From NCBI RefSeq assembly GCF_001426585.1, contig NZ_LMEI01000012.1:178962-242961 (forward strand): a DNA stretch of 64,000 nt. Reading direction: 5' to 3'. The notes beneath the pieces were generated by a model. The model was not told the origin of the DNA, did not search any database, and saw nothing but the letters and a program-made list of their open reading frames with translations. Source of the DNA: Streptomyces sp. Root431. GTDB lineage: Bacteria; Actinomycetota; Actinomycetes; Streptomycetales; Streptomycetaceae. The translations under genes and the position numbers were made by a program. Below are positions 1 through 64,000 of the stretch, in pieces. Within the stretch, counting starts at the first letter, position 1; every line of letters begins with the position of its first letter.

Positions 1-246
1 ACCCCGCTGACGCTTCCCGGAAGATTCCCGTACGTCCGCTCCTGAGAAGGAGCGACGAGTACTGTGGGACTCGCTTCCGGTCCTCCCGACGGGAGGCGCG
101 CAGCATCGGCACTCAACCGAGCAACCCCGACAGTCTGCCATACGGGACCTTCCGGCCGCCAATCGGGGGCGAAGACTGTACCCCACGTCACGTACGGGCA
201 ACCGTCGGGGCGCACCCACGGCCCCACGAGTCCCGTTCCGCCCCTC
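1..246. other. gene-free window edge
   Basis: I see no convincing coding region or hairpin here. The long plus-strand reading frame that begins in this stretch continues antisense through the sigma factor gene and has no recognisable protein content, so it is a high-GC shadow. The stretch lies downstream of the minus-strand sigma gene and may hold the promoter side of a gene outside the window. Confidence 0.5.
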
Positions 247-1485
247 TCATCCCAACCGGCGTGCCCGTTCCGTCAGATGGCGGCGCTCCGGAGCGCTCGT
301 CGCGTGACGGGCCGCCTCGCGGTAGGCGGCGGACGCGTTCTCCTCGTCGCCGAGGAGTTCGAGGAGGTGCGCGCGGGTGGCGAGGAGCCGGTGGTGGTGG
401 GCGAGGCGCTTGTCCTGCGCCAGGCCGGCGAGGAGCTCGAGACCCGCTTCCGGGCCGTGGACCATCGCGACCGCGACCGCGCGGTTGAGCGTGATCACCG
501 GGTTGTCCCCGGTCTGCTCCAGGAGCTCGTACAGGGCGAGGATCTGCGGCCAGTCCGTCTCCCCCGCGGACTCGGCCTCGTCGTGCACGGCCGCGATCGC
601 CGCCTGGAGCTGGTACGGGCCGACCCGCCCCTTCGGCAGCGTCCGGCTGATCAGCTCGACGCCCTCGGAGATCAGCCGGCCGTCCCAGCGGCCCCTGTCC
701 TGCTCCGCGAGCGGCACCAGCTCGCCGTGCGGGCCCGTGCGGGCGGGGCGGCGGGCGTCGGTGAGCAGCATGAGCGCGAGGAGGCCCGCGGTCTCGGTGT
801 CCTCGGGGACGAGCCGGTGCAGGAGCCGGGCGAGCCGGATCGCCTCCGTGGCCAGTTCGGGGACGGTGAGGTCGTCGCCGCCGCTGGCCGTGTAGCCCTC
901 GTTGAAGACGAGGTAGAGCACGTGCCGGACCTCGGCGAGGCGGGCGGCCCTGTCCTCCCCCGCGGGCACGGCGAACGAGCCGCCGGCCGCCTTGATCGTC
1001 TGCTTGGCCCGGCTGATCCGCTGCGCCATGGTCGACTCGGGGACGAGGAACGCGGCGGCGATCTGCCCGGTGGTGAGGCCGCCGACGGCGCGCAGGGTGA
1101 GCGCGATCCGACTGGGGGGCGACAGCTCCGGGTGGCAGCAGAGGAACAGCAGGGACAGGGAGTCGTCCTCGGCACCCTCGGGGGCGTCCGCCGCCCGGGC
1201 GACGAGCTCGGAGTCGGGGGTGGCGAGCGCGAGGGCGTCCTCGCGGCGCCGGCGCGCGGCCTCGCTCCGTACCAGGTCGATGTACCTGCGCTGGGCGACC
1301 GTGAGCAGCCAGGAGCGCGCGTTGTCGGGGGTCCCCTCCTCGGGCCACTGCCGCGCGGCGGCGATCAGCGCCTCCTGGACGGCGTCCTCGCAGAGGTCGA
1401 AGGTGCCGTACCGCCGGACGAGCGCGCCGAGGACCTGCGGCGCACACGTGCGCAGCAGGCCCTCGATCTCGTGGGTCCCGGTCAC
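247..1485 (-). CDS. ECF sigma factor, ECF42-like, with C-terminal helical-repeat domain
   Basis: 412 aa. The N-terminal half has sigma-70 region 2 (about residues 8-75, ending DLVRSEAARRRRED) and region 4 (about 105-160, with ESTMAQRISRAKQTIKAAG as the recognition helix). A long C-terminal domain of helical repeats follows (VFNEGY, LNRAVAVAMVHGPEAGL), which is typical of ECF42 sigma factors and absent from most ECFs. I chose GTG at 1485 because it overlaps the stop of the upstream DGPF gene (GTGA), so the two are translationally coupled. No anti-sigma factor is visible. In ECF42 the C-terminal extension and the DGPF partner are the known hallmarks; the signal and target genes cannot be inferred here. 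Confidence 0.9.
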   Translation of the reverse strand: MTGTHEIEGLLRTCAPQVLGALVRRYGTFDLCEDAVQEALIAAARQWPEEGTPDNARSWLLTVAQRRYIDLVRSEAARRRREDALALATPDSELVARAADAPEGAEDDSLSLLFLCCHPELSPPSRIALTLRAVGGLTTGQIAAAFLVPESTMAQRISRAKQTIKAAGGSFAVPAGEDRAARLAEVRHVLYLVFNEGYTASGGDDLTVPELATEAIRLARLLHRLVPEDTETAGLLALMLLTDARRPARTGPHGELVPLAEQDRGRWDGRLISEGVELISRTLPKGRVGPYQLQAAIAAVHDEAESAGETDWPQILALYELLEQTGDNPVITLNRAVAVAMVHGPEAGLELLAGLAQDKRLAHHHRLLATRAHLLELLGDEENASAAYREAARHATSAPERRHLTERARRLG

Positions 1486-1844
1486 ACGTCCGCCGCGGAC
1501 TCGTGCAGGATCGGCCAGAGCTCGACGGGGTCGGTGTCCGCGAAGGGCATGTCGGCGGCGATCTGCTGGGCGCGCTCCAGGCTCTCGCAGTCGAGCAGGT
1601 AGAAGCTGGCCAGGTATTCCTTGGTCTCCAGGTACGGCCCGTCGGTGACGACGGGGGCACCGGCCTCGCGGCGGACGAGCTGGGCGGCGGCCGCGTCGGC
1701 GAGTCCGTACGCGCCGATCAGCTCGCCGCTCTCCCGGTACTTCCGGTTGAAGGCCTCCTGCTTGGCGATCGCCTCGGGCCAGGCCTCGGCGGGGAAGGAG
1801 TCCCACTTGGCCTGGTTGCCGTAGATCATCGCGACGTACTTCAT
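1482..1844 (-). CDS. DGPF/YCII-related protein, partner of ECF42 sigma factor
   Basis: 120 aa, a single YCII-fold domain. It has the family signature [19 protein letters not shown] at about residues 67-85, where DGPY stands in for DGPF, and the characteristic N-terminus [10 protein letters not shown]. These small cytoplasmic proteins are almost always encoded beside ECF42 sigma factors and are usually targets of that sigma factor; their biochemical activity is unsettled. It is the first gene of a two-gene unit whose stop overlaps the sigma start. A GGGGAGG ribosome binding site sits about 10 nt before ATG 1844. Confidence 0.88.
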
Positions 1845-1976
1845 CTCGGGTGTCCTCCCCGTCCCGCGTGCCCCTGTGGCGCGCTGTCACCCATGGGTCG
1901 GAGCCGCCGGCGCGGTCTCGACATCGGACGACAGTATTTCCCGGAATCTTTCGAAGATCATGGAAACGGGAACGCG

Positions 1977-2010
1977 AGAAGGCCCCGCACCGTGAGGTGC
2001 GGGGCCTTCT
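1977..2010. terminator. tuf terminator
   Basis: A perfect 15-bp stem (AGAAGGCCCCGCACC and its complement) with a GTGA loop, directly downstream of the tuf stop codon. It is where transcription of the str operon should end. Confidence 0.85.
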
Positions 2011-2047
2011 CTATGGAGCTCGTGGAGCTACCGGGTCAGAACACCGA

Positions 2048-3241
<1,194 letters not shown>

Positions 3242-3307
3242 TGAATCCTCCTGCGGAGTGGTTCTGTACGCCTTGCTCATCGGCGCCAGGTGATCTTTGC
3301 TGGGATG

Positions 3308-3360
3308 CCAGTCGCCGGGGCCCGATCCTCGGGGTTCCGGGGTGAAACCCCGGCGACTGG
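3308..3360. promoter_or_regulatory. hairpin in the fusA-tuf spacer
   Basis: A perfect 13-bp inverted repeat (CCAGTCGCCGGGG / CCCCGGCGACTGG) enclosing a 27-nt loop that itself contains complementary GGGG/CCCC runs. It lies between fusA and tuf with no clear T-run. It may be a processing or attenuation site that uncouples tuf output from the rest of the operon. Confidence 0.6.
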
Positions 3361-3390
3361 TGTCAAGCCTAAAGCGTGAACTCGGGAGAG

Positions 3391-5520
<2,130 letters not shown>

Positions 5521-5559
5521 ATCGGCTCAGTCTTCTCTCGGTCTCGATGTGGGTTGCGA

Positions 5560-6030
5560 CTACCAGCGGTAGTGCGCGAAGGCCTTGTTGGACTCGGCCA
5601 TCTTGTGCGTGTCCTCACGCTTCTTGACCGAAGCGCCGAGGCCGTTCGAGGCGTCGAGCAGTTCGTTCAGGAGGCGCTCGGTCATGGTCTTCTCGCGGCG
5701 GGCGCGGGAGTAACCGACGAGCCAGCGCAGCGCGAGGGTGGAGGCGCGACCGGGCTTGACCTCGATCGGCACCTGGTAGGTGGCGCCACCGACACGGCGG
5801 GACTTGACCTCGAGGGACGGCTTGACGTTCTCGAGAGCGCGCTTCAGCGTGATGACCGGGTCCTGGCCGGTCTTCTCGCGAAGACCCTCCATGGCGCCGT
5901 ACACGATGCGCTCGGCGGTGGAACGCTTGCCGTCCAGCAGGATCTTGTTGATCAGCGAGGTGACAAGAGGAGAGCTGTAGACCGGGTCGATGATGACCGG
6001 GCGCTTCGGGGCGGGGCCCTTACGAGGCAT
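5560..6030 (-). CDS. rpsG: 30S ribosomal protein S7
   Basis: 156 aa, the standard bacterial S7 length, starting [18 protein letters not shown] and ending KAFAHYRW. S7 nucleates assembly of the 30S head by binding 16S rRNA. Its start lies 2 nt after the rpsL stop, so the two are tightly coupled in the str operon; in other bacteria S7 represses its own operon translationally. Confidence 0.98.
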
Positions 6031-6032
6031 TC

Positions 6033-6404
6033 TTACTTCTCCTTCTTGGCGCCGTAGCGGCTGCGAGCCTGCTTACGGTTCTTGACGCCCTGCGTGTCGA
6101 GGGAACCGCGGATGATCTTGTAGCGAACACCCGGCAGGTCCTTCACACGGCCACCACGCACGAGCACGATGGAGTGCTCCTGCAGGTTGTGACCCTCACC
6201 CGGGATGTAGGCCGTGACCTCGATGCCCGAGGTCAGACGCACACGCGCGACCTTACGGAGGGCCGAGTTCGGCTTCTTCGGGGTGGTCGTGAACACACGC
6301 GTGCAGACGCCACGACGCTGAGGGGAACCCTCAAGTGCGGGCGTCTTGTTCTTCTCGACCTTGTCCTGCCGGCCCTTACGGACCAGCTGCTGGATCGTAG
6401 GCAC
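6033..6404 (-). CDS. rpsL: 30S ribosomal protein S12
   Basis: 123 aa, full length. S12 lies at the decoding centre. The streptomycin-determining loops read [12 protein letters not shown] (Lys43) and [12 protein letters not shown] (Lys88), which are the wild-type, streptomycin-sensitive residues. It is the first gene of the str operon, preceded by a leader of about 190 nt and a promoter at 6599-6627. A plus-strand accessory island starts just upstream, so this gene marks one edge of the insertion between rpoC and rpsL. Confidence 0.98.
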
Positions 6405-6598
6405 TACTTCTCCGGTTTCTGTGTGCCGTCGGTGAAACTAACCTGGAACACTCGCCGACCCACGCGGTCGGGTGTGTCGAATCTCGCGGACCTCCGCCGA
6501 AGGCGGAAAAGGCGCGGATCACGGTGGCCGTTTCGCGGACTCGCCGTGCGGCGGAAGACACGCACGCGAGCCCAGGCACACCCCAGGCACAAGGCATG

Positions 6599-6627
6599 AG
6601 CGTACCTATCGCATGGACTCCGGTCAA
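6599..6627 (-). promoter_or_regulatory. str operon promoter
   Basis: On the minus strand TTGACC (6627-6622) and TACGCT (6604-6599) are separated by 17 nt, a good match to the HrdB-type consensus. Transcription would start near 6592 and give an rpsL leader of about 190 nt. The 6405-6761 stretch between rpsL and the XRE gene has no gene; it holds this promoter and the leader. Confidence 0.7.
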
Positions 6628-6761
6628 AACAAATGGCCACGCGCGCGGAGCTCCGGGCACGCCGGGACGTGCCGGATCGGCCCCGGGAGTCGCCCCGGGG
6701 CCGTACGGAGAGGGGTCACCGGGAGGGACCCGGCGACCCGGAGCGTCGGACCGGCCGCGGG

Positions 6762-7211
6762 TCAGTCGCGCGCGGTGCGCCTCGCCTCGACGGCGGCGGC
6801 GTCGTCGGCGCCCTCCTCGTCGGGCTCCAGGAACTGGTTCACGACCTTGACGAAGACGCCCAGGCGCTCGTCGGGCACGCCGAGCCAGCGAGCGAAGTCC
6901 TCCATGGTCGGCTGCCAGTCGTTGGGCGGCAGCAGGTCCGCCGCGAGCGGCAGCTCCTCGGGGGTGACCCGGCCGGACCGGATCAGCATGTCCCGGACGG
7001 AGACCCCGAGGAGCGGGGCGATCCGGCGCATGGTCTCCAGGTCGGGCATGCTCTGGCGCTGCAGCAGGCGCGTCACGGCGGCGCGGTGCACGCCGGCCTC
7101 GTCCGCGATCCGGGACTTCCCGCCGCCGCGGGGGCTGTCGATGTCGTAACCGCGCGCTCTCATCAGGCCTTCGACCCAGCCCGCGAATTCGTCGAGCCCT
7201 TGACTGGTCAT
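6762..7211 (-). CDS. XRE-family transcriptional regulator of the tail island
   Basis: 149 aa. An N-terminal helix-turn-helix is visible at about residues 30-75 (KSRIADEAGVHRAAVTRLLQ then LETMRRIAPLLGVSVRDMLI), the Cro/CI-type arrangement in which the second helix contacts DNA. The C-terminal half is acidic, has no autoprotease (LexA/CI S24) motif, and may be for dimerisation. ATG 7211 follows AAGGGAG. It is transcribed divergently from the Wbl/zinc-ribbon/HTH cassette, and the 255-bp intergenic region carries several palindromes. I infer a local repressor or activator of the phage-tail genes; the target is not proven. Confidence 0.85.
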   Translation of the reverse strand: MTSQGLDEFAGWVEGLMRARGYDIDSPRGGGKSRIADEAGVHRAAVTRLLQRQSMPDLETMRRIAPLLGVSVRDMLIRSGRVTPEELPLAADLLPPNDWQPTMEDFARWLGVPDERLGVFVKVVNQFLEPDEEGADDAAAVEARRTARD

Positions 7212-7256
7212 GTGTGTACCGCTCCCTTATCTCCCCACCCTCCGGATTCCATACTT

Positions 7257-7300
7257 TAGCGTGCTTGCGCGCACAGAATTACGTGCTTTCGGGCACGCAA
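7257..7300. promoter_or_regulatory. paired GTGC-N6-GCAC palindromes (candidate operators A and B)
   Basis: Two related palindromes, GTGCTTGCGCGCAC (7261-7274) and GTGCTTTCGGGCAC (7283-7296), have start points 22 bp apart, that is, on the same helical face. The second extends to TTACGTGC...GCACGCAA. They sit 50-90 bp upstream of the XRE start and upstream of the Wbl-like gene, where an autoregulatory operator is expected. Confidence 0.5.
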
Positions 7301-7347
7301 TCGTGTCGAATCGATGAAGACCCAGCCAGGACATCCCCACAAGTTTG

Positions 7348-7365
7348 TTGCGCGCTCGCACGCAA
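7348..7365. promoter_or_regulatory. TTGCGCGC-TC-GCACGCAA palindrome (candidate operator C)
   Basis: An 18-bp near-perfect palindrome with arms TTGCGCGC and GCACGCAA around TC. The same motif recurs at 9708-9725 upstream of the first tail gene. It lies about 100 bp before the Wbl-like start, in the shared regulatory region. Confidence 0.5.
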
Positions 7366-7466
7366 CGTGTAAGGCTGCTCATCGCCGCACTCGCCGGCCC
7401 CCTGAGCCCCAGAAGCCCCACCGGCCCCATGGACGCCCCGGTGGCCCCGGACCGTGGAGAAACCTC

Positions 7467-7742
7467 TTGTTCCCGACCGACCCGTCCCCCTGGCAGGCCT
7501 CCGCCGCGTGCGCCGGCCTCTCCCCGTCCGTCGTCTTCGCCCGCCGGCCCAAGGACGCGGCCCCGGCGCTGCGCGCCTGCGCCGCCTGCCCCGTCCGCCG
7601 CGAGTGCGAGGCGGCCGTGGCCCCGGCCGAGAGCTACTTCGACGGCGTCTGCGCGGGCCGCCTGTGGCGCAACGGCCGCGCGGCGGACGCGCAGCGCGTC
7701 GCCAAGGCGGTCGCGATGGCGGGGAGCCGCCGCCGTGGCTGA
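7467..7742 (+). CDS. WhiB-like (Wbl) protein with variant glycine motif
   Basis: 91 aa. It has the four-cysteine iron-sulfur pattern of WhiB proteins: Cys15, Cys38, Cys41 and Cys47 (C-x22-C-x2-C-x5-C, RACAACPVRREC). The usual G-[VI]-W-G-G turn reads GVCAG (60-64), with Trp replaced by an additional Cys. It ends in a basic tail (GSRRRG), as Wbl proteins do. I chose TTG 7467 because GGAGA lies just upstream and it gives a normal Wbl length; ATG candidates further upstream add low-complexity sequence. Wbl proteins bind a 4Fe-4S cluster and the primary sigma factor to steer transcription, and several actinophages carry them. It starts a translationally coupled cassette (next gene overlaps by 8 nt). 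Confidence 0.75.
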   Translation: MFPTDPSPWQASAACAGLSPSVVFARRPKDAAPALRACAACPVRRECEAAVAPAESYFDGVCAGRLWRNGRAADAQRVAKAVAMAGSRRRG

Positions 7743-8499
7743 CCTCACCGACCACACCGCCCCCGCTGCCCCCACCGCCCACGCCGTCGAGCTCGTGGTG
7801 CGGGACATCGCCCTCTGGACCGCCTCCCTCGTACGGCAGTTCCCCGAGCTCTCCGAGGAGCTGGCGCCCGGCCGCCGCTCCCCCGCCGGGACCGCCCCCA
7901 CCGCCCCGCACCCCGGCCGCGACGAGCTGATCCGCGAGGAGCGGCGCGAGGCGCTGCTCCTCGAACAGCGTCACGGCCTCGCCGTCCCCGGGCACGGCGC
8001 CGCCCCGATCCGGCTCCACATCTCCGACGCCATCCGGGACATCACCGACGGCGTCGTGGAGCTGGAGGACGCGGTCTGCGCCCGGCTCGGCCTGCCGCGG
8101 CCCCGCCGCGCCGGGGTGATCGAGCGGCTGCGGCGGATCGTCGGACTGCTCGACGCCGTCGCCGCCCACCCGGTCCTCGCCCGGCACGTCCGGGACGAGA
8201 TCCGGCGGATGGCCCGCCGGTGCGCCAGGACGCTGGGCGACTCGGAGACGATCGTCCGGGTCTCGGGGCGCTGCCCGTGGTGCGACTCGGTGTCGCTGCG
8301 GGCGTTCCCGGACCGGCGGGCGGTGCTGTGCGTGAACCCGGCATGTGTGTGCACGGACACGGCGTGCGGCTGTCAGGACGACCCGGCGTACCGGCACCTG
8401 TGGCCGGAGAGCGCGTGGGGGGAGCTGACGGAGGCGTCGGGAACCCGTACCGAGGAGATCGAAGCGGCGATGGACGACACGAAGGAGACCTCATGCTGA
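7735..8499 (+). CDS. zinc-ribbon protein of unknown function in phage-type regulatory cassette
   Basis: 254 aa, not recognised as a named family. The N-terminal two thirds are helical (HAVELVVRDIALWTASLVRQF; ISDAIRDITDGVVELEDAVCARLG; RLRRIVGLLDAVAAHPVLARHV). The C-terminus is a cysteine-rich knuckle (RCPWCDSVSLRAF, then LCVNPACVCTDTACGCQDD) that probably binds zinc. GTG 7735 overlaps the Wbl stop and GGGGAG lies 10 nt before it; ATG of the next gene overlaps its own stop. Similar proteins beside Wbl and small HTH genes are common in Streptomyces phage-like clusters, so a regulatory or DNA-contacting role is inferred. Confidence 0.7.
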   Translation: MADLTDHTAPAAPTAHAVELVVRDIALWTASLVRQFPELSEELAPGRRSPAGTAPTAPHPGRDELIREERREALLLEQRHGLAVPGHGAAPIRLHISDAIRDITDGVVELEDAVCARLGLPRPRRAGVIERLRRIVGLLDAVAAHPVLARHVRDEIRRMARRCARTLGDSETIVRVSGRCPWCDSVSLRAFPDRRAVLCVNPACVCTDTACGCQDDPAYRHLWPESAWGELTEASGTRTEEIEAAMDDTKETSC

Positions 8500-8738
8500 G
8501 CTCGCCCGCGATGCCCTCGATGACCGGGCTGCCGGCACTGGGCGCACTGCCCGCGCTGATCCCCGGGCCGCTCGCCGCCGAGGAGGCCGGGGTCGCCCCC
8601 GCGACGATCCGCAAGTGGGTCCAGCTGGGTCACCTGCGGGCCGCGGGCAAGGCGGGCCGCGCCCAGCTCTTCCGCCTGGAGGACGTCTTCGCGGCGGAGC
8701 GGCTGGCCCGCCGCCGTACCCGTACGAGTACCGCCTGA
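8493..8738 (+). CDS. small helix-turn-helix protein (MerR/excisionase-like)
   Basis: 81 aa. Residues about 26-70 read as a winged HTH: LAAEEAGVAPATIRKWVQLG, then HLRAAGKAGRAQLFRLEDV, the pattern of MerR/Xis-type DNA-binding domains (a helix-turn-helix followed by a basic wing and a second helix). There is no effector domain. ATG 8493 is preceded by AAGGAG and overlaps the stop of the zinc-ribbon gene by 7 nt. Because no integrase is present in the window, a transcription factor or pathway-specific activator role is more likely than excision. Confidence 0.72.
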   Translation: MLSSPAMPSMTGLPALGALPALIPGPLAAEEAGVAPATIRKWVQLGHLRAAGKAGRAQLFRLEDVFAAERLARRRTRTSTA

Positions 8739-8750
8739 TCGTTCGTCATC

Positions 8751-8789
8751 GAAGCGCCCCGATTCCGGATCCCGGAGTCGGGGCGCTTC
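8751..8789. terminator. bidirectional terminator
   Basis: A stem of about 18 bp with one G-U pair (GAAGCGCCCCGA outer arm and its complement at 8778-8789, inner TCCGG/CCGGA) between the convergent HTH gene and ATP-grasp gene. Confidence 0.8.
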
Positions 8790-8798
8790 CGCGTGCCG

Positions 8799-9626
8799 TC
8801 ACTCCCTCAGGAAGGCGCGGAGGGAGTCGACCAGGGTGTCGGCGAAGCGCTCGCGGACCGGCTCGGGGAGGAGGTCGAGGGAGAGGTACGGGTTGAGGTC
8901 CTCCAGCTCGACGAGGAGCAGCCCGCCCTCCGGGGTGCGGCAGGCGTCGACGCGCTGGATGCCGTGGTCGAGGGTGTTCCAGTCGATGAAGCGGCGGGCG
9001 AAGGCGAGGTCCTCGGCGGTCGGTTCGTACGGCTCCAGGACCCAGCGGCGCTCGGGGTCGGGGGCGTGGAGCGCGTACTGGAAGAGGTCGTCGACGAAGT
9101 AGAAGGAGACCTCGTAGCGGAAGGGGATCCGCGGCTGGACGAGGAGCTCGCCGTACGCGAGGCCGGGGAGGTCCGCGGGCGCCACGAAGCGCAGGCCTAT
9201 GGAGTCGGCGCCGGCCTTGGGCTTGACCGCGTACTCCGCGGCGTCGGGCAGCCGGTGGAGGTCCTCGGGGCGGTCGGCGGTGGGGATGACGGGGTATCCG
9301 GCGGCGGTGAGGTCGAGCAGGTACTGCTTTCCGGCCATGTCGCCGCGGCCGTGGAGGGGGTTGTAGACGCGGGTGCCGAGGGCCAGGGCGCGCTCGCGGA
9401 AGGCCTCGTACTCCTTCTGGTAGGCGAGGACCGGGCCGCTGTTGCGGACGACGACGGCGTCGAAGCCCTCCATGAGGGCGGCGGCGTCGAGCGGGTGGCA
9501 GAGGGCGAGGTCGAAGTCGGCGCGCAGCCGGGCGGTGAGGTGGATGTCCTCGTCGCCGTAGCGCCGCCCCTTGGCCGGGTAGGTCAGGTCGGTCACGTAG
9601 AGCAGGCGGGGGCGGTCGGCGGGCAC
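8799..9626 (-). CDS. ATP-grasp (RimK/MvdD-like) ligase
   Basis: 275 aa. The C-terminal two thirds have ATP-grasp features: EYAVKPKAGADSIGLRFV (nucleotide-binding Lys), ELLVQPRIPFRYEVSFYFV, and the metal-binding end LVELEDLNPYLSLDLL (Glu and Asn). The N-terminal third has a Rossmann-like start (LLYVTDLTYPAKGRR). Such enzymes join an amino acid or peptide to a carboxylate using ATP; the substrate cannot be predicted. I chose GTG 9626 because GAGGGAG lies 6 nt before it; a TTG at 9656 would add ten residues with no ribosome site. It is transcribed against the tail genes and is the only enzyme of this type in the island, so it may act on the particle or may just be a passenger. Confidence 0.75.
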   Translation of the reverse strand: MPADRPRLLYVTDLTYPAKGRRYGDEDIHLTARLRADFDLALCHPLDAAALMEGFDAVVVRNSGPVLAYQKEYEAFRERALALGTRVYNPLHGRGDMAGKQYLLDLTAAGYPVIPTADRPEDLHRLPDAAEYAVKPKAGADSIGLRFVAPADLPGLAYGELLVQPRIPFRYEVSFYFVDDLFQYALHAPDPERRWVLEPYEPTAEDLAFARRFIDWNTLDHGIQRVDACRTPEGGLLLVELEDLNPYLSLDLLPEPVRERFADTLVDSLRAFLRE

Positions 9627-9961
9627 GGGCGGCTCCCTCGGTTCGGTGGCGGCCAACCTATCGAGCGGGTCGTTCCCGGACTCCGGGAGATCCCCTCACC
9701 GTTCTAGTTGCGTGCGCGCACGATCGCTGTCACAGTTGGTGCAGCGGCGGAGCTGCGCCCGCAGGACGGGACGCGGCTCCGCCGTCCGCCGTCCGGGCGC
9801 GCTGCCGCGCCCCGCCCCCCTCCCGCCGGAGCGCCCCGGACGGCAACCCGTCCCGCCCACTCGGTCGGGACACCGTCCGCCCGAGTGGCTGGCACCCGGT
9901 CCGCCCGCCCCGGGCGGCACACCCGTCCCGCTGTCCCTCCCCTCTCCCGAGGAGAACCGTC
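9627..9961 (+). promoter_or_regulatory. control region upstream of the tail operon
   Basis: 335 bp without a gene. It holds palindrome D (9708-9725) and a long GC-rich untranslated region. An 8-bp inverted repeat (CCACTCGG 9857-9864 / CCGAGTGG 9881-9888) lies within that region. GAGGAG sits just before the first tail ATG. I could not place -10/-35 boxes with confidence. Confidence 0.5.
9708..9725. promoter_or_regulatory. TTGCGTGC-GC-GCACGATC palindrome (candidate operator D)
   Basis: It contains the perfect 12-bp palindrome CGTGCGCGCACG (9711-9722) inside an 18-bp motif like that at 7348-7365. Its position about 240 bp before the first structural gene makes it a candidate binding site for an island regulator (XRE, Wbl or small HTH). 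Confidence 0.5.
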
Positions 9962-10372
9962 ATGACCACTCCCCCGAGTGCTTTCCCGGACGTCGAGAAG
10001 CTGGTCGTCGACGTCCTCAAGGCCGACCCCGCCCTGGCCGGCGCCACGATCGCGGTCAACGCGCCCGCCGGCTTCGACGGCACGACGAGCGCCGTCCTGG
10101 TGAACCGCCGCGGCGGCGCCTGGATCGGCGACCAGCACGTCGACATGCCGCTGATCGAGTTCGAGGTGTACGGGCCGAGCAAGACCGCCGCCCACGTCCT
10201 CGCCAACGCGGCCCGGCGGTGCCTGCTCGCCACCATCGGCAAGCGCATCGGCGCCAACAACGTCGTCCACGACGTGGAGGAGCAGGACGGGCCGCGCTGG
10301 CTGCCCGACTACCTCTACCGGGGCGCCAACCGCTACCTCTGCGTGATCCGCCTCTCCCTGAGCGTCTTCTAG
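9962..10372 (+). CDS. tail terminator-like protein
   Basis: 136 aa. Size, position directly before the tube gene, and the alpha/beta pattern (FPDVEKLVVDVLKADPAL at the N-terminus; VHDVEEQDGPRWLPDY near the end) fit siphophage tail-terminator or tail-completion proteins, which form a ring capping the tube and normally dock the head. I recognise this from position and general shape rather than from a strong signature. ATG 9962 follows GAGGAG. It is the first gene of the structural cluster; no head-completion, portal or capsid gene precedes it. Confidence 0.6.
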   Translation: MTTPPSAFPDVEKLVVDVLKADPALAGATIAVNAPAGFDGTTSAVLVNRRGGAWIGDQHVDMPLIEFEVYGPSKTAAHVLANAARRCLLATIGKRIGANNVVHDVEEQDGPRWLPDYLYRGANRYLCVIRLSLSVF

Positions 10373-10486
10373 CCGCTCCCCGAGCGTCCTCCCGGCACTC
10401 CCCGAGCGTCGTCCCGGCGCTCCCCCGGGCGTCCCCCCGAGCCGCTCCGGCTCCCCGACGGGCGACGGACGCCCGCCCCACAGACC

Positions 10487-10510
10487 AGGCCTCGCCGACC
10501 GGCGGGGCCT
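10487..10510 (+). terminator. hairpin between tail terminator and tube genes
   Basis: AGGCCTCGCCG (10487-10497) can pair with CGGCGGGGCCT (10500-10510) with one G-U pair, followed by TTG. It probably reduces or processes transcripts ahead of the tube gene. Directly upstream (10376-10440) are degenerate direct repeats of CTCCCCGAGCGTC. Confidence 0.55.
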
Positions 10511-10582
10511 TTGCCGTACCCGGACCGGATGTCCGGGGACGGTCGCCCTCTCAACCCGAGCAACCCAAGGAGAAACACCACC

Positions 10583-11194
10583 ATGGCTGGAAACAACTCT
10601 GCCGAGATCCGCGTCGCAGGTACCGGCAAGCTCTACGTGGCCGACGCCGGCACCCCCGCCCCGGCCACCTTCGGCACCGACACCGCCGTCGACTGGTCGG
10701 GCGCGGGCTGGAAGGACCTGGGCTTCACCTCCGGCGACGGCGTCACCTTCTCCAAGAAGGACAAGCTGGAGGCCATCGACTCGTGGCAGTCGGTCTCCCC
10801 GGTGCACTACATCTACTCGGCCCGTGACCTCTCGCTGAAGTTCTCGATGCTCCAGTTCAACGAGGACACGCTGCCGTTCTTCATGGGCGGCGGCGCCGTA
10901 AAGGCGGAGCCGACCCCCGCGGTCGACACGTACCGCTACGAGATCGCCGAGCGCCCGTTCGCCGATGTGCGCGCCCTCGGCCTGGAGTTCACCGACGTGA
11001 AGGCCGGTGGCACGACCGCGGTCACGTACCGCTTCATCATCCCGCGCGGCCAGGTCACCGCCTCCGACGACATCAAGCTGGCCCGCAAGGCGGCCTCCCA
11101 GCTCGGTGTCACCTTCTCCGCCATGTCGAAGGGCGACGGCAAGCCGCTGGCGACCTTCCTCATGAAGGACAGCCAGTACTCCGCGACCGTCTGA
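10583..11194 (+). CDS. major tail tube protein
   Basis: 203 aa. The sequence fits a siphophage tail tube subunit: an N-terminal arm (AEIRVAGTGKLYVADAGTPAP), a beta-rich body (WSGAGWKDLGFTSGDGVTFSKKDK), and a final hairpin region (TYRFIIPRGQVTASDDIKLARKAA...VTFSAMSKGDGKPLATFLM) of the kind seen in actinophage major tail proteins. It would polymerise into stacked hexamer rings forming the tube. ATG 10583 has AAGGAG 10 nt upstream. It is followed by a very stable hairpin and the chaperone pair, the standard siphophage order tube - chaperones - tape measure. Confidence 0.85.
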   Translation: MAGNNSAEIRVAGTGKLYVADAGTPAPATFGTDTAVDWSGAGWKDLGFTSGDGVTFSKKDKLEAIDSWQSVSPVHYIYSARDLSLKFSMLQFNEDTLPFFMGGGAVKAEPTPAVDTYRYEIAERPFADVRALGLEFTDVKAGGTTAVTYRFIIPRGQVTASDDIKLARKAASQLGVTFSAMSKGDGKPLATFLMKDSQYSATV

Positions 11195-11207
11195 TCCTTC
11201 TCCACCC

Positions 11208-11238
11208 GGGGCGGGACGGCCGACCGCCGTCCCGCCCC
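11208..11238 (+). terminator. strong hairpin after the tube gene
   Basis: A perfect 13-bp stem (GGGGCGGGACGGC / GCCGTCCCGCCCC) with a 5-nt loop, 14 nt after the tube stop. A partial terminator or mRNA-stabilising element here would raise tube protein over downstream assembly factors. Confidence 0.7.
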
Positions 11239-11282
11239 ACCCCTCTCCTCTTCACTCACTCGAACAAGGAGTACGCATCACC

Positions 11283-11573
11283 ATGGCCCGTTTCGACGTC
11301 AACGCCGCCCGCGCCCAGCGCCAGGAGGCCCACGGCCGCACCTGGTCCTTCGAGCTGGACAACGAGAGCTACACCCTGCCCACCGAGCTGAGCCGCGCCA
11401 CCGCCAAGGCGCTGCGGATGCTCGACGACAACGACGTGGACGGCCTGCTCGCGCTCCTGATGGGTGAGGAACAGTTCGCACGCTTCGAGCACCACGACGT
11501 CACCGTGCAGGACATCGCCGCCATCCTGGAGGCCTACGGCAAGGAGACCGGGCTCGGCCTGGGGGAAGACTGA
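11283..11573 (+). CDS. tail assembly chaperone, upstream (G-type) part
   Basis: 96 aa. It begins MARFDVNAARAQRQEAHGRT and contains FELDNESYTLPTELSRATAKAL and LALLMGEEQFARFEHHDVTVQDIAAILEAYGKE, the pattern of actinophage tail assembly chaperones (the lambda gpG role), which bind the tape measure during tube growth. ATG 11283 follows AACAAGGAG. It ends at TGA 11571-11573 immediately after a run of five G residues at which a -1 frameshift would extend it into the next reading frame. Encoded between tube and tape measure, as in siphophages. Confidence 0.8.
   Translation: MARFDVNAARAQRQEAHGRTWSFELDNESYTLPTELSRATAKALRMLDDNDVDGLLALLMGEEQFARFEHHDVTVQDIAAILEAYGKETGLGLGED
11561..11567 (+). other. candidate -1 programmed frameshift site
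   Basis: The heptamer G GGG GAA lies four codons before the upstream chaperone stop. In the P site GGG re-pairs perfectly after a -1 shift; in the A site the tRNA for GAA would pair with GGA through one U-G contact. The -1 frame is open from here to 12004 and has no ATG, GTG or TTG before 11789, so the downstream domain can only be made in full by frameshifting. Confidence 0.65.
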
Positions 11574-12004
11574 GCCTCGTCGAGTTCGTCGAAGAACACG
11601 CCGAGGCCCTTGAAGCGGACTTCCTCCGCTACTACGCCACCGATCTGCTCGACTGGCACCGCGGCGAGCTCTCCAGCCGCCGGGTCCTGGCGCTGATCAA
11701 GCACCTGCCGCGGGACAGCGCCGTCCAGCGTGAGCTCCACGGCGAGGCCGCCGAATGGTCGATCACCGATCACCTGCTGGCGGCCACGGTGGACCATCTC
11801 GCCGTCGCCAACTGGATGTTCGTCTGTGTCAACACGGGCGAGGACGGCGACACGCCCGAGGCACCGAAGCCCGTCCCCCGTCCGGGAAACGAGGACGAGG
11901 ACGAGGACGAGGGCCGGGAGGGCGCGGACCGGAACGGACCGAACACGCCCGCGGGAGAGGGCGAAGGCGTTTCTCCCCATGCCATCGCCCGCTTCTTCGG
12001 GTGA
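11570..12004 (+). CDS. tail assembly chaperone, frameshift extension (T-type)
   Basis: Read in the -1 frame from 11564, this adds about 145 residues to the upstream chaperone, giving a fusion of about 240 aa. The new part starts LSLVEFVEEHAEALEADFLR and contains YYATDLLDWHRGELSSRRVLALIKHLP, the usual T-domain content in Streptomyces phages (tube-binding partner). It ends in a charged, repetitive tail (EDEDEDEGREG). No independent start or ribosome site is visible at the head of this frame; GTG 11789 would give only a 71-aa fragment. By analogy with lambda G/GT, a small fraction of ribosomes would make the fusion. Confidence 0.72.
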   Translation: MSLVEFVEEHAEALEADFLRYYATDLLDWHRGELSSRRVLALIKHLPRDSAVQRELHGEAAEWSITDHLLAATVDHLAVANWMFVCVNTGEDGDTPEAPKPVPRPGNEDEDEDEGREGADRNGPNTPAGEGEGVSPHAIARFFG

Positions 12005-12011
12005 TCCCGCG

Positions 12012-12053
12012 GCCCCCGGAGCCCCTTCCCGTCAGGGAGTGGGCTCCGGGGGC
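12012..12053. terminator. bidirectional terminator between convergent genes
   Basis: A perfect 13-bp stem (GCCCCCGGAGCCC / GGGCTCCGGGGGC) between the chaperone frame and the convergent minus-strand gene, overlapping the last codons of the latter. It separates the front half of the tail cluster from the back half. Confidence 0.8.
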
Positions 12054-12808
12054 GCTTCCTGTGCTCGCTCGGCGGTCATGTCCTCCGTGAGTGCCCTGGC
12101 CCGGTCGGACAGCCGGCGTCCCTTGCTCGCGCGCGACTCAGGTACGGCCGGTTCGGGCTCGGGCTCGGGTTCCGGTTCGCGGCGCTCGGCGGGCGATGCC
12201 GGCTGGATCGGCACGCCGGCGAGCGGCGGGACGATCGGACGTCCGCCCTTGCCGCGGACGACCTTCCGTACCGGCTGGGCGTTGCGGCGGGTACGGCTCT
12301 CCTGAGCAGTCAGCAGGACCTCGGGTTCCGCGTCCGGTTCGGGTCCGGTCCGGTGCTCCGGTTCGGGCTCGGCGCGCTGGTCGAACAGCTCGCGCTCCTT
12401 GCGGACCCGCTCCTCGGCCTCGACGACGGCCGCGGGCGGTTCGAGGAGGCGGGCGAAGGGCAGCGCGATGACCCGGGCGCCCTCCTGGCCGACGTCCGTA
12501 CGGCGCTGGGGGCGGCGGATTCCACGCGCGTCACCCTGGCCCTGCGCGTAGGCGTCGGCGACGCGCTTCTCGTACTCCCTGCGGATCCGGGGGAGTTCGT
12601 CCGACACCGCCTCGGCCCAGCCGGCGGTGAACGCGGCGGTCTCCCGGCGGTCGATCTCGGCCCGCGGGATCACGACGAGTTCGTCGGGCGCGTACCCGGC
12701 GAGGTGGACGAGCTCCGAAAGGTAGGCGAACAGGTGGGGCAGATCAGGGTGGGCGTCGAGCCAGTCGACTACCCGTTCCCCCCGATTGGCGCCCGGCTCC
12801 GTTTCCAT
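12032..12808 (-). CDS. uncharacterised protein with RETxAxxAGW motif
   Basis: 258 aa, no recognised family. Residues about 1-75 are a helical domain (WLDAHPDLPHLFAYLSELVHLAGYAPDELVVIPRAEIDRRETAAFTAGWAEAVSD, quoted here only as the region); its core RRETAAFTAGW recurs in the 70-aa protein encoded at 13113. The rest is low-complexity and charged, with EPEPEPEPEP repeats, KGRRLSDRARALTEDM near the end, and no membrane segment or signal peptide. ATG 12808 has GGAAGG about 12 nt upstream. It is the only minus-strand gene inside the structural cluster. Regulator, scaffold or immunity-type roles are all possible; none is shown. Confidence 0.65.
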   Translation of the reverse strand: METEPGANRGERVVDWLDAHPDLPHLFAYLSELVHLAGYAPDELVVIPRAEIDRRETAAFTAGWAEAVSDELPRIRREYEKRVADAYAQGQGDARGIRRPQRRTDVGQEGARVIALPFARLLEPPAAVVEAEERVRKERELFDQRAEPEPEHRTGPEPDAEPEVLLTAQESRTRRNAQPVRKVVRGKGGRPIVPPLAGVPIQPASPAERREPEPEPEPEPAVPESRASKGRRLSDRARALTEDMTAERAQEAPPEPTP

Positions 12809-12995
12809 GCGTCAGTACTGCCTTCCGCCCCCTGGGGTCCCCGCGCGCCCCTCGCGCCCCTCGCGCCCCGAAGTGGTCGGCCCCAGGAATGCGTCCTCCA
12901 GGTTACCCGGTCGAACGCATGACCCGATCAAGGGCCAACCCGCCCGGGGAGCGCCGAATGAGACACGCCGTCAGCAGTTTCCCGCTCGACAAACA

Positions 12996-13011
12996 TCGAA
13001 CAGATGTTCCA
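12996..13011. promoter_or_regulatory. LexA (SOS) box 1
   Basis: TCGAAC-AGAT-GTTCCA matches the actinobacterial LexA consensus TCGAAC-N4-GTTCGA at 11 of the 12 defined positions. It lies in the 304-bp gene-free region 12809-13112 between two divergent genes, 24 bp (start to start) from box 2. Confidence 0.75.
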
Positions 13012-13019
13012 CACTCTGT

Positions 13020-13035
13020 TCGCACAGTAGTTCGA
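13020..13035. promoter_or_regulatory. LexA (SOS) box 2
   Basis: TCGCAC-AGTA-GTTCGA matches the same LexA consensus at 11 of 12 defined positions. It is 77 bp before the ATG of the 70-aa gene that heads the tape-measure/fibre/lysis half of the cluster. Two adjacent boxes suggest cooperative repression relieved by DNA damage. Confidence 0.75.
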
Positions 13036-13112
13036 ACACACGTGGTGCCCCCGCTCCTCAGTCCGCGGCGCCGCCACACACGCACGGGCAAGCAACCGGA
13101 AGGCAGGCGTCC

Positions 13113-13325
13113 ATGACCCAGCAGGCCGAGGCATCGCGACCGCAGATCCCTCTCCAGGACCGCCTCCGCCAGCTCCTCGACGGACCCGCCGCCCTCGACA
13201 AGAGAGCGCTGCTCGGCACCTTGTACGCCGAGGTGTCCCGCCGCGAGACCGTCGCGTACGCGGCCGGCTGGAACGACGCCCTCGCGACGGCGCGCCGCGG
13301 CTCCCGCAGGGCCGAGGACGCCTAG
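13113..13325 (+). CDS. small protein with RETxAxxAGW motif
   Basis: 70 aa, all-helical and soluble: LQDRLRQLLDGPAALDKRALL, then LYAEVSRRETVAYAAGWNDALATARR. The RRETxAxxAGWxxA core is shared with the divergent 258-aa protein encoded at 12032-12808, so the pair are probably distant paralogues or interaction partners. ATG 13113 has GGAAGG about 10 nt upstream. It is the first gene behind the two LexA boxes and is followed by a strong terminator-like hairpin before the tape-measure genes. Function unknown. Confidence 0.7.
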   Translation: MTQQAEASRPQIPLQDRLRQLLDGPAALDKRALLGTLYAEVSRRETVAYAAGWNDALATARRGSRRAEDA

Positions 13326-13351
13326 CCGCGCCGGCTGCCCCCAGACGAACG

Positions 13352-13377
13352 AGCCCCCGCCGGGACCGGCGGGGGCT
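13352..13377 (+). terminator. intrinsic terminator
   Basis: AGCCCCCGCCGG and CCGGCGGGGGCT form a 12-bp stem followed by TTT. If efficient it would make the 70-aa gene the main product of the SOS promoter; read-through is needed for the tail genes behind it unless they have another promoter. Confidence 0.75.
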
Positions 13378-13418
13378 TTTCGGCGCTTGGCCGTCACCGG
13401 CCGGAAGCGGAGTAACCC

Positions 13419-14378
13419 ATGGCAGACGTAACAACGGAGGATCTCTCGATCCAGATCGCGGGCCTCCGGCACTATCTCTCGAAGATCGACCATGCCCCGC
13501 TGCCCACGACCGAGTGGATGAAGCAGCAGCTGGCGCCCGTCAACAAGCTGATCGAGGAGCTCAAGGCACAGCAGGACAAGGTCGCCGAGGAGGTCGTCAA
13601 GCCCACCTGGGAACAGGTCATGGAGAAGCTGGGCCTCGGACCGGTCGCCGAGATCATCAAGAAGGGCATCGAGGGGGGCATCGGAGCCGCCCTCATCGCT
13701 GGCATCGTCGCCCTCGGCGGCGTCATCGTCCCCCTCCTCATGATCGCGCTCGGCGCCTTCGTGGTGTTCCAGCTGCAGAAGTGGCACGCCGGCAGGAACG
13801 CCAACAACGAGACGGTCGGCATGCGTCCCGACGGCAGCTTCGGCCGACGGAACTTCAACGACATCCGGAACGAGCGCAACGGCGTCGCCGGCGGCGGCAT
13901 CGCCGACCTCCCGGCGAACGCCAACTTCGACGCCCTGCGCAACCAGCTCACGCTGCTGAACCCGCACCTGGAGACGTTCAACAAGCACGCCCCCGACTTC
14001 GTCACGAACTTCAAGAAGCTGCCGTCCGAGGGCAAGGCCACCAAGGCGGCGAAGGGCGTCAAGGCCGTCGCCGAAGCCGTCGAAGGCGTCAACCACCAGG
14101 CGATGCCCCTGGTCGCCAGCGGCATGGGCAAGATCAACGGCGCCGTGAAGAACTCGGACCCCAAGAAGACGGCCAGGTTCGCCGACGGCATCGGCAAGCT
14201 CAAGCTCGCCATGACCGGCCTCGACGTGGACAAGGTGCCCAAGGCCGGGACCTTGGGGCAGGCCGCCGACGCCGCCCACCGGCTCGCCGAGAAGACCGGG
14301 ACCCTCGCGCAGAAGATGCGCGACTTCGCCCGGGAGGTCAACACCATCAACCAGGAGCTCGGCGGCGCCACCACCTGA
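13419..14378 (+). CDS. tape-measure-region membrane protein
   Basis: 319 aa. An N-terminal coiled-coil region (about 1-65, LSKIDHAP... KLIEELKAQQDKVAEEV) is followed by a long hydrophobic stretch (about 83-120, AALIAGIVALGGVIVPLLMI then ALGAFVVFQLQ) and a helical, Lys/Ala-rich C-terminus (KATKAAKGVKAVAEAVEGVN). This matches the look of tape-measure fragments, which hold a coiled coil and membrane-active segments. It lies where a tape measure should start, right after the chaperones in phage order. No peptidase or transglycosylase motif is seen. It could be the N-terminal part of a split tape measure or a separate pore-forming component. Confidence 0.65.
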   Translation: MADVTTEDLSIQIAGLRHYLSKIDHAPLPTTEWMKQQLAPVNKLIEELKAQQDKVAEEVVKPTWEQVMEKLGLGPVAEIIKKGIEGGIGAALIAGIVALGGVIVPLLMIALGAFVVFQLQKWHAGRNANNETVGMRPDGSFGRRNFNDIRNERNGVAGGGIADLPANANFDALRNQLTLLNPHLETFNKHAPDFVTNFKKLPSEGKATKAAKGVKAVAEAVEGVNHQAMPLVASGMGKINGAVKNSDPKKTARFADGIGKLKLAMTGLDVDKVPKAGTLGQAADAAHRLAEKTGTLAQKMRDFAREVNTINQELGGATT

Positions 14379-14408
14379 TCCCCCGTCACCACGAAAGGAG
14401 GAACACCC

Positions 14409-15608
14409 ATGTCTCTCGTCAGAAACCTCAAGAACGCTTCCACGTCGCTCGGCAACCTCAAGACCCAGGCGTCCGGCGCCGGCACCTCGGTCAAGAAGGT
14501 CGGCGACGCCGGCAAGGCGGCCTCCGGCCACCTGAAGAACCTGCGCACCAACGCCCAGGGCTCCACCGGCCAGCTCAAGAACCTGAAGACCGCCTCGGAC
14601 CAGGCCGAGCGCGCCATGAAGAAGGCCGGCGACACCGCTCAGTCGGCCGGCGGAAAGCTCGGCAAGTACGAGTCGGGCGCAGGCAAGGCCGCCAAGGGCC
14701 AGGACAAGCTCAACAAGTCCATGAAGGGCAACATCCTCGCCCGGCTCCTAGAACTCTTCATGCCGCTCATCGAGAAGATCGTCGAGATGGCGATGCGCTC
14801 GAAGACGATGCAGACGGTCATGAAGAAGGCGTTCGACGCCATCAAGACCGTCATCAGCGCCGTCATGAAGGCCATCGGGCCGATCATGAAGAAGGCCGGC
14901 GACCTGATCAAGACGGTCTGGAACGGCATCAAGAGCGCCATCTCCACCGTCGTCAAGGCGGTCGCGACGGTCATCAAGACCTACGTGAACATCTGGAAGT
15001 CGGTCATCACCACGGTGATGAACGCGATCAAGACGGTCATCAGCGGGGTCTGGAAGGGCATCAAGGCCGTCATCACGCCGGTCGTCGACTGGATCAAGGA
15101 CGCGATCCCGAGGGCGTTCACCGCCGTCAAGGACAAGATGTCGTCCATCTGGAACGGCCTCAAGGACATCGCGTCCCGGGCGTTCGACGGCATCAAGAGC
15201 GGCGTGAAGGGCCCGATCAACTCCGTGATCGGCCTCATCAACTCGATGATCGGCAGCCTCAACCGCGTCAAGGTCAGCGTCCCCGGATGGGTCCCGGTCG
15301 TCGGCGGCAAGACCTTCGGCGTCAACCTGCCGACGATCCCCATGCTCGCCACCGGCGGTGTCGTCATGCCCCGCCACGGCGGTGTCCCGGCGATCCTCGC
15401 CGAGGCCGGCGAGGCCGAGGCCGTCCTCCCGCTCTCCAAGCTCGACCGGCTGCTCGCCCTCACCGCCCAGCGCGCCCGCACGGCCGCCGGCCCCCAGCTC
15501 GGCCGGGAGGGCGCCGGACTGCACATCGAGCACTACCACGCCGCCCGCGGCAGTGACCCGCAGTCCACGGCGGACGCCCTGATGTACCTGGCGAAGGCAC
15601 GCGGATGA
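14409..15608 (+). CDS. tape measure protein, first of two related copies
   Basis: 399 aa. The N-terminal 110 residues are Lys/Ala/Gly-rich coiled repeats (LKNASTSLGNLKTQASGAG; STGQLKNLKTASDQAERAMK). The middle is a series of hydrophobic heptad-like repeats (IKTVISAVMKAIGPIMKKAG, VVKAVATVIKTYVNIWKSV). The C-terminal domain (about 275-399, GPINSVIGLINSMIGSLNRV ... TFGVNLPTIPMLATGGVVMP) is typical of actinophage tape measures and recurs in the next gene. It would lie in the tube lumen and set its length. ATG 14409 has AAAGGAGG upstream; its stop overlaps the next start (ATGA). Confidence 0.82.
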   Translation: MSLVRNLKNASTSLGNLKTQASGAGTSVKKVGDAGKAASGHLKNLRTNAQGSTGQLKNLKTASDQAERAMKKAGDTAQSAGGKLGKYESGAGKAAKGQDKLNKSMKGNILARLLELFMPLIEKIVEMAMRSKTMQTVMKKAFDAIKTVISAVMKAIGPIMKKAGDLIKTVWNGIKSAISTVVKAVATVIKTYVNIWKSVITTVMNAIKTVISGVWKGIKAVITPVVDWIKDAIPRAFTAVKDKMSSIWNGLKDIASRAFDGIKSGVKGPINSVIGLINSMIGSLNRVKVSVPGWVPVVGGKTFGVNLPTIPMLATGGVVMPRHGGVPAILAEAGEAEAVLPLSKLDRLLALTAQRARTAAGPQLGREGAGLHIEHYHAARGSDPQSTADALMYLAKARG

Positions 15609-16858
15609 GTGCCGTCGCCGCCATGCCGAACTTCCGCGGGACCGTCGGACCGATCGACAACCTGCTGCGGGGACTCGGCTCGGTGGGCGGCTCGCTCAAG
15701 CAGCTCAAGCAGGGCGTCCAGCAGGCCTCGAGGGGGGTCGGCGGCCTCCACACCGCGGCCCGTAACGCCGGGACCACCCTGCGGCCCCTCGGCCAGGGCG
15801 CGGCCGCCGCCGGCGGCTCCATCGACAGGATCCGCCGCTCCACCGCGCCCGCCGGCGTCAAGCGGATCGGCACCGCGGCCGGCAAGGCCCGTACCGCCGC
15901 GGGCAAGATCGGCACCGGTGTCGGCGCGATCCTCGCCCTCCTCCTTCCGATGCTCCCCGTCACCGACGTCATCGCCGGACTGATGGGCACCTTCGGCACC
16001 GTCATGACCGTCGCCTCCGTCGCGATGACCGCCGTCAACGTCGCCATGCGGGCCAACCCGCTCGGCTTCGTCGTCGGCATCATCGTGCCCATCGCGGCGG
16101 CCATCATCGAGTTCGCGCTGAACTCCGAGACCGGCCAGCAGATCATGCAGCAGGTCTTCGAGTACGCCCTCGCGGTCATCGAGGAGATCTGGGCGTTCCT
16201 CGCCCCGTTCGTCGAGATGATCGGGACGGCGGTCGGGACCTACTTCGAGGGGTACCTGGCCGTGATCACCGGAGTGATCACCGGCATCGGCGTCGTCATC
16301 GGCGGGGTGTCGAAGCTCGGCTCCGCCGTCTCCTCAGCGTGGAACGCGCTGAGCGGGATCGCCTCGGGCGCGATGGAGGGCGTCAGGAACGCCGTACGGC
16401 CGGTGGTCTCCTGGATCACCGAATCCGTCCCCGGCTTCTTCCGGACCGCGAAGGACGCGGTCTCCGGGGCCCTGCGCGGGATCGGCGACCTGATCGAGGG
16501 CGCCCTGAGCACCGTGATCGGCGTCGTCAAGGGACCGATCAACGGCCTGATCGCCTTCGTGAACTGGATCATCGACGGGCTCAACAAGCTCAGCTTCGAG
16601 ATCCCCCTCACCGGCAAGAAGTTCGGCGTCGACCTCGACAAGATCCCGATGCTCGCCGACGGCGGCATCGTCTTCCCGGGCGGCGACGCGGACGAGTACC
16701 GCATCGACCCGCTCTCCCAGCTGGAGAACCGCCGCGTCCCGGCCCTCACCGAGCCGCCCCGGCAGCCGCACCGCATCCGGGAGTTCCACGAGGCGCCGGG
16801 CGCCGGGCCCCGGTCGACCGCCGAGGACCTGCTCTTCCTCGCGGCCGCCAACCACTGA
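15605..16858 (+). CDS. tape measure protein, second related copy
   Basis: 417 aa. After a Gly/Ala-rich N-terminus it has two strong hydrophobic blocks (about 115-185: ILALLLPMLPVTDVIAGLMG and FVVGIIVPIAAAIIEFAL). A C-terminal domain (about 300-417, GPINGLIAFVNWIIDGLNKL ... KFGVDLDKIPMLADGGIVFP, then RSTAEDLLFLAAANH) parallels that of the preceding protein (QSTADALMYLAKARG). The two are therefore diverged duplicates in series with coupled translation. One may set length while the other forms the membrane pore; the sequence does not say which. Confidence 0.8.
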   Translation: MSAVAAMPNFRGTVGPIDNLLRGLGSVGGSLKQLKQGVQQASRGVGGLHTAARNAGTTLRPLGQGAAAAGGSIDRIRRSTAPAGVKRIGTAAGKARTAAGKIGTGVGAILALLLPMLPVTDVIAGLMGTFGTVMTVASVAMTAVNVAMRANPLGFVVGIIVPIAAAIIEFALNSETGQQIMQQVFEYALAVIEEIWAFLAPFVEMIGTAVGTYFEGYLAVITGVITGIGVVIGGVSKLGSAVSSAWNALSGIASGAMEGVRNAVRPVVSWITESVPGFFRTAKDAVSGALRGIGDLIEGALSTVIGVVKGPINGLIAFVNWIIDGLNKLSFEIPLTGKKFGVDLDKIPMLADGGIVFPGGDADEYRIDPLSQLENRRVPALTEPPRQPHRIREFHEAPGAGPRSTAEDLLFLAAANH

Positions 16859-16866
16859 TCGGCGCC

Positions 16867-16924
16867 CCGCGCGCAGAACGGCGGCCCGCGCGACCAGCCG
16901 CGCGCCGGCCGCGCGCAGAACGGC
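16867..16924 (+). repeat. 16-bp direct repeat in tape-measure/Dit spacer
   Basis: CCGCGCGCAGAACGGC occurs at 16867-16882 and again at 16909-16924. It lies in a 163-bp non-coding spacer. It may be a recombination footprint or a GC-rich spacer; no hairpin with a T-run is evident. Confidence 0.6.
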
Positions 16925-17021
16925 CGCGTGCCCGCTGCCCGGCGACCGCCCGCCACCGATCGGCCGGCCCTTCGCCGACCCACCCCGCCGACCTCCCATC
17001 AGAAGTGAGGTGACGGCCCCC

Positions 17022-17945
17022 ATGGCCGTGAACACCACCGCATACGCCGGAAACACCTACACCGCCGACCTCGCGCCCGGCTCCCTGATCACCCAGGACG
17101 GGCAGATCCAGTGGGCCGGGCTTCTCATCGGGCCCGGCACGCCGTTCAACGTCGACAAGTCCGGTCTGTCGGGCTGGGAAGACCTGCCCGAGTACGACTC
17201 CTCCGACGCCGACCGGCCGACCTCCCACGGAGCCTGGCCGGGCTCCCGGTTCGCCAAGCCCCGCAAGGTCGGCGGCACGATCGTGCTGATCCCGGAGTAC
17301 AACCAGGCCCCCGAGGCCATCCGCGCCCTGCGCCAGGCGCTCGCCCTCCTCGACGAGGAGCGCTGGCTCACGGTCCGGCTGCACGGCGAACTGCTCGCCG
17401 TACGCGCCCGGATCGCCCAGCGCGTCGTCCCCGCCGACCAGGGCTTCGCCACCCAGGGCAGCTCCCGCATGTCCGTCCAGTGGCTGGCGTCCGACCCCCG
17501 CCGGTACGGCGTCACGGAGCAGATGGTCAGCACGACGGCCCCGCAGCCCGAGCGCGGTCTCGAATGGCCGCTGACCTGGCCGCTCACCTGGGGCGAGGCG
17601 AAGAGCACCGGTGACGCCGTCGCCGTGAACACCGGCTCCGCGCCCTGCCACCCGGTGATCGTCTTCCGCGGCCCGTGCTCCGTCCCCACCGTCACCGAGC
17701 GGACCACCCGCCGCCGGCTGCGGTACGCGATCGACCTGGCCGCCGGCGACGAACTCGTCATCGACACCGGCGCGGGCACGGTCATGCTCAACAACTCGGC
17801 GTCGCGGCGGCACACCGCGATGGCCGACTCCAACCCGGAGGAGCTGTTCGCGCTCGAACCGGGCGGTACCGAGCTGTCCTTCCGGCCGGACTCGGCCACC
17901 CCCGAGGCCACGATGACGGTCCGCTGGCGCAGCGCCGAGTGGTGA
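17022..17945 (+). CDS. distal tail protein (Dit-like)
   Basis: 307 aa. It opens with beta-rich segments (LITQDGQIQWAGLLIGPGTP) and the GSRFAKPRKVGGTIVLIPEY stretch found in siphophage Dit N-terminal ring domains. A linker (SSRMSVQWLASDPRRYG) leads to a C-terminal galectin-like part (VIDTGAGTVMLNNSASRR, TMTVRWRSAEW). Dit forms the ring at the tube tip that connects tube, hub and fibres. I chose ATG 17022, which has GAAGTGAGGTG 8-15 nt upstream, over GTG 17010, which would overlap that ribosome site. The order tape measure - Dit - fibres/hub is that of a siphophage tail tip. Confidence 0.82.
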   Translation: MAVNTTAYAGNTYTADLAPGSLITQDGQIQWAGLLIGPGTPFNVDKSGLSGWEDLPEYDSSDADRPTSHGAWPGSRFAKPRKVGGTIVLIPEYNQAPEAIRALRQALALLDEERWLTVRLHGELLAVRARIAQRVVPADQGFATQGSSRMSVQWLASDPRRYGVTEQMVSTTAPQPERGLEWPLTWPLTWGEAKSTGDAVAVNTGSAPCHPVIVFRGPCSVPTVTERTTRRRLRYAIDLAAGDELVIDTGAGTVMLNNSASRRHTAMADSNPEELFALEPGGTELSFRPDSATPEATMTVRWRSAEW

Positions 17946-18267
17946 CCGGCCGCCTCTGATCCCTGGCCGGGCCTGACCTCGGGCCGGGCCTGACCTCAGG
18001 CCGGGCCTGCACCGATCCCGCGGCCGGCCCTGCACCCGCCGGCACTGATCCCCGGCCGGGCCGCTGTTCCCTGCCCAGAACCTGGCGGGCCCGGCCCCTG
18101 CCCAGAACCCGGCCCGGGTCTGTCCTGATGCCCGGGTCTGTCCTGTTGCCGGGCCTGCCCTGATGCCCTGGCCTGCCTCAGTGCCCGGCCGGGCCCGTTG
18201 CCCGGCCGGCCCTCCCCCGATCCCCACCCCTGACCGCACCACCCCGACCGTCACGGAGAGGTGACCC
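17946..18267 (+). repeat. GC-rich degenerate repeats before the fibre genes
   Basis: 322 bp without a gene. It is built of imperfect copies of GGCCGGGCCTGACCTC and CCTGCCCAGAACC-type units (GGGCCTGACCTC twice, CTGCCCAGAACC twice, CCCGGGTCTGTCCTG twice). It ends with GGAGAGGTGACCC before the first fibre ATG. Such tracts can be recombination-prone; no terminator is evident. Confidence 0.6.
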
Positions 18268-19464
18268 ATGACCGTACGCGCCGCTTGGCTCCAGACCACC
18301 GGCCAGACCCGCGAGGACACCCGGCTCACCCTCGCCGCCCTGCTCACCCCCAGTGGCCAGAGCGCCGAGGAGACCCCGCTGCGCTCGCGCCCGGGCATCG
18401 TGCCGGGCGGTCTCGTCCTCACCGGCAGCTCGCCCATGCAGTGCACCATCGGCACCGGCCGGGCGATCGTCCAGGGCAAGGACACCGCCCAGGGCGCCTA
18501 CCTCGTCGCCGTCACCTCCCCGGAGTCGCTCACCATCGCCGACGGCGACCCGATGTACGACCGGATCGACCTGATCGAGCTGGCCGTCGTCGATGACGCC
18601 TACGACCGCACCGGTGCCACGGAGGCGGTGGTGCGCCTGGTCAAGGGCGTCCCCGCCGTCTCCCCCACGGCCCCGGCGAGCGGACCGGGCAGCACGATCC
18701 CGCTCTACTCGGTCCTGGTGCCGAAGGGCACCTCGGCCGGCACCGGCGGCATCCCGTGGACCACCTCGGCGGTCACCACCCTGCACTGGCCGGTCGTGGC
18801 CCTCGGCGGCATCCTGCCCGCCAGCGGCTTCAAGGGCGCGTACGTCGGCCAGTACCGCGACACCGCCGGACTCCTCCAGCGCTGGGACGGGACGACCTGG
18901 GTCTCGTACCCCAAGCCCGTCGGCGGCATCGCCCCGAGCACCACGACGAACGGCGCCTACACCGGCCAGTACCGGGACAACGGCGGCGGACTGCAGCGCT
19001 GGAACGGTTCTTCCTGGCAGTACGTCGAAGGCGCCTCGACCGTGCTGTTCAGCGCCACGCAGTGGCTGACCACCCAGGCGCAGAGCGTCCCGCCCAACAC
19101 CTGGACCGTGCTCAACCTGCCCACCGTCGAGGTCGACGACGCCACCGGCTGGACCACGAGCAACACCTACACAGTGCCGCGCACCGGCTGGTGGCGGATC
19201 TCCGCACACGCCACCTGGGCCAACGAGTCCCAGACCGGCATGCGCGGCGCCCGCGTCTCGGTCGCCGGCGTCGGACAGGGCCGGCTGACCTGGCTCACCC
19301 CCGCCGGCAACGGCGCCATATCCGTGGGCGGCAGCGGCCTGATCAGGCTCGTCGCCGGCGAGACGCTCCAGCTCTCCGGCTACCAGAGCCACACCGCGGC
19401 GATCAAGACCCTCGGCGGCTCGGGCTACGCCTGCAACCTCTCCGCCGAATGGATCAGGTCCTGA
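18268..19464 (+). CDS. tail fibre / receptor-binding protein 1
   Basis: 398 aa. Residues 1-185 form an N-terminal domain shared with the next two genes (W-L-Q-T-T-G-Q-T-R-E-D-T-R start, GRAIVQGKDTAQGAYLVAV, DRIDLIELAVVDDAYDRTGA, GGIPWTTS). Two short repeats follow (GAYVGQYRDTAGLLQRWDG and GAYTGQYRDNGGGLQRWNG), then a unique tip of about 140 residues (VDDATGWTTSNTYTVPRTGW, a TNF/C1q-like beta look). The N-terminal domain probably docks on the tail tip and the C-terminus would recognise the target cell surface. ATG 18268 follows GGAGAGG. Confidence 0.78.
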   Translation: MTVRAAWLQTTGQTREDTRLTLAALLTPSGQSAEETPLRSRPGIVPGGLVLTGSSPMQCTIGTGRAIVQGKDTAQGAYLVAVTSPESLTIADGDPMYDRIDLIELAVVDDAYDRTGATEAVVRLVKGVPAVSPTAPASGPGSTIPLYSVLVPKGTSAGTGGIPWTTSAVTTLHWPVVALGGILPASGFKGAYVGQYRDTAGLLQRWDGTTWVSYPKPVGGIAPSTTTNGAYTGQYRDNGGGLQRWNGSSWQYVEGASTVLFSATQWLTTQAQSVPPNTWTVLNLPTVEVDDATGWTTSNTYTVPRTGWWRISAHATWANESQTGMRGARVSVAGVGQGRLTWLTPAGNGAISVGGSGLIRLVAGETLQLSGYQSHTAAIKTLGGSGYACNLSAEWIRS

Positions 19465-19493
19465 CACCCGCGGACGCCGCACCGTCCCCCGAC

Positions 19494-19540
19494 TCCTCGA
19501 ACACCTCAACCTCCTCGAACACCTCGAACACCTCGAACGG
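19494..19540 (+). repeat. tandem CTCGAACAC repeat
   Basis: Four to five copies of a 9-bp unit CTCGAACAC in the spacer between fibre 1 and fibre 2. They are head-to-tail, so they do not form LexA-type inverted sites; the last copy leads into GGAG, the ribosome site of fibre 2. Confidence 0.7.
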
Positions 19541-19549
19541 AGCAACCCC

Positions 19550-20842
19550 ATGAACCTGCGCAGCAGCTGGGTCGCCGAGACCGGCCAGACCCGCGAGGAC
19601 ACCCGCCTCACCCAGACCGGCGTGACGACGCTGACCAACCCCGTCCAGGTGCGCTCCGGCGTCCTGCCGGGCTCGTACACCGGCGAGCACCGGCTCTCCG
19701 GCTTCTGGACCTTCGGCGCCTCCGCCATGACGGCGACCGTCTCCGAGGGCCGGGCCGTGATCCAGGGCGAGATCTCCCAGGGCGTCTACCCGGTGACCCT
19801 GCCGAGTTCCGTGGACGTCACCTTCGAACCGGGCGACGCCCAGTACGGCCGCATCGACCTGATCGTCATCCGGATCTACGACAACCTCTACGACTCCTCG
19901 AACCGCAACGAGGCGAAGGTCGAGATCATCAAGGGCGTCCCCGCCCAGGCTCCGCAGGCGCCCGCCGTCCCGGCGCGCAGCCTCGTGCTGTACGAGGTGA
20001 CCGTCCCGGCCACCGTCAGCGCGGGCAACGGCGGCATCCCGTGGGCGACCGCCCTGAAGGACCTGCGCACCCCGGTCGTCGCCCTCGGCGGCATCCTCCC
20101 GGTCGAGGGGCCGGTCCACGGGGGCGCCTACCCGGGCCAGTACCAGGACTCCGGCGGCGCGCTCCAGCGCTGGGACGGCAGCGCCTGGGTGCCGTACCCG
20201 TCCGCGCTGGGCGGCATCGCCCCCGCGGGCACGGTCTCCACCGCCAGCTACACGGGTCAGTACCGCGACGCCGGCGGCAGCCTCCAGCGGTGGGACGGCG
20301 GCGCCTGGGTGCCGATCGGCGGCATCGCCCCGGCCGGCACGATCACCAACGGCACCTACGCGGGCCAGTACCGGGATGCCGGCGGCACCCTCCAGCGCTG
20401 GAACGGCACGGTGTGGGGGCCGGCGGTGCCCGGGACGTCGTTCGTCGACAACAGCGACTACGGCGACACCACGTCGATCACGTGGACCTCGACGCTCGCG
20501 GGGCGCGCGACGAACCCGCTCACGCTCAACTTCGTCGCCCCGGCCTCGAAGGCCGTCGTGGTCAGCTTCGGCTGCCGCCTGAAGTCCCACAGCGCCGACC
20601 ACTACGCGTTCATGGCGCTCAAGCTCACCCAGGGAGCCACGGTCGTCGGCGACCTCGACGACGAGTACGCGACGCTCGCCGCCAGCCCGCACCTGATCTC
20701 GGTGTCCACCACGCGCCGGCTGTCGAACCTGACCGCGGGCGCGACGTACAACCTCACGGCCTTCTACCGGATCATCACCAACTCCACGGGCCTCAAGGCC
20801 GGTTACGACAACACGTTCATCAAGGTCGACCCGCTTCCGTAA
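19550..20842 (+). CDS. tail fibre / receptor-binding protein 2
   Basis: 430 aa. It has the same N-terminal domain as its neighbours (SSWVAETGQTREDTRLT, GRAVIQGEISQGVYPVTLP, GRIDLIVIRIYDNLYDSSNR, GGIPWA). Three repeats of the form G-x-Y-x-GQY-x-D-x-GG-x-LQRW follow, at about residues 190, 228 and 266, one more than in the other two fibres. The unique C-terminal tip (VDNSDYGDTTSITW ... FYRIITNSTGLKAGYDNTF) has no resemblance to the tips of fibres 1 or 3. ATG 19550 is preceded by CGGAGC. Likely a trimeric fibre; target unknown. Confidence 0.78.
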   Translation: MNLRSSWVAETGQTREDTRLTQTGVTTLTNPVQVRSGVLPGSYTGEHRLSGFWTFGASAMTATVSEGRAVIQGEISQGVYPVTLPSSVDVTFEPGDAQYGRIDLIVIRIYDNLYDSSNRNEAKVEIIKGVPAQAPQAPAVPARSLVLYEVTVPATVSAGNGGIPWATALKDLRTPVVALGGILPVEGPVHGGAYPGQYQDSGGALQRWDGSAWVPYPSALGGIAPAGTVSTASYTGQYRDAGGSLQRWDGGAWVPIGGIAPAGTITNGTYAGQYRDAGGTLQRWNGTVWGPAVPGTSFVDNSDYGDTTSITWTSTLAGRATNPLTLNFVAPASKAVVVSFGCRLKSHSADHYAFMALKLTQGATVVGDLDDEYATLAASPHLISVSTTRRLSNLTAGATYNLTAFYRIITNSTGLKAGYDNTFIKVDPLP

Positions 20843-20874
20843 CCGCCGCCCGCCACCACCTCCCGGGAGAACCC

Positions 20875-22011
20875 ATGACCTTGCACACCGGTTGGCTCGC
20901 CACCTCAGGACAGACCCGCCAGGGCACCCGCCACATCTCCGTCGGCGCCACCACCCCGGCCGCTCCGCTCACCGCCCGCTCCGGCATCCTGCCCGGCACC
21001 GGCGACGGCAAGTTCCGCGTCGGCGGCCTGTGGATGAGCGGCAACGGCCCGATGACCGCCACCGTCTACGCCGGCCGGGCGGTCGTCCAGGGGCCGGCCG
21101 TCCAGGGCACCTACCCCGTCGTGCTCGACCAGGACACCGTCGTCACCTTCGCCGACGGCGACCCGCTGAACGCCCGGATCGACCTCGTCGTCCTCCGCGT
21201 GTACGACGACCAGTACGACAGCTCGAAGCGGAGCGAGGCCGCCATCGAGATCATCAAGGGCACCCCGTCCGCCGCCCCCGTGGCCCCGGCGGCGCCCCCG
21301 GTCTCCCTCCCCCTGTTCAGCGTCAAGGTGGTGGCCGGCGCCTCCGCCGGCTCCAACGGCATCCTCTGGTCGGGGACCGGTATCGTCACCGACCTGCGCG
21401 TCACGACGGCGGGCGTCGGCGGCATCCTGCCCGTCTACAACAACGCGGCCGTGCCCGGCTCCTACCCGGGCCAGTACCAGGACAACGACAACGCGCACTT
21501 CCTCCAGCGCTGGGACGGCACCGCCTGGGTCGCGTACCCCAAGGAGGTCGGCGGCATCGCCGCCAACGGCACGCTGAACGCCGGCAGTTACACGGGGCAG
21601 TTCCGCGAGGCGAACGGGGTCCTCCAGCGCTGGAACGGCACCGTCTGGGCCACCTACCACCCTCCGGTGGAGGTCGAGACCGCATCGGGCTCGCTGAACG
21701 CCTACGGCGGCTGGACCGCCACCTACGCCGCGCGCCGCACCCGCGGCATCGCCACGGTCAGGATCAGCGTCACTCGCACCGGCGCCGACATCACCGCGGG
21801 CGCCAACGGCTACATCAGCGACCAGCCGATGTGCGCCCTGCCCCCCGGCTGGTTCCCGGGCGTCGCCTTCGAGGCGCTGGCCAGCGACACCATGGCCACC
21901 GGCTGCGCCAGCATCAACGCCATCGGGATGGTCACGCTGCGCTCCTGGACCCCGACCGCGATCATCCGCAACGGCGGCGTCACGTCCGTCTCCGCCACCT
22001 ACGTCCTGTAA
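20875..22011 (+). CDS. tail fibre / receptor-binding protein 3
   Basis: 378 aa. The N-terminal domain aligns with fibres 1 and 2 (TGWLATSGQTRQGTRHIS, GRAVVQGPAVQGTYPVVLD, ARIDLVVLRVYDDQYDSSKR). Two repeats follow (SYPGQYQDND-FLQRWDG and SYTGQFREANGVLQRWNG), then a unique tip of about 115 residues (GWTATYAARRTRGIATVRIS ... CALPPGWFPG). ATG 20875 is preceded by GGGAGA. The three fibres lie in a row, co-oriented, between Dit and the hub protein. Confidence 0.78.
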   Translation: MTLHTGWLATSGQTRQGTRHISVGATTPAAPLTARSGILPGTGDGKFRVGGLWMSGNGPMTATVYAGRAVVQGPAVQGTYPVVLDQDTVVTFADGDPLNARIDLVVLRVYDDQYDSSKRSEAAIEIIKGTPSAAPVAPAAPPVSLPLFSVKVVAGASAGSNGILWSGTGIVTDLRVTTAGVGGILPVYNNAAVPGSYPGQYQDNDNAHFLQRWDGTAWVAYPKEVGGIAANGTLNAGSYTGQFREANGVLQRWNGTVWATYHPPVEVETASGSLNAYGGWTATYAARRTRGIATVRISVTRTGADITAGANGYISDQPMCALPPGWFPGVAFEALASDTMATGCASINAIGMVTLRSWTPTAIIRNGGVTSVSATYVL

Positions 22012-22023
22012 GGGAGGAACGCG

Positions 22024-23124
22024 ATGGCACTCGACACCCCCTACCGGGCGATCTTCTGCGATCTGCTCTCGGACCAGACCATCGACATCCTGCCCCTGCG
22101 GGACGTCCAGTTCGACGACTACATCGGCAAGGCCGGCTCCCTCTCCGGCACCATCCCCATCCCCGACCGGGAGATCGCCACGCGCGTCCGCCAGGTCCAG
22201 GAGGGCCGCACCGCGGTCTACCTGGAGCGCGGCGGCGACCTGTGGTGGGGCGGCATCATCTGGACCAGCACGCTGCAGAGCAGCGAGCGCGGGGTGCTGA
22301 CCCTGTCCATCCAGGCCGCGACCTTCGACTCGTACGCCGCGCGCCGCCGCATCCGTACGAAGATCGACGTCACGACGCCCACCGACCAGCTGGCGATCGC
22401 CCGGAAGCTCTGGGAGGAGCTCCAGAAGCCCCTCGGCGGCAACATCTCCGTCGAGCCCGGCGAGGAGGTCTCCACGACCAAGCGGACCGCGAGCTGGCGC
22501 AAGGGCGACGAGACCCTCTACTCGGAGGCGCTCGAACAGCTCGCCTCCCTCGACGACGGCTTCGAGTACCAGATCATGGTCTACCGGGACCCGGTCGACG
22601 GGCGGCGGATCCGGCAGCTCCGGCTCGGCGCCCCCAAGATCCGTACCGGCGCCACCGATCTGGTCTTCGACCGGCCCGGCACGATCCTGTCGTACTCCTT
22701 CCCGCGCGACGCGACCCGCGGCGGCACCACCTCCATGGCGCGCGGCGCGTCGATCAACTCCAACGCCGCCGCCGAATCCCGGCCGCTGTTCTCGGGCGAG
22801 AAGGAATCCCCGCTGATCAAGGGCGGCTGGCCGCGGATCGACCTGTCCTCGGACCACAACGAGATCACCTCCCAGGCCACCCTGGAGAAGGTCGCCGACA
22901 CCGAGCTCACCCAGGCCGCCGGCGCCGTCGTGATCCCCGAGATCACCATCCGGCTCGGCGGGGTCGTCCCGCCGGCGCTGCTCGGCCGCTCCGCCCGGAT
23001 CCGGATCACCGACGAGTGGCACACCCCCGGCCTCGACGCCCGCTACCGCATCATCGGCGTCAAGGTCAGGCCGCCGGAGCGCGGCCGCCCGGACACCGCC
23101 GAGCTCTACCTTGAGGAGGCCTGA
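22024..23124 (+). CDS. tail hub / baseplate protein (Tal-like)
   Basis: 366 aa. It begins PYRAIFCDLLSDQTIDILPL with a beta-rich N-terminal domain (GKAGSLSGTIPIPDREIATR, VYLERGGDLWWGGIIWTS). It resembles actinophage minor tail proteins that form the hub below Dit (lambda J / gp27-type fold). The middle contains SIQAATFDSYAARRRIR and an inserted helical region; the C-terminus LLGRSARIRITDEWHTPGLD ... RYRIIGVKV is OB-like. No lytic domain is fused. ATG 22024 has GGGAGGAA upstream; the stop overlaps the next start (TGATG). Confidence 0.75.
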   Translation: MALDTPYRAIFCDLLSDQTIDILPLRDVQFDDYIGKAGSLSGTIPIPDREIATRVRQVQEGRTAVYLERGGDLWWGGIIWTSTLQSSERGVLTLSIQAATFDSYAARRRIRTKIDVTTPTDQLAIARKLWEELQKPLGGNISVEPGEEVSTTKRTASWRKGDETLYSEALEQLASLDDGFEYQIMVYRDPVDGRRIRQLRLGAPKIRTGATDLVFDRPGTILSYSFPRDATRGGTTSMARGASINSNAAAESRPLFSGEKESPLIKGGWPRIDLSSDHNEITSQATLEKVADTELTQAAGAVVIPEITIRLGGVVPPALLGRSARIRITDEWHTPGLDARYRIIGVKVRPPERGRPDTAELYLEEA

Positions 23125-23834
23125 TGCCCCAGCTGCCCGAGGACATCATCGACCGGCTCACCCAGATGGAGCGCCGGATCCAGGCGCTGTCCACCGCGGT
23201 CAACACCCGGCCCGCCCAGAACGAGGTCACCGACGGCGCGTTCAACGTCAGGCTGCCGAACGGCACGTCGGTCCTCCAGGTCGGCAAGTGGGACGAGGAC
23301 CCGGAGAAGAGCGAGTACGGGGTGGCGATGCGCCGCCAGACCGGCGAGCTGGCCATCGCGCTCTACAACGGCAGCGGCAGCGACACCACCCGGCAGGTGC
23401 TGCGGCTGTACGACTCGTACGGTCACGAGGTCTTCTCCGACGACATCGTCAAGGGCGGCCTCGCCCGGCCCTGGCTCGCGATGCTGCCGCCGCAGGACCT
23501 CGCCTCCGCGAACTGGCCGGCGACCACCTCGCTCAACACCTGGGCGACGATCGCCCGCTCCTACAACCCGGTCTGGCAGCCGCGGATGCGCCTGCTCATG
23601 GAGACCCGGGCCAGCGCGGGCGCGACCGGCGAGGTGAAGGTGATCATCGACGGCGCCACGCAGTTCGGCGGGGTCGTCGCCGCCGGCAGCCAGTTCGACG
23701 TCACCGACGCCATCGTCGCCGACATCACGACGCGCTTCGGCACCACCGCCAAGATCGAGATCCAGGCCCGGGTCACCAGCGCCTCCGGCACCGTCTACGC
23801 CAAGCCGGTGCTGATGTACGGCACCCAGAGCTGA
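23124..23834 (+). CDS. minor tail protein
   Basis: 236 aa. A short N-terminal coiled coil (PEDIIDRLTQMERRIQALST) is followed by beta-rich sequence (NVRLPNGTSVLQVGKWDEDP, GELAIALYNGSG, RQVLRLYDSYGHEVFSDD) and a C-terminal jelly-roll-like part (NPVWQPRMRLLMETRASAGA, VKVIIDGATQFGGVVAAGSQ). It is probably a tail-tip decoration or fibre-like protein. It is translationally coupled to the hub gene. I do not recognise a more specific family. Confidence 0.68.
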   Translation: MPQLPEDIIDRLTQMERRIQALSTAVNTRPAQNEVTDGAFNVRLPNGTSVLQVGKWDEDPEKSEYGVAMRRQTGELAIALYNGSGSDTTRQVLRLYDSYGHEVFSDDIVKGGLARPWLAMLPPQDLASANWPATTSLNTWATIARSYNPVWQPRMRLLMETRASAGATGEVKVIIDGATQFGGVVAAGSQFDVTDAIVADITTRFGTTAKIEIQARVTSASGTVYAKPVLMYGTQS

Positions 23835-23866
23835 GCAGTCCCGCCCCCATGGAGAGGAACCCCCGC

Positions 23867-24394
23867 ATGATCATCGACCCGGCCCAGCCCTGGGGCGTGG
23901 CCATCGACTACGCAGGCCGCGCCACCGTCACCGACAGCGGCCACACGCTCGACGTCCGCATCTACGACACCACCCTCGGCGGCGCGCTGGAGGTGGACCC
24001 GATGACCGGCGAGTACCCGCAGGTGTACGTGACCGCCCAGCTCGGCGAGACCGGCGCGGCCGGCTCCGCGCTGCGCGGCAGCGGACTCGTCATCCTCAAC
24101 GCCCAGGGCGGCCTGCCCGTCGGGCCGAACCCGGAGGCCGTCCGCGACGCCGTCGCCGCCGCGCTCGCGGACTTCGAGTCCCGGCGGGCGGCCTACGCCG
24201 CGCTCTGCGCCACCTGGGCGCCGCCGGCCCCGGACCCGACGCCGACGCCGACCCCGGACCCGACCCCCACGCCGGACCCGGCGCCGACCCCCACGCCGGA
24301 CCCGGCGCCGACCCCGGAGCCCACCCCCGAGACGACCCCGGAGCAGCCCGGCTCCGAGACGCCCAAGACCCCGGATTCCACCCCGGCCGAGTAG
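23867..24394 (+). CDS. small tail-tip protein with Pro/Thr/Asp-rich C-terminus
   Basis: 175 aa. The first 115 residues form a compact domain (IIDPAQPWGVAIDYAGRATV ... VYVTAQLGETGAAGSALRGS, then a helix EAVRDAVAAALADFESRRAA). The last 55 are a low-complexity tail of PTPTPDPAP repeats ending TPAE. I chose ATG 23867 because GGAGAGGAA lies just upstream; ATG 23849 overlaps that site. An extended Pro-rich arm could act as a spacer or be exposed on the particle. Function unknown. Confidence 0.65.
   Translation: MIIDPAQPWGVAIDYAGRATVTDSGHTLDVRIYDTTLGGALEVDPMTGEYPQVYVTAQLGETGAAGSALRGSGLVILNAQGGLPVGPNPEAVRDAVAAALADFESRRAAYAALCATWAPPAPDPTPTPTPDPTPTPDPAPTPTPDPAPTPEPTPETTPEQPGSETPKTPDSTPAE
24260..24307 (+). 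repeat. 24-bp tandem repeat encoding PTPTPDPA
   Basis: Two perfect copies of a 24-bp unit (24260-24283 and 24284-24307) plus degenerate flanking copies inside the preceding gene. They are in frame and code for an 8-residue Pro/Thr/Asp repeat, so copy number can change without breaking the frame. Confidence 0.85.
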
Positions 24395-24465
24395 CCGCTA
24401 CCCGCGCCCCACCCGTACGTCCGCCCGCCCGAGTGCGGGCCTTCTTCATGTCCGGAGGACACCAG

Positions 24466-25377
24466 ATGGCCACTCCCCTGCCCGCGGACCGGCTCCTCGC
24501 CGCACTCCGCGCCGAAGGCGTCACCGTCGTCGAACACCCCGGCTGGCGCACCCACAACCGCAATCACACCGGCGCCTGGGGCCCCGTCACCGGCGTGATG
24601 ATCCACCACACCGTCTCCACCGGCACCGCCTCCTCCGTCGAGCTCTGCTTCAACGGCTACGAAGGCCTCCCCGGACCGCTCTGCCACGGCGTCATCGCCA
24701 AGGACGGCACCGTCCACCTCGTCGCCAACGGCCGCGCCAACCACGCCGGCGGCGGCGACCCCTCCGTCCTCCAAGCCGTGATCAGCGAGACGTACGGGGA
24801 CCGCCCGCCGGCCCCCCGCGCCCACCAGGGCAGCCCGAACGCCGTCGACGGGAACTCCCGCTTCTACGGCTTCGAGTGCATCAACCTCGGCAACGGCACC
24901 GACCCCTGGCCGGCCGCCCAGCTCGACGCCATCGAACGCGTCTCCACCGCCCTCTGCCGCGCCCACGGCTGGGGCGCCAGGTCCGTCATCGGCCACCTGG
25001 AGTGGTCCGACTGGAAGAGCGACCCCAAGGGCTTCGGCATGCCGACGATGCGCGACCGCGTCCAGGCCCGCCTCAACAAGGCCCCCGCCAAGAACACCCC
25101 CGCCGCCGGAAAGCCGGCCGCCCCCCGGCTCCACCCCTTCCCGGGCACCTCGTTCTTCCGCAAGGAGACGAGCTCCCCGGTCATCACGGCGATGGGCCGC
25201 CGCCTCGTCGCCGAAGGCTGCTCCGCGTACACCGTCGGCCCCGGCCCCCGCTGGGGCGAGGCCGACCGGCTCAGCTACGCCAAGTGGCAGCACAAGCTCG
25301 GCTTCCGCGGCACCGACGCCGACGGCATCCCGGGCGCCGCCTCCTGGAACGCCCTGAAGGTCCCGTACACGAAGTAA
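24466..25377 (+). CDS. N-acetylmuramoyl-L-alanine amidase (endolysin)
   Basis: 303 aa. Amidase_2 (PGRP-like) domain at about residues 25-205: zinc ligands are seen in MIHHTVSTG (His), GHLEWSDWKSDPKG (His and Asp/Lys) and the YGFECINLG Glu/Asn region. A linker rich in Ala/Pro (KAPAKNTPAAGKPAAP) leads to a C-terminal peptidoglycan-binding-like domain (about 235-303, SPVITAMGRRLVAEGCSAY ... LGFRGTDADGIPGAASWNAL). It cleaves the bond between muramic acid and the stem peptide. ATG 24466 has GGAGGA 7 nt upstream; GTG 24433 was rejected. No signal peptide, so export needs the holins next door. Confidence 0.9.
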   Translation: MATPLPADRLLAALRAEGVTVVEHPGWRTHNRNHTGAWGPVTGVMIHHTVSTGTASSVELCFNGYEGLPGPLCHGVIAKDGTVHLVANGRANHAGGGDPSVLQAVISETYGDRPPAPRAHQGSPNAVDGNSRFYGFECINLGNGTDPWPAAQLDAIERVSTALCRAHGWGARSVIGHLEWSDWKSDPKGFGMPTMRDRVQARLNKAPAKNTPAAGKPAAPRLHPFPGTSFFRKETSSPVITAMGRRLVAEGCSAYTVGPGPRWGEADRLSYAKWQHKLGFRGTDADGIPGAASWNALKVPYTK

Positions 25378-25399
25378 CCCCGCACGAGAGGAGACCCCG

Positions 25400-25633
25400 A
25401 TGTCCGATGCCGCCAAGCGCACGGCCCGCACCGTCCTCCAGTCCGCCGTCGGCATCGCCGTCGTGCTCCCCGCGATCGTCGACGCCTCCGGCGTCCCCGC
25501 GACCCTCCCCTGGGTCGCCGGGGCGCTGGCCGTCGCCGGCGGACTGACCCGGGTGATGGCCCTCGACGCGGTGCAGAACCTGCTGCCGTCCTGGCTGCGC
25601 AGCACCCCGGGCGGTGCCGATGACCGAGTCTGA
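25400..25633 (+). CDS. small holin-like membrane protein
   Basis: 77 aa. Two hydrophobic segments (about 14-26 SAVGIAVVLPAIV and 34-48 TLPWVAGALAVAGGL) flanked by charged ends (DAAKRTARTV; RSTPGGADDRV), the layout of small phage holins, encoded right after the amidase. It would form membrane lesions that release the amidase. ATG 25400 follows GAGAGGAG. The next gene overlaps by 14 nt. Confidence 0.7.
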   Translation: MSDAAKRTARTVLQSAVGIAVVLPAIVDASGVPATLPWVAGALAVAGGLTRVMALDAVQNLLPSWLRSTPGGADDRV

Positions 25634-25883
25634 CCCGAACGACCCCGTCGCCGTCGCCCTCGAACTGGAACGCCTCCGCGGCACCCTGGAGGCCGGCTTC
25701 GCCCGCGTCGACGGCTCGCTCGCGCTGCTCGTCCAGCGCAGCGACCAGACCGACAAACAGCTCGCCGACCACGAGGCCCGGCTCGACGCCCTGGAGCGCG
25801 CCCGCTGGCCGCTGGCCAGCATCGCCGCGCTCACCGCGAGCGCGGGCGTGCTCGTCGCGGTCTGGGAACTGGCCGCCCGGTAG
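25620..25883 (+). CDS. second holin-like / XhlA-type membrane protein
   Basis: 87 aa. An N-terminal coiled coil (VAVALELERLRGTLEAGFAR ... QTDKQLADHEARLDALERA) is followed by one C-terminal transmembrane segment (about 67-84, LASIAALTASAGVLVAVW), the shape of XhlA-like haemolysin/holin accessory proteins. I chose ATG 25620, which overlaps the previous gene by 14 nt. It is the last gene of the island, followed by the terminator shared with rpoC. Confidence 0.68.
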   Translation: MTESDPNDPVAVALELERLRGTLEAGFARVDGSLALLVQRSDQTDKQLADHEARLDALERARWPLASIAALTASAGVLVAVWELAAR

Positions 25884-25899
25884 GAGCGGCCGGGTACGC

Positions 25900-25939
25900 C
25901 GAAGGGCGGTCACCCCGTAACCGGGGTGACCGCCCTTCG
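25900..25939. terminator. bidirectional terminator between tail island and rpoC
   Basis: A perfect 18-bp stem (CGAAGGGCGGTCACCCCG and its complement) with a TAAC loop between the convergent last island gene and rpoC. Confidence 0.9.
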
Positions 25940-25948
25940 CACCACTAC

Positions 25949-29863
<3,915 letters not shown>

Positions 29864-29925
29864 TATGCGTCAATCCCTCTCAGGGTTGTAAGTCTTGGGG
29901 TCTGGAACGGGGGTCCTGGGGCCGG

Positions 29926-29959
29926 CCGGGGATTCAGCGATGCTTCACCGAATCCCCGG
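29926..29959. promoter_or_regulatory. rpoB-rpoC spacer hairpin
   Basis: CCGGGGATTC / GAATCCCCGG form a 10-bp stem with a 14-nt loop in the 108-bp spacer. It may be a processing site; no T-run follows. Confidence 0.5.
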
Positions 29960-29971
29960 TCCGGACTCCCG

Positions 29972-32900
29972 TCAGACCTCTTCGACGCTGCTCGGCTCGC
30001 GCCGGGACAGGTCGATACCGAGCTCCTCCGCTGCGCGGAAGACGTCCTCGTCGGTGTCGCGCATCTCGATGGACATGCCGTCCGAAGAGAGCACCTCCAC
30101 GTTGAGGCACAGGGACTGCATCTCCTTGATGAGCACCTTGAAGGACTCGGGGATGCCGGGCTCAGGGATGTTCTCGCCCTTGACGATGGCCTCGTAGACC
30201 TTCACGCGGCCGGTCACGTCGTCGGACTTGATCGTCAGCAGCTCCTGGAGGGCGTACGCGGCGCCATAAGCCTCCAGCGCCCACACCTCCATCTCACCGA
30301 AGCGCTGGCCACCGAACTGGGCCTTACCACCCAGCGGCTGCTGGGTGATCATCGAGTAGGGACCGGTCGACCGAGCGTGCAGCTTGTCGTCGACCAGGTG
30401 GTGGAGCTTGAGGATGTACATGTACCCGACCGAGATCGGGTCCGGGAACGGCTCGCCGGAGCGGCCGTCGAACAGCCTCGCCTTACCGGTCGGGAGCACC
30501 ATGCGCTCGCCGTCGCGGTTCGGGATGGTGTGGTTCAGCAGGCCCGCGAGCTCGTCCTCACGCGCACCGTCGAAGACCGGGGTCGCGACGTTGGTGCCGG
30601 GGGCGACCTGGTCGGCGCCGATCGCCTGGAGGCGCTGCGCCCACTCGTCCGCGAGACCGGAGACGTCCCAGCCGCGGCTGGCGAGCCAGCCGAGGTGGAT
30701 CTCCAGGACCTGTCCCGGGTTCATTCGGGACGGGACACCCAGCGGGTTGAGGATGATGTCGACCGGCGTGCCGTCCTCAAGGAAGGGCATGTCCTCGATC
30801 GGAAGGATCTTGGAGATGACACCCTTGTTGCCGTGACGGCCGGCGAGCTTGTCACCGTCGGTGATCTTGCGCTTCTGGGCGACGTAGACGCGGACCAGCT
30901 GGTTCACGCCCGGGGGAAGCTCGTCGCCCTCCTCGCGGTCGAAGACGCGGACGCCGATGATCTTGCCGATCTCGCCGTGGGGCACCTTCAGCGAGGTGTC
31001 ACGGACCTCACGGGCCTTCTCACCGAAGATCGCGCGGAGCAGACGCTCCTCCGGGGTCAGCTCGGTCTCACCCTTGGGCGTGACCTTGCCGACGAGGATG
31101 TCGCCGGCGACGACCTCGGCACCGATACGGATGATGCCGCGCTCGTCGAGGTCGGCGAGGACCTCCTCGGAGACGTTCGGGATGTCCCGGGTGATCTCCT
31201 CCGGACCCAGCTTGGTGTCACGGGCGTCGACCTCGTGCTCCTCGATGTGGATCGAGGAGAGGACGTCGTCCTGCACGAGGCGCTGCGACAGGATGATCGC
31301 GTCCTCGTAGTTGTGACCCTCCCACGGCATGAACGCCACGAGCAGGTTCTTGCCGAGCGCCATCTCGCCGTCTTCGGTGGCGGGACCGTCGGCGAGGACC
31401 TGGCCCTCGATCACGCGGTCGCCCTCGTCGACGACGACCTTCTGGTTGACCGAGGTGCCCTGGTTCGAGCGCGAGAACTTGTGCAGGCGGTACGTGATGT
31501 ACGTGCCGTCGTCGTTGGCGACCGTGACGTAGTCGGCCGACAGCTCCTGGACGACACCGTCCTTCTCGGCCTTGAGCACGTCGCCGGCGTCGGTGGCACA
31601 GCGGTACTCCATGCCGGTACCGACGAGCGGGGCCTCCGACTTAATCAGCGGCACCGCCTGACGCATCATGTTCGCGCCCATGAGGGCACGGTTGGCGTCG
31701 TCGTGCTCGAGGAACGGGATCATGGCGGTCGCGACCGACACCATCTGGCGCGGCGAGACGTCCATGTAGTCGACCTCGGACGGCAGGACGTAGTCGACCT
31801 CGCCGCCACGCTTACGCACCAGGACGCGGTTCTCGGTGAGCCGCATGTCGTCGTTGAGCGCGGCGTTGGCCTGCGCGATGACGAAGCGGTCCTCCTCGTC
31901 GGCGGTGACGTAGTCGACCTCGTCGGTGACCTGGCCGTCGACGACCTTGCGGTACGGCGTCTCGATGAAGCCGAACGCGTTGACGCGGCCGTACGAGGCG
32001 AGCGAACCGATCAGACCGATGTTCGGGCCTTCCGGGGTCTCGATCGGGCACATGCGTCCGTAGTGGGACGGGTGCACGTCTCGGACCTCGAAGCCGGCCC
32101 GCTCACGGGACAGACCACCAGGGCCCAGCGCCGAGAGACGACGCTTGTGCGTCAGACCCGACAGCGGGTTGTTCTGGTCCATGAACTGGGACAGCTGGCT
32201 GGTGCCGAAGAACTCCTTGATGGAGGCGACGACCGGCCGGATGTTGATCAGGGTCTGCGGCGTGATCGCCTCGACGTCCTGGGTGGTCATCCGCTCGCGG
32301 ACGACGCGCTCCATACGAGCCAGACCCGTGCGGACCTGGTTCTGGATGAGCTCGCCGACGTTGCGCAGACGACGGTTGCCGAAGTGGTCGATGTCGTCGG
32401 TCTCGACGACGATCTCGTTGCCGTTCTCGCCGACCGTCTCGGTCTCGCCCGCGTGGAGCTTGACCAGGTACTTGATCGTGGCGATGACGTCATCGGTGGT
32501 GAGCACGCCGGCGTCCAGCGGCTCGTCGGCGCCGAGCTTCTTGTTCACCTTGTAGCGGCCGACCTTCGCGAGGTCGTAGCGCTTCGGGTTGAAGTAGAGG
32601 TTCTCGAGCAGCGTCTGAGCGGCCTCACGGGTCGGCGGCTCGCCCGGACGCAGCTTGCGGTAGATGTCGAGCAGCGCGTCGTCCTGGCCCTGGGTGTGGT
32701 CCTTCTCCAGGGTGGCGCGCATGGACTCGTACTCGCCGAACTCCTGCAGGATCTGCTCGGTGGTCCAGCCGAGAGCCTTCAGCAGAACGGTGACCGACTG
32801 CTTGCGCTTGCGGTCGATGCGGACACCGACCAGGTCGCGCTTGTCGATCTCCATCTCCAGCCAGGCACCCCGGGACGGGATGATCTTGGCGGAGAAGATG

Positions 32901-33454
32901 TCCTTGTCGGACGTCTTGTCGATCGAGGAGTCGAAGTAGACGCCGGGCGAACGGACCAGCTGCGACACCACGACACGCTCGGTGCCGTTGATGACGAAGG
33001 TGCCCTTGTTGGTCATGAGCGGGAAGTCGCCCATGAAGACCGTCTGAGACTTGATCTCGCCGGTCTCGTTGTTGGTGAACTCGGCGGTGACGAAGAGCGG
33101 GGCGCCGTACGTGAAGTCACGGTCCTTGCACTCGTCGATCGAGTTCTTCGGCGGCTCGAAGCGGTGGTCGCGGAAGGTCAGCGACATCGACCCGGAGAAG
33201 TCCTCGATCGGCGAGATCTCCTCGAAGATCTCTTCCAGGCCGGACTTCGTGGGGACGTCCTGTCCCGACTCAAGGGCAGCCTCGACGCGAGCCTTCCAGG
33301 CGGCGTTGCCGAGCAGCCAGTCAAAGCTCTCGGTCTGCAGCGCGAGGAGGTTCGGAACCTCGAGGGGCTCCTTGATCTTTGCAAAGGAGATGCGCAGCGG
33401 GGCGGTGCTTGCGCCGTTGTTCGTATTGGTCGAGGCGTTGCGCGAGGCGGCCAA
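29972..33454 (-). CDS. rpoB: RNA polymerase beta subunit
   Basis: 1160 aa. The rifampicin pocket reads [20 protein letters not shown] followed by [16 protein letters not shown], the wild-type, sensitive residues. Other conserved blocks are [20 protein letters not shown] and [16 protein letters not shown] chose TTG 33454 ([16 protein letters not shown]), which has GAAGGA upstream and gives the usual Streptomyces length; the ATG 87 nt upstream adds an unrelated tail. It lies in the rplJL-rpoBC operon, downstream of an attenuator-like hairpin. Confidence 0.97.
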
Positions 33455-34003
33455 GAGGGGGTCCTTCCGAGGGCTCGGACTCACTACGCGCGTACCGGTC
33501 CCCAGCAATGCTTTGCGGCAGACGTTTCCTGAGATGGCCAAAAGGCCAGGTCAGACGGGGTCGGTCCACGAAGCGGATGCGAAGGTATGCCCCTGGTGAC
33601 GGGCAGGGGGCAGCTAACAGGCAGCGCAAAGGGTCAGTGTAGCCACTCGGCTCACTGATGTCCAGGGCGAATAATTCGCGACCCTCGTTGCTCTCAACTC
33701 CGCGGTACCTCGCGCCGTGCGGCGCACCTCGATACTGCCCGTTCAGTCGTCGATCCATGCCTCGGATACGGATCGTTGTGACGACGCGTCCTGAGAATTG
33801 CGCGCTGCGTGCGGTTCGTCAAGGCCCCCCGGTCTGCGGGGCGCACGGCGAAGATCACCATACTCCGCCTCCGGCTGCCCTCGGGGACCCCGCCACGCCC
33901 TTCCCGGGGAACGCCGAAAGGCGACCACCCAGAAGGGTGATCGCCTTTCGATGCCCTCGCGTTACACGGGGGCAGGAGTCAGCTTCAGCGACTCGAAACG
34001 GTC
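33455..34003 (-). promoter_or_regulatory. rplL-rpoB intergenic leader
   Basis: 549 bp without a gene, the usual long rpoB leader. It contains an attenuator-like hairpin just after rplL (33915-33950) and otherwise AT-richer sequence where an rpoB-specific promoter would fit. No reading frame in it looks like a protein. Confidence 0.7.
33915..33950. terminator. rplL-rpoB attenuator
   Basis: CGAAAGGCGA-C-CACCC pairs with GGGTG-A-TCGCCTTTCG (15 bp with one mismatch) 54 nt after rplL. A partial terminator here is known in many bacteria to keep L7/L12 in excess over RNA polymerase. Confidence 0.75.
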
Positions 34004-34387
34004 TTACTTGACCGTGACGGTGGCGCCGGCGGCCTTGAGGGACTCGGCAGCCTTCTCGGCGGCCTCCTTCGCGACCTTCTCGAGGACGGCCTTCGGGGTG
34101 CCGTCGACGAGGTCCTTGGCCTCCTTGAGGCCCAGGGAGGTGAGCTCGCGCACGACCTTGATGACCTGGATCTTCTTGTCGCCGGCACCCTCGAGGATGA
34201 CGTCGAACTCGTCCTGCTCCTCGACGGCCTCGGCACCGGCGACCGGGGCGCCCGGGCCGGCAACGGCGACGGCCGCGGCGGCGGTGACGTCGAACTTGTC
34301 CTCGAAGGCCTTAACGAACTCGGAGAGCTCGATGAGGGTCATCTCCTCGAACTGGGCGAGGAGGTCGTCCTGAGAGAGCTTCGCCAT
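34004..34387 (-). CDS. rplL: 50S ribosomal protein L7/L12
   Basis: 127 aa. It has the N-terminal dimerisation domain ([20 protein letters not shown]), an Ala-rich hinge ([18 protein letters not shown]) and the C-terminal factor-binding domain ([20 protein letters not shown]). It forms the stalk that recruits EF-Tu and EF-G. ATG 34387 follows GGAAGGA. It lies 111 nt after rplJ, with which it forms the L10(L12)4 complex. Confidence 0.98.
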
Positions 34388-34498
34388 GATGGGCGATCCT
34401 TCCACTAATTCGGCAGGTGCCGATGTGTCTTTAGAGGCGGGCGTAACGGCCCGCTACGACCCACGCACTAGGCGGCGTGGATCAATGCGCGAGCCGAA

Positions 34499-35029
34499 TT
34501 ACTCGGCACCGCCCTGCTCGGCGAGCTTGACGCGAAGCGCTTCCGCGGTGCGGACGAACTTCGACGGCAGCGCCTGGAAGAGCGAGGCAGCCTGAGACTG
34601 CTTGCCCTTGAAGGCACCGGCCAGCTTGCTGAGCAGAACCTCGCGGGACTCGAGGTCCGCAAGCTTCTTGATGTCGTCGGCGGAGAGAGCCTTACCGTCA
34701 AGGACACCGGCCTTGATGATGAGGTTCGGGTTCTCCTTGGCGAAGTCACGCAGGGCCTTCGCCGACTCCACCGGGTCACCGGTGACGAAGGCGACCGCGG
34801 TCGGACCAGCGAAGTGCTCGTCCAGTGCGGTGATCCCGGCCTCGTTGGCCGCAATCTTGGTCAGCGTGTTCTTCACCACGGCGTACTGGGCGTTCTCACC
34901 GAGCGAACGACGCAGCGTCTTGAGCTGCGCAACGGTGAGACCCCGGTACTCGGTCAGCACGGCGGCGTTGGAGCTCTGGAACGCGTCCTTGAGCTCGGCC
35001 ACCGATGCAGCCTTGTTGGGCGTCGGCAT
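34499..35029 (-). CDS. rplJ: 50S ribosomal protein L10
   Basis: 176 aa. It starts [20 protein letters not shown] and contains [19 protein letters not shown] and the C-terminal helix that carries L7/L12 dimers. ATG 35029 is preceded by AAGGAGG at 10-16 nt; a start 54 nt upstream would place that ribosome site inside the gene. Translation is probably autoregulated, since its ribosome site lies in a hairpin (35039-35076). Confidence 0.98.
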
Positions 35030-35038
35030 AGTGCTTCG

Positions 35039-35076
35039 GCCTCCTTCCGGGTGATGAGGACCGCTCAGAAGGAGGC
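35039..35076 (-). promoter_or_regulatory. rplJ leader hairpin hiding the ribosome binding site
   Basis: On the minus strand GCCTCCTTC (35076-35068) is exactly complementary to GAAGGAGGC (35047-35039), which contains the rplJ Shine-Dalgarno. The loop is 20 nt. Upstream to 35277 is the rest of a leader of about 200 nt. This fits feedback control of rplJL translation by L10 or L10-L12. Confidence 0.75.
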
Positions 35077-35277
35077 TGAACAAAACAAAACGCCCCGGCG
35101 CAGGCGCACGGGGCTGAGCTCGACCGAACGATTAAGTCCGGGAACCATCCACAGTCACCTGCGCGGGTCGTCCGTTGTCAGCGGATCCTTCGGCCACCGC
35201 ACCCGGTAGGGCACAGCAACGACCAGCGGTCTTTGGCTTCTGTGGAAGCGTACGTGACGGCTTGCGGTTCGGGCAAA

Positions 35278-36204
35278 TCAGCTCTGCTTGAGGCCCTCGC
35301 CGAGCTCCTTGAGCATCTCGAAGAGGTCCAGGGTGTCCTCGGCCGGCGGGGCCTGGACCGCGGCCTTGGTGCCGTAGTCGCTGTAGTCGGCCCGCATCTG
35401 CATCGAGCCCTCGGCCATCTTCATGCCGATGTCCATGCGCGCCGGGTAGCCGTCCTCGTTCACCCAGACCTCGGTGTCATAGCCCTTGAGGCCGGCCTTC
35501 TGCACGTTGGCGAGGAGCTTGTCGTAGTCCTCCTTGGGGAGCAGCTTCGAGGAGTCGCCGGCCTTGAGCATCTGCTCGACCGTGAGCGTCCCCTTGTAGT
35601 GCTGCGTCTCCATGCCGTTGACCTTCTCGGCGCCGACGTGCTTGAGGTTCGGCGAGTCGAGGAGCAGGGCGAGCTGCTGGGCCGGGTCCTGGTTCATGCT
35701 CTCCAGGCCGCCGGTCATCTGCTTCTGGAGGGCCTTGTCGCCGGCGGCGTCCGCCGCGGCCATCAGGTCCAGCTTCATCCAGCGCTTGCCGTCCATCTCG
35801 GCGGCCTGCTTCGCGCCCATGTCCATGTACATGACGTTGTCGAGCATGATCATGCGGACCTGCTCGGGGGCCTCGCCGCCGGCGCCGGCGCCGGCCGCGC
35901 TCAGCATGGAGCCCTTCATGGTGATGTCCATCACCGAGGGGCCCCAGCCCTGGACGCCGGTCAGCTCGGCGGTGCCCGAGTCCGCGCCGGCACCCTCCAT
36001 GCTCATCGTCATCTTGACCTTGGCGGCCTTGGCCTCCGAGGTCTTCTGGTACGCGGCCTGGATGACCTTCGTGACGTCGCCCAGGCTCTGCGTCTTCGGC
36101 GCGTCGGCGGCCTTCCCCTCGCCGTCCTGACACCCCGCGACGCCCACGACGACGGCCGTGGCCGTCAGAGCGACGCCCGCGCGCTTCCATGCGGACATGT
36201 TCAT
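35278..36204 (-). CDS. LppX/LprG-like lipoprotein
   Basis: 308 aa. A lipoprotein signal peptide is clear: basic start (MSAWKRAG), hydrophobic core (VALTATAVVVG) and lipobox VAGC. The mature protein has the pattern of actinobacterial LppX_LprAFG-type proteins (VIQAAYQKTSEAKAAKVKMT ... GWGPSVMDITMKGSML ... EVWVNEDGYPARMDIGMKM), a half-barrel fold that binds lipid or other hydrophobic ligands at the outer face of the membrane. It sits between rplJ and rplA, a conserved place in Streptomyces. Either ATG 36204 or ATG 36198 could be used. Confidence 0.88.
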   Translation of the reverse strand: MNMSAWKRAGVALTATAVVVGVAGCQDGEGKAADAPKTQSLGDVTKVIQAAYQKTSEAKAAKVKMTMSMEGAGADSGTAELTGVQGWGPSVMDITMKGSMLSAAGAGAGGEAPEQVRMIMLDNVMYMDMGAKQAAEMDGKRWMKLDLMAAADAAGDKALQKQMTGGLESMNQDPAQQLALLLDSPNLKHVGAEKVNGMETQHYKGTLTVEQMLKAGDSSKLLPKEDYDKLLANVQKAGLKGYDTEVWVNEDGYPARMDIGMKMAEGSMQMRADYSDYGTKAAVQAPPAEDTLDLFEMLKELGEGLKQS

Positions 36205-36257
36205 GAGTGTTCCCCACCCCTTGCTGCGTCTTTACGGTCCTTTGAACCGTAACAAAG

Positions 36258-36297
36258 AACAGGCCCCCGCCTCTCCGGAGAGAGGCGAGGGCCTGTT
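36258..36297. terminator. rplKA terminator
   Basis: AACAGGCCC-C-CGCCTCTC and GAGAGGCG-A-GGGCCTGTT form a 17-bp stem with one mismatch and a CGGA loop, just after rplA. Confidence 0.85.
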
Positions 36298-36321
36298 GAC
36301 CACTCAGTGAACCGGTGAGGT

Positions 36322-37050
36322 TCAGACCGCGGCCGGGTCCTCCTCGACGAGGAGGTTACGGGTGCGGTTGGAGTCCAGCGGGATGCCGGGGCCCATCGTC
36401 GTCGTCAGGGTCGCCTTCTTGATGTAGCGGCCCTTGGCGGCGGACGGCTTCAGACGAAGGATCTCGTCCAGGGCCGCGGCGTAGTTCTCGACCAGCTTCG
36501 TCTCGTCGAAGGAGACCTTGCCGATGATGAAGTGCAGGTTCGAGTGCTTGTCGACGCGGAACTCGATCTTGCCGCCCTTGATGTCGTTGACAGCCTTCGC
36601 GACATCGGGGGTGACGGTGCCGACCTTGGGGTTCGGCATGAGACCACGCGGGCCGAGGACGCGGCCGAGGCGGCCGACCTTGCCCATGAGGTCCGGGGTG
36701 GCCACAACGGCGTCGAACTCGTTCAGGCGGTTGCCCTTGGAGATCTCGTCGATGAGCTCGTCGGAGCCGACGATGTCGGCGCCAGCGGCGATCGCGGCCT
36801 CGGCACGGTCACCGGTCGCGAAGACCAGGACCCGGGCGGTCTTGCCGGTGCCGTGCGGGAGGTTCACGGTGCCGCGGACCATCTGGTCGGCCTTGCGCGG
36901 GTCGACGCCCAGGCGGAAGGCGACCTCGACGGTTCCGTCGAACTTGGTGGCGGCGGTGTCCTTGGCGAGACGGACGGCCTCGAGGGGGGCGTAGTTGCGC
37001 TCCCGGTCGATCTTGGCGTCCGCGGCGCGGAGAGCCTTGCTGCGCTTCAC
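36322..37050 (-). CDS. rplA: 50S ribosomal protein L1
   Basis: 242 aa, full length. Conserved segments are [51 protein letters not shown] and [18 protein letters not shown]. It binds 23S rRNA at the E-site stalk. GTG 37050 has GGAGAAGAA upstream. Second gene of the rplK-rplA pair. Confidence 0.98.
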
Positions 37051-37128
37051 TTCTTCTCCTGTTGGTTCAGGTGTGGAGTCGTGGTGCGGGCCGGCGCGGG
37101 CCCTACCACTAGGTCACGAGGGGGGTGA

Positions 37129-37563
37129 TCAGCCCTCGACCGTGATGCCCATGGAGCGGGCGGTGCCAGCGATGATCTTGGACGCGGCGTCCAGGTCGTT
37201 GGCGTTCAGGTCGGGGAGCTTGACCGTGGCGATCTCGCGGACCTGGGCGGCCGTGAGCTTGGCGACCTTGGTCTTGTGCGGCTCGCCGGAGCCCTTGTCC
37301 ACACCAGCGGCCTTGAGGATCAGCTTGGCGGCCGGCGGAGTCTTGGTGATGAAGGTGAAGGTGCGGTCCTCGTAGACCGTGATCTCCACCGGCACGACCA
37401 TGCCACGCTGCGACTCGGTCGCGGCGTTGTAGGCCTTGCAGAACTCCATGATGTTGACGCCGTGCTGACCGAGCGCGGGGCCGACCGGCGGGGCCGGGTT
37501 CGCCGCACCGGCGTTGATCTGGAGCTTGATAAGCCCCGTGACCTTCTTCTTCTTGGGAGGCAT
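37129..37563 (-). CDS. rplK: 50S ribosomal protein L11
   Basis: 144 aa. It begins [20 protein letters not shown] and contains [20 protein letters not shown], the signature of L11. It binds the GTPase-associated region of 23S rRNA and is needed for RelA/stringent response; in Streptomyces, L11 changes affect antibiotic production. ATG 37563 follows GGAGAGAG. It is preceded by the nusG terminator and its own promoter. Confidence 0.98.
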
Positions 37564-37633
37564 TGCTCTCTCCGGGTCCTAGTGAGAGTGTTCAGCCCGC
37601 CTTCCGGTCATCCGGATGCAGGCATACCGCACA

Positions 37634-37661
37634 ACGATAACGGGTATAGACGCGCGGCCAA
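37634..37661 (-). promoter_or_regulatory. rplKA promoter candidate
   Basis: On the minus strand TTGGCC (37661-37656) and TATCGT (37639-37634) are 16 nt apart, about 70 bp upstream of rplK and just after the nusG terminator. Confidence 0.5.
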
Positions 37662-37670
37662 AAACCGAGC

Positions 37671-37703
37671 AGGTCAGAGCGGCTGTGAGAGCCACTCTGA
37701 CCT
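37671..37703. terminator. nusG terminator
   Basis: AGGTCAGAG / CTCTGACCT with an inner GGCT/AGCC pair, 18 nt after the nusG stop. Confidence 0.75.
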
Positions 37704-37721
37704 GGTCGGAAACTTGTGAGA

Positions 37722-38639
37722 TCAGTTCTTCTGGATCTGGTCGAAGCTGAGCTCGACCGGGGTCTCGCGACCGAAGATCTCGACGAGGCCCTTGACCTTC
37801 TTCGAGTCCGGGTTGATCTCGTTGATCGTGGCCTGGAGGGTCGCGAAGGGACCGTCCGTGACCGTGACCGAGTCGCCGACCTCGAAGTCCAGGACCTGGA
37901 CCTCCAGCTTGCGGGCGGGAGCGGGCTTGCCCTCGGCCTCCGCGGCCTCGCGGGCGGCCTTCTCCTCGGCCTCCGGGGCGAGCATCTTGACGATCTCGTC
38001 CAGGGTCAGCGGGTACGGGTCGTAGGCGTTGCCCACGAAGCCGGTGACGCCGGGGGTGTTGCGGACGACGCCCCAGGACTCGTTCGTCAGGTCCATGCGG
38101 ACGAGAACGTAGCCGGGAAGCTTGTTCTGCTTGACGTTCTTCCGCTCGCCGCCCTTGATCTGGACGATCTCTTCCTCGGGGACCTCGGCCTGATAGATGA
38201 AGTCCTCGACGTTGAGCGAGACGGCACGCTGCTCGAGGTTGGCCTTCACGCGCTTCTCGTAGCCCGCGTAGGTGTGGATGACGTACCACTCACCGGGCAG
38301 GGTGCGGAGCTCCTCGCGAAGCGCGGCGACCGGGTCGACCGGGGCGGCCGGCTCGGCCTCTTCCTCGGTCTCGTCCTCGGCCTCTTCGTCGTCGGACTCC
38401 TCGGACTCGTCCGACTCGTCTTCCTCGACCTCGACCTCGTCCTCGGCGTCCTCTTCGGACTCCTCGGCTTCCGCCTCGTCCTCGTCCTCGTCCTCGACGT
38501 GGAGAGCGGCTTCCTCGGCGGCCTCGCCAGCAGCGTCGTCAGCAGCGTCGGCCTGGTCCTCGTCGGCGGCCTCGACGATGTCCAGCTCGTCCTCGACGGA
38601 CTCGGACTCGAAGGCGTCGTTCAGGTTCGCGTCAGACAC
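37722..38639 (-). CDS. nusG: transcription antitermination/elongation factor NusG with long acidic N-terminus
   Basis: 305 aa against about 180 for the E. coli protein. Residues 1-105 are an extremely acidic, low-complexity extension ([18 protein letters not shown] and similar). The NGN domain follows (about 115-230, [30 protein letters not shown]) with an Ala/Glu insertion near 225-245, then the KOW domain ([34 protein letters not shown]). NusG binds RNA polymerase and couples it to Rho or ribosomes. GTG 38639 has AGGAAG upstream. It follows secE. Confidence 0.96.
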
Positions 38640-38683
38640 GGTGGCTGCTTCTTCCTGCGATACAGATGGGGTGGAACAAAAAG

Positions 38684-38971
38684 TCAGCCGAAGACGTACT
38701 TGACTGCTTCCTGGAAGCCATAGTCAATCACGGTGACAAGGCCGATCATGATGACGACGAAGATAATCACCACAGTGGTGTACGACGTCAGCTGGCTACG
38801 GGTGGGCCAGACGACCTTGCGGAGTTCCGCGACGATCTGGCGGTAGAAGAGCGCGAGACGGCCCAGAGGGCCCTTCTTGCCGCGCTTGCCACCCTTGCGG
38901 GCCTTCTTCTTGGACTCAGAGGCCTCGTCGTCGGCATCAGGCATGTCGATGGAGCCTACGGCGTCCGTCAC
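38684..38971 (-). CDS. secE: preprotein translocase subunit SecE
   Basis: 95 aa. An N-terminal charged region ([20 protein letters not shown]) leads to the SecE core ([20 protein letters not shown]) and one transmembrane segment ([20 protein letters not shown]). It clamps SecY in the membrane. GTG 38971. The order tRNA-Trp, secE, nusG, rplK, rplA is the usual one. Confidence 0.97.
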
Positions 38972-39075
38972 GATCTCTCACCTGATTCCGGGTCGGCCGT
39001 GCCGCGCCCGGGATGGAGCCGCACGGCGGTGCAATGAAGTACGTACATGCGCACAACACCTGGCGGTGTGTGTAG

Positions 39076-39148
39076 CAGGGCCGGAGGGACTTGAACCCCC
39101 AACCGCCGGTTTTGGAGACCGGTGCTCTACCAATTGAGCTACGACCCT
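39076..39148 (-). tRNA. tRNA-Trp (CCA)
   Basis: 73 nt. Acceptor arms AGGGTCG and CGGCCCT pair, the T-loop reads GGTTCAAGTCC and the anticodon loop CTCCAAA gives CCA. It lies 104 nt upstream of secE, in the same direction. Confidence 0.97.
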
Positions 39149-39354
39149 TTGTTGGTGTCCCTCAACCTACCGCATCGTGAGATGTGGTCGGTGCGGGCCA
39201 ACGAGCAGTGAGCATACGTGGTCATGGGGGTCCGCGTCGAACAGAAACCACGCCGACCTGCTCTCGGATGGACGTACGACCGGGATTGACCGTTCCTGTC
39301 CGGTCCGTGAAACCTGTGTGCCGGGCCCTGATCCGGTCTGGGACGATGGGCCGC

Positions 39355-40581
39355 ATGAGCGCTGCTACCCCTCCCACCGAGCGTCGGGTCTCCGCCCGCA
39401 TCGGTGCGATCTCCGAGTCCGCCACCCTCGCCGTCGACGCCAAGGCCAAGGCCCTCAAGGCCGCCGGGCGCCCGGTGATCGGCTTCGGTGCCGGTGAGCC
39501 CGACTTCCCGACCCCCGACTACATCGTCGAGGCGGCCGTCGAGGCTTGCAGGAACCCGAAGTACCACCGCTACACGCCGGCCGGCGGTCTGCCCGAGCTG
39601 AAGGCCGCGATCGCCGCCAAGACGCTGCGCGACTCGGGCTACGAGGTCGACGCCTCCCAGGTCCTGGTGACCAACGGCGGCAAGCAGGCGATCTACGAGG
39701 CCTTCGCCGCGATCCTCGACCCGGGCGACGAGGTCATCGTCCCGGCGCCGTACTGGACGACGTACCCCGAGTCGATCCGTCTCGCCGGCGGTGTCCCGGT
39801 GGAGGTCGTGGCCGACGAGACCACCGGCTACCGGGTCTCGGTGGAGCAGCTGGAGGCCGCGCGCACGGAGAAGACCAAGGTCGTCCTCTTCGTCTCGCCG
39901 TCCAACCCGACCGGCGCGGTGTACTCCGAGGCCGAGACCGAGGCGATCGGCCGCTGGGCCGTCGAGCACGGTCTGTGGGTCCTGACGGACGAGATCTACG
40001 AGCACCTGGTCTACGGCGGCGCCTCGGCGGTCTCCCTGCCGGCGGTCATGCCGGAGCTGCGCGACAAGTGCATCGTCGTCAACGGTGTCGCCAAGACGTA
40101 CGCGATGACGGGCTGGCGCGTGGGCTGGATCATCGGCCCGAAGGACGTCGTGAAGGCCGCGACGAACCTCCAGTCGCACGCCACGTCGAACGTGAGCAAC
40201 GTGGCGCAGGTGGCCGCACTGGCCGCCGTGTCCGGCAACCTGGACGCCGTCGCGGAGATGGGGCGCGCCTTCGACCGCCGCCGCCAGACGATCGTGCGGA
40301 TGCTCAACGAGATCGAGGGCGTCTACTGCCCGACGCCGGAGGGCGCGTTCTACGTGTACCCCTCGGTGAAGGGTCTGCTCGGCAAGGAGATCCGCGGCAA
40401 GCGCCCCGAGACCTCCGTCGAGCTCGCGGCCCTGATCCTCGACGAGGCCGAGGTCGCGGTCGTCCCCGGCGAGGCCTTCGGCACGCCCGGCTACCTGCGC
40501 CTGTCGTACGCGCTCGGCGACGAGGACCTGGTCGAGGGCGTCTCCCGGATCCAGAAGCTGCTGGCCGAGGCGACCGCCTGA
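39355..40581 (+). CDS. aspC: PLP-dependent aspartate aminotransferase family enzyme
   Basis: 408 aa, fold-type I class I aminotransferase. Visible signatures: [42 protein letters not shown] (Asp-Tyr cofactor contacts), [15 protein letters not shown] (Schiff-base Lys) and the substrate Arg in YLRLSYALG. It transfers amino groups between aspartate (or aromatic amino acids) and 2-oxoglutarate. I chose ATG 39355 ([15 protein letters not shown]), the usual start; no strong ribosome site precedes it. It is monocistronic, ending at a strong terminator. Confidence 0.94.
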
Positions 40582-40595
40582 TCGCTCGACCCCGC

Positions 40596-40623
40596 GGGCC
40601 CCGGTTCTTCGGAACCGGGGCCC
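40596..40623 (+). terminator. aspC terminator
   Basis: GGGCCCCGGTTC and GAACCGGGGCCC form a perfect 12-bp stem with a TTCG loop, followed by GTTTTTG. Confidence 0.93.
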
Positions 40624-40698
40624 GTTTTTGCGTTCTAGCAAGGTCCCGATCGGGGAAAGGGGGTGCCTTCGTCCATTCGGGTGCGGCAGGATCAGTCG

Positions 40699-41721
40699 AT
40701 GGAGCACGTTTCACGCGACATCACCCTGCTGCCCAAGGCCCATCTGCATCTGCACTTCACCGGTTCGATGCGGCCCACGACGCTCATCGAGCTGGCCGAC
40801 AAGTACGGCGTCCATCTTCCCGAGGCGCTGAGCAGCGGTACGCCCCCCAAACTACGGGCGACCGACGAGCGCGGCTGGTTCCGCTTCCAACGCCTGTACG
40901 ACATCGCGCGCTCCTGCCTGCGCGAGCCGGAGGACATTCGGCGACTCGTCCGCGAGGCGGCCGAGGAGGACGTCCGGGACGGTTCGGGCTGGCTGGAGAT
41001 CCAGGTCGACCCCACCTCGTACGCCCCCCTGCTCGGCGGGCTCATCGCGGCGATGGAGATCATCCTCGACGCGGTCGACTCGGCCTCCCGGGAGACCGGG
41101 CTCGGGATGCGGGTCCTCGTCGCCGCGAACCGGATGAAGCACCCCCTGGAGGCGCGGACGCTCGCCCGGCTCGCGGTGCGGTACGCGGACCGGGGCGTGG
41201 TCGGCTTCGGGCTCTCCAACGACGAGCGGCGGGGCCTGGCGCGCGACTTCGACCGGGCGTTCTCGATCGCCCGCGACGGCGGTCTCCTCGCGGCCCCGCA
41301 CGGCGGGGAGCTCACCGGCCCCGCCTCCGTACGGGACTGCCTGGACGACCTGCGGGCCTCGCGCGTCGGCCACGGGGTGCGGGCGGCGGAGGACCCCCGG
41401 CTGCTGCGGAAGCTGGCCGAGCGCGGGGTGACCTGCGAGGTCTGCCCCGCGTCGAACGTGGCCCTCGGCGTGTACGAGCGGCACGAGGACGTACCGCTGC
41501 GGACGCTCTTCGAGGCGGGCGTCCCGATGGCGCTGGGCGCGGACGACCCGCTGCTCTTCGGCTCGCGGCTCGCGGCGCAGTACGAGATCGCCCGCCGGCA
41601 CCACGGGTTCACGGACGCGGAGCTGGCGGAGCTGGCCCGTCAGTCGGTGCGGGGCTCGGCGGCCCCGGAGGGCGTACGGGAGAAGCTGCTCGCGGGGATC
41701 GACGACTGGATCGCCGACTGA
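40699..41721 (+). CDS. add: adenosine deaminase
   Basis: 340 aa. Metal and catalytic motifs of the adenosine/AMP deaminase family are present: HLHLHFTGS (two zinc His), APHGGELTGP (His and catalytic Glu), RVGHGVRA (His) and LGADDPLLFG (Asp-Asp). It hydrolyses adenosine to inosine in purine salvage. I chose ATG 40699 (MEHVSRDITLLPK); there is no ribosome site but a CAGGAT -10-like hexamer lies 6 nt before it, so the message may be leaderless. An adenine or aminodeoxyfutalosine deaminase cannot be excluded by motifs alone. Confidence 0.85.
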   Translation: MEHVSRDITLLPKAHLHLHFTGSMRPTTLIELADKYGVHLPEALSSGTPPKLRATDERGWFRFQRLYDIARSCLREPEDIRRLVREAAEEDVRDGSGWLEIQVDPTSYAPLLGGLIAAMEIILDAVDSASRETGLGMRVLVAANRMKHPLEARTLARLAVRYADRGVVGFGLSNDERRGLARDFDRAFSIARDGGLLAAPHGGELTGPASVRDCLDDLRASRVGHGVRAAEDPRLLRKLAERGVTCEVCPASNVALGVYERHEDVPLRTLFEAGVPMALGADDPLLFGSRLAAQYEIARRHHGFTDAELAELARQSVRGSAAPEGVREKLLAGIDDWIAD

Positions 41722-41731
41722 CCCGCACGCC

Positions 41732-42322
41732 CTAGCCGATCCCGCGCATCAGCGTGCGCGCGATCGCGCGGGCGAAGTCGTCGAGCGGCCCGGGGCCGTC
41801 CTCCGTCATCTCGTACGCGAAGGCCCGCTGGACGCAGGCGCCGAGGAGGAGCGCGGCGGCCGCCCGCGGGTCGGCCTCGGCGCCGATGCGGCCGAGGCGC
41901 TGCTCGGTGCGGAGGTAGGCGGTGAGCCCCTCGACGGGCCTGTGCGGTCCGGCGCCGAGCCGGCGCATGCCCTCCTCGTGGCGGGCCTTGAGCTGCGGCT
42001 CGGCGTAGAGCGAGGCGGCCATCGGGAAGCTCTCCTCGTAGAAGAGGGCGGCCTGCCGGGCGATCTCGGTGAGGTTCTCCTCGACGGTCCGGCTGCCGGG
42101 GTCGGCGGCGAGGGCGCCGAGCAGCCCACCGAGCCGGGGCAGCCGCTCGTCGAGGACGGTCAGGAAGAGCTCTTCCTTGCTCGTGAAGTACTTGTAGAGG
42201 GCCGCCTCCGAGCAGCCGGCCGCCTTGGCGATCTCCTTGGTCGTGGTGCGGGCGAGCCCCGCCGTCCGCATGAGGTCGCGCGCGGCGTCGACGATCCGTA
42301 CGCGGGTCGGTTTCTGTTCCAT
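41732..42322 (-). CDS. TetR-family regulator
   Basis: 196 aa. The N-terminal HTH (about 8-55, RIVDAARDLMRTAGLARTTT then IAKAAGCSEAALYKYFTSKE) is typical of TetR. The C-terminal ligand domain is variable. I chose ATG 42322, which has GGAGGA 5 nt upstream. It is divergent from an NAD(P)-binding oxidoreductase, and the 87-bp spacer holds a tandem repeat that is probably its operator. It likely represses itself and the oxidoreductase; ligand unknown. Confidence 0.92.
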   Translation of the reverse strand: MEQKPTRVRIVDAARDLMRTAGLARTTTKEIAKAAGCSEAALYKYFTSKEELFLTVLDERLPRLGGLLGALAADPGSRTVEENLTEIARQAALFYEESFPMAASLYAEPQLKARHEEGMRRLGAGPHRPVEGLTAYLRTEQRLGRIGAEADPRAAAALLLGACVQRAFAYEMTEDGPGPLDDFARAIARTLMRGIG

Positions 42323-42346
42323 GCATCCTCCAGCCACCCTTGACGC

Positions 42347-42400
42347 GTGAGTGAGTATCCACCCACCCTGAGGGTGAGTGAATACTTACCCACCCTGGGA
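42347..42400. promoter_or_regulatory. tandem 27-bp repeat, candidate TetR operator
   Basis: Two adjacent copies of a unit beginning GTGAGTGA(G/A)TA and containing ACCCACCCTG. Each holds an imperfect palindrome, clearest in the second as GTGAGTGAATACTTAC. The second copy overlaps the region just before the oxidoreductase ribosome site. Confidence 0.65.
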
Positions 42401-42409
42401 GGGTGCGAC

Positions 42410-43048
42410 ATGAAGCTCACCGTCTTCGGCGCGACCGGCGGCATCGGCCTGGAGCTCGTCCGCCAGGCACTGGCCTCGGGCCACGAGGTGACGGCCGTGG
42501 TGCGGGACCCCGCGCGGCTGACCGTCACCGGGGAGCGGCTCGTGGTCCACCGGGCCGACCTCGCCGACCCCGAGACCCTGCGCGCGGCCGTCACCGGCCG
42601 GGACGCGGTGCTCTCGGGTCTCGGCGCCCGCGGTCGCGCGGACGCGGCCACGGGCGTGGCGGCCCGGCTGACCCGCTCGGTGCTCGCGGCAATGGAGGCC
42701 GAGCGGGTCCGGCGGCTCCTGGTGGTCAGCGCTGCCCCGGTAGGCCCCGCCGCGGAGGGCGACGGGGTGCTCGACAAGGCCGTCCTCGCGGTGATCAACA
42801 GCGTCCTGAAGGACGTCTACACCGATCTGCGGACGATGGAGTCCGCGCTGGCGGCGAGCGCCACCGACTGGACCGCGGTCCGCCCGCCGAAGCTGACGGA
42901 CAAGCCGCTCACCGGCCGGTACCGCACGGTCGTCGGCGGCAATCCGCCCCGCGGCCGCACGCTGGCCCGCGCGGACGTGGCCCACGCGATGCTGGCGATG
43001 ATCGACGCCCCGGGGACGGTCAAGCAGGGCGTGGGCGTCGCGTACTAG
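42410..43048 (+). CDS. NAD(P)-binding epimerase/reductase-like protein
   Basis: 212 aa, an atypical short-chain dehydrogenase fold (NAD(P)H-binding, NmrA/YwnB-like). The Rossmann motif is VFGATGGIGLELV, with a nucleotide-ribose region AVVRDPARL. There is no classical Tyr-x-x-x-Lys active site. ATG 42410 follows GGGAGGG. Probably an oxidoreductase or redox sensor under control of the divergent TetR protein. Confidence 0.88.
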   Translation: MKLTVFGATGGIGLELVRQALASGHEVTAVVRDPARLTVTGERLVVHRADLADPETLRAAVTGRDAVLSGLGARGRADAATGVAARLTRSVLAAMEAERVRRLLVVSAAPVGPAAEGDGVLDKAVLAVINSVLKDVYTDLRTMESALAASATDWTAVRPPKLTDKPLTGRYRTVVGGNPPRGRTLARADVAHAMLAMIDAPGTVKQGVGVAY

Positions 43049-43062
43049 CGGACCCCGACGCC

Positions 43063-44121
43063 CTAGAGCTCCACGCCCACCGTGACGGGCTCGTTGACGA
43101 GGGTGATCCCGAAGGCGTCCCGCACTCCGGCGACGACCTCGCGGGCGAGGGCGAGGAGGTCCTCGGTGGTCGCCTCGCCGCGGTTGGTGAGGGCGAGCGT
43201 GTGCTTGGTGGAGATCCGGGCGGGCCCGGAGCCGTACCCCTTGGTGAATCCGGCCCGGTCGATCAGCCAGGCCGCGGAGGTCTTCACGGCGCCGTCCTCG
43301 CCCGTGGGGAAGGCCGGCGGGGTGACGTCGGGGCCGAGCCGCCCGGCGACGCGCGCGAGGAAGGTCTCGTACTCCCCCGCCGTGAGGATCGGGTTGGTGA
43401 AGAAGGAGCCCGCGGACCAGGTGTCGTGGTCCTCCGGGTCCAGGACCATGCCCTTGCCGGCGCGCAGCCGCAGCACGGTCTCGCGGGCCTGCGCGAGCGG
43501 CACCCGGTCCCCCGCCTCGACGCCGAGGGCGCGGGCGGTCTCCGGGTACTTGATCGGCGCGGACATCCCGTCGGCGTCCTCCAGCGCGAAGCGGACCCGC
43601 AGCACCACGTACCGCTCGGGCTCGTCCTTGAAGAGGCTGTGCCGGTACGAGAAGGCGCACTCGGCGTTCGTGAGAGTGACGGTCTCTTCGGCGCGGCGGT
43701 CGTAGGCGACGACCTCGGTGACGGTCGCGGAGACGTCCTGCCCGTAGGCGCCGACGTTCTGGATCGGGGTCGCGCCGGCCGAGCCGGGGATGCCGGCCAG
43801 GCACTCGATCCCGGCGAGCCCGGCCTCGACGGTCCGCGCCACGGCGTCCGTCCAGACCTCGCCCGCGGCCAGCTCCAGGCGCGTGCCCTCCAGGGCGAAG
43901 CCGGTGGTGGCGATGCGCAGCGCCGTGCCGTCGAAGCCCTTGTCCCCGATGACCAGGTTGGAGCCGCCGCCGATGATCAGCAGCGGGGTGCCCGCGGCGT
44001 CGGCCTCGCGGACGGCCGCGACCACCTCGTCGTCGGTGGTGGCGGTGACGAGCCGGGTGGCGGGTCCGCCGAGCCGGAAGGTCGTCAGGGGCGCGAGGGG
44101 GGCGTCGTGGAGTGGCTGCAC
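43063..44121 (-). CDS. murB: UDP-N-acetylenolpyruvoylglucosamine reductase
   Basis: 352 aa. FAD-binding MurB signatures are clear: TTFRLGGPATRLV, LLIIGGGSNLVIGDKGFDGT, GIPGSAGATPIQNVGAYGQ, the AFSYRHSLFK Arg/Tyr site and SAGSFFTNPIL (catalytic Ser). It reduces enolpyruvyl-UDP-GlcNAc to UDP-MurNAc in cell wall synthesis. The start is uncertain: GTG 44121 (VQPLHDAPLAPLTTF) gives the usual length; GTG 44142 and GTG 44166 are in frame but 44166 lies inside a 42-bp palindrome, and none has a good ribosome site. Confidence 0.93.
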   Translation of the reverse strand: MQPLHDAPLAPLTTFRLGGPATRLVTATTDDEVVAAVREADAAGTPLLIIGGGSNLVIGDKGFDGTALRIATTGFALEGTRLELAAGEVWTDAVARTVEAGLAGIECLAGIPGSAGATPIQNVGAYGQDVSATVTEVVAYDRRAEETVTLTNAECAFSYRHSLFKDEPERYVVLRVRFALEDADGMSAPIKYPETARALGVEAGDRVPLAQARETVLRLRAGKGMVLDPEDHDTWSAGSFFTNPILTAGEYETFLARVAGRLGPDVTPPAFPTGEDGAVKTSAAWLIDRAGFTKGYGSGPARISTKHTLALTNRGEATTEDLLALAREVVAGVRDAFGITLVNEPVTVGVEL

Positions 44122-44134
44122 GGGCTCAAGAGTA

Positions 44135-44176
44135 CGTTCCACCCGTGGAGGGAAGCTTTCCTCCACGGGTGGAACG
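44135..44176. terminator. 42-bp palindrome between the dehydratase operon and murB
   Basis: CGTTCCACCCGTGGAGG (44135-44151) and its exact complement (44160-44176) flank GAAGCTTT, a 17-bp perfect stem. It starts 7 nt after the dehydratase stop, so it could terminate that operon, but it lies only 13 nt before the likely murB start and could also act as an operator or mRNA hairpin. Confidence 0.75.
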
Positions 44177-44182
44177 ACGGCG

Positions 44183-44611
44183 TCAGGCGAGCGCGACCAC
44201 GGCCCGGCTCATGCCGAGGACCTTCTGGCCGGCGCTCATCGCGGTGATGTCGACCCGGACGCGCTTGTCGTCGAGCTTCGCGGCGACCTTGGCGCTGACC
44301 TCGACGAGGGCGCCCCGGTCGTCGTTGGGGACGATGACCGGCTTGGTGAAGCGGACGCCGTACTCGACGACGGCGGCGGGGTCGCCGGCCCAGTCGGTGA
44401 CGACGCGGATCGCCTCGGCCATGGTGAACATGCCGTGGGCGATGACGTCCGGGAGGCCGACCTCGACCGCGAACTTCTCGTTCCAGTGGATGGGGTTGAA
44501 GTCCCCGGAGGCCCCGGCGTACTGCACGAGTGTGGCGCGCGTCACGGGGAAGTTCTGCGCGGGCAGCTCGGTGCCGACCTCGACCTCGTCGTAGGCGATC
44601 TTGGCGGTCAT
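44183..44611 (-). CDS. MaoC-like dehydratase subunit (HadB-like)
   Basis: 142 aa, a single hot-dog fold. The catalytic pair is seen in YAGASGDFNPIHWNEKFA (Asp and His) and the loop DVIAHGMFTMAEA. This is the type of subunit that dehydrates (3R)-hydroxyacyl thioesters; with the upstream gene it resembles mycobacterial HadA-HadB of type II fatty acid synthesis. ATG 44611; the spacer to the partner is only 2 nt, so they form a pair. Confidence 0.86.
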   Translation of the reverse strand: MTAKIAYDEVEVGTELPAQNFPVTRATLVQYAGASGDFNPIHWNEKFAVEVGLPDVIAHGMFTMAEAIRVVTDWAGDPAAVVEYGVRFTKPVIVPNDDRGALVEVSAKVAAKLDDKRVRVDITAMSAGQKVLGMSRAVVALA

Positions 44612-44613
44612 GG

Positions 44614-45066
44614 TCAGGCCCCCTCGGGTGCGCGGGAGACGAGCTTCGTCCAGGCGGTCACGACGTGCTCGCCGGAGGCGTCGTGGACCTCGCCGCGGAT
44701 GTCCAGGATGTCGTTGCCCGCGAGGGACTTGATCGCCTCGATGGTGGAGGTGACCGAGAGCCGGTCCCCGGCGCGTACGGGCCGGGTGTAGGCGAACTTC
44801 TGGTCGCCGTGGACCACGCGGCTGTAGTCGAGGCCGAGCTGCGGGTCCTCGATGACGGCGCCGGCGGCCTTGAATGTGATGGCGAACACAAAGGTGGGCG
44901 GGGCGATCACGTCGGAATGGCCGAGCGCCTTGGCCGCCTCGGTGTCGGTGTACGCGGGATTGGCGTCACCGATCGCCTCGGCGAACTCGCGGATCTTCTC
45001 GCGGCCGACCTCGTAGGGCGGGGTGGGCGGATAGGTCCGGCCCACGAAGGACTGGTCGAGCGCCAT
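44614..45066 (-). CDS. MaoC-fold dehydratase partner (HadA-like)
   Basis: 150 aa. Hot-dog fold with FVGRTYPPTPPYEVGREKIR at the N-terminus, the family feature of actinobacterial HadA/UPF0336 proteins, and APPTFVFAITFKA. The catalytic Asp-His motif is replaced (GDANPAYTD), so it is expected to be the substrate-binding half of a heterodimer with the 142-aa protein. ATG 45066 has AGGAGG 10 nt upstream. It lies between rpmG and murB, in the same direction. Confidence 0.87.
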   Translation of the reverse strand: MALDQSFVGRTYPPTPPYEVGREKIREFAEAIGDANPAYTDTEAAKALGHSDVIAPPTFVFAITFKAAGAVIEDPQLGLDYSRVVHGDQKFAYTRPVRAGDRLSVTSTIEAIKSLAGNDILDIRGEVHDASGEHVVTAWTKLVSRAPEGA

Positions 45067-45148
45067 GGACTCGATACCTCCTGGATTTGTTGCCGACAAA
45101 CGACACGAGGCCGCCCCCTGGTGGGGACGGCCTCGTGTACGAGCCTGT

Positions 45149-45313
45149 TTAGCGCGTCTCGCGGTGCGCAGTGTGCGAGTTGCAGCGAGGGCAGTGCTTC
45201 TTCATCTCAAGACGGTCCGGGTTGTTACGCCGGTTCTTCTTGGTGATGTAGTTCCGCTCCTTGCACTCCACGCAGGCCAGCGTGATCTTCGGGCGGACGT
45301 CGGTGGCAGCCAC
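45149..45313 (-). CDS. rpmG: 50S ribosomal protein L33, zinc-binding form
   Basis: 54 aa. It has the two CxxC pairs of the C-plus form (CVECKERN and CPRCNSHT), [20 protein letters not shown] between them. GTG 45313 has AAGGAG 8 nt upstream. It is cotranscribed behind tRNA-Thr and tRNA-Met. Streptomyces usually carry a zinc-free L33 elsewhere for zinc starvation. Confidence 0.95.
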
Positions 45314-45399
45314 GTGAGTGCTCCTTGGACGGATGGGACGGATGAACGCATAAAAGAGTAGCCGATCGAAGGACCGACCCCACAATCGGCTACCGTGTG

Positions 45400-45472
45400 T
45401 AGCGGTGACCGGACTTGAACCGGTGACACAGCGATTATGAGCCGCTTGCTCTACCGACTGAGCTACACCGCT
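45400..45472 (-). tRNA. tRNA-Met (CAT), elongator
   Basis: 73 nt. Acceptor arms AGCGGTG and CACCGCT pair; anticodon loop CTCATAA; T-loop GGTTCAAGTCC. The first base pair is A-T, so it is not the usual C-A mismatched initiator tRNA. Confidence 0.96.
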
Positions 45473-45516
45473 TTGATGATCTGGATCCCGCCCGAGGGCG
45501 GGGTCCTTCTCACCAG

Positions 45517-45589
45517 AGCCCCAATACGGAATCGAACCGTAGACCTTCTCCTTACCATGGAGACGCTCTACCGACTGAGCTATTGGGGC
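45517..45589 (-). tRNA. tRNA-Thr (GGT)
   Basis: 73 nt. Acceptor arms GCCCCAA and TTGGGGC pair; the anticodon stem TCTCC/GGAGA encloses ATGGTAA with anticodon GGT; T-loop GGTTCGATTCC. First gene of tRNA-Thr, tRNA-Met, rpmG. Confidence 0.96.
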
Positions 45590-45600
45590 GAGCGAGGAAG

Positions 45601-45630
45601 ACATTACACGGTCTCCCGCCCATCGCCCAA
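45601..45630 (-). promoter_or_regulatory. promoter of tRNA-Thr/tRNA-Met/rpmG
   Basis: On the minus strand TTGGGC (45630-45625) and TAATGT (45606-45601) are 18 nt apart, 12 bp before tRNA-Thr. Confidence 0.6.
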
Positions 45631-45795
45631 ATCCGTTTCCGCGCGCCCCCGCGACGGCCCTCACCAGGCGTCACGTACGCCACTCGTGGACTCATCGGTA
45701 CGACTATTGCGCTCCTCCTCGAAGGTCGCTCCGAGCCCCCCTAGGCTCTGCCCCACCTTGCGCGATCTTGATCTTGAGGAGCCTTGAGGAGCCCG

Positions 45796-47079
45796 ATGTC
45801 AGCCGACAGCAAGCAGCCCCAGCCGCCCGAGGACGGGGCCGCCACCACCGCCGACTCGACCTCGCTCCTGCTCTCCCACGCCCGCCTCACCGACGGCCGG
45901 ACCGTGGACGTGCGGCTCGTCGGCGGGCGGATCGAGGCCGTCGGCACCGCCGGCAGCCTCAGCGCCGTCGGCGGCTCCCGCGTCGACCTCGCCGGCTACC
46001 TGCTGCTGCCCGCCGCCGCCGAACCCCACGCCCACGCCGACACCGCGCTCTCCGCCGACACCCCGGGCCCCGTCTCGTACGCCCCTGACGAGGTGCAGCG
46101 CCGGGCCACCGAGGCCGCCCTGCTCCAGCTCGGCCACGGCGCCACCGCGCTGCGCGCGCACGTGCGGATCGGGGACGTGCAGGGCCTCGGGCCGCTGGAG
46201 GCCGTGCTCCAGGCGCGGCGCTCGCTGCGCGGCCTCGCCGACCTCACGGCCGTCGCCGTCCCCCGGCTCCTCACCGGGGTCGCGGGCGCGGACGGGCTCG
46301 CGATGCTGCGGGACGCGGTGAAGATGGGCGCCGGGGTGGTCGGCGGCTGTCCGGACCTCGACCCGGACCCGGCGGGATACGTGGAGGCGGTCCTGGAGCT
46401 CGCGGCCGAGCACGGCTGCCCGGTCGACCTGCACACCGACGGGGACGACCCGGCCCGGCTCGCCCGGCTCGCGGCGATGGCCGGCGGGCTGCGGCCCGGG
46501 GTGACGATCGGGCCGTGCGCCGGGCTCGGCCGGCTCCCCTCGGAGGCGGCGCGGCGGGCGGCGGACCAGCTGGCGGCGGCCGGGGTGACGGTGGTGTGCC
46601 TGCCGCAGGGCGGCTGCGGGGGGACGGAGCTGCGGGGCGCGGCCCCGGTCAGGCTGCTGCGGGCGGCCGGGGTGCGGGTCGCGGCGGGCAGCGGGGCGCT
46701 GCGGGACGTGTCCAACCCGGTGGGGCGCGGGGACCCGCTGGAGGCGGCGTACCTCCTCGCCTCGCTCGGCGGGCTGCCGCCCCAGGAGGCGTACGCGGCG
46801 GTGAGCGGGGGCGCGCGGGCGGCGATGGGGCTGCCCGAGGTGCGGGTGGAGGCGGGCTTCCCGGCGGAGCTGCTCGCGGTGCGCGGCGAGCGGCTCGCGG
46901 GCGTGCTCTCCCTCGCGTACAGCCGGATCGTGGTGCACCGGGGGCGGGTGGTGGCCCGGACGAGCGCGGTGCGGGAGTACTGCGACTCGGCGGCCGCCCT
47001 CGACCTGCCCCGACAGGTGCGTCCGGAGCGCCCGCCCGAGCCGGGGAGCCCTCCGGCCGGTCCCGTCGTACGGTCGTGA
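45796..47079 (+). CDS. amidohydrolase-like protein lacking key catalytic residues
   Basis: 427 aa, TIM-barrel amidohydrolase related to cytosine deaminase. An N-terminal beta-sandwich (LLLSHARLTDGRTVDVRLV) leads to the barrel. The first metal motif is kept (AEPHAHADTA, HxH). At the cytosine deaminase HxDE position it has DLHTDG (Glu to Gly), the expected third His is missing in VTIGPCAGLG, and the usual GSDN Asp site reads AAGSGALRDVSNP. So deaminase chemistry as known is unlikely. I chose ATG 45796, which has GAGGAG upstream (itself in a short duplication CTTGAGGAGCC). Confidence 0.8.
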   Translation: MSADSKQPQPPEDGAATTADSTSLLLSHARLTDGRTVDVRLVGGRIEAVGTAGSLSAVGGSRVDLAGYLLLPAAAEPHAHADTALSADTPGPVSYAPDEVQRRATEAALLQLGHGATALRAHVRIGDVQGLGPLEAVLQARRSLRGLADLTAVAVPRLLTGVAGADGLAMLRDAVKMGAGVVGGCPDLDPDPAGYVEAVLELAAEHGCPVDLHTDGDDPARLARLAAMAGGLRPGVTIGPCAGLGRLPSEAARRAADQLAAAGVTVVCLPQGGCGGTELRGAAPVRLLRAAGVRVAAGSGALRDVSNPVGRGDPLEAAYLLASLGGLPPQEAYAAVSGGARAAMGLPEVRVEAGFPAELLAVRGERLAGVLSLAYSRIVVHRGRVVARTSAVREYCDSAAALDLPRQVRPERPPEPGSPPAGPVVRS

Positions 47080-47081
47080 GT

Positions 47082-47738
47082 ATGCGCATCGTCATCGCTG
47101 GAGGACACGGACAGATCGCCCTGCGCCTGGAGAGGCTGCTGTCGGCGGGCGGACACGAGGTCGCGGGGATCATCCGCAGGCCCGAGCAGGGCGACGACCT
47201 ACGGAACGCGGGCGCCGAGCCGGTGATCCTGGACCTGGAGACGGCGTCGGTGGAGATGGTCGCGGCCGTGCTCCAGGGCGCCGACGCGGCGGTCTTCGCC
47301 GCGGGCGCGGGCCCGGGGAGCTCGGTGGACCGCAAGGACACGGTGGACCGCGCGGCGGCCGTGCTCTTCGCGGACGCGGCGGAGCGGGCGGGCGTGCGGC
47401 GCTACGTGGTGGTGTCCTCGATGGGCGCGGACGCGCACCACAAGGGCGACGACGTCTTCGACGCCTACCTCCGCGCCAAGGGTGCCGCCGACGACGCGGT
47501 CCGCGCCCGTACGACCCTGGACTGGACGATCCTGCGCCCCGGCTCCCTGACGAACGACGCGGGCACGGGCCTGGTCCGCCTGGAGGCCCACACGGGCCGG
47601 GGCATGATCCCCCGCGACGACGTGGCGGCGGTCCTCGCGGAACTCCTCGACACCCCGGCGACGGCCGGCCTGACCCTGGAACTGATCAGCGGCTCGACAC
47701 CGCTCTCGGTCGCGGTGAAGGACGTGGCCGGAAACTGA
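47082..47738 (+). CDS. NAD(P)H-binding protein, YwnB/SDR-a5-like
   Basis: 218 aa. Rossmann start RIVIAGGHGQIALRLERLL, then VVVSSMGADAHHKGDDVFDA and YLRAKGAADDAVRARTTLDW ... TILRPGSLTND, the pattern of SDR-a5 (NmrA-like) proteins. The Tyr-Lys dyad Y-x-x-A-K is present. ATG 47082 starts 3 nt after the previous stop; GTG 47076 overlapping that stop is also possible. It ends at a strong terminator shared with tRNA-Tyr. Confidence 0.9.
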   Translation: MRIVIAGGHGQIALRLERLLSAGGHEVAGIIRRPEQGDDLRNAGAEPVILDLETASVEMVAAVLQGADAAVFAAGAGPGSSVDRKDTVDRAAAVLFADAAERAGVRRYVVVSSMGADAHHKGDDVFDAYLRAKGAADDAVRARTTLDWTILRPGSLTNDAGTGLVRLEAHTGRGMIPRDDVAAVLAELLDTPATAGLTLELISGSTPLSVAVKDVAGN

Positions 47739-47795
47739 CCCGGGGCCCGGAAGTCTCGGGAGTCCCTGAAGTCCCGGAAGCCTCCGGAAACGAGT

Positions 47796-47827
47796 GAAGG
47801 TCCCCGGTGAGAACACCGGGGACCTTC
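47796..47827. terminator. bidirectional terminator
   Basis: GAAGGTCCCCGGTG and CACCGGGGACCTTC form a perfect 14-bp stem with an AGAA loop between the convergent oxidoreductase gene and tRNA-Tyr; TTCTTC follows on the plus side. Confidence 0.9.
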
Positions 47828-47833
47828 TTCACG

Positions 47834-47915
47834 TGGCGACGCCAGGATTCGAACCTGGGTAGGCTAAGCCGACGGATTTACAGTCCGCTCCCATTGGCCA
47901 CTCGGGCACATCGCC
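47834..47915 (-). tRNA. tRNA-Tyr (GTA)
   Basis: 82 nt with a long variable arm, as expected for class II tRNA-Tyr. Acceptor arms GGCGATG and CGTCGCC pair with one T-G; anticodon loop CTGTAAA; T-loop GGTTCGAATCC. Confidence 0.96.
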
Positions 47916-48084
47916 ATGAGATCGCTGCCGTGGAGCCGCTTTCGCGGTGTTCCGTGGCAACGACGTAAACAATACCTGATCCCGGGGGGTGGTCCGCCAC
48001 CGGATTGATCAGCGGTTCGAGTCGCGGCGAACCCCCTAGGCTTTGGGCTGTACCCCACAGCAACCGAGCAAGGAGCCACGAGTC

Positions 48085-48576
48085 ATGGCCGACTCCAGTT
48101 TCGACATCGTGTCCAAGGTCGAGCGGCAGGAGGTCGACAACGCCCTCAACCAGGCCGTGAAGGAGATCTCCCAGCGCTACGACTTCAAGGGCACCAACGC
48201 CTCGATCGCCTGGTCGGGCGAGAAGATCCTCATGCAGGCGAACGGCGAGGAGCGCGTGATGGCGATCCTCGACATCTTCCAGACCAAGCTGATCAAGCGG
48301 GGCATCTCGCTGAAGTCGCTGGACGTCGAGGGTGAGCCGCAGCTGTCCGGCAAGGAGTACAAGCTCTTCGCGTCGGTCACCGAGGGCATTTCGCAGGAGA
48401 ACGCCAAGAAGGTCGCGAAGGCCATCCGGGACGAGGGCCCGAAGGGCGTCAAGGCGCAGGTCCAAGGCGATGAGCTGCGCGTCAGCTCGAAGAGCCGGGA
48501 CGACCTGCAGGCCGTCCAGGCGCTGCTCAAGGGCAAGGACTTCGACTTCGCCCTCCAGTTCGTGAACTACCGCTGA
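48085..48576 (+). CDS. YajQ-family nucleotide-binding protein
   Basis: 163 aa, full length for the family (UPF0234). It starts [20 protein letters not shown] and contains [17 protein letters not shown] and [20 protein letters not shown], the two halves of the ferredoxin-like double fold. Some homologues bind cyclic di-GMP; whether this one does is not visible. ATG 48085 has AAGGAGCC 9 nt upstream; a TAGGCT -10-like element lies 45 bp before it. Confidence 0.92.
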
Positions 48577-48671
48577 CCCGTCGAGGCTCGTGTCCGAATT
48601 CCGCCAGCCCGAGGGTCGGCGGGCCCCGCACACTGGATCGTGGAAGACCCGTGCGGGGAGAGGAACCAGTC

Positions 48672-49178
48672 ATGACCGTGTACGCGTACGTCGACGGCCC
48701 CCTGGGCGAGATGCTGCTGGTCGGGCGGCTCGCCGAAGGGGGCCGTGCCGTGCTGTGCTCGCTGTCCCTGCCGGGGCAGAAGGGCGGCGTCGAGGTCGAG
48801 GACGGCTGGACGTGCGCGCCCGGGGCGTTCGAGGACGCCGCCCGGCAGCTGGGCGAGTACTTCGCCGGCCGCCGGGACCGGTTCGACCTCGCGTACGACC
48901 CGGGCGTCGGTACGGAGTTCCAGCGGCGCGTCTGGCGGGCGCTGGAGGAGATCCCGTACGGCACGACCGTCTCCTACGGGGACGTCGCCCGGCTCGTCGG
49001 CTCGTCCGGGGCCGGGGTGCGGGCCGTGGGCACCGCGATCGGGCGCAATCCGCTGCTCGTGGTGCGGCCCTGCCACCGGGTGATCGGGGCCGACGGGAGC
49101 CTGCGCGGGTACGCCGCCGGTCTTGAGCGGAAGGAGCGGCTCCTCGGGCTTGAGGGCGCCCTGGAGCGGTCCGCGTGA
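48672..49178 (+). CDS. ogt: methylated-DNA-protein-cysteine methyltransferase
   Basis: 168 aa. The active site VVRPCHRVIGADGSL holds the acceptor Cys; the HTH-like DNA-binding part is FQRRVWRALEEIPYGTTVSY, followed by GRNP. It removes O6-methylguanine by irreversible transfer to its cysteine. ATG 48672 is preceded by GAGAGGAA. Its stop overlaps the alkB-like start (GTGA), so direct reversal of O- and N-alkyl damage is encoded in one unit. Confidence 0.93.
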   Translation: MTVYAYVDGPLGEMLLVGRLAEGGRAVLCSLSLPGQKGGVEVEDGWTCAPGAFEDAARQLGEYFAGRRDRFDLAYDPGVGTEFQRRVWRALEEIPYGTTVSYGDVARLVGSSGAGVRAVGTAIGRNPLLVVRPCHRVIGADGSLRGYAAGLERKERLLGLEGALERSA

Positions 49179-49798
49179 GCGAGGGGCTCTTCCCTCGCGA
49201 GCGGGCGGTCGTCGCGCCCGGGGCCGTGCACGTGCCCGGATGGCTGTCGCCCGCGCGGCAGCGGGAGTTGGTGGACGCCTGCCGGGAGTGGGGGCGGGGG
49301 CCGGTGTCGTACCGGCAGACCGTGCTGCCGGGCGGGGGCGTCATGTCGGTGCGGTCGCTGTGCCTGGGCCGGCAGTGGGAGCCGTACCGCTACCTCGACT
49401 CGGTCGGGATCGAACTGCCCGGCTGGCTCGCCGCGTTGGGGCGGGAGGCGGTCGCCGAGGCGTACGGGAAGAGTGGGGACTTCTCGCCCGATACGGCGCT
49501 CGTGAACTTCTACGGGCCCGGCGCCCGGATGGGCATGCACCAGGACAAGGAAGAGCGGTCCGGGGCTCCGGTGGTGTCGTTGAGCCTCGGGGACCGGTGC
49601 GTTTTCCGGTTCGGGAACGCGGAGAACCGCGGCCGGCCGTACCGGGACGTCGACTTGGCCTCCGGTGACCTGTTCGTCTTCGGCGGGGCCTCGCGCTGGG
49701 TCCACCACGGGGTGCCCACCGTCCACCCGGGGACGGCCGATCCGGCGCTCGGTCTGGTCGGGCGGCTCAACATCACGCTGCGCGAGACCGGTTGCTGA
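49175..49798 (+). CDS. alkB: AlkB-like 2-oxoglutarate/Fe(II) dioxygenase
   Basis: 207 aa. Iron ligands are seen in MHQDKEER (HxD) and RWVHHGVP (distal His); the 2-oxoglutarate Arg is in LVGRLNITLRETG. The core starts NFYGPGARMGMHQD. It oxidatively demethylates 1-methyladenine and 3-methylcytosine. GTG 49175 overlaps the ogt stop. No Ada-type regulator is next to the pair. Confidence 0.92.
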   Translation: MSEGLFPRERAVVAPGAVHVPGWLSPARQRELVDACREWGRGPVSYRQTVLPGGGVMSVRSLCLGRQWEPYRYLDSVGIELPGWLAALGREAVAEAYGKSGDFSPDTALVNFYGPGARMGMHQDKEERSGAPVVSLSLGDRCVFRFGNAENRGRPYRDVDLASGDLFVFGGASRWVHHGVPTVHPGTADPALGLVGRLNITLRETGC

Positions 49799-49806
49799 CC
49801 GCCCCC

Positions 49807-49812
49807 TAGGCT
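49807..49812 (+). promoter_or_regulatory. -10 element 6 nt before a GTG start
   Basis: TAGGCT ends at 49812; the permease GTG starts at 49819, the expected +1 position. The same CCCCCTAGGCT string occurs before the amidohydrolase (about 45739) and yajQ (about 48031) genes. The -35 region is weak. Confidence 0.5.
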
Positions 49813-49818
49813 GAGGTC

Positions 49819-51057
49819 GTGGCAGAGGAACTGCGCCGGTCACTCGGCGTCTTCGACGCGGTCGTGATCGGGCTCGGCTCGATGGTCGGGGCCGGGATCT
49901 TCGTGGCGCTCGGACCGGCGGCCGGTGCGGCCGGGTCCGGGGCCGGGCTCCTGTGGGCGCTCGGGATCGCCGCCGTCGTCGCGTACGCCAACGCCATGGC
50001 CTCGGCCCGCCTCGCCGCCCTCTACCCGGCCTCCGGCGGCACCTACGTGTACGGTCGCGAACGTCTCGGATCATTCTGGGGGTATCTGGCCGGCTGGGCC
50101 TTCGTGGTCGGCAAGACCGCCTCGTGCGCGGCGATGGCACTGACCGTCGGAGCGTACCTCTGGCCGGCCCACGCGCACGCGGTGGCAGTCGCCGCCGTGG
50201 TGGCCCTGACGGCCGTCGACTACGGGGGAGTTCAGAAGTCCGCGCTCTTCACGCGGGTCGTCGTGGCGGTGGTCCTCGCGGTGCTCGCGGGGGTCGTCAC
50301 GGTCTCCCTCGGAGCCGGCCGGATGTCCCCCGCCACGCTCGGCGGGGAGGTCGTGGGGGGCTCCGTGCTCCAGGCCGCTGGTTTGCTCTTCTTCGCATTC
50401 GCGGGGTACGCGCGGATCGCCACGCTCGGCGAGGAGGTCCGCGATCCGGCCCGCACGATCCCCCGGGCGGTGCCGGTGGCCCTCGGGATCGCGCTCGCCG
50501 TCTACGCGGCGGTCGCGGTGAGCGTGCTCGCCGTCCTGGGGCCCGCCGCCCTGGCCGCCTCCCCCGCGCCGCTCGCCGACGCGGCCCGCGCGGCCGACGC
50601 GGGATGGCTGGTGCCGCTCGTCACGGCGGGCGCGGTGGTCGCCGCGCTCGGCTCGCTGCTCTCGCTGATCCTCGGGGTCTCCCGGACGACCCTCGCGATG
50701 GCGCGGGACGGCTACCTGCCGGGCGGGCTCGCCGTCGTGCACCCCCGCTTCCGGGTGCCGCACCGGGCCACGCTCGCCGTGGGCGCGGTGGTGGCCCTGG
50801 TGGCGGCGACGGCGGACGTGCGGGGCGCGATCGGCTTCTCGTCGTTCGGCGTGCTCGTCTACTACGGGATCGCGAACGCCTCCGCCTGGACCCTGGGGGG
50901 CCGGAACCGGCCGCTCGCCGCGCTCGGGTTCACCGGCTGCGCGGTGCTCGCCTTCGCGCTGCCGCTCGGCTCGGTCCTCGCGGGGTCCGGGGTCCTGGCG
51001 GCGGGGGTCGTGGCGTGGGCGGTCAGTCGAGGACGAGCCGTACCCCCGCGTCCGTGA
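49819..51057 (+). CDS. APC-family amino acid permease
   Basis: 412 aa with about 11-12 hydrophobic segments. The family start GVFDAVVIGLGSMVGAGIFVAL and the GGTYVYGRERLGSFWGYLAGW segment are typical of YfnA/CAT-type amino acid transporters of the inner membrane. GTG 49819 is probably the first base of a leaderless message. Its last 35 nt overlap the convergent minus-strand gene. Substrate not predictable. Confidence 0.88.
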   Translation: MAEELRRSLGVFDAVVIGLGSMVGAGIFVALGPAAGAAGSGAGLLWALGIAAVVAYANAMASARLAALYPASGGTYVYGRERLGSFWGYLAGWAFVVGKTASCAAMALTVGAYLWPAHAHAVAVAAVVALTAVDYGGVQKSALFTRVVVAVVLAVLAGVVTVSLGAGRMSPATLGGEVVGGSVLQAAGLLFFAFAGYARIATLGEEVRDPARTIPRAVPVALGIALAVYAAVAVSVLAVLGPAALAASPAPLADAARAADAGWLVPLVTAGAVVAALGSLLSLILGVSRTTLAMARDGYLPGGLAVVHPRFRVPHRATLAVGAVVALVAATADVRGAIGFSSFGVLVYYGIANASAWTLGGRNRPLAALGFTGCAVLAFALPLGSVLAGSGVLAAGVVAWAVSRGRAVPPRP

Positions 51058-52057
51058 GCGCGTCCACGAGCTCCTGGAAGGTCGCGGGGCGGCGCCCCCT
51101 GTAGGGCAGGACGCCCAGGCAGGCGCGGGCCACCTCGGCGCGGTGCCAGACGACGGTCGCGCCGGACAGCTCCTCGCCGATCGCCCCGGGGGCTCCCGCG
51201 CGGAAGCAGCGGCCGGGGCCGAGCACGGTCTCCCCCAGCGCGCAGTGGAAGGAGTCCTCGTCGACGATGTCGGCGCCGTCGAGGTGGTACGTGGCGCCGG
51301 GGAGGAGCTCCGGGGCGCCGTACGAGCCGTGGGCCGCGGCCCGGTCCAGCCACTCGCCGCGCGCCGCGCCGGAGAACCGCTTCCAGGTGCCGGGCTCGGT
51401 GGGCCTCGACTGCCAGAACAGGTCCCATATCTCGCCGGTCGCGGGCGGCACCAGGCGCGTACGGGGGAAGGACAGGGTGAGGTCGAGGAGGCCGCGGTGG
51501 CGGGCGGAGGTGTCCCAGCCGGTGATCCGGCCCGCCTCGCCCTCGTGGTGGTGGTTCCCGATCCGGGTGAGCCCCTGGTAGCGCACCTCCCGGAACTCCT
51601 CCGCGCCCGCGGCGAGGGCGTCGCGGAGCTCGCCGCGCGGGGAGCAGCCGACGAAGGTGACGTCGGTGTGGGTCTCCTCCTCGGGTGCGGCGCGCGTGAC
51701 GCGTATCAGGTTCCCGCAGGGGACCGGGTCGGCGGAGTGGTGGGTGCGGCGCGGTTCGCCGGCCGCCTCGACCGTGACGACGTCGCCGCGCATGCCGAGG
51801 ATCCGGGTGTCCGCGAGGGTCCACCGGGTGCCGTGGAGGTCCACGACGAGCGTGCCGAAGGGGGCCGTGCCCTCGACGACCGCCTGGGTGACGGCCCGGG
51901 ACAGCTCGCCGCGCGGTTCGCAGCCGCGGAGCTCGTAGCGGACGCGGGCGGGCCGGGCCGGTTCCGCGAAGAGGCCCGCCACGTCCTTGCACAGGGCCAG
52001 GGCGTGGCGGGCGGTGTCGCCGGGGGCGGGCACCAGCACGTAGCGGGGGAACTGCAT
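51023..52057 (-). CDS. uncharacterised protein with internal repeat
   Basis: 344 aa, soluble, not recognised. Two similar segments, YELRGCEPRGELSRAVTQAV (about 42-61) and VTFVGCSPRGELRDALAAGA (about 135-154), point to a duplication. Other features are ITGWDTSARHRGLLDLTLSF, a Trp-rich stretch (EIWDLFWQSRPTEPGTWKR) and a C-terminal ATFQELVDALTDAGVRL. ATG 52057 overlaps the yccF stop (TGATG), so the two are cotranscribed after htpX. I cannot assign a function. Confidence 0.7.
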   Translation of the reverse strand: MQFPRYVLVPAPGDTARHALALCKDVAGLFAEPARPARVRYELRGCEPRGELSRAVTQAVVEGTAPFGTLVVDLHGTRWTLADTRILGMRGDVVTVEAAGEPRRTHHSADPVPCGNLIRVTRAAPEEETHTDVTFVGCSPRGELRDALAAGAEEFREVRYQGLTRIGNHHHEGEAGRITGWDTSARHRGLLDLTLSFPRTRLVPPATGEIWDLFWQSRPTEPGTWKRFSGAARGEWLDRAAAHGSYGAPELLPGATYHLDGADIVDEDSFHCALGETVLGPGRCFRAGAPGAIGEELSGATVVWHRAEVARACLGVLPYRGRRPATFQELVDALTDAGVRLVLD

Positions 52058-52449
52058 CAGCGGACCGCGTACGCCTGGTCCGTGGGGACGATCTCCTTGC
52101 CGAGGGGGAGCAGGGATACGGGGATCAGCTTGAAGTTCGCGATGCCGAGCGGGATGCCGATGATCGTGATGCAGAGGGCGATGCCGGTGACGATGTGGCC
52201 GAGGGCGAGCCACCAGCCGGCGAGGATCAGCCACAGAACGTTGCCGATGCAGGAGGGCGCGCCGGCGTCGCGGCGGTCGACGACCGTGTACCCGAAGGGC
52301 CACAGGGCGTAGAGGCCGATGCGGAACGCGGCGAGGCCGAAGGGGATGCCGATGATCGTGATGCAGAGCAGGACGCCCGCGAGCATGTAGCCCAGGAACA
52401 TCCAGAATCCGCAGAGGATGAGCCAGATGATGTTGAGGATGGTCTTCAC
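52057..52449 (-). CDS. yccF: YccF-family inner membrane protein
   Basis: 130 aa. Two YccF repeats, each with a pair of hydrophobic segments: [20 protein letters not shown] with [20 protein letters not shown], and [19 protein letters not shown] with [20 protein letters not shown]. Function unknown. It overlaps htpX by 4 nt (ATGA) and lies in an htpX-yccF-hypothetical unit. Confidence 0.9.
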
Positions 52450-53309
52450 GGGCGGTGACCTGCCATCTGTTCGAGTCGGGCGATGCGCTCGGCCATCGGC
52501 GGATGGGTGGAGAACATCTTGGACATGCCCTTGCCGGGGCGGAACGGGTTGGCGATCATCATGTGGCTCGCCGTCTCGATCCGGGGCTCGGGCGGCAGCG
52601 GCAGCTGCTTGGTGCCCGCGTCGAGCTTCCGCAGGGCGCTGGCCAGGGCGAGTGGGTCGCCGGTGAGCTGGGCTCCGGAGGCGTCCGCCTCGTACTCCCG
52701 GGATCGGGAGATGGCGAGCTGGATCACCGAGGCGGCGATCGGGCCGAGGATCATGACCAGGAGCATCCCGAGGAGTCCCGGGCCGTCGTCGTCGTTGGAC
52801 CTGCCGACGGGGATCAGCCAGGCGAAGTTGACCAGGAACATGATCACGGAGGCGAGCGCTCCGGCGACCGAGGAGATGAGGATGTCCCGGTTGTAGACGT
52901 GGCTCAGCTCGTGGCCGATGACGCCGCGCAGCTCGCGCTCGTCGAGGATCGCGAGGATGCCCTCGGTGCAGCAGACGGCGGCGTTGCGCGGGTTGCGGCC
53001 GGTCGCGAAGGCGTTGGGCGCCTGGGTCGGCGAGATGTAGAGCCGCGGCATCGGCTGGCGGGCCTGCGTGGAGAGCTCCCGCACCATCCTGTACAGCGCG
53101 GGGGCCTCGAACTCGCTGACCGGGCGGGCCCGCATGGCCCGCAGCGCCAGCTTGTCGCTGTTCCAGTACGCGTACGCGTTGGTGCCGAGCGCCACGAAGA
53201 GCGCGACGATCAGCCCCGTCCGGCCGAAGAAGCTGCCGATGACGATGATGAGGGCGGAGAGCCCTCCGAGGAGGACGGCGGTCCTCAGCCCGTTGTGCCG
53301 GCGGTGCAC
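52446..53309 (-). CDS. htpX: HtpX-like membrane zinc metalloprotease
   Basis: 287 aa. Zinc site [14 protein letters not shown] (HExxH) with the downstream Glu in [11 protein letters not shown]. Two N-terminal membrane segments ([38 protein letters not shown]) and two after the HExxH ([40 protein letters not shown]). It degrades damaged membrane proteins. I chose GTG 53309 ([16 protein letters not shown]), which has GGAGGG 7 nt upstream, not the start 84 nt further out. Confidence 0.95.
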
Positions 53310-53501
53310 GGTACGCCCTCCAAGTGGTGCGGCAGGGGAACCCTTTGCTGCGTGGTGGTCCACTCGTCCAGTGGACCCTCCCGTACTGGTCAACGCCAGG
53401 CGGGAGGCTCGGGTTCCCCCGGCCGTACCGGGGCGGCCGTGGGCCTGTCCGGCGGATCGGGGCGCCGGACGGGCCCTGGGGCCGTTCGGGTGAGGCGATG
53501 C

Positions 53502-53561
53502 CTAGGGGGTGTCTTGTCGATCACGCCGCGAGCCCGGCATGATCGGCAAGACGCCCCCTAG
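53502..53561. repeat. 60-bp palindromic element at the 3' end of mscL
   Basis: 22-bp arms at 53502-53523 and 53540-53561 begin and end CTAGGGGG / CCCCCTAG and pair with only two G-U-type mismatches (GTCTTGTCGATCA versus TGATCGGCAAGAC), enclosing CGCCGCGAGCCCGGCA. I recall similar AGGGGGTGTCTTG-type palindromes dispersed in Streptomyces genomes, often at gene ends or as insertion sequence termini. Here the arm provides the mscL TAG stop and can act as a terminator. Confidence 0.7.
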
Positions 53562-54013
53562 CGGGCCGCCGGGACCGTCAACTTCTCGAGCTCGGCCGCG
53601 ATGGGCTCGACCTCGCTGGTGCAGTGGGCGCAGCGGGAGGCGATGGCCGGGATCTCGGTGAAGCAGCGGGGGCAGTCGCGCTTCTCGGACTTGGGGTCGG
53701 CCGCCTCCTCCTTCGCGAACCTCTCCTGGACCTTCGCCAGCGGGGCGACGATCAGGAAGTAGAGGACCGCGGCGGTGATGACGAACGCTATGGCGGCGGA
53801 GATGGCGAGGCCGTAGGGGAAGACGGTCTTGCCGACGCTGAACTTGGCCTCGCTGAAGTCACCGACGGAGCCGGTCGCGAGACCGATGAGCGGGGTGATG
53901 AAGGCCTTGCTGAAGCCGGTGACGACGGCGGTGAACGCGGTTCCGACGGCCAGACCGATGGCCATCGAGATGACGTTCCCGCGAAGTATGAAGTCCTTGA
54001 ATCCGTTCAGCAC
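53558..54013 (-). CDS. mscL: large-conductance mechanosensitive channel with C-terminal zinc ribbon
   Basis: 151 aa. The channel core has TM1 (NVISMAIGLAVGTAFTAVVT), FITPLIGLATG, and TM2 (AISAAIAFVITAAVLYFLIV), preceded by the amphipathic MLNGFKDFILRG. A C-terminal extension carries CPRCFTEIPAIASRCAHC, a zinc-ribbon motif common in actinobacterial MscL. It opens on hypo-osmotic shock. GTG 54013 has GAGGAG 9 nt upstream. Its stop codon lies in a palindromic element. Confidence 0.95.
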   Translation of the reverse strand: MLNGFKDFILRGNVISMAIGLAVGTAFTAVVTGFSKAFITPLIGLATGSVGDFSEAKFSVGKTVFPYGLAISAAIAFVITAAVLYFLIVAPLAKVQERFAKEEAADPKSEKRDCPRCFTEIPAIASRCAHCTSEVEPIAAELEKLTVPAAR

Positions 54014-54058
54014 GGGGTGTTGCTCCTCGGTGTTTCTTTGTGGGGGGCGCTATGGGGG

Positions 54059-55564
54059 TCAGAACAGCGTCGTCGACGCGAAGCGGAGGGCGAACTGCGG
54101 GTAGCCCGACAGCACGGCTCCGGCGGCGGCGGTCAGCACGATCGCCACGGTGACCGGCACGGAGGCCTTGTGGGGTACGGGGGCCCCCGCCGGCGCGCGG
54201 AAGAGCAGCGCCGTCCAGCGCAGGTAGTAGTACAGCGCGATCACGACGTTGACGCCCATCACCACGGCCAGCCAGCCGAGGCCCGCGTCGACGGCCGCCG
54301 AAAAGACGGTCACCTTGGCGAAGAGGCCGATGATACCCGGGGGCAAACCGGCCAGATTCAGGAGGAAGAACCCGAGCGCGAGGGCGGCGGCCGGGCTGGC
54401 CGCGTACAGGCCCCGGTAGTCGGAGATGCGGTTCCCGGGGCGGGTCCGGGCGACGAGGGCGACGACCGCGAAGGCGCCGAGGTTCACGACGGCGTACATG
54501 AGGGCGTACGCGACGGTGGCGCCGACCTGGTCGTCGCTGGAGTACGCGGCGGCGGCGATCGGCACCAGGAGGTAGCCGGCCTGGGCGACGGAGGACCAGG
54601 CGAGCAGCCGGACCGCGCTCCACGCGCGCGTGGACACCTGGCGGAGGGCCGCGACGTTGCCGGCGGTCATGGTGAGCGCGGCGAGGGCGGCGAGCGCCGG
54701 GCCCCAGACGTCCGCGTACGAGGGGAAGGCGACGACCGTCACGAGGATGAGCCCGGTGAAGCCGACGGCCTTGCCGACCACGGAGAGGTAGGCGGCGACG
54801 GGCAGCGGGGCGCCCACGTACGTGTCGGGGACCCAGAAGTGGAAGGGGACTGCGGCCGTCTTGAAGGCGAAGCCGACGAGGGTGAGGGCCACGCCCGCCT
54901 CGGCGAGCGTCTCCAGCTGTCCGGGGACCTCGTCGAGGCGCTGGGCGATCTCCGTGAGGTGGAGGGTGCCGGTCGCCGCGTACACGAAGCTGACGCCGAG
55001 CAGGGTGACGGCGGTCGCGGTGACGGAGGAGAGGAAGAACTTGAGGGCGGCCTCGCCGGACATGCGGTCGCCGCGCTTGAGGCCGACGAGCGCGAAAGCG
55101 GGCAGCGAGGCCACTTCGAGGGCGACGACGAGGGTCGCGAGGTCACGGGAGGCGGGCAGCAGGGCCGCGCCGGCGGCCGAGGAGAGCAGCAGGAACCAGA
55201 ACTCGCCGGCGGGCAGCTTCTCGCGGGTCGCGTCCAGGGAGAGGATCGCGGTGAGCAGCGCGCCGCCGAGGACGAGCAGCTGGATGACGAGGGTGAAGTG
55301 GTCGGCGGTGTAGCTGCACGCGGCCGCGTGCCCCTGGGCCTGGGCCTCGGCGGTGAGGCAGAAGGTGGAGCGGTCGCCGGCCCGCAGCGGGACGAGGAGC
55401 GCGAGGGCGGCGACGAGGCCGCCGATCGCGGTCCAGCCGAGGAGCCGCTTGCGCTCCGGGGGGACGAAGAGGTCGGCGACGAGGACGACGAGGGCGACCA
55501 CGGCCGTGAGGGTCGGGGGCGCGATCGTGAGCCAGTCGACGGACTGGACGAGCGACGACGTCAC
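54059..55564 (-). CDS. nuoN: complex I subunit N
   Basis: 501 aa, 14 or so transmembrane helices. An antiporter-like subunit: VVALEVASLPAFALVGLKRG (with the key Glu) and KFFLSSVTATAVTLLGVSFV. Lys and His in the trans-membrane half channels (VGFAFKTAAVPFHFWVPDTY) are kept. GTG 55564 overlaps the nuoM stop (GTGA). Last gene of the partial nuo operon. Confidence 0.95.
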   Translation of the reverse strand: MTSSLVQSVDWLTIAPPTLTAVVALVVLVADLFVPPERKRLLGWTAIGGLVAALALLVPLRAGDRSTFCLTAEAQAQGHAAACSYTADHFTLVIQLLVLGGALLTAILSLDATREKLPAGEFWFLLLSSAAGAALLPASRDLATLVVALEVASLPAFALVGLKRGDRMSGEAALKFFLSSVTATAVTLLGVSFVYAATGTLHLTEIAQRLDEVPGQLETLAEAGVALTLVGFAFKTAAVPFHFWVPDTYVGAPLPVAAYLSVVGKAVGFTGLILVTVVAFPSYADVWGPALAALAALTMTAGNVAALRQVSTRAWSAVRLLAWSSVAQAGYLLVPIAAAAYSSDDQVGATVAYALMYAVVNLGAFAVVALVARTRPGNRISDYRGLYAASPAAALALGFFLLNLAGLPPGIIGLFAKVTVFSAAVDAGLGWLAVVMGVNVVIALYYYLRWTALLFRAPAGAPVPHKASVPVTVAIVLTAAAGAVLSGYPQFALRFASTTLF

Positions 55565-57138
55565 TGGGTGCCTCCGGCGAGGAGCTTCTGGACGGCCGGG
55601 TCGGTGAGGCCGAGGAGGACGGCGGGCCAGAGTCCGGCGAGGACGGTGAGGGCGACGAGCGGGGTCCAGGCGGCGAACTCGTACCCCTGGACGTCGGCGA
55701 TCGCCGTCTCCCCCGCGGGCCGGGGGCCGCCCATGCAGACGCGGCGGACGACGAGGAGGAGATAGGCGGCGGTGAGGAGGGTGCCGAACGCGCCGATCGC
55801 CATGAAGGTGAGGAACGCGGGGCGGCTGAGGCCCTCGGCCGGCTCGAAGGCACCGAAGAGGGCCAGCATCTCGCCCCAGAAGCCGGCCAGGCCGGGGAGG
55901 CCGAGGGAGGCGACGGCGGCGAAGGCGAGGAGCGCGCCGAGGCGCGGGGCGCGGCCGTAGAGGGCGGCCCCGGTGGCGCCGGCGAGGGTGTCGAGGTCGG
56001 CGGTGCCGTACCGGTCCTTGAGGGCGCCGACCAGGAAGAAGAGCAGGCCGGTGACGAGGCCGTGGGCGATGTTGGCGAAGAGCGCGCCGTTGACCCCGGT
56101 GGGGGTCATGGTGGCGATGCCGAGGAGGACGAAGCCCATGTGGCCGACGGAGGAGTACGCGATGAGGCGCTTCAGGTCGCCCTTGGCACCGGGGCGCACG
56201 AGGGCGAGGCAGGCGAGCGATCCGTAGATGATCCCGGCGACGGCGAAGGCGGCGAGGTAGGGCGCGAAGGTCCGCATGCCGTCGGGGGCGATCGGCAGGA
56301 GGATCCGGACGAAGCCGTACGTGCCCATCTTCAGCAGGACGCCGGCGAGGAGGACGGAGCCGACGGTCGGGGCGGCGGTGTGGGCGTCCGGGAGCCAGCT
56401 GTGCAGCGGCCACATCGGGGTCTTCACCGCGAGCCCGAGACCGATCGCGAGAACGGCGGTGACCTGCACGGACGTGGTCAGTTCCCGGCCGTTGTCAGTG
56501 GCCAGTGCCACCATGTCGAACGTGCCCGCCTGTACGCCGATGAGGAGCAGGCCGAGCAGCATGACGACGGAGCCGAGCAGCGTGTAGAGGATGAACTTCC
56601 AGGCGGCGGCCTGCCTGCCCTCGCCGCCCCAGCGGGCGATGAGGAAGTACATCGGGATGAGGACCATCTCGAAGGCCAGGAAGAACAGGACGAGGTCGAG
56701 GACGGCGAAGGTCGCCAGGGTGCCGGACTCGAGGACGAGCAGCAGGGCGACGAAGGCCTTCGGGGACGGGCCCGACGGCATCTTGAAGTAGCTGTACAGC
56801 GCGCAGAGGAAGGTCAGCAGCGCGGTCAGGACCAGAAGGGGGAGGGAAATGCCGTCGATGCCGAGGTGGATCCGCACGTCGAGCGCGGGGATCCACGTGA
56901 TGTCCGTCGTGGCCTGCATCCTCGACGGCTGGTCGTGGTCGAAGCCGAGCGCGAGGACGATCGCGGCCAGCAGGATCACGCCGGTGACGGTGACGCCGTG
57001 GCGGAGCACGGCCTGGTCCGGCGACTTCCCCTTCAGCCCCGGCGGGGCGGGGAGGAAAGCGGCGGCCGCGCCGATGAGCGGGCCGACGACGGTCAACACG
57101 AGAAGGAACTGCATCACGGATTCGCTGATATCGATCAC
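55561..57138 (-). CDS. nuoM: complex I subunit M
   Basis: 525 aa. Antiporter-like subunit with DGISLPLLVLTALLTFLCAL, VLFFLAFEMVLIPMYFLIAR (TM5 Glu) and LAVKTPMWPLHSWLPDAHTA (TM7 Lys and the HSWLPDAH loop). GTG 57138 has GGAG about 8 nt upstream and lies 3 nt from the nuoL stop; ATG 57114 is an alternative. Confidence 0.95.
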   Translation of the reverse strand: MIDISESVMQFLLVLTVVGPLIGAAAAFLPAPPGLKGKSPDQAVLRHGVTVTGVILLAAIVLALGFDHDQPSRMQATTDITWIPALDVRIHLGIDGISLPLLVLTALLTFLCALYSYFKMPSGPSPKAFVALLLVLESGTLATFAVLDLVLFFLAFEMVLIPMYFLIARWGGEGRQAAAWKFILYTLLGSVVMLLGLLLIGVQAGTFDMVALATDNGRELTTSVQVTAVLAIGLGLAVKTPMWPLHSWLPDAHTAAPTVGSVLLAGVLLKMGTYGFVRILLPIAPDGMRTFAPYLAAFAVAGIIYGSLACLALVRPGAKGDLKRLIAYSSVGHMGFVLLGIATMTPTGVNGALFANIAHGLVTGLLFFLVGALKDRYGTADLDTLAGATGAALYGRAPRLGALLAFAAVASLGLPGLAGFWGEMLALFGAFEPAEGLSRPAFLTFMAIGAFGTLLTAAYLLLVVRRVCMGGPRPAGETAIADVQGYEFAAWTPLVALTVLAGLWPAVLLGLTDPAVQKLLAGGTQ

Positions 57139-57141
57139 GGC

Positions 57142-59124
57142 TCACGCTCCGGCGACGGCGTTGGCGAGGGCGACTGCGGCGATCACCAGGACGACGGAGC
57201 CGGCGAGCAGGGCGCTCAGATAGGTCTGGATGTTGCCGGTCTGGGCGCGGCGGACGAGCCAGCCGAGGCCCTGGGCGGAGTTGCCCGCGGCGCGGACGTA
57301 CGTGTCGACGACCTCGCGGTCCAGGAAGCGGACCAGGGAGGCGGCGGCGAGGACGGGGCGGACGAAGGCGGCCCGGTAGACGGCGTCCAGGTGGAAGCCG
57401 TCGGCGGCGGGGGCGTGCAGCGGGCCCAGGAGGGCGCGGCCGGGGTCGGCCGGGTCCTCGGCGGGGTGCGGCAGGTGCAGCGCCTCGGCCTCGACCAGAC
57501 CGGCGTCGGCGTCGGGGTGGGCCACGTGCGGGACGGGGGGCTGTACGGTCCCGGTCCTCGCGGCGAGGGTGCGCCAGACCGCGTAGGTGATCACGGCTCC
57601 GGCGGCGGCGAGGCCCGTGCCCAGGACGGCCGTGGTGACGGTCGGGGTGAGGGCGTGCCCGTCGAACCAGTCGTCGACGTACGTGACGGTCAGGCCGAAG
57701 CCCAGGGAGGGGATCGCGAGCACCCACAGGACGGTCGTCATGGCGATCGGCTGGCGGCCGTGGTCGGGGGCCTCGGCGCCCCGGCCGCGGAAGGTCCGCA
57801 GCCACAGGCGGAGCGCGTAGGCCGCGGTGAGGAGGGCGGTGAGCAGCCCGGCGACGAGGACGGTCCAGCCGGCCCCGGCGGGGGCGCCGGGGCCCTCCCC
57901 GAGCGCGGTGTGCTCGGCGGCCACGAGGACGGCTTCCTTGGAGAAGAAGCCGGCGAAGGGCGGGATCGCGGCGAGCGCGAGCAGGGCGACGGTCATCGTC
58001 CAGTACGCGTCGGGGACGCGCTTCGCGAGGCCGCTCATCCGGGACATGGCGGTGAGCGAGTTCGTGCCGGCGGCGTGGATGACCGTGCCGGCGGCGAGGA
58101 AGAGCAGCGCCTTGAAGGCGGCGTGCGACAGGAGGTGGAAGACGGCGGCCCCGCGGTCGCCGACGGCGAGGGCGCCGGCCATGTAGCCGAGCTGACCGAT
58201 CGTCGAGTAGGCGAGGACCCGCTTGATGTCGTCCTGGGCGAGCGCGGCGAGCGCCGAGCCGACCATCGTGATCGCGGCCATCACGGCGAGCACGGTCATC
58301 GCGGCGGCGGATTCGGCGAAGACGGGCAGCAGCCGGGCCGTGAAGTAGATGCCGGCGGCGACCATCGTCGCCGCGTGGATGAGCGCGGAGACGGGGGTGG
58401 GGCCGGCCATCGCGTCCGGGAGCCAGGTGTGCAGCGGGAACTGCGCGGACTTGCCCGCCACGCCCGCGAGCAGCAGCAGCGCGATCAGGGTGGGGTGGTC
58501 GATGCCGCCCTTCTCGACGGTGTCGAGGACGCCGGTGATCCGGAAGGTGCCGGCGTCGGTGGCGAGCGCGAAGAGACCGATGAGGAAGGGGACGTCACCG
58601 AGCTTGGTGACGAGGAAGGCCTTGAGGGAGGCGGCCCGCGCCTCGGGTGTCTCCCAGTAGTGGCCGACGAGGAAGTACGAGCAGATGCCCATGATCTCCC
58701 AGCCGACCAGGAGCACCATCAGGTCGCCGGAGTAGACGACGAGCAGCATCGCGGAGGTGAAGAGGGAGACGAGCGCGGCGTACGACGGGTAGCGGGGGTC
58801 GTCGCGGAGGTAGCCCGTCGAGTAGATCTGCACGCAGGTGGCGATGACGCCGACGAGGACGGCGACCAGGGCGGCGAAGCCGTCGATGTACAGGCTCAGA
58901 TCGATGGGGATGGAGCCCGTCGGCGTGAGCTGGGTGGAGGCGTCGATCACCTCGTCGCCGCCCTGGCGGATGGCGACGAGGACGGCGAGGACGGCCGCGG
59001 CGAGCGTCGGGAGCACGGCGAGCGGCCGGACGAAGCCGGGCGCGGTGCGGCCCAGGAGGAGTCCGGCGACGGAGCCGAGGAAGGGGAGGAGGGGGACGAG
59101 GACGGCGAGGGTCGTGGTGGTCAC
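57142..59124 (-). CDS. nuoL: complex I subunit L
   Basis: 660 aa, the largest antiporter-like subunit, with the C-terminal lateral helix. Motifs: [20 protein letters not shown] (TM5 Glu), [20 protein letters not shown] (TM7 Lys and HTWLPDAM). GTG 59124 overlaps the nuoK stop (GTGA). A proton-pumping arm subunit. Confidence 0.96.
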
Positions 59125-59540
59125 GCGGTGGCCTCGGCCTTCTCGCCGTGGGGCGTGTCGTCTGCGGGTGCGTCGCCGTCGGGTGCGTCGCCGTCGGGTG
59201 TGTCGCCGTCGGGTGTGTCGCCCGGGGACTCCGGCCGCTCCGCCGTGTCGCGGAGGCGGTCGACGTCCGCGGTGCCGCGGTTGCGGTGGACCATCAGGAC
59301 GATCGCGAGACCGATGCCGATCTCCGCGGCGGCGACGGCGATGGTGAAGAGGGTGAGGGCCTGCCCGGCGTGCAGGGTGTCGCGGAGCCAGACGTCGAAG
59401 GCGACCAGGTTGAGGTTGACGGCGTTGAGCATCAGCTCGACGGACATCAGGACCAGGATCGCGTTGCGGCGGGCGAGGACGCCGTACACGCCGACGCAGA
59501 AGAGGAGGGCGGCGAGGACCGCGGGATAGGCGAGGTGCAT
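59121..59540 (-). CDS. nuoK: complex I subunit K with repetitive hydrophilic C-terminus
   Basis: 139 aa against about 100 in most bacteria. The three-helix core is complete: [40 protein letters not shown] (conserved Glu) and [20 protein letters not shown] (second Glu). The last 40 residues are [20 protein letters not shown]-type repeats encoded by 15-bp DNA repeats at about 59160-59225. ATG 59540 overlaps the nuoJ stop (TGATG). Confidence 0.94.
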
Positions 59541-60097
59541 CAGCGCTCCTGCTCCTTCTTGCGGGAGAGGACGATCGCGCCGACCAGCGCGGCCAGGAGG
59601 AGCACCGAGAGGGCCTCGAAGGGCAGCACCCAGTGCTTGAAGAGGGTGGCGCCGGTGACCTCGGTCGAGCCCTGGACGGCCCCGTCGAGGTCGATCCAGG
59701 TCGTGCGGAACGCGTCGACGACGACCCAGACGAGCGCGACGGCGGCGGCGAGCGCGACGCCGAGGGCGACCGGGCGGTTGCCGGAGTCGGCGTCCGGGGA
59801 GCGGCCGATGGGGGCCTTGGTGAGCATGAGGCCGAAGAGGAGGAGGACGACGACCGAGCCGACGTAGATCAGCACCTGCACCCAGGCGATGAACTCGGCG
59901 GTCAGGAGCAGGTACTCGACGGCGAGCCCGCCGAGCGCCACGACCAGCCAGAGCGCGGCGTGGACGAGCTGGCGCGTGGTGACGGTGACGACGGCCGCGC
60001 CGAGGGTGACGAGGCCGACGAGGAGGAAGGCGATCTCGACGCCGGAGGGCGAGAGGAAGCCGTGGGCCTCCGCGGCCGCTTGTGCTGCCGGGATCAC
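59540..60097 (-). CDS. nuoJ: complex I subunit J
   Basis: 185 aa with five hydrophobic segments. [40 protein letters not shown] and [20 protein letters not shown] (the pi-bulge helix) identify it. GTG 60097 overlaps the nuoI stop (GTGA). Confidence 0.94.
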
Positions 60098-60672
60098 TGC
60101 TGCTCCTCCTGGGCCTGGGCCTCCGCGGCGGCCGCCGCGGCCTCCGCCGCCGCCTTCTCGGCCGCCTTCTCCGCCGCCTTGCGGGCCGCGGCGATCTCCT
60201 TCGGTTCCTCCGCCTTCGCGTCGAGCGCGGGCGGCTCCGGGACCGTCCACATCCACTCGCGGAGCTTGTCGCGCTCGTGGGTCAGCTCGTGGATGTCGGT
60301 CTCCGCGTACTCGAACTCCGGCGACCAGAAGAGGGCGTCGAAAGGACACACCTCGATGCAGATGCCGCAGTACATGCAGAGGGAGAAGTCGATGGCGAAG
60401 CGGTCGAGGACGTTCCGGCTGCGCTCGCGGCCGCCGGGGGCGGCGGCCGGCACCGTCTCCTTGTGGGAGTCGATGTAGATGCACCAGTCGGGGCACTCGC
60501 GGGCGCACAGCATGCAGACCGTGCAGTTCTCCTCGAACAGTCCGATGACCCCGCGGCTGCGGGGCGGCAGCTCGGGCTGGACGTCCGGGTACTGCGCGGT
60601 GACGGTCTTCTTCGTCATCGTGCGGAGCGTGACGGCGAGGCCCTTGGCGAGGCCGGATCCGGGGATGGGCAT
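60094..60672 (-). CDS. nuoI: complex I subunit I, two 4Fe-4S clusters, Ala/Glu-rich tail
   Basis: 192 aa. Two cluster motifs [12 protein letters not shown] and [12 protein letters not shown] ligate N6a and N6b. The last 45 residues ([20 protein letters not shown] and onwards) form a low-complexity helix not seen in most NuoI. ATG 60672 overlaps the nuoH stop (TAATG). Confidence 0.96.
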
Positions 60673-61640
60673 TACTGGATCGCCACCTTCACGATGCCGG
60701 TGAGCGCGATCTGCGCGAGGGCGAGCGGGACGAGCGTCGTCCAGGCGAGCTTCTGGAGCTGGTCCTCGCGCAGGCGCGGGTAGGTGACCCGCAGCCAGAT
60801 CACGACGAACGCGAGGACGGCGGCCTTGAGGAGGGTCCAGACCCAGCCGAGGCCGTCACCGCCGAAGGGGCCGTGCCAGCCGCCGAGGAAGAGGACGGTG
60901 GTGAGACCGCAGAGGACGACGATGCCCGCGTACTCGGCGAGCAGGAAGAGCGCGAAGCGGAGGCCGGTGTACTCGGTGTACGCGCCGAAGATGATCTCCG
61001 AGTCGGCGACCGGCATGTCGAACGGGGGCCGCTGGAGCTCGGCGAGACCGGCCACGAAGAAGACGATCGCGCCGACGATCTGCCAGGGCAGCCACCACCA
61101 CTCGAAGGCGTTCAGGATGCCGGGGAGGGAGACGGTGCCGGCGGCCATCGCGACGGAGGCGGCGGCGAGCAGCATCGGGAGCTCGTAGGCGAGCAGCTGG
61201 GCGGCGGTACGGAGGCCGCCGAGCAGGGAGAACTTGTTGGCGGACGCCCAGCCGGCCATGAGGCTGCCGAGCACGCCGACGCCCATCACGGCCAGCACGA
61301 AGAAGATGCCCGCGTCGACGACCTGGCCGACGGCCCCCTCGCTCGGCCCGATCGGGATCGCGACGAGCACGAGGAGGTACGGGAGGAGGGCGACGGCCGG
61401 CGCGAGCTGGAAGATCCGGCGGTCGGCGTCCTTCGGGACGACGTCCTCCTTCTGCGCGAACTTCACGCCGTCGGCGACGAGCTGGGCCCAGCCGTGGAAG
61501 CCACCGGCGTACATGGGGCCGAGGCGGCCCTGCATGTGGGCCATCACCTTGTGCTCGGTCTGCCCGACGACGAGGGGCAGCACGAGGAACACGGCGAAGA
61601 CGATGAGAAGCCGGACGGCGACGTCGAGTGCGTCGTTCAC
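60672..61640 (-). CDS. nuoH: complex I subunit H
   Basis: 322 aa, membrane subunit that forms much of the quinone site. Motifs: [60 protein letters not shown] and [23 protein letters not shown] 61640 overlaps the nuoC stop (GTGA); nuoD, nuoE, nuoF and nuoG are missing between them. Confidence 0.96.
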
Positions 61641-63040
61641 GCGGGGTCGCCTCCGGCGGGGTTGGTGGGGTCGGTGGGGTCGGGCTCGGCGGGTGGTTCC
61701 TGGCCGGAGGACGGGGGGCCTTCGGGGGCGGGGGCCTCGGGCTCGGCGGGGGTGGTCGGGGCGGCCGGGGCGTCGGGCTCGGCCGGGGCGTCGGGCTCGG
61801 CCGGAGGGCCAGCCTCGGCCGGCTCCGCCGCCGGGGTGGCCGGTGTGGCCGCCTCGGTCGGGGGCTCGGGCGGAGTCGTCGGCTCCGGTGTCGTCGGGGT
61901 TTCCGGCTTCTGGGGGGTCTCGTCGAAGGCCGGGCGGGCGTGGTGCCACGGGGCGTCCGAGCTGCGGGTGCGCGGGGTGGCCGCCGCCGGGCCGTCCGTC
62001 GCCGCGCCCGGCTCCGGGGCCGTCTGGCTCGCCGAGCCGTCGGCCGTCGTGCGCGAGCGGCGCGGCGGGCGGGCCGTGGGGGCGGCCGGGGTTCCGGGCT
62101 CCGCGCCCGGCTCCGGGGTCGCCTGGCTCGCCGAGCCGTCGGCCGACGAGCGGGAGCGGCGCGCCGTGGGGGCTGCCGGGGTCTGGTCCTCCGCCGGAGA
62201 GGCCGCGTCCGGGGTCGCCTGGCTCGCGGAGCCTTCCGTCACCGAGCGGGAGCGACGTACCGGAGCACCTGCCTCCGGGGTCGCCTGGCTCGCCGAACCC
62301 TCCGTCACCGAGCGGGAGCGGCGTACGGGTGCGCCTGCCTCCGGGGTCGGCTGGGTCGTGGAGCCCTCCGTCACCGAGCGGGTGCGGCGGGCCGGGCGGT
62401 CGCCTGCGGTCGCGCGGGCCGGGCGGGCCGGGGCCGGGGGGAGCTGGCCCTTCATGGGGCCCCATTCGTTGGGGTCCGGCACACCCGGCGGGAGCATCTG
62501 GCGGCGCTTCGGGCCTCCGCCGTCGTGGGACTCGCCCGGCTCCTTCGCTCCCGGCCACGCCTTCGCGACCCGGGCCGCGAGCACGAAGTCCTTGCGGAGG
62601 GGGTGGCCCTCGAAGTTCTCGGGGAGGAGGAGAGGGACGAGGTGGGGATGCCCCGTGAAGTCCACGCCGAACATCTCGTGGGTCTCGCGCTCGTGCCAGC
62701 CCGCGCCCGCGTACACCCCGATCGCCGTCGGAAGGGCCGGGGCCTCGTGCGGGACCGTCGTACGGACGAGGAGGCGGCGCGGGGCGTGGCCGGCCGAGAG
62801 GGCCGCCACGTGCGCGCAGACCCGGAAGCCCGTGCCCGGCTCGTCGACCGCGCTCAGCCAGTCGAAGTAGGTGCAGCCCAGCTCGTCGCGGGCGGTGGTG
62901 AGGGCCTCGATCCAGGAGGCCGGCGGGACGTCGACCGTCAGCAGGTCGTAGGCCTGCTCCGCCGTCGCCTCCTCGCCGAAGACCTCCGTGACGGCGTCCG
63001 GGAGGGAGTCGTAGAGGGCGGGGGCGTTCCCGGCGCTCAT
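61637..63040 (-). CDS. nuoC: complex I subunit C with long repeat-bearing C-terminal extension
   Basis: 467 aa; the NuoC core is about residues 1-155. The NuoC signature is [20 protein letters not shown] followed by [14 protein letters not shown]. From residue 215 to 467 is a low-complexity extension: five repeats around [20 protein letters not shown] (218-345) and then a Pro/Glu/Ala/Thr-rich tail. No NuoD domain is fused. ATG 63040 overlaps the nuoB stop (ATGA). The extension is in frame and retains Streptomyces codon use, so it is not a frameshift artefact. Confidence 0.93.
62006..62389 (-). repeat. tandem repeat in nuoC
   Basis: Five degenerate in-frame copies of a basic/Ser-Thr-rich unit ([19 protein letters not shown]). 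Copies two and three are 66 bp apart and nearly identical; copies four and five are longer and more diverged. Confidence 0.9.
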
Positions 63041-63600
63041 GCCGTGCCTCCCGGCGGGGGCGTCAGCGGGCTCGTCAGCTCGGAGACGGACGGGGTCGTC
63101 GCGTACCGCTCCGCGAGGCTCTCGCGCGCGATCTTCTCCTGGAGCTTGAGGATGCCCTGGAGGAGCGCCTCGGGACGCGGCGGGCAGCCCGGCACGTACA
63201 CGTCGACGGGGATGATCTGGTCGACGCCCTTGGTGACCGAGTACGAGTCCCAGTACGGGCCGCCGCAGTTGGAGCAGGCGCCGAAGGAGATCACGTACTT
63301 CGGTTCGGGCATCTGCTCGTACAGGCGCTTCACGGCCGGCGCCATCTTGTCCGTCACCGTGCCCGAGACGATCATCAGGTCCGCCTGGCGCGGCCCCGGC
63401 GCGAAGGGGATCACGCCGAGCCGGATGAAGTCGTGCCGGGCCATCGACGCGGCGATGAACTCGATCGCGCAGCAGGCGAGGCCGAAGTTGAAGACCCACA
63501 GGCTGTAGCGGCGGCCCCAGTTCAGGACCACCTTCATCGGCTCGGGAGCGAGGCGGGCGAGCGGCCCCAGCTTCGGAGCGGGCAGGGGTGTTACGTCCAT
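63037..63600 (-). CDS. nuoB: complex I subunit B
   Basis: 187 aa. N2 cluster ligands: [11 protein letters not shown] (adjacent Cys), [16 protein letters not shown] and [15 protein letters not shown]. This is the cluster that reduces quinone. ATG 63600 lies in the end of nuoA (10-nt overlap). Confidence 0.96.
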
Positions 63601-63992
63601 GACAGGACGCCCTTCTTGTACGCGTAGAGCAGCCCCACGGCCAGGAAGCCGAGGAAGACGAACATCTCGACCAGGGTCGTGGCGCCGTAGCCGGGCGCGG
63701 CGAAGACCGTCGCCCAGGGGAAGAGGAAGATCGAGTCGACGGCGAAGATGACGTAGAGGAAGGCGTACACGTAGTAGCGGACCTGGGTGTGCGCCCAGCC
63801 CTCCCCCACGGGGTCGACACCGCACTCGTAGGTGAGGAGTTTCTCGGGTGTCGGCACGACGGGCCTGAGCAGTCGCCCGGCGCCGAACGCCACGGCGACG
63901 AAGAGCACGCCGACGACGGCGATCAGCCCGACGACGGAGTACGTCTGGAAGTAGTCCGCCGCGTCGGCCGCGACAACGGTCGGTTCCGGCAC
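63591..63992 (-). CDS. nuoA: complex I subunit A
   Basis: 133 aa, three membrane helices. [20 protein letters not shown] with the conserved Cys loop, and [20 protein letters not shown] (Asp/Glu helix) identify it. GTG 63992 is 8 nt from the window edge, so its ribosome site and promoter lie outside. First gene of nuoABCHIJKLMN. Confidence 0.94.
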
Positions 63993-64000
63993 GTCCGCCC

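Follow-up and report, generated by a model that had tools for sequence, protein, structure and literature searches.

A probable LexA operator before a small GW-motif gene within an apparently headless siphophage-type tail cluster of Streptomyces

F-type (non-contractile) tailocins such as the F-pyocins, monocin and rhizoviticin combine siphophage-type tail genes with an endolysin and are under DNA-damage control, which in the pyocins is of the PrtR/PrtN type. LexA-controlled antirepressors have been described in the Gifsy prophages (PMC3121763). In S. venezuelae, the genes vnz_21525-21550 have been called a "predicted prophage cluster", and LexA ChIP-seq peaks together with induction by mitomycin C have been published for vnz_21525 (526-fold) and for vnz_21545 and vnz_21550 (190-fold; PMC9380542, Table 1). 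DNA-damage control of this region is therefore already published in essence for S. venezuelae, where, in the passages of PMC9380542 that deal with it, the region figures merely as a predicted prophage cluster. Our literature search found no report of a Streptomyces non-contractile tailocin and no paper joining LexA, an antirepressor and a tailocin, and it found vnz_21525 named in one paper only.

The window analysed here, a stretch of 64,000 nucleotides from Streptomyces sp. Root431, holds a tail cluster flanked by rpsL/rpsG on the left (6404 and below) and by rpoC/rpoB on the right (25949 and above), genes that all lie on the minus strand and were confirmed with NCBIfam. The front half of the cluster (9962..12004, plus strand) encodes a tail terminator, a tail tube protein and a tail assembly chaperone. 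The chaperone has a possible frameshift: within 11559-12004 it ends at GGGGGAA (11561), and a check of the reading frames found that the shifted frame continues to 12004, comparable to the programmed frameshift of the siphophage G/GT genes. A divergent gene pair follows (12032-12808 on the minus and 13113-13325 on the plus strand), and after it an ORF (13419-14378) whose protein has no clear family. The back half (13419..25883, plus strand) encodes two tape-measure-like proteins, Dit, three paralogous structural proteins, a minor tail protein, an endolysin and small proteins. The leftmost part of the cluster has a WhiB-like gene (7314-7742; E 3e-7 in Pfam) and, at 8493-8738, a small gene of MerR/excisionase-like type with a weak excisionase-like match at E 0.022. 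Both were scanned in Pfam and NCBIfam; 8799-9626 was scanned in Pfam. Terminase, portal, capsid and integrase had no match among the proteins scanned, but all three paralogs gave a match to a PHROG with the label "head and packaging".

The tail tube, tape measure, baseplate and lysis genes of an F-type tailocin are all present. The gene content thus suits the name "tailocin" used in the original prediction, but no report of a particle or of killing was found in the literature searched, and the likeness to F-type tailocins is one of genes: siphophage-type tail genes with an endolysin, under DNA-damage control. The PrtR/PrtN-type control of pyocins, in contrast, was not seen here. Among phages, the SV1-like and Attoomi-like Streptomyces siphophages have Dit proteins that are 43-46% identical (best 20 of 85 records), and two relatives of Dit were found in viral contigs. 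The SV1-like and Attoomi-like records are phage genomes. The 70-aa gene of the divergent pair has no match at E 0.01 in a collection of 50,697 phage records.

Two LexA boxes had been predicted between the divergent genes, and both are present. Box 1, TCGAACAGATGTTCCA (12996..13011), and box 2, TCGCACAGTAGTTCGA (13020..13035), have no strand assigned and differ from the consensus TCGAAC-N4-GTTCGA at one position each; they lie 24 bp apart from start to start with an 8-bp gap, and 77 bp separate box 2 from the ATG at 13113, as had also been claimed. Both are located in a promoter region, as in genes of the LexA/SOS regulon, and they are the only sites in the window with one mismatch. At two mismatches or fewer the window contains nine sites, against 2.96 +/- 1.94 in 100 shuffles (nine were reached in two of them), and none of these is a LexA-type site for the front half. 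A weak third site (12912..12927, plus strand), with more than two mismatches and so below the scan threshold, aligns with the box sequence printed for vnz_21545/21550.

Relatives of the cluster were collected by a search with an alignment of Dit, which gave 80 loci (L061-L140), the best 80 of 101. Of the 47 loci whose tail clusters are most similar, 46 keep a box-2 site, and the pattern TCGNACANNNGTTCG is found in 45 of the 46 loci L061-L106; the sole miss, L102, is covered for 6.6 kb upstream of Dit, a distance exceeded by that from Dit to the box in L090, L101, L104 and L105. Both boxes occur at two mismatches or fewer in 24 of the 29 nearest loci (L061-L087, L091 and L119), with starts 23-25 bp apart; the five others are L064, L066, L070, L081 and L084. 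L119, a near relative, has two one-mismatch sites. A second group (17 of its 18 loci aligned) retains box 2, with nothing recognisable as box 1. In most of the distant clusters no box was found at the position between the divergent genes, so that conservation is not general there, a point against the explanation favoured below. When the intergenic alignment was scored in 289 frames of twelve bases, box 2 came first with 32 rows and second with 18 rows, a ranking biased toward box 2 as the rows had been chosen for carrying its pattern. Box 1 ranked 71st and 116th, and its being unexceptional in these alignments and missing from the second group counts against the explanation we favour below.

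The S. venezuelae data can be brought to bear on this locus through a genome of 8.22 Mb (G015) that contains all five of the published 14-mers tried. Three of these occur exactly once each in the whole genome, and the two 14-mers of the prophage cluster are found, among the loci examined, solely at its tail cluster, which adjoins rpoC and rpsL as it does in the window. We infer that G015 is S. venezuelae or a very near relative, and that the window locus corresponds to vnz_21525-21550. The site between rpoC and rpsL and the gene order are alike in both, and G015 has both boxes with one mismatch each in a promoter region 88% identical to that of the window. From gene order and box position, vnz_21525 would correspond to Dit in the back half, and vnz_21545 and vnz_21550 would be the divergent pair flanking the boxes. 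The positions printed for vnz_21545 (-123) and vnz_21550 (-182) fall on one identical base of G015, 8 bp from box 1, so that the tandem boxes are the better operator candidates. The box sequence printed for these two genes is a weaker neighbouring site and is neither of the two boxes, which again counts against our favoured explanation. On the G015 stretch L143 (13570, 13578 and 13655), the printed box and the printed positions differ by 77 bp, and the positions indicate the tandem boxes. For vnz_21525 the printed position lies inside its printed box; the corresponding 14-mer was found among 148 loci only in two G015 stretches (L039 and L143), and a box of this type before Dit is absent from the window's genome.

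LexA itself shows no difference between the two genomes across the 209 translated residues, and the window's genome retains the published recA 14-mer as well as the lexA-2 14-mer before lexA. A second, borderline match to LexA_DNA_bind in G015 is counted against the favoured explanation. The claim that the cluster is controlled by DNA damage is thus well supported, through LexA ChIP-seq and mitomycin C induction published for the presumed orthologs in S. venezuelae (PMC9380542); the evidence of binding and induction is that of the relative, not of the window's strain. The comparison links an apparently headless tail cluster, which many Streptomyces species keep next to rpoC, with the "prophage" genes that are most strongly induced by damage in a Streptomyces model strain, and it offers a better candidate for the actual LexA operator of the S. 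venezuelae locus. New here are the position of the boxes over the probable promoter of the 70-aa gene, the tandem operator and its spread, the hairpin behind that gene, a separate front promoter and a possible relay.

The probable promoter of the 70-aa gene (12986..13015, plus strand) consists of TCGACA (12986-12991), an 18-bp spacer and CACACT (13010-13015), and the boxes overlap it: box 1 falls within the spacer, and the expected start is covered by box 2. TCGACA is identical in 32 of 32 rows, in which the A, A and T at 13011, 13013 and 13015 are likewise invariant. The gene itself (13113..13325, plus strand) is the first behind the boxes, carries a GW motif and has no known family; its modelled protein has helices at residues 14-23 and 30-69 (mean pLDDT 75, pTM 0.48) and is too simple for a fold search. 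The divergent gene (12032..12808, minus strand) encodes a 258-aa protein with a GW motif in its N-terminal part, and over this motif the two proteins match (12 of 26 residues identical in BLASTP; 92% in hhalign).

A terminator-like hairpin with a T run (13352..13380, plus strand) lies between the 70-aa gene and the tape-measure genes. It was found behind the 70-aa gene in each of the 20 near loci, out of 29, that were aligned, the T run being weak in L085; one pair of the stem appears as U-A, U-G and C-G, and both sides are changed in 2 of 27 predicted pairs. An alignment with nine loci of the second group gave no hairpin shared by that group, and in the same alignment L086, L087 and L091 show one hairpin each by eye. 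Neither the promoter nor the hairpin was listed by a consensus scan, a point against our explanation, and that scan did not rise above shuffled sequence (0 promoters and 6 terminators found, 0.8 and 5.3 expected). Another GC-rich hairpin with TTT lies between the tail terminator and tail tube genes (10488-10512). Because the terminator-like hairpin separates the 70-aa gene from the tape-measure genes, LexA would act immediately on the 70-aa gene, and expression of the back half would have to come about by read-through, through the 70-aa product or by another route. The notion that the boxes guard the back half needs correcting to this extent: the boxes lie between divergent genes, the first rightward gene is the 70-aa gene, and a hairpin precedes the tape-measure genes. 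The front half probably has a promoter of its own.

The probable front-half promoter (9708..9736, plus strand) reads TTGCGT, 17 bp, CACAGT, with a palindromic operator at 9708-9723, and is followed by the leader GCAGCGGCGGAGCTG (9741-9755). The operator TTGCG(T/C)GC-N-CGC(A/G)CG, a CACAnT-like -10 and the leader GCGGCGGAGCTG recur in 17 of 17 rows from near and distant loci, rows that had been chosen by their matches to these same elements; the leader alone is found at one mismatch or fewer in 66 of the 80 loci. A second copy of the operator (7348..7363, plus strand) lies near the gene of an XRE-type regulator (6762..7211, minus strand; HTH_3 E 9e-6, PHROG transcriptional repressor E 1.5e-11), so that the front half probably shares its operator with this regulator gene. 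At one mismatch or fewer the operator has four sites in the assembly, two of them in the cluster, against two for a control, and both copies are present in 21 of the 27 loci L061-L087, with one copy in the other six. In G015, a two-mismatch site, TCGGACCGGCGTACGA, lies near the front operator and is not present in the other rows of the front-operator alignment.

The reading that we favour, at a probability of roughly 0.87, is that the two boxes form a LexA operator between the 258-aa and 70-aa genes, released on DNA damage, inside an apparently headless siphophage-type tail cluster. In undamaged cells, LexA bound at box 1 would occupy the promoter spacer and LexA bound at box 2 the expected start site, and it would thereby block the 70-aa gene and, given read-through of the hairpin, also the tape-measure, baseplate, structural and lysis genes. 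DNA damage would lead to RecA-stimulated cleavage of LexA and free the promoter. The terminator, tube and chaperone genes would start from the front promoter, with the operator common to the XRE-type regulator gene, and this separate promoter means that complete particles would need a second step.

We also tentatively consider a two-step switch in which LexA represses a small, non-phage GW-motif relay protein that in turn frees domesticated tail operons. The relay protein would either inactivate an XRE-type repressor acting at the front promoter or help polymerase to pass the terminators. Such a relay, a possible but less than even prospect, would add a step to the favoured reading and not contradict it. 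The arrangement resembles the Gifsy prophages in that a small gene lying apart from the structural operons carries the LexA box and, as far as a domain search can tell, the element has a putative non-peptidase repressor elsewhere; it differs from them in that those are complete prophages and this is a tail cluster with a putative relay protein (PMC3121763). The boxes adjoin a small gene that ends at a hairpin and is absent from the phage records searched. The XRE-type gene, with its operator repeated at the front structural promoter, gave a helix-turn-helix match only and no match to a peptidase domain, but its binding and its role as a repressor are putative.

Distant clusters are also consistent with a relay. 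In L109, L126, L129, L131 and L137, the box has moved: a one-mismatch site, TCGAAT-N4-GTTCGA, is flanked by the front promoter and another small GW-motif gene; L130 has a two-mismatch box in the same setting, and in L108 and L115 a two-mismatch box stands ahead of a GW-motif gene. In all, a box beside a GW-motif gene is present in at least 54 of the 80 loci (45 by alignment, L119 by eye and the eight distant ones), which suggests that the direct target of LexA is a small regulator and that LexA may act through a small relay gene. On this view, rearrangement of the tail operons would have left the LexA box next to small GW-motif genes, a part of the two-step reading that we hold as tentatively as the rest. 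The homology between near and distant small GW proteins is weak, however, with no BLASTP alignment and hhalign values of 64% over 23 columns and of 10%. The analysis points to one 70-aa gene on which the choice between direct damage control of the tail genes and a relay would turn.

Less probable is that the cluster is a decaying prophage remnant whose SOS control is a functionless relic, a view for which we see perhaps one chance in eight. The published name of the S. venezuelae region (PMC9380542) agrees with it, as does an apparent inversion in G012 that splits the cluster between the 70-aa gene and the tape-measure genes, leaving the front half, boxes and 70-aa gene on one side and the back half on the other, about 169 kb apart (L147 and L148). 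In L147, whose back half starts at about 5.3 kb, no site was found at three mismatches or fewer between 2.4 and 6.4 kb. Against decay, the tail genes are long and open, the possible chaperone frameshift has been kept, the promoters are conserved, and the rpoC-end marker lies within the stretch in 59 of 80 loci.

It is improbable that another regulator reads the 12-bp direct repeats visible in the sequence, with GTTC in register at 13006, 13018 and 13030. L076 and L084 even have an additional 12-bp unit, GTTCGCACA-like, between the boxes that gives an extra half-site, and in L076 the repeat yields a third overlapping site. A direct-repeat operator is nevertheless disfavoured, because 17 loci of the second group retain the palindrome of a TCGTACAC-W-AGTTCGA-like box 2 without the repeat, and the LexA ChIP-seq peak published for the flanking genes (PMC9380542) likewise speaks against it.

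Chance palindromes are very improbable as the source of the pair: the 6.5-Mb assembly of the window's genome (completeness 79%) has 15 sites at one mismatch or fewer against 12 for a reversed-pattern control, so that a lone one-mismatch site proves little and any single site could be due to chance, but a pair within 50 bp is expected 0.0016 times, and the conservation of box 2 in the nearest loci points the same way.

That assembly contains no perfect consensus site, and the sole perfect box seen, TCGAACCTACGTTCGA, is in L069. In L069 and L119 the leader between the boxes and the small gene is much shorter, and the small gene starts differently. The front-half leader GCAGCGGCGGAGCTG, with GGCTCCGCCG downstream, is among the most conserved stretches seen and may be an RNA element.
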